A DNA stretch of 64,000 bases from Procambarus clarkii (Eukaryota; Arthropoda; Malacostraca; Decapoda; Cambaridae): positions 45,454,855 to 45,518,854 of the forward strand of contig NC_091176.1 of assembly GCF_040958095.1 (NCBI RefSeq), read 5' to 3'. The position numbers were made by a program, and so were the translations under genes. Below, one piece after another: positions 1 through 64,000 of the stretch (position 1 is its first letter; each line of letters starts with the position of its first letter). Below the pieces are notes generated by a model, which saw only the letters and a program-made list of their open reading frames with translations, ran no database searches and had not been told where the DNA came from.

Positions 1-212
1 TCTTCAGGGCTCAGTGTTTTTAACAAATCACGTACATTGGCTTCATAAGGGGAATTTATGAGGTTCATAACATATAGGAAGGAATACAACACTAAGAATG
101 GAGATAAATAATATAAAAGTTTATTTATTTACTTACTTCTTTATTTATTATATAAATATATAGAAAGTACATTAATGTACATAATAAAACTGAATGTAGC
201 TTCCAAAAAATA
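1..212. other. AT-rich sequence, no gene seen
   Basis: No open frame or repeat that I recognise lies here. The stretch is AT-rich like the virus-like cluster to its right, and the cluster may continue beyond the window edge. Confidence 0.4.
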
Positions 213-524
213 TCATTGAGTCAATGTCGCTATGTAGAGCGACACACACAGGACACTGTCTCTGACCACACCCTTGTCGAGTCCACTTCCTCCACACCTA
301 TCGCACTGTAATAATCCATTCCGTGTCCAATCATAGTAAGAGTCACTCACCACTGATAATTGTACTTTTGACCAGAAGAGGGCGCCTTCTTTTCCCATAC
401 TTGTGGGTGACGGCTCATAGATAGCAGCGCTGCCATCGCTTCTCCATTCTCTGTGGAGGCGTCGGGTCCATAACACAATTACAATGAGAGCCATATTTAT
501 AAATCGTGAAATAGAAATACTCAC
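213..524 (-). CDS. small unknown protein with N-terminal hydrophobic segment
   Basis: A 103-aa open frame. Residues about 9-20 are hydrophobic and are followed by basic residues, which would fit a short signal anchor. A CxxC pair (CDRCGG) lies near residues 74-79. Base composition is less AT-rich than the genes to the right. I do not recognise a family. It could be a small membrane protein of the virus-like cluster or a chance ORF. Confidence 0.3.
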   Translation of the reverse strand: MSISISRFINMALIVIVLWTRRLHREWRSDGSAAIYEPSPTSMGKEGALFWSKVQLSVVSDSYYDWTRNGLLQCDRCGGSGLDKGVVRDSVLCVSLYIATLTQ

Positions 525-843
525 TCATTGTTAACAAAATTTATTTAGGGTTGGGGTTTGAATAGGGTAGTATCATCATATCTTTGTCTCAAATTTCCCA
601 AATAATAGGTAATTGGGATTAACATAGTAGTATATCAAAAGGCCCTTCTTACAATAATGTCAGTCCAAAAATTAAAACTCTTTATTGAGGATTAAGTTAT
701 TATATCTTAGCCAATAGCCAAGGCTACCTACCACCAAAGTACAGCTCACCACCCATATATTTTCCTTCAATGTTGGAATGATTGGAATTACCAATTTAAA
801 ATTTCAAGTCATATATACGATATATATGGGAATTTAGGGGATA
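525..843. other. AT-rich intergenic stretch
   Basis: No coding frame or known repeat is visible. It lies downstream of the glycoprotein-like gene at 844-1647 and probably holds its 3' untranslated region. Confidence 0.4.
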
Positions 844-1647
844 TTACAAAAAAAAACATACCAATTTAAAAACACCATGTAAAATAATTATAACATTTAA
901 AATTGTGAAAACAATTGTTAATATAATGAAAAATTTCTTAACAAATAATGATATCGTTTTCTTCGTGTGTGTAATACCTATATAAATGGTCCCATTTGTA
1001 ACATATTTACTGTTATTTATATTTAAACTATTATCAAGGATTGTAATGTTATATTTTTCATATAACCAACACATTATGACATTCAAATTATCTTGTAAAT
1101 TATTACACACCTGAGTTTCGTTATTGATACCTCCTACTATTATAGACAAGTGATTCCAACATAGTAGTATATTTTTATAATCCCGCAATACAGAAAATTT
1201 CATATATTTAACAGGAGTCCTAATCATATATGCATCTTTAATAAAAGATAAATTTTGTACATTTTCATTATAACTTTGTACATTTTCATTATTATAATAA
1301 CGGCATTCTATTAAAATTGACGCTAAGTTAGTTATGTTTATTTGGTTTGGAAGTATAATAGATGAATTTCGTCCTATTAGTATATATACCTGTATAGTGT
1401 CTTTAAAGTTTAACTGGAACTCGAACCATTCTTGTTGTGATAGTAAATCATATATATTGAAAAGTTCTTCATGTTTATATTTAATTTGCTCATCACCTCT
1501 ATCAAACCAGTATTTAATTGAATCTTTCAATACTATAACTTCATTGCAATCATACTCTTGATTCATTGGAATTACTGGAATAATTATTAATAATAATAAT
1601 AATATTAATATTAATAATAATAAAAAAAGGGTTGGAATCATTTTCAA
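844..1647 (-). CDS. membrane glycoprotein-like protein, virus-envelope type
   Basis: A 267-aa intact frame. Residues about 5-27 are an almost unbroken Leu/Ile stretch that could act as signal peptide or anchor, and the last 30 residues form a second hydrophobic segment. The region between has scattered cysteines and several N-glycosylation sequons (NIT, NLS, NET, NIT, NNS, NGT). That layout is typical of an envelope or surface glycoprotein. No per os infectivity factor or other named family was recognised. It is AT-rich and intronless like its neighbours. The role in an envelope is inferred from topology and context only. Confidence 0.55.
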   Translation of the reverse strand: MKMIPTLFLLLLILILLLLLIIIPVIPMNQEYDCNEVIVLKDSIKYWFDRGDEQIKYKHEELFNIYDLLSQQEWFEFQLNFKDTIQVYILIGRNSSIILPNQINITNLASILIECRYYNNENVQSYNENVQNLSFIKDAYMIRTPVKYMKFSVLRDYKNILLCWNHLSIIVGGINNETQVCNNLQDNLNVIMCWLYEKYNITILDNSLNINNSKYVTNGTIYIGITHTKKTISLFVKKFFIILTIVFTILNVIIILHGVFKLVCFFL

Positions 1648-1745
1648 GCCACAAAATAAACTAAAAATAATATAACATTAAAGCTTGTTTTTATATTTTA
1701 ATCTTTCAACATTTAGTAAAAAATATATGGTTATGGATGTCATTA

Positions 1746-2213
1746 TTAACAATCAAGGAAATCAGCAACCAAAAGCAGATCTAGAGCAATATTATTTTCA
1801 ATTGGAAATTCAGGATCAGTAGTAATCTCATTTTTCTTGAATTGAGTATTGTAGGTGAAATATGTACACGCTTTTTGAAGAAGATATGATCTGAAGAAAT
1901 AAAATAAAAAAATAAAAGTATTATAATTATTTATTTATTATATACAGTTTATATGTTTCTCTAAATAACAGTTTATCTCTAAATATAACAGTTTATATAA
2001 TAACACTTTGTTCTAACAGCTTTATACTTACGGAATTGTTTTAAAATGGATTTCATTTTTTTCCTGTTCAATATACGTTGTTGAACTTGACATCATAGCT
2101 TGAATTAAATTTTAGGTGAAGGCATCTTTCCTTTTAATGATGAATTCATGGTCATCACAAGATATTAACTTGATGTATGTGGAATTAGGACCTTCACATC
2201 CACCATAGAAAAT
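1746..2213 (-). pseudogene. EloC: Elongin C homologue, two exons seen, one in-frame stop
   Basis: Elongin C is the SKP1-like adaptor of Elongin BC in cullin-RING ubiquitin ligases and the Elongin transcription complex. The upstream exon is 2213-2032; it follows an AG acceptor (2215-2214), encodes the YGGCEGP start motif and the [10 protein letters not shown] strand, and ends at a GTAAGT donor (2031-2026). The downstream exon is 1890-1746, follows a TTCAG acceptor and encodes ACTYFTY, PEFPI and the C-terminal NFLDC-type end (here DFLDC) before TAA. Splice phases agree (phase 2). A TAA at 2114-2112 interrupts the frame where the family has the Ser of the TSGTIKAM segment. No initiation exon was found. 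It could be a captured viral copy or a host gene remnant; the intron favours origin from genomic DNA. Confidence 0.82.
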
Positions 2214-2287
2214 CTGGTAATATTGTGTTAGTGTTTTTTATCTTCAAAAAACATTCAATCCTATTTTACATCTCATCATGATAAAAC

Positions 2288-3007
2288 TTAATATGTATAT
2301 TGTGGAGGTTTCTCTACATTTAAGTTATCATTTTTCATAGCTAACCAAATTTCTTCGGAATGGGGTTTACTTGGATGAAAAAATTCATTGACAAGAAATT
2401 TAAGAAATATTTGAGCATCCTCAGTAACCCACATATTACAACAATTGTTTGCATAAACATAATATATGTGAACATATACCAAACAATTATTATACTTAAT
2501 TCTTGCTGTTATGGTGGAATACCAACCATAATAAATGAAATAATTATATATCCGGTCCATATGGTCATATTTAATAAAATCTTGAAATCCGGATTCGGAT
2601 AATTCTTCTTTAGTGAATGTACATTTTTCTAAGCATTCAACTTTACATTTAGTTTCAAGAAATATCCTATCTAGCTCACTTTTCAATTCTTTAAATTTTT
2701 TAAAATTAGAATCATATTTAAATGGAGCGTCAAATTTATTTATAAAAAACTTGATTTTTTCATATTCCTCTTCATTTACCTATTTATCTTCATCTTCTTC
2801 TTCAATTACCTTTATATCTTCATCTTCTTCTTCAATTACCTTTATATCTTTATCTTCCTCTTCAGTTACCTTTTTATCTTCATCTTCTCCCCTTTCTTCA
2901 TCTCCCTTTTCATCTTCAACTCCTCCTTCATTTACTTTCCTCTCTTCATCATTTCCCAATTTCTCAATGCCAACTGCTTCCCCATTACCAATATCCATTT
3001 GGTTCAT
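2288..3007 (-). pseudogene. unknown acidic-repeat protein with one in-frame stop
   Basis: A single frame runs from ATG at 3007 to the stop at 2288, broken only by TAG at 2782-2780. The N-terminal part is rich in Glu, Asp and Lys, with about three tandem 30-bp repeats (KVIEEEDEDI-like decapeptides). The C-terminal 130 residues are mixed and Tyr/Cys-rich, with no family recognised. The stop lies at the end of the repeat array, so repeat instability may have contributed. It lies next to the Elongin C remnant in the same orientation. Confidence 0.5.
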
Positions 3008-3328
3008 TTTTCCCAACCTGAAAAATATATATATTATAATTGAAATAGTCTGGTGTATTGAAATAGACTAAGATGATCATCAATCTATTCAAGGAGAAAC
3101 AGAAACAATCTCAATCAAAAATTGAAAGTTATCTACTACTTAAAAAAAAGAAAGAAAAAAAAAGAAAAAACAAACTGAAATACTCACACCTTATTTACGC
3201 CTTAGTAAATGTTAATATACTACACCACAATGGTTGTAAGTATAACTTTTAGAAGTTCACGGTAGTAATATCCAAAGAAACGCAGGATGAGAATTGAGAT
3301 ACTGCTCGGATCCCACCTCCTTTTATAC

Positions 3329-3334
<6 letters not shown>

Positions 3335-3383
<49 letters not shown>

Positions 3384-4316
3384 ACACCAACACAAAGACA
3401 CACACCCACACCAACACAAAGACACACACACACACACACAACGACACACACAAAGACACACACACACACACAAAGACACACACACACAAAGACACACACA
3501 CACAAAGACACACACACACACACACACAAAGACACACACACACAAAGACACAAAGACACACACAAAGACACACACACACATACAACGACACACACACAAA
3601 GACACACACACACACAAAGACACAAAGACACACACACACACAAAGACACAAAGACACACACACACACAAAGACACAAAGACACACACACTTAAACACACA
3701 TAAAGACACACACACAACGACACACACACACACACACAACGACACACACACAAAGACACACACACACACACAAAGACACACACACACACACAAAGACACA
3801 CACACAAAGACACACACACACACACAACGACACACACACAACGACACACACACAAAGACACACACACACACACACACGACACACACACACACACACACAA
3901 CGACACACACACACACACACACAACGACACACACACACACAACGACACACAAAGACACACACACACACACAACGACACACACACCGACCAAAGAGCCAGA
4001 GCTCAACCCCCGCAAGCACAATTAGGTGAGTACACACAAAGACACACACACACACAAAGACACAAAGACACACACACTTAAACACACATAAAGACACACA
4101 CAACGACACACACACACAAAAACACACACACAACGACACACACACACACACAAAAACACACACACACACAAAGACACAAAGACACACACACACACACACA
4201 CAACGACACACACACAAAGACACAAAGACACACACACACACACACACAAAGACACACAAAGACACACACACACACACACACACACACAACGACACACACA
4301 CACACAAAGACACACA

Positions 4317-4350
<34 letters not shown>

Positions 4351-4412
4351 ACACACACATACAAAGTCACACACATAAAGACACACACATAAAGACGCAC
4401 ACACACATAAAG

Positions 4413-4444
<32 letters not shown>

Positions 4445-4458
4445 ACACACACAGTGTG
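3335..4458. repeat. (CA)n compound microsatellite, about 1.1 kb
   Basis: Long CACACA tracts are interrupted by AAAGACAC, CAACGACAC and similar variants. The array gives long Cys/Val or His/Thr ORFs on both strands that are not genes. A LINE-like tail at 3969-4032 interrupts it, suggesting that the array grew from LINE 3' tails. Confidence 0.95.
3969..4032 (+). mobile_element. 3' tail of a LINE copy
   Basis: The segment contains AGAGCCAGAGCTCAACCCC followed by CACAATTAGGTGAGTAC. The same ending occurs at 5100-5160 behind the reverse-transcriptase fragment, and in reverse complement at the end of the window, so this is the tail of the same LINE family. Confidence 0.65.
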
Positions 4459-4464
4459 TGTCCT

Positions 4465-5160
4465 TGAGTTGATGTAGCTGGTAAGGTGCTCCAGTGAATA
4501 AGTGAGTATCTAAGCAATAAGAAGCAGAGAGTTACGGTGAGGGGTGAGACCTCCGATTGGCGTGAAGTCACCAGTGGAGTCCCACAAGGCTCTCCCAGAG
4601 GGTATCGATTCATTTCTCTCAATGTTTGCGACAATCCTGGAGTATGCAGCCCCAGCATGGAGTCCATATCTAGTCAAGGATAAGACTAAACTGGAAAAGG
4701 TTCAAAGGTTTGCCACCAGACTAGTAATCGAGATGAGAGGTATGAGCTACGAGGAGAGACTACGGGAATTAAACCTCACTTCCCTAGAAGACAGAAGAGC
4801 TAGGGGGGAGGGACATGATCACCACATTCAAGATTCTGAAGGGAATCGATAGGGTAGATAAAGACAGTCTATTTAACACAAGGGGAACACGCACAAGGGG
4901 ACACAGGTGGAAACTGAGTGCCCAAATGAGCCACAGAGATATTAGAAAGAACTTTTTTAGTGTCAGAGTGGTTGACAAATGGAATGCATTAGGAAGTGAT
5001 GTGGTGGAGGCTGACTCCATACACAGTTTCAAGTGTAGATATGATAGAGCCCAATAGGCTCAGGAATCTGTACACCAGTTGATTGACGGTTGAGAGGCGG
5101 GACCAGAGAGCCATAGCTCAACCCCTGCAAACACAACTAGGTGAGTACAACTAGGTGAGT
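4465..5160 (+). mobile_element. 5'-truncated non-LTR retrotransposon (CR1/L2-like), 3' end of ORF2
   Basis: Frames at 4600-4852 and 4815-5057 together encode the C-terminal region that follows the reverse transcriptase domain in CR1/L2-type LINEs. Recognisable parts are LEYAAPAWSP, LEKVQRFATRLV, LRELNLTSLEDRR, then ITTFKILKGID and FFSVRVVDKWNALG. A frameshift near 4805-4820 separates the two parts. The 3' end has the conserved tail and two AACTAGGTGAGTAC units, followed by (CA)n. It is a dead, 5'-truncated copy inserted in the virus-like region. Confidence 0.82.
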
Positions 5161-5162
5161 AC

Positions 5163-5211
<49 letters not shown>

Positions 5212-5212
5212 G
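5158..5212. repeat. (CA)n microsatellite
   Basis: A pure CA tract directly follows the LINE tail and probably expanded from its 3' end. Confidence 0.9.
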
Positions 5213-5773
5213 CTCCTCCCCTCAGTCACTCTTTGACATCCGGCACCCACAAGCATATATACACACTTGGTTATTTAAATCTAGATAAGGCAACACTATT
5301 TTAAATCATATAGACATCTAATGTATAAAAAAAATACATTTGAAATTAACTAGAAAGTTGGATGTTTATGAAGAATGGTATATAAACCAGCAAAAGATTA
5401 AACATGAATACACCAAACAGGAATAATTTTTTGTGACATATTAACACGGAATCATGTGACGAAGGGAATTACTTTCGTATTTTTAGTGATATTGATGACC
5501 AATGATAATATTGTTTAAGAACCCGAAATCCCCATCTCTTAACTGACATCATTCAAACCGGGAAAAAAGGATGAAATTGTAACGTTTATCAATCAAGATG
5601 AAGGTATATTACCAAAAGCAGCAGCAACACCACCACCACCACCACCCCTACTTAAAAACATTGGTTTACCATCTTAGTATAATGTCTCTTTCTATAATAA
5701 AAATCCAGCCCCTCTTTTTTTATATATATATATATAAAATGTATAAAAAAAAATCCCAAAATCAATCCTTAAA
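5213..5773. other. AT-rich stretch, no gene seen
   Basis: No supported gene. A short (CAC)n run at 5627-5646 and a (TA)n run near 5722-5737 are present. The histidine-rich frame that crosses this stretch is a shadow of the proline-repeat gene to the right. Confidence 0.5.
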
Positions 5774-6475
5774 ATGGATTCTGACCTATCACACCTACCA
5801 TCACCATCACTACCACAATCACCACCGACACCGACTCCACCACAATCACCACTGCAACCGACACCGCAACAATCACCACTGCAACCGACACCGCAATAAT
5901 CACCACTGCAACCGATACTGCAACAATCACCACTGCAACCGACACCGCAACAATCACCACTGCAACCGACACCGCAACAATCACCACTGCAACCGGCACC
6001 GCAACAATCGCCACTGCCACCATTCAAAGAAGATAATACTGAAAATTTAATGATTGTGGAGGATCAAACAAACATATTTATTAATAATCAAAATGATGAA
6101 GAAGAAAAACGAAAATATGTTCAATTTATACAAGAAAAAGTTTCAAATTATAAAAACAACTTTCATAATTCCAATTCACCTTTCAAATTAGCTTTTATGA
6201 TCATTAATAATATGGTTATCCCGTATTATAATTCTTCAAAATGTCCAAATAAAATTTCAGATGCAATTTACAAACAACTTATTTTAATGCCGAATGAGCA
6301 AATTTTTCATGATGCATTGATTAACTATTATAAAGAAAATCCTATTCATCTATCACCAAATTGGAAAATTGACACCACAAATTTAAATAATTTACAGTTG
6401 TATTATTTGTATCACATGTTAATACAATCTGGTTATGATATTGAATATAGCAATTCACATTTATTCTCCATATAA
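5774..6475 (+). pseudogene. unknown protein with proline/glutamine repeats, one in-frame stop
   Basis: From ATG at 5774 (MDSDLSHLP) one frame runs to the stop at 6473-6475, with a single TAA near 5896-5898 inside the repeat, where every other unit has CAA (one base change). The N-terminal part has about seven 24-bp units encoding QSPLQPTP. The 141-aa remainder from 6050 is an AT-rich, mixed helical sequence with no recognised family. Starting at 6050 would give a shorter intact protein. Histidine-rich and Gly/Cys-rich ORFs over the repeat are shadow frames. Confidence 0.5.
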
Positions 6476-6620
6476 TTAAATTGACAAATAAGTATTTTAA
6501 TAATAAGTAGTATAGAAATGATATTATATATATATTTTTTTAATACCTTTATTCTTATTGTAAATATTATTTAAAAAAAAGTATCACTACAGAGAGTATA
6601 TCAATTCGAGTTGGATATAT
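6476..6620. other. AT-rich spacer
   Basis: No gene is seen between the proline-repeat gene and the MITE-like copy. (TA)n-like runs occur. Confidence 0.5.
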
Positions 6621-6905
6621 GTGGTACCTAGTAGCCAGAACGGACTTCTCAGCCTACTATGTAAGGCCTGATTTGCCTAATAAGCCAAGTTTTCACGAAT
6701 TTATATGTTTTCTCTAATTTTTTTCTTATGAAATGATAAAGCTACCCATTTCATTATGTATGAGTTAAAAAAAAATTATTGGAGTTAAAATTAACGTAGA
6801 TATATGACCGAACCTAACGTAGATATATGACCGAACCTAACCAACCCTACATAACCTAACCTAACATAGGTTAGGTTAGGTTAATATAATATATGTTAAG
6901 TAACT
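6621..6905. mobile_element. MITE-like repeat, truncated copy
   Basis: It begins with GTGGTACCTAGTAGCCAGAAC and shares the GGCCTGATTTGCCTAATAAG segment with the complete copies at 62218-62603 and 62648-63036. It ends in CCTAA/TTAGG repeats, so the right half is missing. Confidence 0.8.
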
Positions 6906-6934
6906 GCCTATTGAATGAATCTCAATCATCAACT

Positions 6935-7060
6935 CCCCACTGTATGATATATGACTCACGCCGTTTACCCGCGCTTCTTTGAATTTCTTCACTTTGACAT
7001 TCCGAGCACTGGGCAGAAATCACATTACATCAACATCTATCTCTGACCATCGCATTGCTT

Positions 7061-7091
<31 letters not shown>

Positions 7092-7125
7092 CTGGTCCAT
7101 GCCACTTTTGAGTTGATTACTATAT
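6935..7125 (-). pseudogene. 28S rRNA fragment (core region just upstream of the R2 target site)
   Basis: Read on the minus strand, the segment contains GGGGAATCCGACTGTCTAAT, GTGATTTCTGCCCAGTGCTC, GTCAAAGTGAAGAAATTCAA and GCGCGGGTAAACGGCG. These are near-invariant eukaryotic large-subunit rRNA sequences in the right order. The match decays right after GTAAACGGCG, at the segment where R2 elements insert. Several substitutions and a short diverged stretch show that it is not a functional gene. Confidence 0.9.
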
Positions 7126-7503
7126 ATGATGGTCAATGTTGGAAACTAGTTCAACAAACAATTTAGTTATCATCGAACCTATATCCAATATTTGCATTAT
7201 GAATTTCAATTGTGATGATGCTGGGTACCCATCCATCTTCAGTAGAACCCATCCAGAACCATTTTGGGTTTATGAGGTATGTTTTTCATATCTTTTTTTT
7301 TTTTGGGTGGGGGGGGGGACACTAGTACTAGTTTCATTTAGTCTTTTTCATTCCCAACTAACTTTCAGTTCAGTCAAACTTCTCGTATCCTAAAACAAAA
7401 ACAAAAACAAAAATAAATTAATAATAAACCTTGATATTTAGCACGTTCATTTTAACTAACATAAATAAATTTGAAGAAATAATGTACTATTAACTCATCA
7501 CCT
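7126..7503. other. spacer with a weak exon-like ORF
   Basis: A short frame from ATG at 7136 ends its non-repetitive part at a GTATGT donor-like site near 7277, but no downstream exon was found, so I do not call a gene. A T-run and G-run lie at 7287-7318. Confidence 0.3.
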
Positions 7504-8661
7504 CTATTTTTCTCTTAATTTCAATTGCATCATCTTTATTAATGAAGGTGTATTATTATTCATATATATTGGTGGTTCTATACCAAAAACTGCCTTGTAA
7601 GGCGATATGCCAATTCCACGTGAATATGCTGTGTTTTTGGTGAATTGCACAAAGGGAAGTCCAGCTGACCAATCTCGCGTTTGATTCTCACACATCCAAC
7701 TGCCAAGCATTTTGATTACATTTTCTTTTCTACATTCAATGCTCCCTTGGCTCTGTGGATGACGAGGTTTGCTATTAATGAGGAGCATGTTGGGCCACAT
7801 TTCGTTTTTTAGCTCTTGAATCACCTCTGCCACAAATTCACGGCCGTTATCGCTCTGCAGAATTCGTGGGGCTCCCAAGAGAGCAAATATATCGAGTAAG
7901 TGGCGTGCCACTTCAATCGCCCGTTTACTGCGAAGAGCTCGTAAAACCGAAAACTTTGTTAAATGATCCTGATAATGTAAAATATATTTATACACACATC
8001 CTCCTTCTTTTTGCATATTTATTAAGTCCATTTGTCCTCGCTCCGCAAAACTGGTCGACACAATGGGCCGTATTACCCCCTTTTTTCGTCGAGGAAGTCG
8101 TTTCAAATTGCATATGTGGCAGAGTGAAATAAAGAGTTTCACCGATTGTTGAGTGACGTTAGCGATAGTTTTACTTGCTTCAAAATAAGTTCTTTTTTCT
8201 CCTCCGTGACAAACTGCTCTGTGTGCATCATAAATCGTATCATACAATTGCCCTTGATGTATGAAACGACGACACATCCGGCCAGGATCAGCTGTTGTTG
8301 TTCCTGTTGTTGTGGTTGTTGTTGTTGTTGTTGTTACAGCCTTAGTAGAATGACGATTGTCACTGGTCAGTTTACGCTTGGTCCCCCGCTTCATTCTTCG
8401 TTCAGTTTCGTCGATGGTTACTAAGACGTCATCCCCAAATAGATTTTTGACATCATATCGAGACAATAGATCATATTCATGAGAAGATTTCCAATTCAGT
8501 TTCAATTTAGCATTTTTGACTTCCTCAATGTATTGTGCTAATTTTTCTCAAGTAAAAATTTTCCGACTCCCAGGCCCACCTTTTTCCAACATTTGGCTAA
8601 TTTTTAATTCAAATTCATGTTTGCTGCAAAATTCTTCGTTTTTCTTTTGCTTTGATATCAT
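7504..8661 (-). pseudogene. retroviral-type integrase (DDE) with one in-frame stop
   Basis: The frame from ATG at 8661 to 7504 is interrupted by one TGA near 8547; the part from 8505 is 333 aa and open. It has an HHCC-like zinc region (DAHRAVCHGGEKRT, then CHICNLKR) followed by a DDE core: D in GQMDLINM, D in LQSDNGREF, and E in GSIECRKEN 37 residues later. The C-terminal TAYSRGIGISPYKAVFG segment is typical of gypsy/KRBA2-type integrases. A poly-Thr tract precedes the zinc region. No reverse transcriptase was seen nearby. It could be a domesticated integrase, part of the virus-like genome, or a decayed transposon. Confidence 0.8.
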
Positions 8662-8920
8662 CCTATCACTATTTTAATTTTATTTCAATATGTTTATTAT
8701 ATAACCACCAAGTTTTTTTTTTTTTTTTACAAATCGCCTAGAACACTAGTGATGATAATGGAATTGTAATTGAAAAGAAGAGTTTGAAGCCTTTACTGTA
8801 AACCTGAAGAATCTTGAAATATAAATAAAAAAAAAATATATATATAATGCCATGCCTAGTAAATATATAATATGGTCAGACGGATTTAATAAATTTACCA
8901 TTCATTAATTACATACCAAA
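8662..8920. other. AT-rich intergenic region between divergent genes
   Basis: This 260-bp spacer lies between the integrase (minus) and the BIR gene (plus). TATA-like runs near 8840-8848 and TTAATAAATT near 8888 could serve as promoter elements; neither can be assigned with confidence. Confidence 0.3.
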
Positions 8921-9952
8921 ATGAGTGGACAACATAGCATGAAAACATTAGAAGGTTTAAATTTCAAAATAAATTTAAACATTTTAAAACGAAATGGGTT
9001 TTATTATAACAAACAAGAAAATCTATGGAAATGTATAAAGTGTCATTTGTCACTTACATTCAATATAAATAGTAATGCAATTGTATATCCAGAACATAAT
9101 TGTACATTTATTTCACAAATTAAAACACCTATCAGAATGTTTAACAACATTTTTTTTTTGAAGTTTGAAAGTGCACGTCTAGACACATTTAACAATTGGA
9201 AATTCCCATGGATTTCCCCTCTAAATTTAGCTAGGGATGGATTTTTTTATCTTAAAAGAAACGATGCATGTGCATGTATTTTCTGCAATACAGTTATCAA
9301 GAACTGGCAAATAAACGATATTCCACATAATAAACATAGACAAAGAGTTCCTTATTGTCCATTTATCATGGGAAAACCCGTTGGTAATGTCCCTTTAGAG
9401 TTATGTGAAGTTATTCTGCAATCCAATTTAGTCCTCTCATTGTCACCTCATTGTCCCAGTGTCGATCGAACATATGAAGATTGTAAAAATCGCCTGGAAA
9501 GTTTTAGCACATGGCCACTTACATTACCAAACTCAGAAGATCTAAGTTCAGCTGGATTCTTTTATACAGGTCTTAGTGATCATGTGAAATGTGCTTTTTG
9601 TAATCTTGGGCTATGGAATTTTGACATTTCTGACAAGCCTCTACTTCTTCATATTCAATGGAATCCGGAATGTAGCTTTCTGAAAAGTTTCATGGATTTA
9701 TCCTCGAACAAAATTGAGATTACAATACGAAAATTTCGAGAGGTATCTGTAAATGATAAAAAAATACTAATTCAATCTTTAATTGAAGGAATGGATACCA
9801 TATGCCAAACCATTTACCATGATAATATACCTCGAGATATTATACATAGTATTGTAAAAGAAACTATAGAAAAAAAAAATTTGCAGTATTGTTTTCATAT
9901 ATTTTATTTCGGTATAAATGTCAGGAAAAACTATTTGGGAAAATTTTGGTAA
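8921..9952 (+). CDS. IAP-like protein with two BIR domains plus a degenerate third, no RING
   Basis: A 343-aa frame. BIR domains bind caspases or IAP antagonists; virus-encoded IAPs delay apoptosis. Residues about 10-64 are a degenerate BIR (CxxC at 38/41, His59, Cys61). A full BIR spans about 84-149 (C119, C122, H139, C146), and another spans about 191-254 (C224, C227, H244, C251). No RING follows, so ubiquitin-ligase activity is not expected. After an A-run at 9869-9878 the frame ends in FGINVRKN..., while another frame reads on as FRYKCQEKLFGK into the Pro/Thr repeat, suggesting a homopolymer frameshift. It is intronless, unlike the IAP of the 13.6-kb element. Confidence 0.88.
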   Translation: MSGQHSMKTLEGLNFKINLNILKRNGFYYNKQENLWKCIKCHLSLTFNINSNAIVYPEHNCTFISQIKTPIRMFNNIFFLKFESARLDTFNNWKFPWISPLNLARDGFFYLKRNDACACIFCNTVIKNWQINDIPHNKHRQRVPYCPFIMGKPVGNVPLELCEVILQSNLVLSLSPHCPSVDRTYEDCKNRLESFSTWPLTLPNSEDLSSAGFFYTGLSDHVKCAFCNLGLWNFDISDKPLLLHIQWNPECSFLKSFMDLSSNKIEITIRKFREVSVNDKKILIQSLIEGMDTICQTIYHDNIPRDIIHSIVKETIEKKNLQYCFHIFYFGINVRKNYLGKFW

Positions 9953-9984
9953 AAAAATTTCCTCAAATAATAAAAGATATGGAA

Positions 9985-10580
9985 ACTACCACAACCCAAA
10001 CAACACCCCCACCATCACCCTACCCAACCCCCACCAACACAACAACCCCCACAACAACCCAAACAATAACCCAAACCCCACCAACACAACAACCCCCACA
10101 ACAACCCAAACAATAACCCAAATCCCACCAACACAACAACCCAAACAATAACCCAAACCCCACCAACACAACAACCCAAACAATAACCCAAACACTGCCA
10201 CCACCACCACCACCACCACCACCACCCTCCCCAAACCCAACCAACACAACAACCCAAACACTGCTACCACCACCACCACCACCACCCTCCCAAAACCCTA
10301 CCAACACAACAACCAAAACACTGCCACCACCACCCTCCCAAAACCCAACCAACACAACAACCCAAACACTGCCACCACCACCACCACCACCACCCTCCCA
10401 AAACCCAACCAACACAACAACCCAAACACCGCCACCACCACCACCACCACCCTCCCCAAACCCCACCAACACAACAACTCCACCACAACTTTTATAATCA
10501 CCCACACCCACAATATACACACCCTAATCTCACCACCACCCCAACAACCTTTCCACACCACCACCACCACTCCCTACTAC
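9985..10580 (+). repeat. Pro/Thr/Asn-coding minisatellite
   Basis: Imperfect tandem units such as CCAACACAACAACCCAAAC and (CCA)n cover about 600 bp. Frames at 9889-10116 and 9918-10151 read it as Thr/Pro-rich protein. It may be a decayed low-complexity tail of the BIR gene. The Gly/Val/Trp ORFs on the minus strand are not genes. Confidence 0.85.
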
Positions 10581-10674
10581 ACATTAATGAATATAATCCA
10601 TGTTCCGTTAGAATACAAAAAATATATAAATTATTATATAAACACCATTCATTTTTAGATACAAAATAGTCAGT

Positions 10675-11598
10675 ATGTCATCTCAGTATTGTAAAGAAAC
10701 TGATTTTTATTACAAAAATGCACATCTTCCTCCCACTATAAATATGCCATTAATACAATTAAAACCAAACCAATTAAATTATGATAATAAAACTAAAAAA
10801 TCTTTAGGGCTTTTATATGTAGATGCCAGTCAATGTTTTAGCACAGACGAAAAAGTTATATTAAAAAAATGTAAAATCCTAATGTTACATTCTCCATCAT
10901 ACTTTTATATTTCGTATCTTAATAATAAAAGTTATCGACATAAATGGAATGATAAAACGAAAAATGTTATTATTTTTGAAAATTCGTCCCCCATGAGTCA
11001 AGCCGAATATGTTAATTTATATCAACATATGTTTGGTAATGGAAATACAATAGAGGGAGAGTATACACTTCCTCGTGGTCAACCTGAAAAAATTGATCAA
11101 AAGATTCCGATAATTACCCAAATTAGAGAGTTTATGGAAGAAACACATTGTTTTCATTTAGATTTTATACCAATTATTAAAAGAATTAAATTGGGGATGA
11201 TTCATAATAACCAATATAATTTACCAATGATATCAGACGAATGGATAGCACTGAATGGTAAAACCTATCAGTGTGATTATAGTATTTTAATTGAAACTGA
11301 AAATGCAAATAATTTAATTCAATTTACGCACTCTCGGTCTCGATGTTTAAATTGGATACTTGGAACTTTAGGATGTATTTTCAACCTAAATGATAAGAAG
11401 ACCAACAACCGTGCAATTAAGAATTATATGCATCGTTTTCCTTTCAGTCATCACTTAGATGAAGAAAAAATTGCCTGTTATTTCCCACTTGAAGAAGCCC
11501 TAATACATATAAACAGCCATCGACTCAAAACACTAATAACCTTCAATAGTGAAACATTAATTAAAACTATAATTAAAAAAATAAAAGAAAATCGTTAA
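10675..11598 (+). CDS. Nudix hydrolase-like protein
   Basis: A 307-aa intact frame with ATATATAAA and TATATAAAC TATA-like runs 35-60 bp upstream. Residues about 128-160 contain a Nudix-box-like segment: GEYTLPRGQ, then IREFMEETHCF (R151, E152, E155, E156), with the Gly-to-Arg spacing two residues longer than canonical. Nudix enzymes hydrolyse nucleoside diphosphates linked to another group. The PRG run before the box recalls decapping members (Dcp2, poxvirus D9/D10, asfarvirus g5R), which remove mRNA caps. The substrate cannot be assigned from sequence. It ends 5 bp before the next gene. Confidence 0.6.
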   Translation: MSSQYCKETDFYYKNAHLPPTINMPLIQLKPNQLNYDNKTKKSLGLLYVDASQCFSTDEKVILKKCKILMLHSPSYFYISYLNNKSYRHKWNDKTKNVIIFENSSPMSQAEYVNLYQHMFGNGNTIEGEYTLPRGQPEKIDQKIPIITQIREFMEETHCFHLDFIPIIKRIKLGMIHNNQYNLPMISDEWIALNGKTYQCDYSILIETENANNLIQFTHSRSRCLNWILGTLGCIFNLNDKKTNNRAIKNYMHRFPFSHHLDEEKIACYFPLEEALIHINSHRLKTLITFNSETLIKTIIKKIKENR

Positions 11599-11603
11599 AT
11601 AAA

Positions 11604-12071
11604 ATGGTACATCCTCATCTTTCAACAACAACAACAACGGCTTCAGGCGAGAATCATCAACAACTTCCTCAGTTACTACCTCAACCTCATGTTATGGATT
11701 TGAGAATAGCTAACAGAGTACATGAAGAATCTTATTGGAATCCAATACCAACCACATTAACAACTCCCGCAATTAATGAGACACATGATAATAAGGAAAT
11801 ATCACAGGAAAAAATGAATGTCGTTAAGAAAAAAACAAATTGGTCCCTTTCTATTATGTATCTGTCTTTTTTGGTTGGTTTATTAGCCACCTTTTATCTT
11901 TTGGGAACAAATATTTCCAAATCATTAATGTCATTAGTAATTGCTATTATGGCTCTTTTATTAATTACATTTATCTTAACTTACCATCAATATCAATATA
12001 AATCAATTGTTTCTTATGCCCAAAAAATCGTTCCTCCAGCTAAACAGCTTATACATCTATTAAATTATTAA
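11604..12071 (+). CDS. small membrane protein with two transmembrane segments
   Basis: A 155-aa intact frame that starts 5 bp after the Nudix gene stop, so the two are tightly packed. The first 75 residues are polar, with Thr and Gln/Pro runs. Hydrophobic segments lie at about 81-101 and 107-126, followed by a polar tail. No family recognised. A virion or membrane role is plausible from the virus-like context but is inference. Confidence 0.55.
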   Translation: MVHPHLSTTTTTASGENHQQLPQLLPQPHVMDLRIANRVHEESYWNPIPTTLTTPAINETHDNKEISQEKMNVVKKKTNWSLSIMYLSFLVGLLATFYLLGTNISKSLMSLVIAIMALLLITFILTYHQYQYKSIVSYAQKIVPPAKQLIHLLNY

Positions 12072-12136
12072 ATTATAATTAAATTTCATAGTCATTTTAT
12101 TATTTTTCTCCTATATAAAAAAGAACAAAAAAAGAT

Positions 12137-12406
12137 ATGTTCGGTAATAAAATATTCACATATTTTATACTTATTATATTAATTATCTTATGTTTGTTTA
12201 TTACAATAACATCTGTTATGAATGTATATGATAAAATACCATTTATGGATTCAGTTAAATCTGATGATCACATGAAATATGTTATGGGGTCACATCATGC
12301 CATAGCTGGGCTAATTGCAGTAATTCTCGTGACTTTTACAACAATTAATACATATAAAATTATAAACCATGAAGAAAGAGACCAAATGAATTTTGAAGCA
12401 CAGTAA
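12137..12406 (+). CDS. very small membrane protein, two transmembrane segments
   Basis: An 89-aa intact frame with hydrophobic stretches at about 6-27 and 54-73, separated by a polar loop containing YDKIPFMDS. It starts 65 bp after the preceding membrane protein; CTCCTATATAAA about 25 bp upstream offers a TATA box. Small double-spanning proteins are common in insect and crustacean dsDNA viruses, but no specific family can be named. Confidence 0.5.
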   Translation: MFGNKIFTYFILIILIILCLFITITSVMNVYDKIPFMDSVKSDDHMKYVMGSHHAIAGLIAVILVTFTTINTYKIINHEERDQMNFEAQ

Positions 12407-12557
12407 ATTTACTAAAGTATTCGAAAAAAATTGTTGTAATGTATGACATTTACCAAGTCATAGAAACAGGTGCTTGCTTTATTTTTTTAATACAAGTGTA
12501 ATCAATACTGATCATAAAATTACCTAAATTTTTTAATTATAATCATAAAAACCTAAA
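12407..12557. other. AT-rich spacer
   Basis: No gene or known repeat is seen. Confidence 0.5.
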
Positions 12558-12665
12558 GTGTGTGTGTGGGTGTGTGTGTGTGGGTGTGTGTGTGTGTGTG
12601 TGTGTGTCTTTGTGTGTGTGTGGGTGTATGTGTGTGTGTGTGTGTGTGGGTGTGTGTGTGTGTGT

Positions 12666-12700
<35 letters not shown>

Positions 12701-12712
12701 TGTGTGTGTTGT
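12558..12712. repeat. (TG)n microsatellite
   Basis: A GTGTGT tract with GGGTGTG interruptions. ORFs across it on either strand are artefacts. Confidence 0.95.
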
Positions 12713-12839
12713 AAAAATAAATATATTAAATTTGATATATACAAAATTCATATTATATACAAAATTCATATTCTATAATGTTTACAATTTCTAAGATCTA
12801 ACTGTATATTTATTAATTGAAGGTGGTGGTATGCCTAAT

Positions 12840-12870
<31 letters not shown>

Positions 12871-13061
12871 CTCTGGGAGAATGGTAATTCGAATGTAAGT
12901 TACAAGTTACTAAAGAGATATTCATCAAATCCTTATTCTCAATAATGGATCCTAAGTGAGTGGGTAAAACGACACATACAGAGGAAGAAACAAACAACGG
13001 GTAGGTCTCCTGAAACCCATTTAAACCTATTACAAAAAACAATAACAACCACCAAAATAAA
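12713..13061. other. spacer with short microsatellites
   Basis: AT-rich sequence with an (ATA)n run at 12836-12866. No gene is supported. Confidence 0.5.
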
Positions 13062-13518
<457 letters not shown>

Positions 13519-13745
13519 ATATGTCTATTATTTTTTTTTATAATATGCTAAACGAAACCTCTCAATGTTCAATAATTCTTAGCCATTTATTAAAAAAATT
13601 GTGGGAAGGACTCTCTCGACGCCTCACCCTGCCACAATGGGTCGTCTCTCCGTTCTGTCTCTGTGTCGGATCAGGGACGGATCCTAGCCCGCCTTTTGAG
13701 TTCGAATCTCCGTTTTCGGCGACCCACCTTAACACCCCCCTCCCC
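13519..13745. other. GC-richer spacer, nothing assigned
   Basis: A short segment richer in GC than its surroundings. A tRNA B-box-like GAGTTCGAATCTC occurs at about 13700, but no cloverleaf could be built. Confidence 0.3.
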
Positions 13746-14078
13746 TCACCCATCCAGAGCCCAACCCCACCCCTTACCCCCCAAAGTCCTCGTCTCTGCG
13801 TTAGCAGCTGAAGTGCTGGTGGAGGTGGTGACAGTGGCACCGCTGTCGTTAGCAGCTGGAGTGCTTGTGGAGGTGGAGGTGGTGACAGTGGCACCGCTGT
13901 CGTTAGCAGCTGGAGTGCTGGTGGAGGTGGTGACAGTGGCACGTGCTGTTGGGAGGGTGGCACTGACATCTTCTGATTGTGGAGAGATGGTGTCGCTGTT
14001 TGTGGATTGGATTCTCATCCACATTAAAAATAAAATAATTAGTAAACATGTACCAACAACAAATATATAAATGTTCAT
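13746..14078 (-). CDS. type II-like membrane protein with Ser/Thr repeats
   Basis: A 110-aa frame starting at the ATG followed by NIYIFVVGTCLLIILFL, a signal anchor of about 18 residues. The rest is Ser/Thr/Ala-rich, with about three 48-51-bp repeats encoding ATVTTSTST(S/T)PAANDSG, a mucin-like stretch. An upstream in-frame ATG at 14144 is possible, but the start at 14078 puts the anchor at the N-terminus. No family recognised. Confidence 0.45.
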   Translation of the reverse strand: MNIYIFVVGTCLLIILFLMWMRIQSTNSDTISPQSEDVSATLPTARATVTTSTSTPAANDSGATVTTSTSTSTPAANDSGATVTTSTSTSAANAETRTLGGKGWGWALDG

Positions 14079-14226
14079 TTTTTTTATAATAACCAAAACA
14101 AAAAAAATATTAGAGGGTAATTCATAAAAAATAAAAAACAACAACTAAGTATTTTGGGTAATTGCCAATAAACAAACATTATATTAAATTATTAATATAA
14201 TTGAAAAGTTTTAATTATAATATAAA

Positions 14227-16170
14227 TTACCATATACATCCTTGTGTTTTAGGTGGGGTATACAAATGTACATACTGATTAAATGACATTGAATCACACA
14301 AATCTTGTGGTATATGATGTACATCATTAGGAGGTTCTATTTGGAAGTTGGGGATGGATGTATCTGCTTTTATAGTTTTATCAACAACTTGAAGATATTC
14401 AGAAGGATCTCGTATTTGTACTAAATAATTAGGTTGAAGAGTTGTAATGTTGTTTCCCGGTGTTACTTCAAATTTCCTAAATACCCCAACACTGCGATTC
14501 ATAATATTTTGCAAATGGGCAATGGTATTTTTTAATACTAACATCTCATTAGAACATAGGCTCTTGAGAGTAACAAAACCGATTAGATCTGAATATACTG
14601 CATTAGGCGATGCTATTTCAAGAATATTTGTGCCATTTTCGGGATAGTCTGAAAATATATCTATACCATTGGGTTTTTCACCTGCAAGATTATGATTGAT
14701 ATCGAGTATTTTTGAGGGAGACATTCCAATGGCAATATCAAAAATAGAATAATTAACATTATTTATATCAACAGGTTTATTCAGGTCATCATTAAACTCT
14801 GAAAAGTAATTTTTCAAATTGTCTATATTTGCTTTTAAATTCTTACGAAACATTTCCGAATCATTAATATGTTTCTCCATAGCAATATCAGCGAGATCAG
14901 GAGAAGTGGTAGTATTTAAGTCAGGAAAACTGTCTGGTTTAATAGGATCTCCAGGTTTGAGATTTGTATTAGGTGTCATGGTATGTGCTGTATTTACAAA
15001 TCGTTTATGAGGTGGATATTTAGTACCATCTTTAAGTCCTCGTTTCAATTTTTCACAGGCTGTAGTTGATTTAGGTTCAGTACTGTCAGTAAACACGGCC
15101 TTCCCTTTATTATTAATGATGAGAATATTATGTGGAGTAGTGATACACTCATTATTGAGTGGAGGGTATTTTTTATGATCTTCCGGATTATTCGAGAGGG
15201 CAACCGCTATGGCTAGAAAATCATGTATTCGATGTGTGGACAAGGGTTCATAACAAGCAAAATTGGTTCGATTCAAATATAATCTACTTCCATCATTATC
15301 TGTTATAGTTTTCACTTGTAAACGTCGCTGTGATTGAATTAGTTGAGAATAATATATGTTTAAAACTGAATTTACATCAAAATTTTTTAGTAAAACTAAA
15401 TTTTCTTCACCTTTAGCTGCTTTAACAAATTTATGAGGTGGAAAAGTTATTAATTTATTCTTCTCAGTTGGTATAGGCTCACCTTTGTAATAACCATTAT
15501 CAAGAGAAGCAGGGAGAGCGTTCATAAACTTTTCATAACATTCCAATTGGTCTTTAATGTTATTATTATTGCAAGGAACAGTTTCCTCTGTATCAACCCA
15601 AATTACTTTAACCCCCTGATCTATGAGATTTGATGGCATAGCTAACATCTGTAAAAAGATTTTTGAATCAGGGATTAGAATATTACCTGGATGAAAAGAT
15701 ATATTCATAGCATTTTGCATGTTAGGATAGACTTTTTGATTAACATTATAACTTGTTAAGACATGAGCCATTGGTCCTAAATTATAAGTTTTATGAGGCC
15801 CATTTTTGTTGGAACAAAATGAGTCTTTAAAATCTTTCACCACGTCTGTTGATAACAAACCCATTTTTAGATATAAACAGGGTGGACATATAGCAGACAA
15901 ACTTTTATAAATATTATGTACTGGTTTTTCCCGTGCTTTTCTATACAAATCTTCAATTTGTTGTAAATGATAATCTTTTTCTTCATATTTTAGGTCAGGA
16001 AATAGAGCGTGAATACAAACACATTTAGAAGAATTACCTATCATATTTAACTGTTGACCCAAAGCTTTTATGAAAGAAGCACGTTGGTTAGGGTCACTGA
16101 TATATCTAGTCATATCTTGAATTTTGGAAAGAACTTCAGATATTTCTGGATTAACTTTTGGATTGGCCAT
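14227..16170 (-). CDS. large conserved unknown protein, paralogue A (647 aa)
   Basis: An intact 647-aa frame. A paired cysteine region lies near residues 50-100: KCVCIHALFPD, then SAICPPCLYLKMG, which could bind zinc. Other blocks shared with the paralogue at 16378-18155 are MIG, LAMPSNLIDQ, PLSTHR and IAIGMSPSKILDIN. The frame stays open for about 50 Pro/Gln/Ser-rich codons upstream of the ATG to about 16325, so the true N-terminus may be longer. Two diverged copies with conserved motifs suggest a selected function, possibly structural given the size. I cannot assign it to any family. Confidence 0.7.
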   Translation of the reverse strand: MANPKVNPEISEVLSKIQDMTRYISDPNQRASFIKALGQQLNMIGNSSKCVCIHALFPDLKYEEKDYHLQQIEDLYRKAREKPVHNIYKSLSAICPPCLYLKMGLLSTDVVKDFKDSFCSNKNGPHKTYNLGPMAHVLTSYNVNQKVYPNMQNAMNISFHPGNILIPDSKIFLQMLAMPSNLIDQGVKVIWVDTEETVPCNNNNIKDQLECYEKFMNALPASLDNGYYKGEPIPTEKNKLITFPPHKFVKAAKGEENLVLLKNFDVNSVLNIYYSQLIQSQRRLQVKTITDNDGSRLYLNRTNFACYEPLSTHRIHDFLAIAVALSNNPEDHKKYPPLNNECITTPHNILIINNKGKAVFTDSTEPKSTTACEKLKRGLKDGTKYPPHKRFVNTAHTMTPNTNLKPGDPIKPDSFPDLNTTTSPDLADIAMEKHINDSEMFRKNLKANIDNLKNYFSEFNDDLNKPVDINNVNYSIFDIAIGMSPSKILDINHNLAGEKPNGIDIFSDYPENGTNILEIASPNAVYSDLIGFVTLKSLCSNEMLVLKNTIAHLQNIMNRSVGVFRKFEVTPGNNITTLQPNYLVQIRDPSEYLQVVDKTIKADTSIPNFQIEPPNDVHHIPQDLCDSMSFNQYVHLYTPPKTQGCIW

Positions 16171-16377
16171 TATTGATGTTATAGATGAATTCGGAGTTAG
16201 ACCAACTACTGATTGTTGTGTTATGGTGTTTGTTTGTTGGTTTTGTGCTGGTGGTGTTGGTGGTGGGTTTGATGGTGGGTTTGGTGATTGTACAGGATTG
16301 GTTGTATTTGGAATCCCTACAGGACTATTCTATTTTCATATATTTTTTATTATAAATTAAAATAAAAAGGTAAATAA
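16171..16377. promoter_or_regulatory. shared region between divergent paralogues
   Basis: This 207-bp spacer lies between the two head-to-head paralogues and must hold both promoters unless the Pro/Gln-rich frame on the minus strand is coding. An ATATATTTTTTATTATAAATT stretch at 16337-16357 is the only TATA-like sequence. Confidence 0.35.
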
Positions 16378-18155
16378 ATGTCTTCATCTTTACCTCAATC
16401 ACCGACATCATCACTTTCAATAAAAAATTCCATAGTTAATTCTGATGTCATTAATATCATTTCTAAAATTAATGATGATTCACCCCAACATAATTTAATT
16501 AGAACGATGATTAGAGAACAAATAAATATGATAGGTACTCAATGTATTTGTAAACATGCAATTTTACCTAATGTAAAAACAGAAGATAAAGATTATTATT
16601 TACTTCAACTTGAACAACTCTATATGAAAGCCCAAGAAAAATTATCCAAATCCAATACCTATATAAGTTTATCTGCCATATGCCAACCATGTTTGTATGT
16701 GAAAATGGGTTTAATCTTTCGGGAAACTTTAAATGATTTTCATTATAATGAAATGTGTCATAATAACATTGGAATACACACCTATAATTTAGGATATTTC
16801 TGGCATGCTCTATCTAGTTTCGGTATTAATTACAAAATTTATCCCCAAATTAAACAAACACAGAACATATCTTTCTTCCCTGGTAATGTTATCTTACCCA
16901 ATCCCAACATTTTGTTACAAATTTTAGCTATGCCATCAAATCTCATAGATCAAAATATTAAAATTGTTTGGGTTAACACTAAAGAAATAATAGACAAAAT
17001 AAATGAAATAAATGTTGACGATTTAACTAAAATTTATACAAAATTTGTAGAAAGTCTCCCATATCCTTTGGAAAACGGTTACTATAAACGTCCATTAAAA
17101 ACGAATAATGGAATGACAATGAAAAGGGAATAAGCGCTCCTCCTTCTTCACGATTTATTAAAGTTATAAAAAATGATGATTTTAATTCAGTGGATGTAAA
17201 AATCTTTGATATTAACAATATAATGAGTATTTATTATGCTCAGTTAATTAAATCTCAGCAACGGCTCTTACAAATAAGAAATAATCGATTGTCATACTGT
17301 GAACCATTATCGACACATAGGACTCATGATTATATAGCTATAGCAATTGCTCTTTCTGACTCCCTCGATGATCTTAAAGAATTACCGCCTCTCAATGGTC
17401 GATGTATCTTCACGATGCATAACATTCTTATTGTTAACAGACAAGGAAGAGCTATTTTTACTACAACTACTACCAAAAATCAATCCACTGAATGTATACA
17501 ATTAAAACGAGCTCTTAAACCTAAAATATCCACCCAAACCAATACCAGTTCACCCAATGTATTACAACAGCTCAAAAATCCTGTTAGACCTATAGATATT
17601 CATCCCCCTTCTTTTATACATGAGACAAAATTTTCTTATCTGTCTCATATTGCAACTGAGAAACCTATGGTTAAAACGTATCAAAGTCATTTAACTTCAA
17701 ATACTGATAATTTAAAACGGTATTTCAATACATTTAATGATGATCTAAATGTGGATGTGGTAAATAACATTAATGATGTTTCCATTCTCGATATTGCAAT
17801 GGGAATGTACCCTAGTAAAATATTAGATATTAACTTGAAACCGGAAAAAAATTCAAATATTGATATTTCCACTGACGAATCCAATGGAGAATGTATGATT
17901 AGGATATTAGAAACAACCCCTCCTAATACTGCTTATTCATCTCATATAGGATTCATTTCCCTTACAAATATATGCAGTAATGAAAAATAAGTTTTAAAGA
18001 ATATGGCAACATTTTTACCAAATATATTAGCTCGAGATACTGGCACAAACTTCATTTCTAAAAATTCTCTAGGGAATATTACCCATAATATAAATTTTTT
18101 GGCTGAAATGAAAGATCACAACGAGTTTATTGAGTCCATAAAACAACCAAATTAA
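16378..18155 (+). pseudogene. large conserved unknown protein, paralogue B, frameshifted
   Basis: Homologous along its length to paralogue A. The first frame (16378-17133) carries QCICKHAILPN and SAICQPCLYVKMG. The second, open from about 17140 and to 17990, carries IYYAQLIKSQQR, EPLSTHR and GMYPSKILDIN. A frameshift lies around 17110-17145. A TAA at 17988-17990 replaces the Leu codon of the NEMLVLKN block, after which the same frame continues to a natural end at 18153-18155. It is therefore recently disabled, with at least two lesions. Confidence 0.75.
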
Positions 18156-18178
18156 CAAAGTAAAATAAAATAAAAAAA

Positions 18179-19108
18179 ATGACTTCAAAATCAACCTTGG
18201 ATATTATTAATCTTAATGATGCCCTTAAAAATAAAAAATATAAAAAAGGTTTTCAAATTTATTTAGACTTTGAAAAATCTATTCTAAAAACACTCTTTGT
18301 AAATGAAATTAAAATTATACCCGAAAATGAAAATGAAAATAGTCCAGAGAGACTAAACCCATTTCCATTGATAATATGTTCAACGCTGTTCAAATTAGCA
18401 TTACAAGAAGATAAGAAAAATGATATGAAAGAATTTAAACCGAAAGAAAATCTTCAAAAATTAAATGAATTCTTTAAAAATACCGATAATATTGACCAAA
18501 TAGTAGGTTCATCCCTCATTAACGATCTACTAACCAACCTTATACATTGTGCAATCAATGAACTTGAAAACGAAAATATGGATGAACCCAATCTCATGGA
18601 CAGAATTTTTGGTGTATATAAATTATTTGAACAGTTTCTATTTGCCCTTGAACATAGTCATCTTTATACACCATTTTCAATCTACACTCAATTGATTTAC
18701 CTTTGTTTTCTGTTATGCAAACGCATGAATGAACTCATAAAAAGTTGTGTAAATATGAATACAATCTCTAATTCAAAAATAAATGAAATTCAAAACACAT
18801 TTCAAAATAATGTAAACCAATTGGAAAACAATAATAAATTTTGTATACAACAGTTACATGAACATTATCAATGGCAACTAAAAAACTCTCAAGAAATTTA
18901 TAAAAGCAACATTGAAGAAATTTACAGAAAAACAGAGGAAAGTAAAAATGAATTATGGAAAAGGGTTAACCTTTCAACTATTGACACTATACATGAACAA
19001 GAATTAATGTTAAATAACCAACTTGAATTAATAGAAAAAATCATATCCGAAATAAAAACGTATGGAATGAATGATGATGATGATGATGAATTAACACAAG
19101 ATGACTAA
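18179..19108 (+). CDS. unknown protein with C-terminal coiled coil
   Basis: A 309-aa intact frame, Lys/Glu/Asn-rich. Residues about 185-300 have the heptad-like, Pro-free pattern of a coiled coil, and the tail is acidic (DDDDD). It starts 23 bp after the end of paralogue B in the same orientation. No family recognised. Confidence 0.55.
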   Translation: MTSKSTLDIINLNDALKNKKYKKGFQIYLDFEKSILKTLFVNEIKIIPENENENSPERLNPFPLIICSTLFKLALQEDKKNDMKEFKPKENLQKLNEFFKNTDNIDQIVGSSLINDLLTNLIHCAINELENENMDEPNLMDRIFGVYKLFEQFLFALEHSHLYTPFSIYTQLIYLCFLLCKRMNELIKSCVNMNTISNSKINEIQNTFQNNVNQLENNNKFCIQQLHEHYQWQLKNSQEIYKSNIEEIYRKTEESKNELWKRVNLSTIDTIHEQELMLNNQLELIEKIISEIKTYGMNDDDDDELTQDD

Positions 19109-19240
19109 CGATCATTGAGTCCTAGGGTTACAAACCAATCGCTCTTTGACCATTCCAATGTCAGCTGAACACCATATTGTTGCTTCTCCAGCCGGGATTC
19201 TGCCTTAGAAGCTTTCAGGCATAATCCCACGAGTACTTAC
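19109..19240 (-). pseudogene. 28S rRNA 3'-end fragment
   Basis: On the minus strand it contains GTGGGATTATGCCTGAA, CTTCTAAGGCAGAATCCC and GGCTGGAGAAGCAACAATATGG, which match the 3' end of arthropod large-subunit rRNA with substitutions. It comes from a different part of 28S than the fragment at 6935-7125 but lies in the same orientation. Confidence 0.75.
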
Positions 19241-19290
19241 TTAATCAAACTTATAGAAATATAAAATAGATATTAATAGTACTACCATCA

Positions 19291-20478
19291 TTAAGTTGAA
19301 ATTTGTATCCATATAAGGGGACGGCATTGTCTACTTCTGATCATATTACTATTTTCTACCTTGTTTCTATTTATCAATGATAACTGATCGTTTTCAAGCA
19401 TAATAATATAGTAGTCACTGTTTATACTTCTTTTGTTTTGTATAGTCGGAGTTGCTACTATCCCAAAGATTTCTCTTTCACAGAAACATATTAAGGATAA
19501 GAGAGCTGTGTCCCCATATGATGGGTACTGGTCTAATTTTCCTGGTGTGGATGAATCTGTTCCATTATTATGATTATAATTATTATTGGTTTTGCCGTTT
19601 AAGCCTTTAGAACGAATGAACATATCAATATCATTTATTTGATGAGGGGGTATATTGAAAGCCCCAAATTCTTTCACCACGTCATATATGGTATAAGGTT
19701 TGATAGATATGAGTCGACTGTATTGCTGTTTGACTATTCCATCATCATAATTTGTCTTATAACTCTTTCTTTTCCTTCCCAAAGCATTATAAACAGCCCA
19801 GTTATCTATCAGTATGGCTCTCATATCTGAATATTTAGGGTATTTATTGACAATATATTTATATGACTTACTAACACCATATTTATTTTTAGATAAAACA
19901 CAGTCATAATACGTTAAAATATGTGTAAAATATTGACACATGTTCAATAAAGTTAAAACATTTTGAATATATGATCGTTTTCCTGCTGTCCATAAAATAA
20001 GAATATTGTGTTTGTTGGTGGCTTTCATATAATCTAACATCTCATATAAAAATGGCCGTGTATATACTGAGGGAAAACTATCTGACAAATTCAGTTGTAA
20101 ATGTTGTTGTTCATCATATATGGCTAATGTATTATCGAAATCAAAAACAAGAAGAGCTGGTGCTCTTTTTTCCTCGTTAAGATATCGTACATATTTATAA
20201 AAAAACATATCTTGAGTAAAATCTTCAGTATCTAACATTTGTTTACTGTTAAAATAATTATTAATATTATCATCATTATTATTATTATTATTACTATTGT
20301 CATCATTGTTTATTGGTGACAATATATCAATAGTAATTGTAGATGTTGCAGTGGATGTAGTTGTTGTTGTTGTTATTGTTGACATAGTGTCACTAGTTGT
20401 AATAATTACATTAGTATCACTAGTTATATCAGAAGGAAAATATGATAAAAGTGGCTTTGTAGTCATATTCCACGACAT
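19291..20478 (-). CDS. HAD-family FCP1/NLI-type phosphatase, candidate 38K homologue
   Basis: A 395-aa intact frame. Residues 1-100 are low complexity (Thr and Asn runs). The core has HAD motif I at 113-117 (DFDNT), VYTRPFLYEML, motif II ILWTAGKRS (Thr164), Lys204 in GVSKSYKYI and motif III/IV AILIDN (D225). This is the FCP1/SCP class that dephosphorylates protein Ser/Thr. Baculovirus 38K, a conserved nucleocapsid-assembly protein, belongs to the same superfamily; the neighbourhood makes it a reasonable candidate, but a captured host phosphatase is possible. All catalytic residues that I can place are present. Confidence 0.75.
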   Translation of the reverse strand: MSWNMTTKPLLSYFPSDITSDTNVIITTSDTMSTITTTTTTSTATSTITIDILSPINNDDNSNNNNNNDDNINNYFNSKQMLDTEDFTQDMFFYKYVRYLNEEKRAPALLVFDFDNTLAIYDEQQHLQLNLSDSFPSVYTRPFLYEMLDYMKATNKHNILILWTAGKRSYIQNVLTLLNMCQYFTHILTYYDCVLSKNKYGVSKSYKYIVNKYPKYSDMRAILIDNWAVYNALGRKRKSYKTNYDDGIVKQQYSRLISIKPYTIYDVVKEFGAFNIPPHQINDIDMFIRSKGLNGKTNNNYNHNNGTDSSTPGKLDQYPSYGDTALLSLICFCEREIFGIVATPTIQNKRSINSDYYIIMLENDQLSLINRNKVENSNMIRSRQCRPLIWIQIST

Positions 20479-20526
20479 TGTTTTCTTATTTTTTAAAAAT
20501 TAATTAATTGTTATTAAATTGTTTTT

Positions 20527-21740
20527 TTATTGGTCTTTGAAGGTAACAATTGGTAACATGGGATGCCCGAATAATGTGGAAGGAACATGTTTTATTACTT
20601 CTTCAATGAAATGTTTGTTAGAGTGTCGCATTTTCTCAGTGGGAAGTATATTTTTATCAAGTAAACATTTTAAATGAATCATGGCATGAACAATAATAAC
20701 ACAGACGTTAAGAGCTGACATTCCCATTCCATTTAGACTAGTGTTGAACATTTCTCCATTAGACATATTTACAAATGTATTATATAAAATACGATGGGAA
20801 CCTAACACCTTATATCGTTTATCAGCTCCAGGCATAACCAAACTATAAGCATCTAGGCCACTTACAAGAGACCGATCATTATCCTTGTTTATATAATTTT
20901 TATCATCATCTGTTTTTGTTTTATATATGTTTATTAATTCATTTATTGAATAAAAAATATACACATTATTAGTAGTATTGTCCAAATAAAGATTAATATA
21001 CTCACAATCTTGAGGATAGAGGAGTTTACCATTTTGATCTCTATCACCTTCTAACGCCAAATTCAAAATTTCCTTATTTACTTCTAATACATTTCCTTAT
21101 AGTCGATAAAATGATAATTTAGTGGGGGTGATCTTAAATTTTTTTGAATTTCAAACCAACCCTCAAACAAATATTGATCAGCAGCTCCAAAAAAATTTTC
21201 AATTGTTCTAGACATAAGTTGCTGAGCCACATGTCCCATAAATCTAATCCAGTTATGATAAACTTTATTTATAATAAATTGAGCACTTTCATGTGTATAA
21301 ATTAAAGCTGTTGTTGGTTCAGCTTTAATGATGTTACTCTTACCTAAACACTCCTCAATATACTGTAAACGTCTTTCAACTCTAGCTATTCGCGTTCTTT
21401 CCTCTAAATCATAATCATCAATATAAACATCCCTATTAAAGTGATTTTTCTCGTTTTTAATGTGACCATCTCGGTTTACACGATATGCGTCACTAGAGGG
21501 TAAGAGTCCACCTGCTGTTTTGACAAATGGTATGCGGTATCGACGTTGTTGTTGTTGTTGTTGAGATTTTCTTCGATTTTGTTCACTTTTTCTTTCACTA
21601 GTTGTTCTTGGTGTTGGTGTTGGTGTTGGTTTAGATTCTGTTGCTGTTGTTGCAGCTGTTTTGTTTTTTCTAATTTTATTATTAGATTCTTCATTTTCAC
21701 TGGGACTGTAAATTCCTCCTTTTGATGGGAAATATGCCAT
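20527..21740 (-). pseudogene. unknown protein in two frames, single frameshift
   Basis: The upstream part (21740-21084, 218 aa) has a Lys/Gln/Thr-rich N-terminus, then a helical domain with WIRFMGHVAQQLMSRTIENFF. The downstream part continues in another frame from at least 21096 to 20527 (LALEGDRDQNGKLLYPQD and on). The two frames overlap around 21084-21096, so one indel there would link them into a protein of about 400 aa. No start codon suits the second part alone. No family recognised. Confidence 0.5.
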
Positions 21741-21795
21741 TGAGACAAAATTTTCAATTTTTTCTTTTTCCTCTTTCTCTTTTTTTTAAAGAGGC

Positions 21796-21796
<1 letters not shown>

Positions 21797-21842
<46 letters not shown>
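21797..21842. repeat. (ATT)n microsatellite
   Basis: A pure trinucleotide tract just upstream of the gene ending at 20527. Confidence 0.95.
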
Positions 21843-21843
<1 letters not shown>

Positions 21844-22100
21844 TTTTTAACTATAAAGAAAACCTTAAGAGTGAAAATAATATCTAGGAATAAATTAAAA
21901 TTCAAAAGGAGTCGTATCACGTGATTATATTATTTTTAAAATTATTTCAGAACTACAACAGAAAGGTGTTCACCTGCTGAAACCTCATGCATGTACTGAG
22001 GTAAGTACAATTCAACCCTTCCTCTTTCTCCTAGCATCAGGTCAGCACAGGTGGTGGTGTAAGAGCAGTATGATTGAAGTTGGTCTTTGGAGCGCCGCTA
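21843..22100. other. right edge of the AT-rich cluster
   Basis: No gene seen. Base composition rises in GC after about 21960, which probably marks the transition from the virus-like segment to other host sequence. Confidence 0.4.
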
Positions 22101-22600
22101 CTCTGTGATAACTCAAGGAGGTGACAGTCTTTACTGAGCCTCCATTCTCCACCTCGAGAGTGCTGGTCTTTGCCTCGGGAGTGCTGGTCTTTGCCTCGGG
22201 AGTGCTGGTCTTTACTGCGCCTCCATTCTCCGCCTCGGGAGTGCTGGTCTTTACTCCGCCTCGGGAGTGCTGGTCTTTACTGCGCCTCCATTCTCCGCCT
22301 CGGGAGTGCTGGTCTTTGCTGCGTCTGCTGCGCTGTCGCTCTATGCCTCGGGAGTGTTGGTCTTTACTGCGCCTGCTGTGCTGTCGCTCTGTGCCTCGGG
22401 AGTGTTGTCGCTCTGTGCCTCGGGAGTGTTGGTCTTTGCTGCGCCTGCTGCGCTGTCGCTCTGTGCCTCGAGAGTGTTGGTCTTTGCTACGCCGATGTTC
22501 TGTGCCTCGGGAGTGGTGGTCTTTGCTGCGCCTACTGCACCTGCACCGGCGCTCTGTGCCTCGGGAGTGTTGGTCCTTGCTGTCCCCCTCGAATTGTAAT
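22101..22600. repeat. GC-rich minisatellite, about 36-50-bp units
   Basis: Tandem units share GCCTCGGGAGTGTTGGTCTTT with variable spacers (GCTGCGCCTGCTGCGCTGTCGCTC and others). All three forward frames and one reverse frame are open because of the repeat, so I do not call genes. Confidence 0.85.
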
Positions 22601-23189
<589 letters not shown>

Positions 23190-23226
23190 GAGAGAATGAG
23201 AGAGAGAGAGAGAGAGATAGAGAGAA

Positions 23227-23313
<87 letters not shown>
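23190..23313. repeat. (GA)n microsatellite ending at an assembly gap
   Basis: A GAGAGA tract runs directly into Ns. Confidence 0.95.
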
Positions 23314-23813
23314 NNNNNNNNNNNNNNNNNNNNNNNNNNNNNNNNNNNNNNNNNNNNNNNNNNNNNNNNNNNNNNNNNNNNNNNNNNNNNNNNNNNNNNN
23401 NNNNNNNNNNNNNNNNNNNNNNNNNNNNNNNNNNNNNNNNNNNNNNNNNNNNNNNNNNNNNNNNNNNNNNNNNNNNNNNNNNNNNNNNNNNNNNNNNNNN
23501 NNNNNNNNNNNNNNNNNNNNNNNNNNNNNNNNNNNNNNNNNNNNNNNNNNNNNNNNNNNNNNNNNNNNNNNNNNNNNNNNNNNNNNNNNNNNNNNNNNNN
23601 NNNNNNNNNNNNNNNNNNNNNNNNNNNNNNNNNNNNNNNNNNNNNNNNNNNNNNNNNNNNNNNNNNNNNNNNNNNNNNNNNNNNNNNNNNNNNNNNNNNN
23701 NNNNNNNNNNNNNNNNNNNNNNNNNNNNNNNNNNNNNNNNNNNNNNNNNNNNNNNNNNNNNNNNNNNNNNNNNNNNNNNNNNNNNNNNNNNNNNNNNNNN
23801 NNNNNNNNNNNNN
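23314..23813. other. assembly gap, 500 Ns
   Basis: Exactly 500 N, the usual placeholder for a gap of unknown size. The sequence before it is (GA)n and after it the 14-bp satellite. Confidence 1.
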
Positions 23814-26800
23814 TCTGCCTCAGCCCCTCTGCCTCAGCCCCTCTGCTTCAGCCTCTCTGCCTCGGCCCCTCTGCCACTGCCCCTCTGCCTCGGCCCCTCT
23901 GCCTCGGCCCCTCTTCCTCAGCCCTTCTGCTTCTGCCCCTCTGCCTCTGCCCTTCTGCCTCGGCCCCCCTGCCACTGCCCTTCTGCCTCTGCCCCTCTGC
24001 CTCAGCCCCTCTGCCACTGCCCCTCTGCCTCAGCCCCTCTGCCTCTGCCCCTATGTCTCTGCCCCTCTGCCTCAGTCCCTCTGCCTCAGCCTCTCTGCCT
24101 CGGCCCCTCTGCCACTGCCCCTCTGCCTCTGCCCTTCTGCCTCATCCCCTGTGCCTCGGCCCCGCTGCCTAAGCCCCTCTGCATCAGCCCCTGTGCCTCT
24201 GCCCCTCTGCCTCGGCCCCTCTGCCTCAGTCCCTCTACCTCTGCCCTTCTGCCTCAGTCCCTCTCCCTCGGCCCCTCTGTCTCGGCTCTTCTGCCACTGC
24301 CCCTCTGCCTCAGCCCCTCTGCCTCAGCCCCTCTGCCTCAGCCCCTCAGCTACTGCCCCTCTATCTCTGCCCCTCTGCCTCTGCCCCTCTGCCTCAGTCC
24401 CTCTGCCTCAGCCCCTCTGCCTCAGCCTCTCTGCCTCGGCCCCTCTGCCACTGCCCCTCTGCCTCTGCCCCTCTGCCTCAGCCCCTGTTCCTCGGCCCCT
24501 CTGCCTTAGCCCCTCTGCCTCAGCCCCTGTGCCTCTGCCCCTCTGCCTCGGCCCCTCTGCCTCAGCCCCTCTGCCTCTGCCCCTCTGGATCAGCCTCTTT
24601 GCCTCGGCCCCTCTGCCTCTGCCCCTCTGCACCAGCCCCTCTGCCTCAGCCCCTCTGCCTCAGCCCCTGTGCCTCGGTCCCTATGCCTCAGCCCCTCTGC
24701 CTCAGCCGCTGTGCCTCTGCCCCTCTGCCTCGGCCCCCTCTGCCTCGGCCCCTCTGCCTCTGCCCCTCTGCCTCAGCCCCTCTGCCTCAGCCCCTTTGCC
24801 TCAGCCCCTCTGCATCAGCCCCTCTGCATCAGCCCCTCTGCCTCAGCCCCCCTCTGCCTCATCCCCTCTGCCTCAGCCCCTCTGCCTCAGCCCCCTCTGC
24901 CTCAGCCCCTCTTACTCTGCCCCCCTGCCTCAGCCCCTCTTATTCTGCCCTTCTGCCTCAGCCCCTCTGCCTCAGTCCCTCTGCCTCAGCCCCCTCTGCC
25001 TCAGCTCCTCTTACTCTGCCCCTCTGCCTCGACCCCTCTGTCATAGCCCCCTGCCTCAGCCCCCCCCTGCCTCAGCCCCTCTTATTCTGCCCTTCTGCCT
25101 CAGCCCCTCTGCCTCAGCCCCTCTGCTTCAGCCTCTCTGCCTCGGCCCCTCTGCCACTGCCCCTCTGCCACTGCCCCTCTGCCTCGGCCCCTCTGCCTCG
25201 GCCCCTCTGCCACTGCCCTTCTGCCTCTGCCCCTCTGCCTCGGCCCCTCTGCCTCGGCCCCTCTGCCACTGCCCCTCTGCCTCACCCCCTCTGCCTCTGC
25301 CCCTCTGTCTCTGCCCCTCTGCCTCTGCCCCTCTGCCTCAGTCCCTCTGCTTCAGCCTCTCTGCCTCGGCCCCTCTGCCACTGCCCCTCTGCCTCTGCCC
25401 CTCTGCCTCAGCCCCTGTGCCTCGGCCCCTCTGCCTTAGCCTCTCTGCATCAGCCCCTGTGCCTCTGCCCCTCTGCCTCGGCCCCTCTGCCTCAGTCCCT
25501 CTACCTCTGCCCTTCTGCCTCAGTCCCTCTCCCTCGGCCCCTCTGCCTCGGCTCTTCTGCCACTGCCCCTCTGCCTCAGCCCCTCTGCCTCAGCCCCTCA
25601 GCTACTGCCCCTCTGTCTCTGCCCCTCTGCCTCTGCCCCTCTGCCTCAGTCCCTCTGCCTCAGCCCCTCTGCCTCAGCCTCTCTGCCTCGGCCCCTCTGC
25701 CACTGCCCCTCTGCCTCAGCCCCTGTGCCTCTGCCCCTCTGCCTCGGCCCTTTGCCTCAGCCTCTCTGCCTCTGCCCCTCTGCCTCAGCCCCCTCTGCCT
25801 CAGCCCCTCTTCCTCAGCCCCTTTACCTCAGCCACTCTGCCTCAGCCCCTTCTGCCTCGGCCCCTCTGCCTCAGCCCCTCTGCCTCAGCCCCTCTGCCTC
25901 AGCCCCTCTGCCTCAGCTCCTCTTACTCTGCCCCTCTGCCTCGACCCCTCTGTCATAGCCCCTCTGCCTCAGCCCCCCCTGCCTCAGCCCCTCTTATTCT
26001 GCCCTTCTGCCTCAGCCCCTCTGCCTCAGTCCCTCTGCCTCAGCCCCCTCTGCCTCAGCTCCTCTTACTCTGCCCCTCTGCCTCGACCCCTCTGTCATAG
26101 CCCCTCTGCCTCAGCCCCCCCCTGCCTCAGCCCCTCTTATTCTGCCCTTCTGCCTCAGCCCCTCTGCCTCAGCCCCTCTGCTTCAGCCTCTCTGCCTCGG
26201 CCCCTCTGCCACTGCCCCTCTGCCTCGGCCCCTCTGCCTCGGCCCCTCTGCCACTGCCCTTCTGCCTCTCTGCCTCGGCCCCTCTGCCTCGGCCCCTCTG
26301 CCACTGCCCCTCTGCCTCACCCCCTCTGCCTCTGCCCCTCTGTCTCTGCCCCTCTGCCTCTGCCCCTCTGCCTCAGTCCCTCTGCCTCAGCCTCTCTGCC
26401 TCGGCCCCTCTGCCACTGCCCCTCTGCCTCTGCCCCTCTGCCTCAGCCCCTGTGCCTCGGCCCCTCTGCCTTAGCCTCTCTGCATCAGCCCCTGTGCCTC
26501 TGCCCCTCTGCCTCGGCCCCTCTGCCTCAGTCCCTCTACCTCTGCCCCTCTGCCTCAGCCCCTCTGCCTCAGCCCCTCTGCCTCGGTCCCTCTGCCTCAG
26601 CCCCTCTGCCTCAGCCGCAGTGCCTCTGCCCCTCTGCCTCGGCCCCCTCTGCCTCTGCCCCTCTGCCTCAGCCCCTCTGCCTCAGCCCCTCTGCCTCAGC
26701 CCCTTTGCCTCAGCCCCTCTGCATCAGCCCCTCTGCCTCATCCCATCTGCCTCATCCCCTCTGCCTCAGCCCCTCTGCCTCAGCCCCTCTGCCACAGCCC

Positions 26801-29800
26801 CCTCTGCCTCAGCCCCTCTTACTCTGCCCCTCTGCCTCAGCCCCTGTGCCTCAGCCCCTGTCCCTTAACCCCTCTGCCTCAGCCCCTCTTACTCTGCCCC
26901 TCTGCCTCTGCCCCTCTGCCTCGGCCCCTCTGCCACTGCCCCTCTTCCTCGACCCCTCTGCCTCGGCTCCTCTGCCTCTGCCCCTCTGCCACTGCCCCTC
27001 TTCCTCGACCCCTCTGCCTCGGCCCCTCTGCCTCGGCCCCTCTGCCTCGGCCCCTCTGCCACTGCCCCTCTGCCTTAGCCCCTTTGCTACTGCCCCTCTG
27101 CCTCAGCCCCTCTGCCTCAGCCCCTCTACCACTGCCCCTCTGTCTCTGCCCCTCTGCCTCTGCCCCTCTGCCTCAGCCCCTCTGCCTCAGCCAATCTGCC
27201 TCAGCCTCTCTGCCTCGGCCCCTCTGCCACTGCCCCTTTTGTCTCTGCCCCTCTGCCTCAGCCCCTGTGCCTCGGCCCCACTGCCTTAGCCCCTCTGCCT
27301 CAGCCCCTGTGCCTCTGCCCCTCTGCCTCGCCCCCTCTGCCTCAGCCCCTCTGCCTCTGCCCCTCTGCCTCAGCCCCTCTGCCTCATCCCCTCTGCGTCA
27401 GCCCCTCTGCCTCAGCCCCTTTTACTCTGCCCCTCTGCCTCGACCCCTCCGTCTCAGCCCCTCTGCCTCAGCCCCCTCTGCCTCATGCCCTCTTACTCTG
27501 TCCTCTGCCTCAGCCCCTCTGCCTCAGCCCCTCTGCCTCAGCCCCTCTGCCTCAGCCCCTCTGCTACTGCCCCTCTGCTACTGCCCCTCTGCCTCAGCCC
27601 CTCTGCCACTGCCCCTCTCCCTATGCCCCTCTGCCTCAGCCCCTCTGCCTCAGCCCCTCTGCCTCAGCCCCTCTGCCTCATCTCCTCTGCCTCAGCCACT
27701 CTGCCTCGGCCCCTCTGCCACGGCCTTCCTGCCACTGCCCCTCTGCCTCTGCCCCTCTGCCTCTGCCCCAGTCCCTCTGCCTCAGCCCCTCTGTCTCAGC
27801 CCCTGTGCCTCGGCCCCTCTGCCACTGCCCCTCTGCCTCTGCCCCACTGCCTCGGCCCCTCTGCCTCTGCCCCTCTGCCTCAGCCCCTCTGCCTCAGCCC
27901 CTCTGCCTCAGCCTCTCTGCCTCGGCCCCCTGTGCCACTGCCCCTCTGCCTCTGCTCCTCTGCTTCTGCCCCTCTGCCTCAGCCCCTCTGCCTCAGCCCC
28001 TCTGCCTCAGCCCCTGTGCCTCGGCCCCTCTGCCTCAGCCCCTCTGCCTCAGCCCCTGTGCCTCTGCCTTTCTGCCTCGGCCCTCTGCCTCAGCCTCTCT
28101 GCCTCTGCCCCTCTGCCTCAGCCCCCTCTGCCTCAGCCCCTCTTCCTCAGCCCCTTTACCTCAGCCACTCTGCCTCAGCCCCTTCTGCCTCGGCCCCTCT
28201 GCCTCAGCCCCTCTGCCTCAGCCCCTCTGCCTCAGCCCCTCTGCCTCAGCCCCCTCTGCCTCAGCTCCTCTTACTCTGCCCCTCTGCCTCGACCCCTCTG
28301 TCATAGCCCCTCTGCCTCAGCCCCCCCTGCCTCAGCCCCTCATATTCTGCCCTTCTGCCTCAGCCCATCTGCCTCAGCCCCTCTGCTTCAGCCTCTCTGC
28401 CTCGGCCCCTCTGCCACTGCCCCTCTGCCTCGGCCCCTCTGCCTCGGCCCCTCTTCCTCAGCCCTTCTGCCTCTGCCCCTCTGCCTCTGCCCTTCTGCCT
28501 CGGCCCCCCTGCCACTGCCCTTCTGCCTCTGCCCCTCTGCCTCAGCCCCTCTGCCACTGCCCCTCTGCCTCAGCCCCTCTGCCTCTGCCCCTCTGTCTCT
28601 GCCCCTCTGCCTCAGTCCCTCTGCCTCAGCCTCTCTGCCTCGGCCCCTCTGCCACTGCCCCTCTGCCTCTGCCCTTCTGCCTCAGCCCCTGTGCCTCGGC
28701 CCCTCTGCCTTAGCCCCTCTGCATCAGCCCCTGTGCCTCTGCCCCTCTGCCTCGGCCCCTCTGCCTCAGTCCCTCTACCTCTGCCCTTCTGCCTCAGTCC
28801 CTCTCCCTCGGCCCCTCTGTCTCGGCTCTTCTGCCACTGCCCCTCTGCCTCAGCCCCTCTGCCTCAGCCCCTCAGCTACTGCCCCTCAGCTACTGCCCCT
28901 CTGTCTCTGCCCCTCTGCCTCTGCCCCTCTGCCTCAGTCCCTCTGCCTCAGCCCCTCTGCCTCAGCCTCTATGCCTCGGCCCCTCTGCCACTGCCCCTCT
29001 GCCTCTGCCCCTCTGCCTCAGCCCCTGTGCCTCGGCCCCTCTGCCTTAGCCCCTCTGCCTCAGCCCCTGTGCCACTGCCCATCTGCCTCGGCCCCTCTGC
29101 CTCAGCCCCTCTGCCTCTGCCCCTCTGGATCAGCCTATTTGCCTCGGCCCCTCTGCCTCTGCCCCTCTGCACCAGCCCCTCTGCCTCAGCCCCTCTGCCT
29201 CAGCCCCTGTGCCTCGGTCCCTCTGCCTCAGCCCCCCTGCCTCAGCCGCTGTGCCTCTGCCCCTCTGCCTCGGCCCCCTCTGCCTCGGCCCCTCTGCCTC
29301 TGCCGCTCTGCCTCAGCCCCTCTGCCTCAGCCCCTTTGCCTCAGCCCCTCTGCATCAGCCCCTCTGCCTCAGCCCCTCTGCCTCAGCCCCTCTGCCTCAG
29401 CCCCCTTTGCCTCAGCCCCTCTTACTCTGCCACTCTGCCTCAGCCCCTGTGCCTCAGCCCCTGTGCCTTAGCCCCTCTGCCTCAGCCCCTCTTACTCTGC
29501 CCCTCTGCCTCTGCCCCTCTGCCTCGGCCCCTCAGCCACTGCCCTTCTTCCTCGACCCCTCTGCCACTGCCCCTCTGCCTCAGCCCCTCTGCTACTGCCC
29601 CTCTGCCTCAGCCCCTCTGCCTCAGCTCCTCTACCACTGCCCCTCTGTCTCTGCCCCTCTGCCTCTGCCCCTCTGCCTCAGCCCCTCTGCCTCAGCCTTT
29701 CTGCCTCAGCCTCTCTGCCTCGGCCCCTCTGCCACTGCCCCTCTGTCTCTGCCCCTCTGCCTCAGCCCCTGTGCCTCGGCCCCACTGCCTTAGCCCCTCT

Positions 29801-32090
29801 GCCTCAGCCCCAGTGCCTCTGCCCCTCTGCCTCGGCCCCTCTGCCTCAGCCCCTCTGCCTCTGCCCCTCTGTCTCAGCCCCTCTGCCTCATCCCCTCTGC
29901 CACAGCCCCTCTGCCTCAGCCCCCTCTGCCTCGGCCCCTCAGGCTGAGCCCCTCTGCCTCAGCCCCTCTGCCTCAGCCACTCTGCCTCAGCCCCTTTTAC
30001 CCTGCCCCTCTGCCTCGACCCCTCTGTCCCAGCCCCTCTGCCTCAGCCCCCTCGGCCTCAGCCTCTCTTACTCTGCCCCCTCTGCCTCTGCCCCTCTGCC
30101 TCAGCCCCTCTGCCTAGGCCCCTCTGCCTCGGCCCCTCTGCCACTGCCCATCTGCCTCAGCCCCTCTGCCTCAGCCCCTCTGCCTCAGCCCCTCTGCCTC
30201 AGCCCCTCAGCACGGCTCCTCTGCCACTGCCCCTCTGCCTCGGCCCCTCTGCCTCGGCCCCTCTGCCTCGGCCTCTCTGCCTCAGCCCCTCTACTTCAGC
30301 CCCCTCAGTACGGCCCCTCAGCACGGCCCCTCTGCCACTGCCCCTCTGCCTCGGCCCCTCTACCTCGGCCCCTCTGCCTCGGCCCCTCTGCCACTGCCCC
30401 TCTGCTTCGACCCCTCTGCCTCAGCCCCTCTGCCTCAGCCCCTCTGCCTCGACCCTTCTGTCTCAGCCCCTCTGCCTCAGTCCCTCTGCCTCTGCCCCTT
30501 GGCCTCAGCCCCTCTGCCTCAGCCCCCTCTGCCTCGGCCCCTCTGCCTCAGCCCCTCTGCCTCAGCCCCCTCTGCCTCAGCCCCTCTGTCTCAGCCCCTC
30601 TGCCTCAGCCCCTCTGCCTCGACCCTTCTGTCTCAGCCCCTCTGCCTCAGCCCCTCTTACTCTGCCCCTCTGCCTCAGCCCCACATCCTCAGCCCCTCTG
30701 CCTCAGCCTCTCTGCCTCGGCCCCTCTGCAACTGCCCCTCTGCCTCAGCCCCTCTGCCTCAGCCCCTCTGCCTCAGCCCTCTGCCTATGCCCCTCTTACT
30801 CTGCCTCTCTGCCTCAGTCCCTCTGACTCTGCCCCTTGGCCTCAGCCCCTCTGCCTCAGCCCCCTCTGCCTCGGCCCTTCTGCCTCAGCCCCTCTGCCTC
30901 AGCCCCCTCTGCCTCAGCCCCTCTGCCTCAGCCCCTCTGCCTCGACCCTTCTGTCTCAGCCCCTCTGCCTCAGCCCCCTCTGCCTATGCCCCTCTTACTC
31001 TGCCCCTCTGCCTCAGCCCCACATCCTCAGCCCCTCTGCCCCTGCCCCTCTGCCTCGGCCCCGCTGCCTCGGCTCCTCTGCCTCAGCCCTTCTGCCTCTG
31101 CCCCTCTGCCTTCGCCCCTCTGCCACTGCCCCTCTGCCTCAGCCCCTCTGCTTTAGCCCCTCTGCCTCAGCCCCTCTTCCTCATCTCCTCTGCCTCAGCC
31201 ACTCTGCCTCGGCCCCTCTGCCACTGCCCCTCTGCCTCTGCCCCTCTGCCTCTGCCCCTCTGCCTCAGTCCCTCTGCCTCAGCCCCTCTGTCTCAGCCCC
31301 TGTGCCTCGGCCCCTCTGCCTTAGCTCCTCTGCCTCAGCCCCTGTCCCTCAGCTACTCTGCCTCGGCCCCTCTGCCTCAGCCCCTCTGCCTCTGTCCCTC
31401 TGCCTCGGCCCCTCTGCCACTGTCCTTCTGCCTCGACCCCTCTGCCTCAGCCTCTCTGCCTCAGCCCCTGTGCCTCTGCCCCTCTGTCTCAGCCCCTCTG
31501 CCTCATCCCCTCTGCCACAGCCCCTCTGCCTCAGCCCCCTCTGCCTCGGCCCCTCAGCCTCAGCCCCTCTTCCTCAGCCCCTCTGCCTCAGCCCCTCTGC
31601 CTCAGCCCCTTTTACCCTGCCCCACTGCCTCGACCCCTCTGTCCCAGCCCCTCTGCCTCAGCCCCCTCGGCCTCAGCCTCTCTTACTCTGCCCCCTCTGC
31701 CTCTGCCCCTCTGCCTCAGCCCCTCTGCCTCGGCCCCTCTGCCTCGGCCCCTCTGCCGCTGCCCATCTGCCTCAGCTCCTCTGCCTCAGCCCCTCTGCCT
31801 CAGCCCCTCAGCACGGCCCCTCTGCCACTGCCCCTCTGCCTCGGCCCCTCTGCCCCGGCCCCTCTGCCTCGGCCCCTCTGCCTCGGCCCCTCTGCCTCGG
31901 CCCCTCTGCCTCGGCCCCTCTGCCACTGCCCCTCTGCTTCGACCCCTCTGCCTCAGCCCCTCTGCCTCAGCCCCTGTGCCTCTGCCTCGGTCCCTCTGCC
32001 TCAGTCCCTCTGCCTCAGCCCCTTGGCCTCAGCCCCTCTGCCTCAGCCCCCTCTGCCTCGGCCCCTCTGCCTCAGCCCCTCTGCCTCAGC
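23814..32090. repeat. 14-bp satellite, block 1
   Basis: Near-continuous 14-bp units, mainly GCCCCTCTGCCTCA, with variant ends CG, CT and GCCACT. Because 14 is not a multiple of 3, three units make a 42-bp period and each frame encodes a 14-residue repeat ([18 protein letters not shown]). No unit contains a forward stop, so ORFs of hundreds of codons appear in all plus frames; they are not genes. Kilobase-scale internal duplications are visible. Confidence 0.97.
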
Positions 32091-33089
32091 TGTGGGAACC
32101 GACCTGTGAGATTTATATTTATTTAATTTATATGAATTTATATTTACGTTAATTTATATACTTCGATAGCAATTTGTATAATGATAAGTGGACTGTATTT
32201 CTGCAATAATCTCATAATCTCACAAATCGATCCTCTACACATTAGGGGGGGTTATTATATTAATATATATGCAGCCAATCAAACTACAGTAATAGCTACA
32301 TACATTGATGAGGTTCCTTATCTTATAGTACAGCAGGTTAGTCCACCAGGTATAACTAGGGTGTAGACACCAAATTATCCTCTTTGAGGTAGCTTCCATA
32401 TCACCCAGTAACTGGTGCACAAACTCTTCCTCGTCTTGACCTGTCAAAAGGGCGCTAACTGTGAAGCCAGAATCCTATATATGACAAGTTATATCAGAGA
32501 AAACACTATACAGTACATGGAACATTAAAGACCTGGCTTAATTACCTTTAGTTTGAGGCGATTTCGCGTTCTAACCGGCTAACCCTATATCCTGACATTA
32601 ATGGCCATAAATGAATGATAAACGGGTTTCGGATAGACACTTAACTTGTATTTGTAGACAGCGTGTTGACAATGGTACACCTTTGGGTTCCATAACACTA
32701 CGTCCAAGTAAATTTAACAGGAGCCGAATTTGCTCCCGTGTGAGCCTCTGGTCTCAATAAACAATGTCTGCCCTCCTTCCCCACTGACGCCTGGCCTACT
32801 TTGTCCAGATTTCAGAAAGTGATAGAAGGGTCACATTTACTCTACTTTAATATTGATAATTAAGTTAATTTATATAAGATGTTTTTATGATGGTAAAGTC
32901 CAAAGACTAATGTATTTAAGAATAATTCCCAGCAGAATAGCTGGTGAATTATAATAGTATGTGGTGATGATATCCCGTTTTCTTTAGACGGTAATTCCAT
33001 TACAAGTTACGTTTTCTATGGGTAACTTGTTTATACAACACAGCTCTTATCTGTCTGTATGATATTAAATGGTGTCGGATTTTCCGACA
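32091..33089 (-). repeat. 3' LTR of the BEL/Pao-like element
   Basis: TG...CA-bounded 999-bp repeat identical by eye to 36124-37122. The ends TGTGGGAA and TTCCGACA have only the short TG/CA inversion. Confidence 0.95.
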
Positions 33090-33786
33090 TAATTCCCCAG
33101 GGGGCTGCTCACGGGTCGAAGTCCTGTTTAGAACAGACGAACACCGATACTCCTCCTTCGAATTATTAGATTAATTTGATGTTAGTAGTTAGTAAGCACA
33201 CATTTGTGCGTCTGTTCGTACAGGACGGATGTCCCGTACTAGAGTTGCAGGGGTTAGAAGTCTAATGCAATTTCATTTCCCTGTCAACTCTTGAAAGGCT
33301 AATATTCAAGCCTTATTACATATTATTTTACCCAGAAGACTGGATGTGATCAAGTACTACAGTCAAGTATGATTCAGGGACTGCAGTGAGATCAGTGACA
33401 TTAGATATAACTTGAAGTTTGTTCAGGTAACTGGTCACTGATATATAAACACTGAGGCCCATGGAATACATCTTGATTAAATAATAAATGTATCAAATCA
33501 GTCATCAGATTTATTGGGGTTTAATTTAGTTAATTGATTCAGAAGATTGAATAGCTCATCATTAAAGTAAAGTATGGTTCTGAGATTGCAGTGGGTTCAG
33601 TGACATTGGTCGCAGTGACTTGTAGCTGTTTTAGGCTACTGTTCACTGATTTGCCACTGAGGCCTCATGAACTCATCTTCAGCTTTAAATGATGATACTA
33701 ACATCAACCTCTGTTACTATAGTCAGCTGTAATCTCCTTAGTATAATGCTACTGGAGAAATATAATCAGCTGACAAATTTAGATTT
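33090..33786 (-). other. 3' internal region of the LTR element, pol missing
   Basis: About 700 bp between the end of gag-protease and the 3' LTR. I see no conserved retroelement domain. A duplicated phrase (GATTGCAGTGGGTTCAGTGACATT and a variant near 33370) occurs. Confidence 0.6.
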
Positions 33787-35187
33787 CTACTGGTATTGTT
33801 TATCTGCAGGCATAGGTCTCCTCAGGCTTGATACTGGGCCTGAGAGTAATTTACCTCCTGCAGAGTTTAACATGGTTATACCCTGATATTTAGTAGGGCT
33901 ACCGATGAATCGATGACAATAGTCTGTCCCTACAAGGAGACCGAAGTCGGTGAGGTGATCAGACTTAATATTATCTGCCAATTTTATTCCTCTATTTCTC
34001 AGGAATTTGGCTGTTGCTCTCAGACCTTGAACTTGTAGGTCTACTGGTATTTTGTCCACCACAATGGCTTGTACTCGACAGACGTACCTGCCTAAACGTA
34101 CTGATGGTTGTACCACCTGGTAGACTTGAGGTCCTGCATCTGTTACAAACCCTGAGATGTTGAATGACATCTGGGCTACAGGCCTTAATTGTAATTCATC
34201 TGCCAGCTTTTTAGTAATATATGTTCTCTGGGATCCTTGGTCAAACAACCCACGGGTATGGACCTTGGCCCTCTTATTCAGGATGGTAATTTGGGCAGTA
34301 GGCAAAGTCGTATTACCTTTAGACTTTGCCGATTGGACACTCTTTGTTTGTTGCACCTTGCAGTACTGTACTGAGGTGGGAATGCTATCTTCCACCTTGG
34401 GTCTTGAATACGTTAATTTCGTATATTTGCACAGTGCTGCATGGTGCCTACCTCTTCTACACCTGTTACAGGTGTTGAATTGGGTATCACAATAGTCTAT
34501 GTTGTGTGACTTGAGACACCTCGAACATCTCCCTAATTCCTGGAGTCGCTCAATACGAGTGTCTCTGGTTGGATAATTAGCACAACGGTATGTTGAATGT
34601 TTCTTTTTGCAGAACATACATGTCCCCCAGCCTACTGCACGTTTGGAAGTTACCGGTTTGGGTGAACTAGTAACAGTAGGCTTGGAGGATGCTGCTGCAT
34701 TGTCAGATTTTCTGCAACTTGATGTTTGAGTAATTGGTTGATGTTTATTTGGGGTGGTTGTTTTACCCTTTAATTGACTATTATTTTCTATTTCTGAAGG
34801 CTTGCAAGAGGCTTTAACTTCCTCATTTGCTCGTCGTTTGTTTATGATGGAATGTAAACCTTCAGTGATGTCCTGTACTGTCAGGATGGTGTTATGTTGA
34901 TGTGCATATAATTCATCTAGTATATCGCTGGACAATTTTCGTTGAAGGACTACTTTGGTCATCCATTCACTAGTAGTTATATCAACCTTAAGACTGAATA
35001 TTCTTAGTAGTGACTCAAACTCCATGCTGAAGGATTGTAATGAGTCAGCAGTCTGATCAGGTTGAGGTAAATCCAGCAATTGTAGTACTAGATGTATGAC
35101 AGTTTTCTCATTGCCAGCATTATCCATACTGGCTAGTTGGTGAAGCCTTGTGGGACTTGTACTTGGGCTGCTCATAATACTGAACAA
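33787..35187 (-). CDS. gag: Gag-protease of the BEL/Pao-like retrotransposon
   Basis: A 466-aa frame. Residues about 30-120 resemble the helical Gag region of BEL/Pao elements. Three Cys/His clusters follow: C190-C202 (CMFCKKKHSTYRC), C221-C233 (CSRCLKSHNIDYC) and C240-C253 (CNRCRRGRHHAALC). These are zinc knuckles for RNA binding. Residues about 300-450 are a retroviral-type aspartic protease domain with FDQGSQRTYI (D316). The frame ends soon after the protease; in complete elements it continues into reverse transcriptase. Confidence 0.88.
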   Translation of the reverse strand: MFSIMSSPSTSPTRLHQLASMDNAGNEKTVIHLVLQLLDLPQPDQTADSLQSFSMEFESLLRIFSLKVDITTSEWMTKVVLQRKLSSDILDELYAHQHNTILTVQDITEGLHSIINKRRANEEVKASCKPSEIENNSQLKGKTTTPNKHQPITQTSSCRKSDNAAASSKPTVTSSPKPVTSKRAVGWGTCMFCKKKHSTYRCANYPTRDTRIERLQELGRCSRCLKSHNIDYCDTQFNTCNRCRRGRHHAALCKYTKLTYSRPKVEDSIPTSVQYCKVQQTKSVQSAKSKGNTTLPTAQITILNKRAKVHTRGLFDQGSQRTYITKKLADELQLRPVAQMSFNISGFVTDAGPQVYQVVQPSVRLGRYVCRVQAIVVDKIPVDLQVQGLRATAKFLRNRGIKLADNIKSDHLTDFGLLVGTDYCHRFIGSPTKYQGITMLNSAGGKLLSGPVSSLRRPMPADKQYQ

Positions 35188-36123
35188 GCACTAATGGTAG
35201 CCTAGGGTAAATTCTGCACTCATTAGGCAATAATCCTACCTCTACTAGAGGTTAGCACTTAAAATTAATACACATTATATATATACAATCATACACACTA
35301 ATGATTTGAGTGAAAAACCAGTGTCACTGGAAGTACCTTTAGGTTAGCTCTTCTATATCACCCTAGGATGGTAGAGACACTAATTAATCACTCAAAGGTG
35401 TAATGATCATAAGTAAATTATTATATATACAACTCAATTCGAGTTGATAAAAATTACACCCAAAATAGGGTCTGGACCATTCATTAATGGTGTTAGGTTG
35501 TTCAATATAGTACAACTGACTATTGTAATAATGGGACTAGGATGAACAATAATAGTTCAACTAGTCATATCCTACCCTGTTGTGGGTTGGCAATTAGTAA
35601 ATATTATACTGTGATCACTAGTGCAATATATATTAAATAATTCTCTATTTTGGAGAAATAATATACACAATTATTGATAATAGCCTCTTAATTAGCCTCT
35701 ATGAAACTTCTAATATTATCTAGAAGTATTAAATATTATTAGTGACCTCGCGAAATAAACTCCACAAAATTCGTAGATAATCTCTCGCGAAATGTAACAC
35801 CACGAAATCCGTGAACAATCTCGCGACAAAGTCACTAATTTGGCTGGTTTCTATATTAGCGCTGTCATTTCACAGAATAACACGCCACCAAATCTGTGGG
35901 TGTGCATGAAACCGCTGACTAAGGCTGAACTCGGCTGAGGGAGGCTCCTGAGCTCCCTCGAGGCTACGCTTCCGTCTTTGACTGGCTGGCCTTTGTTTAA
36001 ATAACACTGCACTAGTATATTTAATGAATCCACTGGATAACTGGTTCATCCGGTACTAAGATGACCAAATGTGGGTTCAAGGGATCAAATAATCCGTCAT
36101 CCGGTTCGAAGATGACCAAATAA
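35188..36123 (-). other. 5' leader of the LTR element
   Basis: About 930 bp between the 5' LTR (36124-37122 in minus orientation) and the Gag start. No coding frame of note. A TGG-starting primer-binding-like sequence lies next to the LTR (minus strand, about 36118 downward). Confidence 0.6.
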
Positions 36124-37122
36124 TGTGGGAACCGACCTGTGAGATTTATATTTATTTAATTTATATGAATTTATATTTACGTTAATTTATATACTTCGAT
36201 AGCAATTTGTATAATGATAAGTGGACTGTATTTCTGCAATAATCTCATAATCTCACAAATCGATCCTCTACACATTAGGGGGGGTTATTATATTAATATA
36301 TATGCAGCCAATCAAACTACAGTAATAGCTACATACATTGATGAGGTTCCTTATCTTATAGTACAGCAGGTTAGTCCACCAGGTATAACTAGGGTGTAGA
36401 CACCAAATTATCCTCTTTGAGGTAGCTTCCATATCACCCAGTAACTGGTGCACAAACTCTTCCTCGTCTTGACCTGTCAAAAGGGCGCTAACTGTGAAGC
36501 CAGAATCCTATATATGACAAGTTATATCAGAGAAAACACTATACAGTACATGGAACATTAAAGACCTGGCTTAATTACCTTTAGTTTGAGGCGATTTCGC
36601 GTTCTAACCGGCTAACCCTATATCCTGACATTAATGGCCATAAATGAATGATAAACGGGTTTCGGATAGACACTTAACTTGTATTTGTAGACAGCGTGTT
36701 GACAATGGTACACCTTTGGGTTCCATAACACTACGTCCAAGTAAATTTAACAGGAGCCGAATTTGCTCCCGTGTGAGCCTCTGGTCTCAATAAACAATGT
36801 CTGCCCTCCTTCCCCACTGACGCCTGGCCTACTTTGTCCAGATTTCAGAAAGTGATAGAAGGGTCACATTTACTCTACTTTAATATTGATAATTAAGTTA
36901 ATTTATATAAGATGTTTTTATGATGGTAAAGTCCAAAGACTAATGTATTTAAGAATAATTCCCAGCAGAATAGCTGGTGAATTATAATAGTATGTGGTGA
37001 TGATATCCCGTTTTCTTTAGACGGTAATTCCATTACAAGTTACGTTTTCTATGGGTAACTTGTTTATACAACACAGCTCTTATCTGTCTGTATGATATTA
37101 AATGGTGTCGGATTTTCCGACA
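36124..37122 (-). repeat. 5' LTR of the BEL/Pao-like element
   Basis: The 999-bp copy of 32091-33089, offset 4033 bp throughout. Short ORFs in both copies have identical translations. Confidence 0.95.
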
Positions 37123-40100
37123 TCAGCCCCCTCTGCCTCAGCCCCTCTGCCTCAGCCCCTCTGCCTCGACCCTTCTGTCTCAGCCCCTCTGCCTCAGCCC
37201 CCCTCTGCCTATACCCCTCTTACTCTGCCCCTCTACCTCAGCCCCACTACCTCAGCCCCTCTGCCTCAGCCTCTCTGCCTCGGCCCCTCTGCAACTGCCC
37301 CTCTGCCCCTGCCCCTCTGCCTCGGCCCCGCTGCCTCGGCCCCTCTGCCTCGGCCCTTCTGCCTCTGCCCCTCTGCCTTGGCCCCTCTGCCACTGCCCCT
37401 CTGCCTCAGCCCCTCTGCCTCAGCCCCTCTGCCTCAGCCCCTCTGCCGCAGCCTCTCTGCCTCGGCCCCTCTGCCTCTGCACCTCTGCCTCGGCCCCTCT
37501 GCCTCGGCCCCTCTTACCCTGCCCCTCTGCCTCAGCCCCTCTGCCTCAGCCCCTTTGCTTAAGCCCCTGTGCCTCGGTCCCTCTGCCTCAGCCCCTCTGC
37601 CTCAGCCGCTGTGCCTCTGCCCCTCTGCCTCAGCCCCTCTGAATCAGCCTCTCTGCCTCGGCCCCTCTGCCACTGCCCCTCTGCCTCTGCCCCTCTGCCT
37701 CTGCCCCCCTGCCTCGGCCCCTCTGCCTCGGCCCCTCTGCCTTAGCCCTTCTGCCTCTGCCTCTCTGCCTCGGCCCCTCTGCCTCAGCCCTTCTGCCGCT
37801 GCCCCTCTGCCTTGGCCCCTCTGCCACTGCCCCTCTGCCTCAGCCCCTCTGAATCAGCCCCTCTGCCTCAGCCCCTCTGTCTCTGCCCCTCTGCCTCTAC
37901 CCCTCTGCCTCGGCCCCTCTGCCACTGCCCCTCTGCCTCGACCCCTTTGCCTCGACCCCTCTGCCTCGGCCCCTCTACCTCGGCCCCTCTGCCTCGGCCC
38001 CTCTGCCACTGCCCCTCTGTCTCAGCCCTTCTGCCTCAGCCCCTCTGCTATTACCCCTCTGCCTCAGCCCCTCTGCCTCAGCCCCTCTGCCTCGGCCCCA
38101 ATGCCTCGGCCCCTCTGCCTCGACCCCTCTGCCTCAGCCCCTCTGCCTCAGCCCCTCTGCCTCAACCCCTCTGCCTCGGCCTCTCTGCCTCGGCCCCTCT
38201 GCCACTGGCCCTCTGACTCAGCCCCTCTGCTTCAGCCCCTGTGCCTCGGCCCCTCTGCCTCAGCCCCTCTGCATCTGCCCCCTCTTGCTCTGCCACTCTG
38301 CCTCGGGCCATCTGCCACTGCCCCTCGGCCTCGACCCCTCTGCTACAGCCCCTTTGCCTCGGCCATTCTGCCTCGGCCCCTCTGCCTCAACCCCTCTTAA
38401 TCTGCCCCTCTGCACGGCCCCTCTTCCACTTCCCCTCTGCCTCGGCCCCTGTGCCTTGGCCCCTCTGCCTCGACCCCTCTGCCACTGCCCCTCTGCCTCG
38501 ATCCCTCTGCCTCAGCCCCATCTGCCTCATCCTCTCTGCCTCAGCCCCTCTGCCTCTGCCCTTCTGCCTCGGCCTTTCTGTCACTGCCCCTCTGCCACTG
38601 CCCCTCTGCCTCTGCCCCTCTGCCTCGGCCCCTCTGCCTCGGCCCCTCTGCCTCAGCCCCTCTTCCTCAGACCCTCTGCCACTGCCCCTCTGCCTCAGCC
38701 CCTCTGCCTCAGCCCCTCTGCCTCTGCCCCTCTGCCTCGGCCCCTCTGCCACTGCCCCTCTGCCTCGACCCCTCTGCCTCAGCCCCTCTTCCTCAGCCCC
38801 TGTGCCACTGCCCCTCTGCCTCGGCCCCTCTGCCTCAGCCCCTCTGCCTCTGCCCATCTGCCTCAGCCCCTCTGCCTCAGCCCCTCTGCATCAGTCCCTC
38901 TGCCTCAGCCCCTCTGCCTCAGCTCCCTCTGCCTCGGCCCCTCTGCCTCAGCCCCTCTGCCTCAGCCCCTCTGCCTCAGCCCCCTCTGCCTCAGCCCCTC
39001 TTACTCTGCTCCTCTGCCTCGACCCCTCTGCCTCAGACCTTCTGTATCTGCCCCTCTGCCTCGGCCCCTCTGCCACTGCCCCTCTGCCTCGGCCCCACTG
39101 CCTCGGCCCCTCTGCCCCGGCCCCTCTGCCATTGCCACTCTGCCTCGACCCCTCTGCCTCAGCCCCTCTGCCTCTGCTCCTCTTCCTCGGCCCGTCTGCC
39201 ACTGCCCCTCTGCCTCAGCCCCTCTGCCTCTGCCCCTCTGCCTCGGCCCCTCTGCCACTGCCCCTCTGCCTCTGCCCCTCTGCCTCTGCCCCTCTGCCTC
39301 GGCCCCTCTGCCTCAGCCCCTCTGCCTCAGCCCCTCTGCCACTGCCCCTCTGCCTCAGCCCCTCAGCCTCAGCCCCCTTTGCCACCGCCCCTCTGCCTCT
39401 GCCCCTCTGCCTCTGCCCCTCTGCCTCAGCTCTTCTGCCTTAGCTCCTCTGCCTCAGCCCCTGTGCCTCTGCCCCTCTGCTTCGGCCCCTCTGCCACTGC
39501 CCCTCTGCCTCTGCCCCTCTGCCTCTGCCCCTCTGCCTCAGCCCTTCTGCCTCAGCACCCTGTGCCTCAGCCCCTGTGCCTCGGCCCCTCTGCCTTAGCC
39601 CTTCTGCCTCAGCCCCTGTTCCTCTGCCCCTCTGCCTCGGCCCCTATGCCTTAGCCCCTCTGCCTCTGCCCCTCTGCCTCAGCCCCTCTGCCTCATCCCC
39701 TCTGCCTCAGCCCCCTCTGCCTCAGCCCCTCTTACTCTGCCCCTCTGCCTCGACCCCTCTGTCTCAGCCCCTCTGCCTCAGCCCCCTCTGCCTCAGCCCC
39801 TCTTACTCTGCCACTCTGCCTCAGCCCCTCTGCCTCAGCCCCTCTGCCTCAGCCCCTCTGCCTCGGCCCCTCTGCCACTGCCCCTCTGCCTCTGCCCCTC
39901 TGCCTCGGCCCCTCTGCCTCGGCCCCTCTGCCTCAGCCCTTCGGCCTCTGCCCCTCTGCCTCGGCCCCTCTGCCTCGGCCCCTCTGCCACTGCCCCTCTG
40001 CCTCAGCCCCTCTGCCTCAGCCCCTCTGCTACTGCCCTCTGCCTCAGCCCCTCTGCCTCAGCCCCTCTGTCTCAGCCCCTCTGCCACTGCCCCTCTGCCT

Positions 40101-40993
40101 CTGCCCCTCTGCCTCTGCCCCTCTTCCTCAGCCCCTCTGCCTCAGCCCCTCTGCCTCGGCCCCTCTGCCACTGCCCCTCTGCCTCTGCCCCTCTGCCTCG
40201 GCCCCTCTGCCTCGGCCCCTCTGCCTCAGCCCTTCGGCCTTTGCCCCTCTGCCTCGGCCCCTCTGCCTCGGCCCCTCTGCCACTGCCCCTCTGCCTCAGC
40301 CCCTCTGCCTCAGCCCCTCTGCTACTGCCGTCTGCCTCAGCCCCTCTGCCTCAGCCCCTCTGCCTTGGCCCCTCTGCCAATGCCCCCACTGACTCAGCCC
40401 CTCTGAATCAGCCCCTCTGCCTCAGCCCCTCTGTCTCTGCCCCTCTGCCTCTACCCCTCTGCCTCGGCCCCTCTGCCACTGCCCCTCTGCCTCAACCCCT
40501 CTGCCTCGGCCCCTCTACCTCGGCCCCGGCTGCCTCGGCCCCTCTGCCACTGCCCCTCTGCCTCGACCCCTCTGCCTCAGCCCCTCTTCCTCAGCCCCTG
40601 TGCCACTGCCCCTCTGCCTCGGCCCCTCTGCCTCAGCCCCTCTGCCTCTGCCCATCTGCCTCAGACCCTCTGCCTCAGCCCCTCTGCATCAGTCCCTCTG
40701 CCTCAGCCCCTCTGCCTCAGCTCCCTCTGCCTCGGCCCCTCTGCCTCAGCCCCTCTGCCTCAGCCCCTCTGCCTCAGCCCCCTCTGCCTCAGCCCCTCTT
40801 ACTCTGCCCCTCTGCCTCGACCCCTCTGCCTCAGACCTTCTGTATCTGCCCCTCTGCCTCGGCCCTCTGCCACTGCCCCCCTGCCTCGGCCCCACTGCCT
40901 CGGCCCCTCTGCCCCGGCCCCTCTGCCATTGCCACTCTGCCTCGATCCCTCTGCCTCAGCCCCTCTGCCTCAGCCCCTCTGCCTCTGCCCCTC
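37123..40993. repeat. 14-bp satellite, block 2
   Basis: Same 14-bp unit as block 1. A segment at 38763-39190 recurs at 40561-40985 (offset about 1797), including the rare phrase CTGCCCCGGCCCCTCTGCCA, so local duplications have occurred. ORFs here are artefacts. Confidence 0.97.
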
Positions 40994-41044
40994 AGTAGTA
41001 GGGTGTACAGTCCACAGACTACTTTTTTTTTTGGCGAGAGGACC

Positions 41045-41119
41045 CCTGTGGACTGTACAGTCCACAGGCAACTTTTTTTTTTGGGGGAGCGGACCCCTGT
41101 GGACTGTACAGTCCACAGG
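41045..41119. repeat. paired 24-bp palindromes near the left tip
   Basis: Two perfect 24-bp palindromes with half-site CCTGTGGACTGT at 41045-41068 and 41096-41119, separated by a T-run and GGGGGAGCGG. A partial copy (GTGTACAGTCCACAG) lies at the tip near 41003-41017. They are mirrored at 54436-54459 and 54486-54509. They are candidates for transposase/integrase binding or hairpin formation. Confidence 0.85.
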
Positions 41120-43910
41120 GGAATTTTTTTTTTTTCTGGAAATTCGTGTGTAGCGCTTTAGGGTTTTCAGGTGAATTTGGGGACTCACAGATTTGGAATT
41201 AGGGAATTCTTATAATGAAAAATAATGTCATACGAGTTTGTTAAAGTTCTTATGAGAAAAATAATTTCCAAGACATAGAAGTTTGTTAAGGCCTTATGGG
41301 ACAAATTCAAGTAACGTATGTAGCTCTTTAGGGTTTCCAGGAGAACTCTACGGACATGTTTTACATGTTTTCAACTTACAAAATCGTCTATGTAAGCCTT
41401 AGTTATTCATATAAATTTAGAAAATCACCTGTGCGGGCCAGGGTTTTCAGGAGCTCGTACCTCACATCACCTCCCTCCCCCTTACCTCGCAATCTCTCGC
41501 GTCACCTTTATTTACTTTACGCCCGGCCAGCCAGTCGGCTCTTATCATATCTTATCTTCGCCATAATATCTTGACCGTCCCTCCTCTCTCTCTCTCCTTT
41601 CATTCAGTTCAGTTCAACTATTTTCCAACATCGTATGTTTGCTCCTTTTCATTAAGCAAGTCAGTTTTACACAAATAAATCGTGTTAGTAAGCAAGTTCT
41701 AGCTCACGTTCCCCCACCTTACTCCCCTGTCATATAATGAATACTATCATTCCAATCCCTCTAAAATTTAAAAATAATCATATTTCAAACGTAGTTCAAT
41801 ACAGTAATTTAGTTACCAAGCTCCAGCGCTTGTCCTCTGCCTTAGCTCTCTCTCGTATCTTCGTTAGTAACAGTCCAATTTCCCTGAAATTTTTACCCTC
41901 TGTATTTCAGGCTCCGTAAATAAGATCAAAACAGTTATCGAGCTCCAGCGCTTGTCCCCCCCTTATTTCGTTTTATACAAGATCGTTAGTAACAGTCCAA
42001 TTTCCCTGAAATTTTTACCCTCTGTATTTCAGACACCGTAAATAAAATCAAGTCAGTTACTGAACTCCAGCTCTCGTCCCCGCCTTAGTTCTCTTTCATA
42101 TCTTTGTAAATAATACATCAATTCCCCTGAAATTTTTACCCTCTGTATTTCAGACACCGTAAATAAAATCAAGTCAGTTATCGAGCTCCAGCTCTCGTCC
42201 CCGCCTTAGTTCTCCTTCGTATCTTTGTAAATAACCCATCAATTTCCCTAAAATTAAAAGCAGACATACTTCAAAGTTAGTAAATAAGATCAAGTCAGTT
42301 ACTGAGCTCCAACTCTCGTCCCCACCTTAGTTCTCTCTCGTATCTTTGTAAATAACCCATCAATTTTCCCCTGAAATTTTTACCCTCTGTATTTCAGACA
42401 TAGTAAATATGATGAAAACAATTATAAAACTCTAGCTCTTGTCCTCTGTCCAAGTTCACTCATGTAAATTCATTACTATCAGTCCAAATCCCCCTGAGAT
42501 TTAAACACCCAACTACATTTTCAGACATAGTAAATAAAAACCAGTTCAGTTATCAAGTTTCAACTCTTGTGCCCCAGCTTAGTTCATTTGTGCAAGTTCT
42601 TTATTTTCCAACTAAATCACCCTGAGATTTAAGATCACCTTATTTTCTAACGTAGTAAAATTAATCTGGACATTAGCCTTAGATCATCAGACATAAATAT
42701 ATTCGATCAAGTCCGTCTCCAGCTTATCTCTTATCCGAGTACACACATAACCCCAACCTGTTTAATTATCTTTCACCCCCTCCCACCTTCCTCCATCTCA
42801 TCCAAGTCTCATAAATTTAAATGTAGCTGTTAATTTGCGTTCTTTCCCCGTTCATAGCATATTCTCTGTAAGTTCAGATCTGTACTTAGTCTTACATATT
42901 CTCTAGTTCTTTCCCATTTTATACAAGACTTAAACAACTATTACCGTCTCCTCTATCTTATTTAAACATGAGTCATATGTAAATATACCCGACTCTTTCC
43001 ATCCATTACAAGTCCTAGCTTGTTCACCGCCCAACTCACTACGCTATTTCTACTCTACATGTTATAGCATGTTTTCCGCTCATCTTGGTACCAACCCTTA
43101 CAATCTCTCTCTCATTCCTTTACATGTCTCAGCATGTTCGCCTCGCATCTTACTACGCTGTTTACTTTACATGTTGTAGCATGTATTACTGTGTCCCATA
43201 TCTTATTTAAACATGAGTCATATGTAAATATACCCGACTCCTTCCATCCATTACAAGTCCTAGCTTGTTCACCGCCCAACTCACTACACTGTCTACTTTA
43301 CATGTTGTAGCATGTTTTCCGCACATCTTGATACCATCCCTTACAATCTCTCAATCCTTTACACATCCCAACTTTCAACCCTTTCTTACAATTTTCCTCC
43401 ATCCCTCCGCTACATGTTCTTACCCGTTCATTACAGTCCACTACATATTCTCTAATCATCTCTGTACTAATTCTCAAAACTAGTTGTTTCTGTCATTTTA
43501 GTAAGTAAGTAAGTAGATCATCGTTATTAACAACGACAACAACAACAACAGTAACATTACTAATTCACAGTAAGTTACTACTGAGCATTTGGCAGTTATC
43601 CATTTTCAAAATAAGGTCAATATAAATCATTCTAAGACATCTTCGTACAATTAAAGATACTTGCTTGTGCACTAAGTCATTACTTACAGTAGCATCTTAA
43701 GGCATTGTTTTCGTAACTCAGTTTTATTAAACATACACCTTCATTAGTCAAAGGAAAACTTTTCAAGTCATTGTATTCAATATTTCCGTTAAACTTACTA
43801 CATCATGTCATTATTCGGTTTCATAATTAAGTACTTGTTTCAGTCCTCCAATGTAATAAGCAAATTATTCTATTAAGGATAAAGAAATCTTATTTAGAAG
43901 AGACATTAAG

Positions 43911-43916
43911 TTTATT
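43911..43916 (-). terminator. poly(A) signal in left inverted repeat
   Basis: AATAAA on the minus strand, about 65 bp beyond the IAP stop codon, embedded in the inverted repeat. Confidence 0.6.
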
Positions 43917-43980
43917 ACAACATTTAACGCATACAGTTATTCTTAGTAGTTATACAAGTGTTCAAGAAAATCATAAGTGT

Positions 43981-45437
43981 TCAAGAAGCAATTGGATTTA
44001 TTATATATAAAATATTTCCTCTACAAATTGGACAGCATTTCAGAGCTAAAAGACAACCACTGCATGTCACCATATGTTTACATGGTAGTATTACAATATT
44101 TATATTTTTATCCATACAAACTCTGCATAAAATATCTTCTTCCCAAGATTGTTCTGTACAGTCCTTGTTTTCAACAGTGTTAGTACAAGTCTCCGGTAAA
44201 GTTTTCAATCCCAGATCTTCAAGCGTAACTTCTTGTTCCTTTTTATCATCAACTGCTTCATAAATTAAGTCCCGTACCCGTAAATAAATATCTGTTCCCT
44301 CTTGCATATACCTCAACACGATTTCTAGACATCTACTTTGTATAATAAAAGGTAACAAATCTCTGGATTCCTTAAGGTACTCACTTAAAGCATATCTTAT
44401 ACTCTCCACAGGTATTAATTTTTGATGAATCAGATGTTTGAACTTATCCATACCCTCCATTAAGATATTAATTAAATCATTGTCTATAGGTTTTATAGGT
44501 AATGGTATTGTCAATCTAGCATTCTTAACAAATTCCTTGCCCCTTGCAAGAATAATGTAAGCACATTCTGGACTACATCTCGCATGTAACGTCCAAGGAT
44601 CATCTTCTGGTCTCCAATTTCGTATTCCACAGGCGCAGTGATAGCAGCAGACGTGGTCACTTATACCTGAAAACCATAAAACAATCCAGCATTATCTCGT
44701 TACTATCTTTTAACTAATATTCATTATTTCTTTACTTATAACTCTATTAAGTTTAAAATAGTTAAAACACTTCATACCACAGTAAAAAAAACCAGCTTCT
44801 GCCAGCTCATGAGAAGTTTGCTTGACGCTTCCAGGCCATGTCATATCAAATGTCTCTAGGCGACATTTATAAGTTACCAATCCTGGATTCAGCGATTTCC
44901 TAAATTTTATCAATCCCAGATCTTCCTTAGGAGGAGCACCACCTAAAAAAATATAACGTAGTTACGTAAATTATTCTTTAGAAGAATAAGAAGTATCTAT
45001 TTAAGCAATCAAGTTTTGTACAGAGTATATAAGACTGGTATAAGAATACATCATAAGAATATATACTTACTACTATCACTTATTTTCTTATTTCCCAGTT
45101 CTATTTTATGGGAAACAAATTCCAGTCCATATTTGAAAGCTATCTCAGACACCTCTAAAGAAACATTGTCACTCCTCTTGCCTCTAATAAAGGCACAGTC
45201 TTGATTAATGATCTTATGACGTCTTCTGGGGGTATCACCAACAATCCATGCACCTACTATACAATAACAAAATGCACACAAACAGTAATCACTATTGCGA
45301 AGGTAATAGAACCCATCTTCAACTAAGTCAATAGGGTTTAACCACTTAATGGGCCAACCCACAAATGTTTGTAGTCTAACTCCTGCACATTTAAGGCTTT
45401 CTATACTGTAAAACTTCCTGGCACACAAAGGATCCAT
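43981..45437 (-). CDS. IAP, BIR-BIR-RING, three exons
   Basis: Exons are 45437-45071, 44942-44778 and 44666-43981, with GTAAGT and GTATGA donors, TTTTAG and TTTCAG acceptors and phase 1 at both junctions; total 405 aa. BIR1 (about 20-84) has C54, C57, H74 and C81. BIR2 spans exons 2-3 (CRLETFDMTWP, then GISDHVCCYHCACGIRNW and a distal His/Cys). A C3HC4 RING ends the protein (CRVCMDKN, PCKHMVTCSGC, CCPICRG). Such IAPs inhibit caspases and ubiquitinate targets through the RING. Introns set it apart from the intronless BIR gene at 8921. All key residues are present and no lesion is seen. Confidence 0.92.
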
Positions 45438-45478
45438 CGTGTGAGGGCAGCACTAACTATTAGAGTAGGATAAGCAAG

Positions 45479-45488
45479 TATATATATC
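45479..45488 (-). promoter_or_regulatory. TATA box of the IAP gene
   Basis: GATATATATAC on the minus strand, about 42-51 bp upstream of the IAP start codon. Confidence 0.6.
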
Positions 45489-45920
45489 CCTAAAATAAGT
45501 ATCGTACATCGCTACATATTTAACAGTTTCCCCATTTATAATAGACAGTAATCTCCTCTAAATACTTCTCTATTTAAAAATCCTTAAAGTTTCATAATTA
45601 AATAAAGCTCTTATATAAATACTTAGTAAACTACTTTCATTATTTATTAGACTTATTAGAAAAATACATCACTTTGGCAATCTCGCTAAAAGTATACTGT
45701 TACGTCATTATTCGTAGCTGCCGTACATAATGATAGATATATATATATATATAATTTAGTAGTAAATTCTTATTTAATCTAATTAAAATATATGCTTAAA
45801 GCACCTATATCCTAAAATGAAATATACTATTAGTTATAATGTAATATATAATATCACTCTAAGGTAACAAAAATCCTTATTAATATATTCAAATAAGTGG
45901 TAACTTTTACATTTCCCCCA
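45489..45920. other. intergenic region between IAP and the first macro gene
   Basis: About 430 bp between two divergent promoters. It is AT-rich with a (TA)n run near 45737-45752. No gene seen. Confidence 0.5.
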
Positions 45921-45928
45921 ATATAAGA
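45921..45928 (+). promoter_or_regulatory. TATA box of macro gene 1
   Basis: CAATATAAGAGCGCGG, a TATA box with a GC-rich right flank, about 80 bp upstream of the start at 46005. Confidence 0.65.
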
Positions 45929-46004
45929 GCGCGGACCTCACATTAGGGATATTATTACGACTATCTGGATCGTATCTACTACCTTACGAGGAAGAAAATT
46001 CACC

Positions 46005-46625
46005 ATGGATACTGTTCTGACAACTTGTCAGGGTTATTTAACCGACGATTCATTTTGTAATAATGAAACCTGTATTGTGTACGGAGTGAACTGTATATCC
46101 TGCGTTCCCCGAGGAATGGCCCTAGACTTAGCCAAGAAATATTCTCATGCTGACGCTTATAATGTTCGCCGACCCTTGTACAGTCTTAAGAGATGTATCC
46201 CTGAAGATCGTCCAGTACCAGGAACAATTCATATCTCTAAAGGAGAAAATCTTCCGTATATTGTTGCTATAGCCACACAATACGGTATTGGATTACCTAT
46301 AGAGAGTAATAACATTGCTCAGGGAATTATAGAAAACTCAAAAGACAGAAACATGCTCTCTGGATTAAACGAAGATACATCCATTAATCGTCTCGTCTAC
46401 TTCAAGAATGGTATGAAAGATTTATTTAACTTTATCAAGGGCTCTCCTCAAATTATGAGAGTTATAATACCAACAGGAATTGGGATTACATGTGTTCGAA
46501 GAGATAAAGTTTGGGAAAATACTTATCTTCCTGTTATTGAAGATATGTATAAACAGTTAAAACCCTACGGAGTGGAAGTTAAATTACTGTTTAACGAGGA
46601 GATTATGCAGAGGAAGAGCAAGTAA
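46005..46625 (+). CDS. macro-domain protein 1 (ADP-ribose binding/hydrolase-like)
   Basis: A 206-aa intact frame with the sequence order of Poa1p/TARG1-type macro domains: GVNCISCVPRGMALDLAKKY (residues about 27-46), a central LPYIVAIATQYGIG strand, and VIIPTGIGITCVRRDKVWENTYLPVIED (about 153-180). Such proteins bind ADP-ribose and can remove it from proteins or nucleic acids; some viral macro domains counter host ADP-ribosylation. The second of the usual paired Gly residues near the catalytic loop is changed (RGMAL). Closest relatives appear to be its two neighbours. Confidence 0.82.
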   Translation: MDTVLTTCQGYLTDDSFCNNETCIVYGVNCISCVPRGMALDLAKKYSHADAYNVRRPLYSLKRCIPEDRPVPGTIHISKGENLPYIVAIATQYGIGLPIESNNIAQGIIENSKDRNMLSGLNEDTSINRLVYFKNGMKDLFNFIKGSPQIMRVIIPTGIGITCVRRDKVWENTYLPVIEDMYKQLKPYGVEVKLLFNEEIMQRKSK

Positions 46626-46676
46626 CACTTGGCAACCTTTTGTGTGCGCAGTGTTTCTACGCGCAGCCTAAAGATG

Positions 46677-46684
46677 TATATATG
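46677..46684 (+). promoter_or_regulatory. TATA box of macro gene 2
   Basis: GTATATATGC about 50 bp after the stop of macro gene 1 and about 80 bp before the start at 46763; this supports the 46763 ATG over the earlier in-frame ATG at 46640. Confidence 0.55.
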
Positions 46685-46762
46685 CTTCCCCCGAGTGATC
46701 TCTTACGGTGTCCTCCTCTTCTTGGATGTCAGAATCTACTTCAAGCTTGGATATTCAAGGCT

Positions 46763-47662
46763 ATGGAGATCAAGACTATTATTGGAGACTTTGCCTCCCT
46801 GTCCGTCTACAATAATCACGACTGTTTATTGTACGATCTTGATGCTACGAGTGTACAAATGTGTAAAATTGTGCAAGGATTGTGGGATCGTTACCCATAT
46901 GCGAGATTACATCGCGAAAACTTTCCTTACAAAAACAGGGCATTTGTATCTTATCGCAGTAACCCTGGCAGTATACATATTGGAGAACCACCTGAATTTA
47001 ACAACAGGATGGATGAAGATCCCCATCTACCCCTTATTATTGGTTTAGTGACTCAGTTTGCTAGTAGACCTGCAACTTTACCAGCATATGAAAATCCTCC
47101 GTGTGAAGTACGAAGTTTAGATGAACATTTTTACGATGGACTTGAAAAAGATACAGAATATCAGAGATGGCGCTGGTTTGAAAATGCTCTGAAGGAAGCC
47201 CTTGTTTTCATTCTTAAAAGATGTGTTAAGAGAATTATTATTCCATATGGGTTTGGCATGTCAAGTTATTTGGACAACTGCGCAGTATGGGAAAGTAAAT
47301 ATTTGCCTATACTTGAGAAAATAGGACAAAAACTACGAAAACGAGGTATTGTACTCTTCATAGTACGTCCTGAAAACATCGTTCCTCCTCAGTCATCCAC
47401 CCACGGCATCTTTGAAAATAAGATTCCATACATTGCTGTTCTTCAAAATGGACCCACAACTAATGCTACTGATGCTGCTAGGACACCTGAAGATGATGCT
47501 ACGCCTGCCACCGCTGATGCTAGTTCACCTTCTATCAACACTAAGTTGTCTGATACAATTAATTCAACACCTGTTAATGTTACTACGTCTGTTGATACTA
47601 ATGTTACAATGTGTGTTAGTAGTAGTTTTACAAATTTAGAAGAGAAGATGGATTGGGAATAA
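46763..47662 (+). CDS. macro-domain-like protein 2 with Thr/Ser-rich tail
   Basis: A 299-aa protein if started at MEIKTIIGDF. It keeps the overall layout of macro protein 1: DCLLYDLDATSVQMCKIVQGLW in place of the VNC...GxA loop, LPLIIGLVTQF, and RIIIPYGFGMSSYLDNCAVWESKYLPILE. The ADP-ribose-contacting Asn and the GxG loop are altered, so binding may be changed or lost. Residues after about 235 are Thr/Ser/Asp-rich and disordered. An in-frame ATG at 46640 is less likely because a TATA box follows it. Confidence 0.72.
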   Translation: MEIKTIIGDFASLSVYNNHDCLLYDLDATSVQMCKIVQGLWDRYPYARLHRENFPYKNRAFVSYRSNPGSIHIGEPPEFNNRMDEDPHLPLIIGLVTQFASRPATLPAYENPPCEVRSLDEHFYDGLEKDTEYQRWRWFENALKEALVFILKRCVKRIIIPYGFGMSSYLDNCAVWESKYLPILEKIGQKLRKRGIVLFIVRPENIVPPQSSTHGIFENKIPYIAVLQNGPTTNATDAARTPEDDATPATADASSPSINTKLSDTINSTPVNVTTSVDTNVTMCVSSSFTNLEEKMDWE

Positions 47663-47806
47663 TAATGTCTGTAAATAATTTATACTTTGTACATTTTTAC
47701 AAATTAAATACATTGTACATTTTTACACATTAAATAACAAAATAGAAACTCGTGTGTTTATTTTCTCCCTTTTTTAATGTCTAAATGTCAACTCTACTTT
47801 TCTGAG

Positions 47807-47813
47807 TATATAG
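47807..47813 (+). promoter_or_regulatory. TATA box of macro gene 3
   Basis: GAGTATATAGGAAGAGG about 40 bp before the start at 47849. It lies inside a longer ORF (from 47777), whose first codons are therefore probably not translated. Confidence 0.55.
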
Positions 47814-47848
47814 GAAGAGGTACGAAACTTTTTCTGTCTTACTTCAAG

Positions 47849-49826
47849 ATGGATTGTTCTATGTACATGCAAGTGAAGCTTAAGCGTTTGAATAAGTGTA
47901 TTATAGATGCTGATTTTACTAGTGATGAAATTCTAAAACCTGGAGACTGTCTTGTCTACGATTCTCATAATTTATCTGGTGGATTTGCACAACTGTTATG
48001 GGAAAAATATCCTTACAGTAAAGTTTCCGAGTGTGAAGTGGTACAGAATAATATAACTCCTGGTGGTATAGTACTTGCTTTATCTCCAGAACCAGAAATA
48101 AAACCTCATATTATAGGACTTCATGTAACACTGTAAAAGTGTTTGGGTTAGTTTATTTAAAATATATATAGAATATGAGTCACAGACAGGGATTTGGAAA
48201 GGCGCCAAGTTGTCGGCGGAGATCTCACACCTCTAACCGTTAATGACCCCAAGTGACCTGAGGTCAGATCATGAGAATTTCACCTTGCTTCCGCTAAGCT
48301 CTTAATTGTAGTCTGGTAGCCTTCAAACAAGCCGACGTTTAAGGAGTGGCTTGGTAGTGCCGGAGGCTATCTACTTGTGGGCGGAGTTAGCTACTAGGTT
48401 CCCCAATATAAACTCGGAGAGCTATCCAGCAGGAGGCATTAACAGACAGAACGGCAGTCAGGATTGCAGAAGAGACGGCCTAGCAGGAAGGCTGTCGGCC
48501 GGCAGGGCGGGAGTCTCTGTCAACTACAGACCCCCCCCCCCCCCCCCCTCTATCCAGCTATAGGCAGAGACACTTGGTGAGTGAACAGTAAGGTGACTTG
48601 TCGTGTTTTACAAGTGTTGTGTGATGATCAGGGGCAGTCAAGTTGTAGGGTTCTCGAATTCTTGGATGATGACTCACTTTGCATATTAAACTGGAACATT
48701 TTAATTGAATTGCTAAATTATGATACTTCATGTGAAATATAATTATGAATTTATTATTTAAATTGTGTTTAACTTTGTTCCCTAGAGCTTTGAGTTGAGG
48801 ATTTGAGAAAGCCTCTGTGGTTACTGGGTTCATGATATAAATGAGTGCATGGTTTAGAATGAGTACATGATAAAGATGGGACCATGCTAATAATGATCTC
48901 TTGATAACATCCTTTGAGAATTTTGTGATACAGGCAAGTTCCATTCCTTGTCTTGTATGTAATGATCATGAATGGATGGTGGCAGCATTTCGTCTTTTAC
49001 TATCTACTCTTCTACGTCTACTATCTACTCTTCTACTTCTACCTATCTACACCTCTCCCTCCACCCCTCTCTCAACTCTCACTTTCAACTAATGACCCTC
49101 CTCGCTCCTCCCACCTCTCTGCCTCTCACCCCAAACCCTCACTAATTTCTTCACTATTCATTTCTTTCCTTTCGTTTTCTCTTATACGTTTGGGGCAATG
49201 ATTTTGTATTCTAGAGTTCTCTCTAGAGTTTCGGGTAACTGATCAAGTGACGGCGCCTTGTAGTCTTAGCACCTAGGTAGTCAAATACCTAAGTTACAAG
49301 GTGTTGAACGAGAGAGGTTGCCTTAGGAACTCTGGGAGTGCTCTAGAATAGTTAGCTAACTGGGGACGGGATAACGGACTAGAGAGAGCTGTTTCCCCCG
49401 GCCTCGTTAGTTAACTGGGGGGGGTGGAATAATGGACAAGATAGAGCTATTTCCCCCACCCCCCGTTACATTCAATACAGTAGCTCTAATGAAGATCTAG
49501 GATTACAGAAAGATATTATTAAACGTTGGAGTTTTAAATCTGCAATAAGACAAATTTGTTGTCAGGCAAGAAATAATAATTTAATCCAGCGTATAATTAT
49601 TCCATATGGTATTGGGTTTAATGACGGAATAGGATGGAGTAAAGAAGAACAAGAAGAATGGGAGACACACTATTTTCCAGGACTAGCCCATTTAGCTTAT
49701 GTTTTAAAGAATAATAAAAAAGAATTATTAATGGTTCGTATACCTCTTGGAGAAGATGTTACGGGGACTGGGAGAGAGAAGAAACACGTAGAGGGTGGAT
49801 CTAATAAACGGAAGAGAATGTCATAG
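47849..49826 (+). pseudogene. macro-domain-like protein 3, split by a solo LTR
   Basis: The upstream part (47849-48123) starts MDCSMYMQVKLKRLN and carries DCLVYDSHNLSGGFAQLLWEK. The downstream part (49475-49826) carries RIIIPYGIGFNDGIGWSKEEQEEWE and a basic tail. Between them lies a 1347-bp LTR with TTCA duplications; removing it and one duplication keeps the frame, giving about 208 aa, the size of macro protein 1. Motifs resemble macro genes 1 and 2. As it stands the gene is broken, with an early stop in the LTR (48136). Confidence 0.85.
48124..49470 (+). mobile_element. solo LTR in macro gene 3
   Basis: Begins TGTAACACTG and ends CCCCCCGTTACA (TGTAAC/GTTACA ends) and is flanked by TTCA (48120-48123 and 49471-49474). 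A TATA box (CCAATATAAACTCGG, about 48401-48415) sits in the middle, as in an LTR promoter. There are no coding domains. The poly-C run at 48531-48548 is notable. It differs from the 999-bp LTR at 32091. Orientation is assigned from the TATA box. Confidence 0.85.
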
Positions 49827-49930
49827 TTAAAACTAGTAGATCTAAAATAATACATATAACTAATTTGGAAACTACAGCTAAGAGAGAGGGGCGGAGCGTA
49901 ACAATCTCCGATGTGATAAGCTAGGTCGGG

Positions 49931-49937
49931 ATATATC
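49931..49937 (+). promoter_or_regulatory. TATA box of the methyltransferase-like gene
   Basis: CGGGATATATCTTGCC about 55 bp before the ATG at 49990. Confidence 0.55.
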
Positions 49938-49989
49938 TTGCCATAAACTCCCCATCTCGGTCCAGCAGTGAGAAGACATACTCGGATCG

Positions 49990-51405
49990 ATGGCTGCTGT
50001 ATACAGTAAGTGCTTATTGTATGATGTACTTACAGTACTCGTTATATTTGTTGTGATATAATTTTGCTTATTATTGAATATCTTTTAGTTTTGAAATATT
50101 ATGATTATTTAATAGTCCCTGTGTTAAATATTGTATTTTTCTTTGTTTAAAGATCTACCCCATGTGATGGATGTGAAGAGTCTACCAGGGTTTGGAAGCA
50201 TGCCTGATCTTGTGTCAGAAACTATATGGCAAAGTCCAGCTTCGACTGTTTTGTGGAAGAATATGCCCCTGGCGGAAAAACAGACTTATAAAGTGATGAC
50301 ACATACTGATAAATGTACGCATGAGAACATTGTTCCAGCTCTAGCAAAGTTTATTAGCAAAAGTGAAAATGTTTTAATGATACTGATTGGTCGTGATTTT
50401 ATAAAGTTGAAAGAAGAACTTCCATTGATAAAATGTGACATAGTCTTATTTAGCTTAAAAGAGAGTGTTACAGATGTACTCAAGAAACATGAGAATTGTC
50501 AAGTGTTGTTGCTGACGAAAATTCCTAGTAAGGCCGAGATGAAGAAAATTTCTTTGTTATTTAAAGGCGATAAAATAATTTGCACTTTTAGACCTAAACC
50601 CCGTTTTAAATACATATTTCCAGAATTTGAAGAAGTGCCTATAGGATGTAACTTAAAGGATAAATTTTTTATAAGAAAATTTGTGGATGAAATTGGTTCT
50701 CCAAATGCTGCAAACTGGTTTATTAATAAGTTGAGTTCTGAAGAACGAGAAGTGTATACTATAATGAGCCAGGATGAACTGCAACAGCAGGTAAATAGTA
50801 AGACTGTGAAAGAGCTTAGTATTATTCACCCTAAAACGGAAGAAGATGAACATTGGAGTTTAATTGATCATATGGAGGAGAGCTTTCCATCTTTTCCGTT
50901 AAATTTAATAAAGATGAGACCAGAAATAGGATATCATACCCCCCAAAAGATAGAAATAGAGGCAGTGATGAGATTTATAGGACAGGATCCTGTACTTGGT
51001 GTTTTCTCTGGTATGGCCTTTATTGAAAATCTTATTAGGATAAGACATACTAATGTGGTACGAGCTACAGATAATTACTCGAATATGGGTGAGAGTAAGT
51101 GGATGGAGGTTGAACAAATGGATGCTGTAGAAGCAGTTAGGACTTATTGTAATGACAGAGAAGTACTTCTAATGTCCTGGCCTGAATTGATTTGTGATGA
51201 TAATGTTTATAGCGATGCTTTCTATGTTTTAAAGGAATTTAAGGGACAAAAACTAATCTATTTTGGAGAAGGGGAAGGGGGATGCTGTGCATGTGATGGA
51301 TTTTTTAACTTGCTGGATAGTGAGTTTCATTGTGTGAAATCAAATACATGTTTTACTTATAATTCTTTTATAAATTCAAATGTTTATTTCTATATAAGAC
51401 TGTAG
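49990..51405 (+). CDS. two-exon protein with SAM-methyltransferase-like C-terminal domain
   Basis: A 16-nt first exon (49990-50005) starts ATGGCTGCTGTATACA and ends at GTAAGT; exon 2 begins after TTTAAAG at 50153 in matching phase and runs to 51405, giving 422 aa. The last 150 residues match a Rossmann methyltransferase-like fold: VLGVFSGMAFIENLI in place of the GxGxG loop, VVRATDNY, QMDAVEAVRTYCNDREVLLMSWPE, and LIYFGEGEGGCCACDGFFNLL. The SWP and GEGxGGC segments occur in a little-studied family in fungi, algae and giant viruses. The SAM loop is degenerate, so catalysis is uncertain. The first 270 residues are unrecognised. Using the 50131 ATG instead would ignore the splice pair. Confidence 0.65.
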
Positions 51406-51574
51406 TGTTTATGATTTCTTGAATACCTGTATAACTACTAAGAACACTTGTATATGATTTTCTTTAACAGTTATGATTTCTTGAACACTTGTATAACTAC
51501 TATGAATACCTGTATATGATTTTCTTGAACACTTGTATAACTACTATGATTACCTGTATAACTACTAAGAACAC
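51406..51574. repeat. tandem repeat between gene 5 and the right inverted repeat
   Basis: Imperfect units of CTTGAACACTTGTATAACTA with TATGATTTT spacers continue to about 51630. The array straddles the inner border of the right inverted repeat; only one to two units exist at the left end, so the repeat has expanded here. Confidence 0.75.
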
Positions 51575-51638
51575 TTGTATATGATTTTCTTGAACACTTG
51601 TATAACTACTAAGAACACTTGTATGCGTTAAATGTTGT

Positions 51639-51644
51639 AATAAA
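51639..51644 (+). terminator. poly(A) signal in right inverted repeat
   Basis: AATAAA on the plus strand, about 235 bp beyond the methyltransferase-like gene stop, the mirror image of the signal at 43911-43916. Confidence 0.55.
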
Positions 51645-54435
51645 CTTAATGTCTCTTCTAAATAAGATTTCTTTATCCTTAATAGAATAATTTGCTTATT
51701 ACATTGGAGGACTGAAACAAGTACTTAATTATGAAACCGAATAATGACATGATGTAGTAAGTTTAACGGAAATATTGAATACAATGACTTGAAAAGTTTT
51801 CCTTTGACTAATGAAGGTGTATGTTTAATAAAACTGAGTTACGAAAACAATGCCTTAAGATGCTACTGTAAGTAATGACTTAGTGCACAAGCAAGTATCT
51901 TTAATTGTACGAAGATGTCTTAGAATGATTTATATTGACCTTATTTTGAAAATGGATAACTGCCAAATGCTCAGTAGTAACTTACTGTGAATTAGTAATG
52001 TTACTGTTGTTGTTGTTGTCGTTGTTAATAACGATGATCTACTTACTTACTTACTAAAATGACAGAAACAACTAGTTTTGAGAATTAGTACAGAGATGAT
52101 TAGAGAATATGTAGTGGACTGTAATGAACGGGTAAGAACATGTAGCGGAGGGATGGAGGAAAATTGTAAGAAAGGGTTGAAAGTTGGGATGTGTAAAGGA
52201 TTGAGAGATTGTAAGGGATGGTATCAAGATGTGCGGAAAACATGCTACAACATGTAAAGTAGACAGTGTAGTGAGTTGGGCGGTGAACAAGCTAGGACTT
52301 GTAATGGATGGAAGGAGTCGGGTATATTTACATATGACTCATGTTTAAATAAGATATGGGACACAGTAATACATGCTACAACATGTAAAGTAAACAGCGT
52401 AGTAAGATGCGAGGCGAACATGCTGAGACATGTAAAGGAATGAGAGAGAGATTGTAAGGGTTGGTACCAAGATGAGCGGAAAACATGCTATAACATGTAG
52501 AGTAGAAATAGCGTAGTGAGTTGGGCGGTGAACAAGCTAGGACTTGTAATGGATGGAAAGAGTCGGGTATATTTACATATGACTCATGTTTAAATAAGAT
52601 AGAGGAGACGGTAATAGTTGTTTAAGTCTTGTATAAAATGGGAAAGAACTAGAGAATATGTAAGACTAAGTACAGATCTGAACTTACAGAGAATATGCTA
52701 TGAACGGGAAAAGAACGCAAATTAACAGCTACATTTAAATTTATGAGACTTGGATGAGATGGAGGAAGGTGGGAGGGGGTGAAAGATAATTAAACAGGTT
52801 GGGGTTATGTGTGTACTCGGATAAGAGATAAGCTGGAGACGGACTTGATCGAATATATTTATGTCTGATGATCTAAGGCTAATGTCCAGATTAATTTTAC
52901 TACGTTAGAAAATAAGGTGATCTTAAATCTCAGGGTGATTTAGTTGGAAAATAAAGAACTTGCACAAATGAACTAAGCTGGGGCACAAGAGTTGAAACTT
53001 GATAACTGAACTGGTTTTTATTTACTATGTCTGAAAATGTAGTTGGGTGTTTAAATCTCAGGGGGATTTGGACTGATAGTAATGAATTTACATGAGTGAA
53101 CTTGGACAGAGGACAAGAGCTAGAGTTTTATAATTGTTTTCATCATATTTACTATGTCTGAAATACAGAGGGTAAAAATTTCAGGGGAAAATTGATGGGT
53201 TATTTACAAAGATACGAGAGAGAACTAAGGTGGGGACGAGAGTTGGAGCTCAGTAACTGACTTGATCTTATTTACTAACTTTGAAGTATGTCTGCTTTTA
53301 ATTTTAGGGAAATTGATGGGTTATTTACAAAGATACGAAGGAGAACTAAGGCGGGGACGAGAGCTGGAGCTCGATAACTGACTTGATTTTATTTACGGTG
53401 TCTGAAATACAGAGGGTAAAAATTTCAGGGGAATTGATGTATTATTTACAAAGATATGAAAGAGAACTAAGGCGGGGACGAGAGCTGGAGTTCAGTAACT
53501 GACTTGATTTTATTTACGGTGTCTGAAATACAGAGGGTAAAAATTTCAGGGAAATTGGACTGTTACTAACGATCTTGTATAAAACGAAATAAGGGGGGGA
53601 CAAGCGCTGGAGCTCGATAACTGTTTTGATCTTATTTACGGAGCCTGAAATACAGAGGGTAAAAATTTCAGGGAAATTGGACTGTTACTAATGAAGATAC
53701 GAGAGAGAGCTAAGGCAGAGGACAAGCGCTGGAGCTTGGTAACTAAATTACTGTATTGAACAACGTTTGAAATATGATTATTTTTAAATTTTAGAGGGAT
53801 TGGAATGATAGTATTCATTATATGACAGGGGAGTAAGGTGGGGGAACGTGAGCTAGAACTTGCTTACTAACACGATTTATTTGTGTAAAACTGACTTGCT
53901 TAATGAAAAGGAGCAAACATACGATGTTGGAAAATAGTTGAACTGAACTGAATGAAAGGAGAGAGAGAGAGGAGGGACGGTCAAGATATTATGGCGAAGA
54001 TAAGATATGATAAGAGCCGACTGGCTGGCCGGGCGTAAAGTAAATAAAGGTGACGCGAGAGATTGCGAGGTAAGGGGGAGGGAGGTGATGTGAGGTACGA
54101 GCTCCTGAAAACCCTGGCCCGCACAGGTGATTTTCTAAATTTATATGAATAACTAAGGCTTACATAGACGATTTTGTAAGTTGAAAACATGTAAAACATG
54201 TCCGTAGAGTTCTCCTGGAAACCCTAAAGAGCTACATACGTTACTTGAATTTGTCCCATAAGGCCTTAACAAACTTCTATGTCTTGGAAATTATTTTTCT
54301 CATAAGAACTTTAACAAACTCGTATGACATTATTTTTCATTATAAGAATTCCCTAATTCCAAATCTGTGAGTCCCCAAATTCACCTGAAAACCCTAAAGC
54401 GCTACACACGAATTTCCAGAAAAAAAAAAAATTCC

Positions 54436-54509
54436 CCTGTGGACTGTACAGTCCACAGGGGTCCGCTCCCCCAAAAAAAAAGTTGCCTGTGGACTGTACA
54501 GTCCACAGG
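54436..54509. repeat. paired 24-bp palindromes near the right tip
   Basis: Mirror copies (54436-54459 and 54486-54509) of the left-tip palindromes, with A-runs between. The tip has a partial copy up to CACCCTACTACT. Confidence 0.85.
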
Positions 54510-54560
54510 GGTCCTCTCGCCAAAAAAAAAAGTAGCCTGTGGACTGTACACCCTACTACT

Positions 54561-57500
54561 CCCCTCTGCCTCGGCCCCTCTGCCACTGCCCCTCTGCCTC
54601 AGCCCCTCTGCCTCTGCAGAGGCAGAGGGGCTGAGGCAGAGGGGCAGAGGCAGAGGGGCCGAGGCAGAGGGGCTGAGGCAGAGGGGTCGAGGCAGAGTGG
54701 CAATGGCAGAGGGGCCGGGGCAGAGGCATCATGCACCACCGCCCACCACCGCCCCTCTGCCTCTGCCCCTCTGCCTCTGCCCTTCTGCCTCGGCCCCTCT
54801 GCCACTGCCCCTGTGCCTCTGCCTCGGCCCCTCTGCCTCGGCCCCCCTGCCTCGGCCCCTCTGCCTCGGCCCCTCTGCCTCAGCCCCTATGCCTCAGCCC
54901 CCTGCCACTGCCCCTCTGCCTCAGCCCCTCTTACTCTGCCACTCTGCACGGCCCCTCGGCCACTGCCTCTCTGCCTCGGCCCCTCTGCCTCGGCCCCTCT
55001 GCCTCGGCCCCTCTGCCTCAGCCCCTCTTCCTCAGCCCCTCTGCCACTGCCCCTCTGCCTCGACCCCTCTGCCTCGACCCCTCTGCCTCAGCCCCTGTGC
55101 CTCTGCCCCTCTGCCTCGGCCCCTCTTCCTCTGCCCCTCTGCCTCAGCCCCTCTGCCTCAGCCCCCTCTGCCTCAGCCCCTCTGCCCCTGCCCCCTCTTC
55201 CTCTGCCCCTCTGCCTCAGCCCCTCTGCCTCAGCCCCCTCTGCCTCGGCCCCTCTGCCTCAGCCCCTCTGCCTCAGCCCCTCTGCCTCAGCCCGTCTTAC
55301 TCTGCCCCTCTGCCTCAGCCCCACTGCCTCAGCCTCTGTGCCTCGGCCCCTCTGCCACTGCCCCTCTGCCTCTGCCCCTCTGCCTCGGGCCGGCCTCTGC
55401 CTCGGCCTCTCTGCTTCAGCCCTTCTGCCTCTGCCCCTCTGCCTCGGCCCCTCTGCCACTGCCCCTCTGCCTCGGCCCCCCTGCCTCGGCCCCTCTGCAC
55501 CGGCCCTTCTGCCACTGCCCCTCTGCCTCGACCCCTCTGCCTCAGCCCCTCTGCCTCAGCCCCTCTGCCTCTGCCCCTCTGCCTAGGCCCCTCTGCCTCA
55601 GCCCCTCTGCCTCAGCCCCTCTGCCTCAGCCCCTCTGCCACCGCCCCTCTGCCTCTGCCCCTCTGTCTCTGCCCTTCTGCCTCAGCCCCTCTGCCTCAGC
55701 TCCTCTGCCTCAGCCCCTGTGTCTCGGCCCCTCTGCCTTAGCCCCTGTGCCTCAGCCCCTGTGCCTCTGCCCCTCTGCCTCGGCCCCTCTGCCTCAGCCC
55801 CTCTGTCTCAGCCTCTCTGCCTCGGCCCCTCTGCCACTGCCCCTCTGCCTCTGCCCCTCTGCCTCTGCCCCTCTGCCTCAGCCCCTCTGCCTCAGCCCCT
55901 GTGCCTCGGCCCCTCTGCCTTATCCCCTCTGCCTCAGCCCCTGTGCCTTTGCCCCTTTGCCTCGGCCCCTCTGCCTCAGCCGCTTTGCCTCTGCCCCTCT
56001 GCCTCAGCCCCTCTGCCTCATCCCATCTGCCTCGGCCCCTCTGCCTCAGCCCCCTCTGCCTCGGCCCCACTGACTCAGCCCCTCTGCCTTAGCCCCTCTG
56101 CCTCAGCCCCTGTGCCTTTGCCGCTTTGCCTCGGCCCCACTGACTCAGCCCCTCTGTCTCAGCCCCTCTGCCTCAGCCCCTCTGCCTCGACCCCTCGGTC
56201 TCAGCCCCTCTGCCTCAGCCCCCTCTGCCTCTGCCCCTCTTACTCTGGTCCTCTGCCTCAGCCCCTCTGCCTCAGCCCCTCTGCCTCAGCCTCTCTGCCT
56301 CGGCCCCTCTACCACTGCCCCTCTGCCTCAGCCGCTCTGCCTCATCCCCTGTCCCTCGGCCCCTCTGCCTCAGCCCCTCTGCCTCAGCCCCTGTGCCTCT
56401 GCCCCTCTGCCTCGGCCCCTCTGCCTCAGCCCCTCTGCCTCTGCCCTTCTGCCTCAGCCCCTCTGTATCAGCCCCTCTGTCTCAACCCCCTCTGCCTTGG
56501 CCCCTCTGCCTTGGCCCCTCTGCCTCAGCCCCTCTGCCTCAGCCCCCTCTGCCTCAGCCCCTCTTACCCTGCCCCCCTGCCTCAGCCCCTCTGCCTCAGC
56601 CCCTCTACCTCAGCCTCTCTGCCTCGGCCCCTCTGCCACTGCCCCTCTGCCTCTGCCCCTTTGCCTCTGCCCCTTTGCCTCGGCCCCTCTGCCTCGGCCC
56701 CTCTGCCTCAGCCCTTCTGCCTCTGCCCCTCGGCCACTTTGCCACTGCCCCTCTGCCTCAGCCCCTCTGCCTCTGCCCCTCTGCCACTGCCCTTCTGCCT
56801 CAGCCCCTTTGCCTCAGCCCCTCTGCCACTGTCCCTCTGCCTCTGCCCCTCTGCCTCTGCCCCTCTGCCTCAGCCCCTCTCCCTCAGCCTCTCTGCCTCG
56901 GCCCCTCTGCCACTGCCCCTCCGCCTCGGCCTCTCTGCCTCGGCCCCTCTGCCACTGCCCCTCCGCCTCGGCCCCTCTGCCTCGGCCCCTCTGCTCGGCC
57001 CCTCTGCCACTGCCCCTCGGCCTCTGCCCCTCTGCCTCGGCCCCTCTGCCTCGACCCCTCTGCCACTGCCCCTCTGCCTTGACCCCGCTGCCTCAGCCCT
57101 TCTGCCTCAGCCCCTCTACCTCGGTCTTTCTGCCATTGCCCCTCTGCGTCTGCTGCCTCGGCCCCTCTGCCTCGGCCCCTCTGCCTCAGACCCTCTGCCA
57201 CTGCCCCTCTGCCTCAGCCCCTCTGCTTCAGCACCTCTGCCTCAGCCCCTCTGCCTCTGCCCCTCTGCCTCGGCCCCTCTGCCACTGCCCCTCTGCCTCG
57301 ACCCCTCTGCCTCGGCCCCTATGCCTCAGTCCCTCTGCCCCTGCCCATCTGCCTCAGCCCCTCTGCCTTGGCCCCTCTGCTTCAGCCCCTCTGCCTCAGC
57401 CCCTCTGCCTCAGCCCCCTCTGCCTCAGCCCCTATTACTCTGCCCCTCTGCCTCAGCCCCTCTGCCGTTGCCCCTCTGCCTCAGCCCCTCTGCCACTGCC

Positions 57501-60500
57501 CCTCTGCCTCGGCCCCTCTGCCTCGGCCCCTCTGCCACTGCCCCTCTGCCTCAGCCCCTCTGCCTCAGCCCCTCTGCCACTGCCCCTCTGCCTCTGCCCC
57601 TCTGCCTCTGCCCCTCTGCTTCAGCCCCTCTCCCTCATCCCCTCTGCCTCAGCCCCTCTGCCTCAGCCTCTCTGCCTCGGCCCCTCTGCCACTGTCTTTC
57701 CGCCTCGGCCCCTCTGCCTCGGCCCCTGTGCCTCGGTCCCTCTGCCTCGGTCCCTCTGCCTCGGCCCCTCTGCCACTGCCCCTCTGCCTCGACCCCTCTG
57801 CCTCAGCCCCTCTGCCTCAGCCCCTCTGCCTCAGCCCCTCTCCCTCTGCCCTTCTGCCTCGGCCCTCTGCTACTGCCCCTCTGCCTCTGCCCCTCTGCCT
57901 CGGCCCCTCTGCCTCAGCCCCTCTGCCTCAGCCCCTCTGCCTCATTCCCTCTGTCACTGCCCCTCTGCCTCAGCCCCTCTGCCTCAGACCCTCTGCCTCA
58001 GCCCCTCTGCCTCTGCCCTTCTGCCTCGGCCTTTCTGCCACTGCCCCTCTGCCTCTGCTGCCTCGGCCCCTCTCCCTCGGCCCCTCTGCCTCAGCACCTC
58101 TGCCTCAGCCCCTCAGTCTCTCTCCCTCGGCCCCTCTGCCTCAGACCCTCTGCCTCGGCCCCTCTGCCTCGGCCCCTCTGCCTCAGCCCCTCTGCCTCAG
58201 CCCCTCTGCCTCAGCCCCTGTGCCACTGCCCCTCTGCCTCAGCCCCTCTGCCCCTGCCCATCTGCCTCAGCCCTCTGCTTCGGCCCCTCTGCCTCAACCC
58301 CTCTGCCTCAGCCCCTCTGCCTCAGCCCCCTCTGCCTCAGCCCCTCTTACTCTGCCCCTCTGCCTCGACCCCTCTGTCTCAGCCCCTCTGCCTCATCCCC
58401 CCTCTGCCTCGGCCCCTCTTACTCTGCCCCTCTGCCTCAGCCCCTCTGCCTCGGCCCCTCTGCCTCGGCACCTCTGCCTCAGCCCTCTGCCTCTGCCCCT
58501 CTGCCTCAGCCCCTCTGCCACTGCCCCTCTGCCTCGGCCCCACTGCCTCAGCCCCTCTGCCTCTGCCCTTCTGCCTCGGCCTTTCTGCCACTGCCCCTCT
58601 GCCTCTGCTGCCTCGGCCCCTCTCCCTCGGCCCCTCTGCCTCAGCACCTCTGCCTCAGCCCCTCAGTCTCTCTCCCTCGGCCCCTCTGCCTCAGACCCTC
58701 TGCCTCGGCCCCTCTGCCTCTGCCCCTCTGCCTCAGCCCCTCTGTCTCAGCCCCTCTGTCTCAGCCCCTCTGCCTCAGCCCCTCTGCCTTGGCCCCTCTG
58801 CCACTGCCCCTCTGCCTCGGCCCCTCTGCCTCAGCCCCTCTGCCTCAGCCCCCTCTGCCTTGGCCCCTCTGCCTCAGCCCCTCTGCCTCAACCCCTCTGC
58901 CTCAGCCCCCTCTGCCTCAGCCCTTCTTACTCTGCTCCTCTGCCTCGACCCCTCTGTCATAGCCCCTCTGCCTCACCCCTCCTCTCTCTCAGCCCCTCAG
59001 CCTCAGCCCCTCTGCCTCAGCCCCACTGTCACTGCCCCGCTGCCTCAGCCCCTCTGCCTCAGACCCTCTGCCTCAGACCCTCTGCCTCAGCCCCTCTGTC
59101 TCTGCCCTTCTGCCTCGGCCTTTCTGCCACAGCCCCTCTGCCTCTGTTGCCTCGGCCCCTCTGCCTCGGCCCCTCTGCCTCAGCCCCTTTGCCCCTGCCC
59201 ATCTGCCTCAGCAACTCTGCCTCAGCCCTTCTGCCTCAGCCCCTCTGCCTCAGCCCCTCTGCCTCAGCCCCCTCTGAATCGGCCCCTCTGCCTCAACCCC
59301 TCTGCCTCAGCCCCTCTGCCTCAGCCCCCTCTGCCTCAGCCCCCTCTGCCTCAGCCCCCTCTGCCTCAGCCCCCTCTTACTCTGCCCCTTTGCCTCGACC
59401 CCTCTGTCTCAGCCCATCTGCCTCATCCCCCTCTGCCTCAGCCCCTCTTACTCTGCCCCTCTGCCTCAGCCCCTCTGCCTCAGCCCTCTGCTTCTGCCCC
59501 TCTGCCTCGGCCCCTCTGCCACTGCCCCTCTGCCTCGGCCCCACTGCCTCGGCACCTCTGCCCCGGCCCCACTGCCTCGGCCCCTCTGCCCTGGCCCCAC
59601 TGCCTCGGCCCCTCTGCCCCGGCCCCTCTGCCACTGCCCTTCTGCCTCGACCCCTCTGCCTCAGCCCCTCTGCCTCAGCCCCTCTGCCTCAGCCCCTCTG
59701 CCTCAGCCCCTCTGCCACTGCCCCTCTGTCTCAGCCCCTCAATCTCAGCCCCCTCTGCCACCGCCCCTCTGCCTCTGCCCCTCTGCCTCTGCCCCTCTGC
59801 CTCAGCTCCTTTGCCTTAGCTCCTCTGCCTCAGCCCTTGTGCCTCTGCCCCTCTGCCTCAGCCCCTGTGCCTCGGCCTCTCTGCCATAGCCCCCCTACCT
59901 CAGCCCCTGTGCCTTTGCCCCTTTGCCTCGGCCTCAGCCGCGCTGCCGCTGCCCCTCTGCTTCAGCTCCTCTGCCTCATCCCATCTGCCTCGGCCCCTCT
60001 GCCTCAGCCCCCTCTGCCTCGGCCCCACTGACTCAGCCCCTCTGCCTCAGCCCCTCTGCCTGAGTCCCCACTGCCTCAGCCCCTCTTACTCTGCCCCTCT
60101 GCCTCGACCCCTCGGTCTCAGCCCCTCTGCCTCAGCTCCCTCTGCCTCAGCCCCTCTTACTCTGCTCCTCTGCCTCAGCCCCTCTGCCTCAGCCCCTCTG
60201 CCTCAGCCTCTTTGCCTCGGCCCCTCTGACACTGCCCCTCTGCCTCAGCCCCTCTGCCTCATCCCCTGTGCCTCGGCCCCTCTGCCTCAGCCCCTCTGCC
60301 TCAGCCCCTGTGCCTCTGCCCCTCTGCCTCGGCCCCTCTGCCTCAGCCCCTCTGCCTCTGCCCCTCTGCCTCAGCCCCTCTGCCTCCGCCCCTCTGCCTT
60401 GGCTCCTCTGCCTCAGCCCCTCTGCCTCAGCCCCTCTGCCTCAGCCCCCTCTGCCTCTGCCCCTCTGCCTCAGCCCCTCTGCCTCAGCCCCTCTGCCATC

Positions 60501-61545
60501 GCCCCTCTGTCTCTGCCCCTCTGCCTCTGCCCCTCTGCCTCAGTCCCTCTGCCTCAGTTCCTCTGCCTCAGCCCCTGTGCCTCGGCCCCTCTGCCTTAGC
60601 CCCTTTGCCTCAGCCCCTGTGCCTCTGCCCCTTTGCCTCGGCCCCTCTGCCTCAGCCGCTCTGTCTCAGCCACTCTGCCTCGGCCCCTCTGCCTCAGCCC
60701 CTTTGCCTCAGCCCCTCTGCCTCAGCCCCTCTGCCTCTGCCCCTCTTCCTCGGCCCCTCTGCCTCTGCCCCTCTGCCTCTGCCCCTCTGCCTCTGCCCCT
60801 CTGCATCGGCCCCTCTGCCACTGCCCCTCTGCCTCGCCCCCTCTGCCTCAGCCCCTCTGCCTCGGCCCCTCTGCCTCGGCCCCTCTGCCAATGCCCCTCT
60901 GCCTCAGCCCCTCTGCCTCAGCCCCTCTGCTACTGCCCCTCTGCCTCTGACCCTCTGCCTCAGCCCCTCTGCCTCAGCCCCTCTGCCTCAGAGTCTCTGC
61001 CTCGGCTCCTCTGCTACTGCCCTTTTGCCTCTGCCCCTCTGCCTCTGTCCCTCTGCCTCAGCCCCTCTGCCTCAGCCCCTCTGCCTCAGCCCCTGTGCCT
61101 CGGCCTCTCTGCCTCAGCCCCTCTGCCTCAGCCCATTGTGCCTCTGCCCCTCTGCCTCGGCCCCTCTGCCTCAGCCCCTCTGCCTCTTCCCATCTGCCTC
61201 AGCCCCTCTGCCTCAGCCCCTCTACCTCAGCCCCTCTGCCTCAGCCCCTCTGCCTCAGCCCCCTCTGCCTCGGCCCCTCTGCCTCAGCCCCTTCTGCCTC
61301 AGCCCCTCTGCCTCAGCCCCCTCTTCCTCAGCCCCTCTTACTCTGCCCCTCTGCCTCGACCCCTCTGTCTCAGCCCCTCTGCCTCAGTCCCCTCTGCCTC
61401 AGCCCCTCTTACTCTGCCCCTCTGCCTCAGCCCCTCTTCCTCAGCCCCTCTGCCTCAGCCTCTCTGCCTCGGCCACTCTGCCACTGCCCCTCTGCCTCTG
61501 CCCCTCTGCCTCGGCCCCTCTGCCTCGGCCCCTCTTTCTCTGCTC
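54561..61545. repeat. 14-bp satellite, block 3
   Basis: Same unit as the other blocks. The longest ORF (over 1300 codons) is a product of the repeat. The block ends at a 500-N gap. Confidence 0.97.
54618..54726. repeat. inverted satellite segment with palindromic junction
   Basis: At 54617/54618 the satellite turns into its own reverse complement (CTGCCTCTGCAGAGGCAG). Read in reverse, the segment matches 40903-40985 and 39112-39170, including the rare CCCCGGCCCC and CCATTGCCACTC variants. Normal orientation resumes after CATCATGCACCACC. Confidence 0.85.
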
Positions 61546-62045
61546 NNNNNNNNNNNNNNNNNNNNNNNNNNNNNNNNNNNNNNNNNNNNNNNNNNNNNNN
61601 NNNNNNNNNNNNNNNNNNNNNNNNNNNNNNNNNNNNNNNNNNNNNNNNNNNNNNNNNNNNNNNNNNNNNNNNNNNNNNNNNNNNNNNNNNNNNNNNNNNN
61701 NNNNNNNNNNNNNNNNNNNNNNNNNNNNNNNNNNNNNNNNNNNNNNNNNNNNNNNNNNNNNNNNNNNNNNNNNNNNNNNNNNNNNNNNNNNNNNNNNNNN
61801 NNNNNNNNNNNNNNNNNNNNNNNNNNNNNNNNNNNNNNNNNNNNNNNNNNNNNNNNNNNNNNNNNNNNNNNNNNNNNNNNNNNNNNNNNNNNNNNNNNNN
61901 NNNNNNNNNNNNNNNNNNNNNNNNNNNNNNNNNNNNNNNNNNNNNNNNNNNNNNNNNNNNNNNNNNNNNNNNNNNNNNNNNNNNNNNNNNNNNNNNNNNN
62001 NNNNNNNNNNNNNNNNNNNNNNNNNNNNNNNNNNNNNNNNNNNNN
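61546..62045. other. assembly gap, 500 Ns
   Basis: Exactly 500 N between the satellite and a MITE copy; true size and linkage are unknown. Confidence 1.
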
Positions 62046-62181
62046 GATAGCGGAAAAAAAGTAGGTTAGATTAGGTAGGTTAGGTTGCCGAAAAACAATT
62101 AATTCATGAAAACTTGGCTTATTAGGCAAATCAGGCCTTGCATAGTAGGCTGAGAAGTGCGTTCTGGCTACTAGGTACGAC
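62046..62181. mobile_element. MITE-like repeat, right end only
   Basis: The right part of the family, with TTAGG-type repeats and the end GGCTACTAGGTACGAC; the left part is lost in the gap. Confidence 0.85.
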
Positions 62182-62217
<36 letters not shown>

Positions 62218-62220
<3 letters not shown>

Positions 62221-62600
62221 GTACCTAGTAGCCAGAACGCAGTTCTCGGCCTACTATGCAAGGCCCGATTTGCCTAATAAGCCAAGTTTCCTGAATTAAT
62301 ATAATATCTCTAAATTTTTTCTTATGAAATGATAAAGCTACCATTTCATTATGTATGAGGTCATTTTTTTTTATTGGAGTTAAAATTAACGTAGATATGT
62401 GACCGAACCTAACCAACCCTACCTAACCTAACCTTACCTATCTTTATAGGTTAGGTTAGGTTAGGTAGCCAAAAATGTTAGGTTAGGTTAGGTTAGGTAG
62501 ATTAGGTAGTCGAAAAAACATTAATTCATGAAAACTTGGCTTATTAGGCAAATCGGGCCATGCAGAGTAGGCTGAGAAGTGCGTTCTGGCTACTAGGTAC

Positions 62601-62603
<3 letters not shown>
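62218..62603. mobile_element. MITE-like repeat, complete copy 1
   Basis: 386 bp with inverted ends (GTCGTACCTAGTAGCCAGAA outward, reverse complement at the right) that pair over about 70 bp, flanked by (TA)n. The centre has CCTAA repeats followed by TTAGG repeats. No coding capacity. Confidence 0.88.
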
Positions 62604-62647
<44 letters not shown>

Positions 62648-62650
<3 letters not shown>

Positions 62651-63033
62651 GTACCTAGTAGCCAGAATGCACTTCTCAGCCTATTATGCAAGGCCCGATT
62701 TGCCTAATTAGCCAAGTTTTCCTGAATTAATATATTTTCTCTAATTTTTTTCTTATGAAATGATAAAGCTACCCATTTCATTATGTATGAGGTCAATTTT
62801 TTTTTATTGGAGTTAAAATTAACGTAGATATATGACCGAACCTAACCAACCCTACCTAACCTAACCTAACCTATCTCTATAGGTTAGGTTAGGTTAGGTA
62901 GCCGAAAAAGTTAGGTTAGGTTAGGTTAGGTAGGTTAGGTAGTCGAAAAACAAATAATTCATGAAAACTTGGCTTATTAGGCAAATTGGGCCTTGCATAG
63001 TAGGCTGAGAAGTGCGTTCTGGCTACTAGGTAC

Positions 63034-63036
<3 letters not shown>
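62648..63036. mobile_element. MITE-like repeat, complete copy 2
   Basis: 389-bp copy very similar to copy 1, again bounded by (TA)n on both sides, with the telomere-like inverted core. Confidence 0.88.
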
Positions 63037-63073
<37 letters not shown>

Positions 63074-63119
63074 TTAATATGTTATATTTATAAATATATA
63101 TGTATATTTAAATATTGAT

Positions 63120-63420
63120 ATATACCTGTGGGTCCAGGAGGCCATCTGTGTCCCCTCAGTTGGTCTCCCTTATCACAGTTTGTGTCTATGGATGTGTGTC
63201 AGTGTGTGAGTGTGTTTATCCCTGTGAGTGTCCGGGTGAGTGTGAGTGCCCCTGTGAGTGTCCGTGTGCGTGTGTGTCCGGATATACCTGTGGATCCACG
63301 AGGCCATCTGTGTCCCCTCAGATGGTCTCCCTTATCACAGTCTATGGGTGTGTGTGTGTGTGAGTATGAGTGTCCCTGTGAGTGTTCGGGTGAGGGTGTG
63401 TGTGTGAGTGTCCGGGTTTA
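63120..63420. repeat. tandem repeat, about 162-bp period, with (GTGT) variants
   Basis: The phrase GAGGCCATCTGTGTCCCCTC occurs at 63138 and 63300, followed each time by TGGTCTCCCTTATCACAGT and a GTGTGAGTGT-type stretch. Overlapping Val/Cys ORFs are artefacts. Confidence 0.8.
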
Positions 63421-63904
63421 TGTGAGGTTTGGTTCCAGGAAACATCCTCCCCCCCCCCCTCCCCATATCTCCTCCCTATTCCCACCGTGGGTTCGAATCC
63501 CAGGTGATTAGACCTGCCCTAGGTCAATGGATCCAAGGTATCCATCCGTGGGCCCAACGTATTTCACCCCTTCCCCACTTTCCAAGGGCCAGGTCAATTC
63601 CAGCTATCCAGGGAACCTGTCGAAACAGAGGCAGCTACAGGAGGGGACACACAAATATTTGTGCCCTGCAGTTACACACCCGTTCCGACAGGCTCGATCG
63701 CAATCTATGCAGATGAGAACACGTTCTCTTCCGACTAGACTACGCTGGAGGCGCTGTATGTGTCAAATTTGGATCCTTTATTTATAGTTAGTATTTTTGG
63801 TGTATTAATTGATTTGTTTTAATTTTTTAATGATTTAGGTAGAGTGATTTAAGGGGTTGGGAGGGGGCGGGTTGCGTGTGTAGTGGATTGTACGAGAACG
63901 TGGT
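63421..63904. other. no gene recognised
   Basis: Mixed-composition sequence with a tRNA B-box-like GGTTCGAATCCC near 63490. Overlapping ORFs of 86-127 codons have no recognisable domain. Confidence 0.4.
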
Positions 63905-64000
63905 TGGTTAGTATTTATCTAGTTGTGTTCACCTAGTTGTGCTTGCGAGGGTTGAGCTCTACTCTTTCGGCCCGCCTCTCAACTGTCAATCAATCAATTA
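63905..64000 (-). mobile_element. 3' end of a LINE, minus strand, cut by the window edge
   Basis: Reverse complement contains GACAGTTGAGAGGCGGG, GAGCTCAACCC and CACAACTAGGTGAACACAAC, matching the tail of the LINE fragment at 5080-5160. Confidence 0.75.

What the first reader, a model, noticed from the sequence alone, without database searches (positions are those of the whole stretch)
40994..54560. 13.6-kb Polinton-ended element carrying only anti-defence-like cargo
Seen: AG...CT ends, about 3-kb near-identical inverted repeats, 6-bp CCCCTC duplication, five genes (IAP, three macro-domain-like, one methyltransferase-like) and no mobility, polymerase or capsid gene. Known: Polintons/Mavericks and adintoviruses have AG ends, long inverted repeats and 6-bp duplications. 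Inference: a non-autonomous, virus-mobilised cargo cassette whose genes suppress apoptosis and ADP-ribosylation signalling. I know of no described element with this gene set.
Basis: partly seen in the sequence, partly recalled or inferred. Interest (0 to 1): 0.93.

Follow-up and report, generated by a model that had tools for sequence, protein, structure and literature searches.

The report
Gene-carrying partner of a crayfish virus-transposon
In a crayfish genome, mobile DNA pieces with the same ends and nearly the same length as a virus-like transposon carry, instead of its replication and shell genes, genes that look suited to blocking cell death and handling a defence-related protein tag.

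Summary
Observation confirmed. The 13,567-bp element has AGTAGTAGGG tips, 2.98-kb inverted repeats (99.7% alike), a 6-bp duplication, and carries IAP, three macrodomain-like genes and one unidentified gene ('methyltransferase' is unsupported). In the same 4.03-Gb genome (probably Procambarus clarkii) the unidentified gene scored 101 matches (93 without stop) and the first macro gene 130 close ones; 96 of the 101 have that macro gene within 15 kb. Nine copies of the unidentified gene show purifying selection (omega about 0.4). An element with the same tips, C31 (13,357 bp), encodes PolB-like, packaging-ATPase, integrase-chromodomain and capsid-like proteins; its capsid-like gene scored 91 matches at 99-100%. 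Of 18 two-tipped elements, 1 is helper, 3 cargo, 14 carry neither gene set and are mostly near-palindromic; none has both. Fourteen non-helper elements measure 12.6 +/- 0.6 kb; a further one consists of two shorter pieces joined to 12.15 kb. Best reading: cargo elements are unit-length satellites or second segments of an adintovirus-like Polinton, using its polymerase, integrase and probably capsid. Mobilisation by Polinton machinery is strongly supported; packaging and cargo function are inferred.

The parts
40988..40993 (.). left copy of the 6-bp target-site duplication CCCCTC
54561..54566 (.). right copy of the 6-bp target-site duplication CCCCTC
40994..43975 (+). left terminal inverted repeat, 2,982 bp; tip AGTAGTAGGG, 51-bp repeats at 41004-41134, 121-bp tandem repeats at 41811-42409
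   Evidence: 99.7% identical to the right arm; exact over 2,902 bp; repeats; tips
51580..54560 (-). right terminal inverted repeat, 2,981 bp
45071..45437 (-). IAP exon 1 (first BIR)
   Evidence: Pfam BIR E 5e-14; GTAAGT donor read by eye
44778..44942 (-). IAP exon 2 (first half of second BIR)
   Evidence: BIR profile positions 1-33, E 3.5e-6 for the surrounding open frame; splice sites read by eye
43981..44666 (-). IAP exon 3 (second half of second BIR, RING)
   Evidence: BIR positions 30-69 E 7e-10, RING E 1.3e-12 for the surrounding open frame; acceptor read by eye
46005..46625 (+). macA, macrodomain-like, 206 aa
   Evidence: 27% identical to macB, E 2e-16; 150 scored matches in the genome
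46763..47662 (+). macB, macrodomain-like, 299 aa
47777..48123 (+). macC, 5' part (third macrodomain-like gene, broken in this copy)
   Evidence: 97% to C21 and C400 copies; frame open in C21
48124..49470 (.). 1,347-bp LTR-like insert TGTAAC...GTTACA between TTCA duplications (48120-48123, 49471-49474)
   Evidence: absent from C400 and C21
49475..49826 (+). macC, 3' part
   Evidence: 98-99% to C21 and C400 copies
49990..50005 (+). short 5' coding exon of the 422-aa protein gene (called MT in the report)
   Evidence: P. clarkii protein P0001 begins MAAVYNLPHV
50153..51405 (+). main exon of the 422-aa protein gene (MT), function unknown

Best explanation
The element is a unit-length, cargo-carrying satellite (or second genome segment) of an adintovirus-like Polinton that is itself abundant in the same genome. 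SHOWN: it shares tips, 6-bp duplication and approximate length with that Polinton; its gene block has spread to about a hundred or more places; its MT gene evolves under purifying selection; helper and cargo genes sit on separate elements wherever looked at. INFERRED: the Polinton's protein-primed PolB copies it from the shared tips, the capsid takes it up (which would hold members near 12-13.5 kb), and the Polinton integrase with its chromodomain inserts it, often in tandem-repeat arrays. INFERRED: the cargo keeps the infected cell alive (IAP) and strips or reads ADP-ribose marks (macrodomains), to the advantage of the satellite and perhaps of the helper. The gene-less palindromes would be defective unit-length molecules made by fold-back copying and carried along in the same way.
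For: Shared tips and 6-bp duplications: 16 of 18 two-tipped elements, helper C31 included; 6 of 6 further helper copies looked at end in AGTAGTAGGG near the predicted place. Helper genes in C31: integrase core E 8e-9, chromodomain 4e-6, Pox_A32-type ATPase 1e-7; 1,297-aa ORF with PolB motifs read by eye. Separate gene sets: of 18 two-tipped elements 1 has only helper genes, 3 only cargo genes, 14 neither; scored MT and capsid hits are never closer than 67 kb, macA and capsid hits never closer than 58 kb. Length: 14 non-helper elements 12,586 +/- 632 bp against 13,357 for C31 although they share only about 0.4-0.8 kb of each end with it (measured on ten elements); C187 reaches 12,151 bp as 4,311 + 15 + 7,825 with an intact outer duplication. 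Amplification: MT 101 scored of 624 candidates, 93 without stop; macA 150 scored of 1,932, of which 130 at 79-100% and 20 at 62-63%; 96 of 101 MT places have macA within 15 kb, 92 at near-constant spacing. Selection: 51 of 94 MT changes in nine copies non-synonymous against 74% expected, p 2e-5.
Against: No virion, transcript or mobilisation data. Subterminal repeats differ between copies, so a given helper may not serve every satellite. 2 of 4 further cargo copies showed no tip in the stretch fetched. C71a is 8.0 kb (possibly a folded assembly) and C124 showed no second tip. The searches score best candidates first, so intact copies are over-represented. Pooled over the four genes compared in three cargo copies (macB and IAP exon 2 not compared) the ratio is only 0.37-0.59; IAP exon 1 (0.73 and 1.20, few changes) gives no sign of constraint and IAP exon 3 gives 0.49-0.66. 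PolB, capsid and protease assignments in C31 did not reach Pfam thresholds.
Confidence: 0.6

Rival explanations
1. An ordinary non-autonomous Polinton that captured host or viral genes as passengers; it moves by the helper's enzymes, with no packaging, and its constant length is inherited from the ancestor rather than selected.
For: Shared ends and duplications need only the replication and integration enzymes. IAP exon 1 shows no constraint between three copies. Non-autonomous derivatives are common among DNA transposons (general knowledge).
Against: MT keeps omega about 0.4 and the macA-MT spacing is kept in 92 of 101 copies. Cargo and gene-less interiors share one length class near that of the helper, and the end-joined C187 composite comes to the same length.
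Confidence: 0.25
2. Cargo as host defence: the elements are kept because IAP or macrodomains limit other viruses such as nimaviruses, as integrated virophages are thought to do against giant viruses.
For: IAP genes and macrodomain wsv206-like genes occur in crustacean nimaviruses (PMC10871703, PMC7016691, passages); macB's best viral fold match is a nimavirus protein; a BIR-bearing large-virus-like block lies 31 kb upstream in the window.
Against: IAP and macrodomains in viruses usually help the virus, not the host (general knowledge). Most examined insertions are in tandem arrays (12 of 17 on both sides). No tie to nimavirus load was tested.
Confidence: 0.1
3. Assembly or chimeric-read artefact of one inverted segment.
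For: C286 and C71a have inverted-complement flanks and may be such artefacts.
Against: Direct 6-bp duplications at 16 of 18 loci; arms within some copies differ clearly (C12 about 6%, C71b about 4%); the cargo interior is asymmetric and its genes recur at about a hundred places.
Confidence: 0.02

Closest known systems
Polintons/Mavericks and adintoviruses
   Different: The window element has none of these genes. It carries IAP, three macrodomain-like genes and an unidentified gene at nearly the same total length. At 13.4 kb C31 is also shorter than the 15-20 kb given in PMC4028283 (passage).
Phage-inducible chromosomal islands (PICIs)
   Same: Satellite hijacking a helper's functions, with cargo of its own (as described in PMC6431247, passages)
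   Different: Animal host, protein-primed linear DNA expected, and length close to the helper's instead of a smaller capsid. Packaging is not shown here.
Segmented bidnaviruses with adintovirus-class PolB
   Same: Genome divided over separate DNA molecules (PMC11071296, passages)
   Different: Here the molecules are Polinton-length, integrated, and the second one holds only genes that look accessory.
Endogenous nimaviruses
   Same: Intron-bearing IAP genes, macrodomain wsv206-like genes, insertion into simple repeats (PMC10871703, PMC7016691, abstract and passages)
   Different: Those named in the passages are 280-579 kb genomes with tyrosine recombinases; no Polinton ends are mentioned there.
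Foldback/Galileo-type elements
   Same: Very long, internally repetitive inverted repeats (abstract of PMC3573991 in the listing)
   Different: Galileo is assigned to the P-element group; here tips and duplications match a PolB/integrase element.

Membership tests
Polinton/Maverick | AG...CT tips, inverted repeats and 6-bp target-site duplication | tested here: met
   for the window; 16 of 18 two-tipped elements have the duplication
Polinton/Maverick | encodes protein-primed PolB, rve integrase, packaging ATPase and capsid proteins in the element itself | tested here: not met
   none in the window element; so it is not an autonomous Polinton
Polinton/Maverick | a relative with the same tips encodes integrase and packaging ATPase | tested here: met
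   C31: rve 7.6e-9, chromo 4.4e-6, Pox_A32 1e-7; tips
Polinton/Maverick (C31) | PolB and double jelly-roll capsid | tested here: inconclusive
   no meaningful Pfam, PHROG or PDB sequence match; PolB motifs and ORF order read by eye
Adintovirus | PolB with OTU-like N-terminus; hexon recognisable by BLASTp to adintoviruses | not tested
   definition from PMC11071296 (passage); no adintovirus reference was at hand
Satellite or segment packaged by a helper | replicates and is packaged only with the helper | not testable with these tools
   needs particles or transposition assays
Satellite or segment packaged by a helper | unit length close to the helper | tested here: met
   14 non-helper elements 12,586 +/- 632 bp against 13,357; small sample, mostly gene-less elements; C71a (8.0 kb) and C286 left out as suspect assemblies
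IAP family | BIR domains plus C-terminal RING | tested here: met
Macrodomain | macrodomain fold | tested here: met
Macrodomain hydrolase | ADP-ribose hydrolysis | not testable with these tools
   catalytic residues not established
Methyltransferase (412/422-aa protein) | methyltransferase profile or fold | tested here: inconclusive
   no methyltransferase hit in Pfam, PHROGs or NCBIfam; AlphaFold2 model failed, pLDDT 31

The most novel reading that the evidence does not exclude
A Polinton-type animal virus with a divided genome: one unit-length segment carries replication, integration and capsid genes, a second one carries a conserved host-control block (IAP, three macrodomains, one unknown protein), and gene-less unit-length palindromes ride along as defective molecules. 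All are packaged in the same shell and all are written into the germline by the same integrase.
Probability: 0.4. Interest if true: 0.93.

Novelty: new variant of a known kind. Interest (0 to 1): 0.82.

Why it matters
Whether animal Polintons still form particles is an open question (my understanding of the field). A family whose different interiors are all held near one length, and which has a counter-defence-like gene block with a gene under selection, is what packaging would leave behind, and it makes the question testable in a farmed, easily kept animal. If true it would be a satellite or divided-genome system in Polinton-type animal viruses; the listings of my ten text searches, several of them capped, showed no description of one.

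Tried and rejected
Artefact of one inverted segment: rejected for the window copy, kept as likely for C286 and C71a. Register coincidence of CCCCTC: made unlikely by 15 other loci with a 6-bp duplication. Relatives in IMG/VR: none for the C31 capsid-like ORF, for P0001, or for one ORF of the upstream block (close relatives only). Wider homologs: MT found one protein, its C-terminal part none, macB two. PDB sequence searches gave nothing of use for PolB, capsid, macB or P0001 (the only hit under 0.01 was a dihydrodipicolinate synthase for macB, E 0.0087). The AlphaFold2 model of MT failed. A pattern count of palindromic repeats (second list) was badly framed and is not used. IAP copy number and a host IAP parent were not obtained: the machine was busy. 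The integrase search did not complete. C31 was one of ten tip pairs found with this window's tip, so it is not a random helper copy. No random-site control was made for the tandem-array insertion preference.

Papers: abstracts in listings and the passages named were seen; no paper was read whole. Starrett et al. 2021 is not held.
Full report
What is in the window. Element 40994-54560 (13,567 bp) lies in a 14-bp satellite array. It begins and ends with AGTAGTAGGG / CCCTACTACT, has arms of 2,982 and 2,981 bp at 99.7%, and is flanked by CCCCTC on both sides. Inside are an IAP gene on the minus strand in three exons (BIR; a second BIR split by an intron; RING), three macrodomain-like genes in a row on the plus strand (macA, macB, macC), and a gene (called MT here) for a 422-aa protein with a 16-nt 5' coding exon. 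The exon lengths read give 406 and 423 codons including stop, by arithmetic, without joining letters. macC is interrupted by a 1,347-bp LTR-like insert flanked by TTCA, so this copy is already damaged; subtracting insert and duplication its length would be 12,216 bp.

Host. The 412-aa ORF matches an annotated Procambarus clarkii protein of 422 aa over its full length, with two differences. The genome held is 4.03 Gb in 2,308 contigs, larger than the 2,735-Mb assembly listed in PMC10454600 (passages). P. clarkii or a very close relative is therefore my reading; it was not tested further.

It is one of a family. The 200-bp tip gave 49 matches, only 40 of 1,833 candidates being scored. Besides the window, ten convergent pairs on one contig, 11.2-13.4 kb apart, were fetched; all ten and the window have matching tips and perfect 6-bp duplications (11 of 11). 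Of the eight, five gave a second tip at 12.1-13.4 kb (C71b, C58, C286, C54, C1), C71a gave 8.0 kb, C187 was a composite and C124 showed no second tip. Four of the five have the duplication; C286 does not, its flanks being inverted complements, and the same holds for C71a. C187 has it. In all, 16 of 18 two-tipped elements.

Three kinds of interior. (1) Helper: C31, 13,357 bp, with about 1 kb of inverted repeats. Its ORFs include 1,297 aa with the polymerase motifs DFNSLY, NSLYGK and YTDTDS read by eye (that these are PolB motifs is recalled), an ATPase (Pox_A32 E 1e-7), integrase (rve 7.6e-9) with chromodomain (4.4e-6), a 467-aa capsid-like ORF and a protease-like ORF whose Peptidase_C48 match is below the cut-off. 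(2) Cargo: the window, C21 and C400; against the window the cargo proteins and exons are 96.6-100% identical. (3) Neither: the other 14 two-tipped elements. tblastn with the cargo and helper proteins found nothing in them, helper genes only in C31 and cargo genes only in the window, C21 and C400. Seven of the 14 (C12, C234, C38, C32, C78, C35, C46) have arms reaching near the centre and no ATG ORF above 161 aa. For C71b, C58, C286 and C54 the near-diagonal match covers all or all but 10 bases of the left stretch; for C1 it covers 2,509 bases; each part of C187 has inverted ends of its own. C71a was not measured.

Arms and age. Arms within one palindrome are 94-99% alike while different palindromes are 77-95% alike, by BLAST pieces. 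So either the arms are renewed together, as copying of one half from the other would do, or the copies inserted recently. That they are maintained by replication is inference.

Length. Fourteen non-helper elements (C71a, C286 and the composite C187 left out, window included with its insert) average 12,586 bp, SD 632, range 11,162-13,567. The ten that were compared with C31 share about 0.4-0.8 kb of each end with it. C187 joins a 4,311-bp and a 7,825-bp tip-bounded piece through a 15-nt linker into 12,151 bp with outer duplication CCACAC. I read this as selection for one unit length, most simply by a capsid. The sample is small and began with the best matches to this window's tip.

Copy number and separation. 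MT: 101 of 624 candidates scored, all over the full 412 aa at 94-100%, 93 without stop. macA: 150 of 1,932 scored, 130 at 79-100% (120 without stop; a few are partial) and 20 at 62-63% (all without stop), the latter a second cargo-like lineage not near any scored MT hit. Capsid-like ORF of C31: 91 of 3,015 scored, all 99-100%, 88 without stop. Scoring takes the best first, so these are lower bounds and biased to intact copies. 96 of 101 MT places have macA within 15 kb; 92 have it at 2,786-3,550 bp between the start coordinates as listed. The two clusters near 2,811 and 3,429 differ by the 618 bp between the lengths of the two matches, that is by strand; the window (4,162, with its insert) and three places at 9.0-9.8 kb depart. 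The nearest MT-capsid distance is 67 kb and the nearest macA-capsid distance 58 kb, so in these capped lists no element holds both sets.

Other helper and cargo ends. Six other helper copies all show AGTAGTAGGG near the distance predicted from C31, with varied repeats behind it. Of four cargo copies, two show it and two show no tip in 651 bp. One cargo tip (C4 copy) resembles the tip of one helper copy (C18) more than it resembles the window's.

Selection. Nine MT copies (window, C21, C400 and six chosen from the more divergent end, two of them with a stop) give 94 classified changes (two stop changes set aside): 51 non-synonymous, 74% expected at kappa 3, p 1.9e-5, omega about 0.41; singletons and shared changes do not differ. 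Between the three cargo copies, pooled over MT, macA, macC and IAP exons 1 and 3, the ratio is 0.37-0.59; macA alone 0.07-0.27, IAP exon 3 0.49-0.66, IAP exon 1 0.73 and 1.20 with few changes, the 5' part of macC 0 to 1.31. Purifying selection is thus shown for MT, suggested for macA, and not shown for IAP; macB was not tested.

Target sites. Of 17 elements examined, both flanks of 12 lie in tandem arrays (at least 89% of the flank), three more have one such flank in whole or part (C31, C35, C78), and two have none (C12, C71b). There is no control with random sites in this repeat-rich genome.

Novelty. Searches for non-autonomous, defective or satellite Polintons (no paper with any of six phrases, listings), Polinton with IAP or macro domain, Maverick with P. 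clarkii and Polinton with crayfish (one paper, a repeat census) showed no such description in the open library searched. Listings were capped, and subscription journals and Repbase were not searched. It is filed as a new variant of a known kind: a non-autonomous Polinton in descent, but with a conserved cargo block, unit length and a gene under selection, which I would not expect of an ordinary non-autonomous element.

Noticed in passing
window 844-22000: Block of large-DNA-virus-like ORFs beside the satellite: integrase core (7504-8394, E 4.5e-7), BIR protein (8921-9952, E 3e-40), NIF-type phosphatase (19291-20478, E 1e-11) and several unmatched ORFs, two regions of which (14227-16170 and 16378-17990) look related by eye. 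Possibly an endogenous nimavirus-like segment; not identified.
   Followed up: partly
window 24000-32000, 37123-40993, 54561-61000: Degenerate 14-bp satellite (CCCCTCTGCCTCAG) over about 18 kb (first block judged by composition and ORFs only), with a local strand switch at 54616-54726, just right of the element.
   Followed up: no
window 33787-35175: Retroelement gag/protease-like ORF (DUF1758 E 1e-7) between two satellite blocks.
   Followed up: no
L039-L040 (C187): Composite of two tip-bounded pieces joined end to end through a 15-nt linker (AGGGTGTAACACCCT), inserted as one unit; C124 (L033) shows a similar outward tip-to-tip junction.
   Followed up: partly
L035-L036 (C286), L041 (C71a): Flanks are exact inverted complements of each other over the bases shown, and the C71a flank equals that of C71b: probable folded assembly.
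   Followed up: partly
Subterminal repeats vary widely between copies, even among helper copies whose capsid-like ORFs are almost identical, while repeats within one tip mostly match each other; this suggests tip turnover or tip exchange.
   Followed up: no
Second macA lineage (62-63% identity, 20 copies scored, all without stop), away from scored MT and capsid hits: probably a second cargo family.
   Followed up: no
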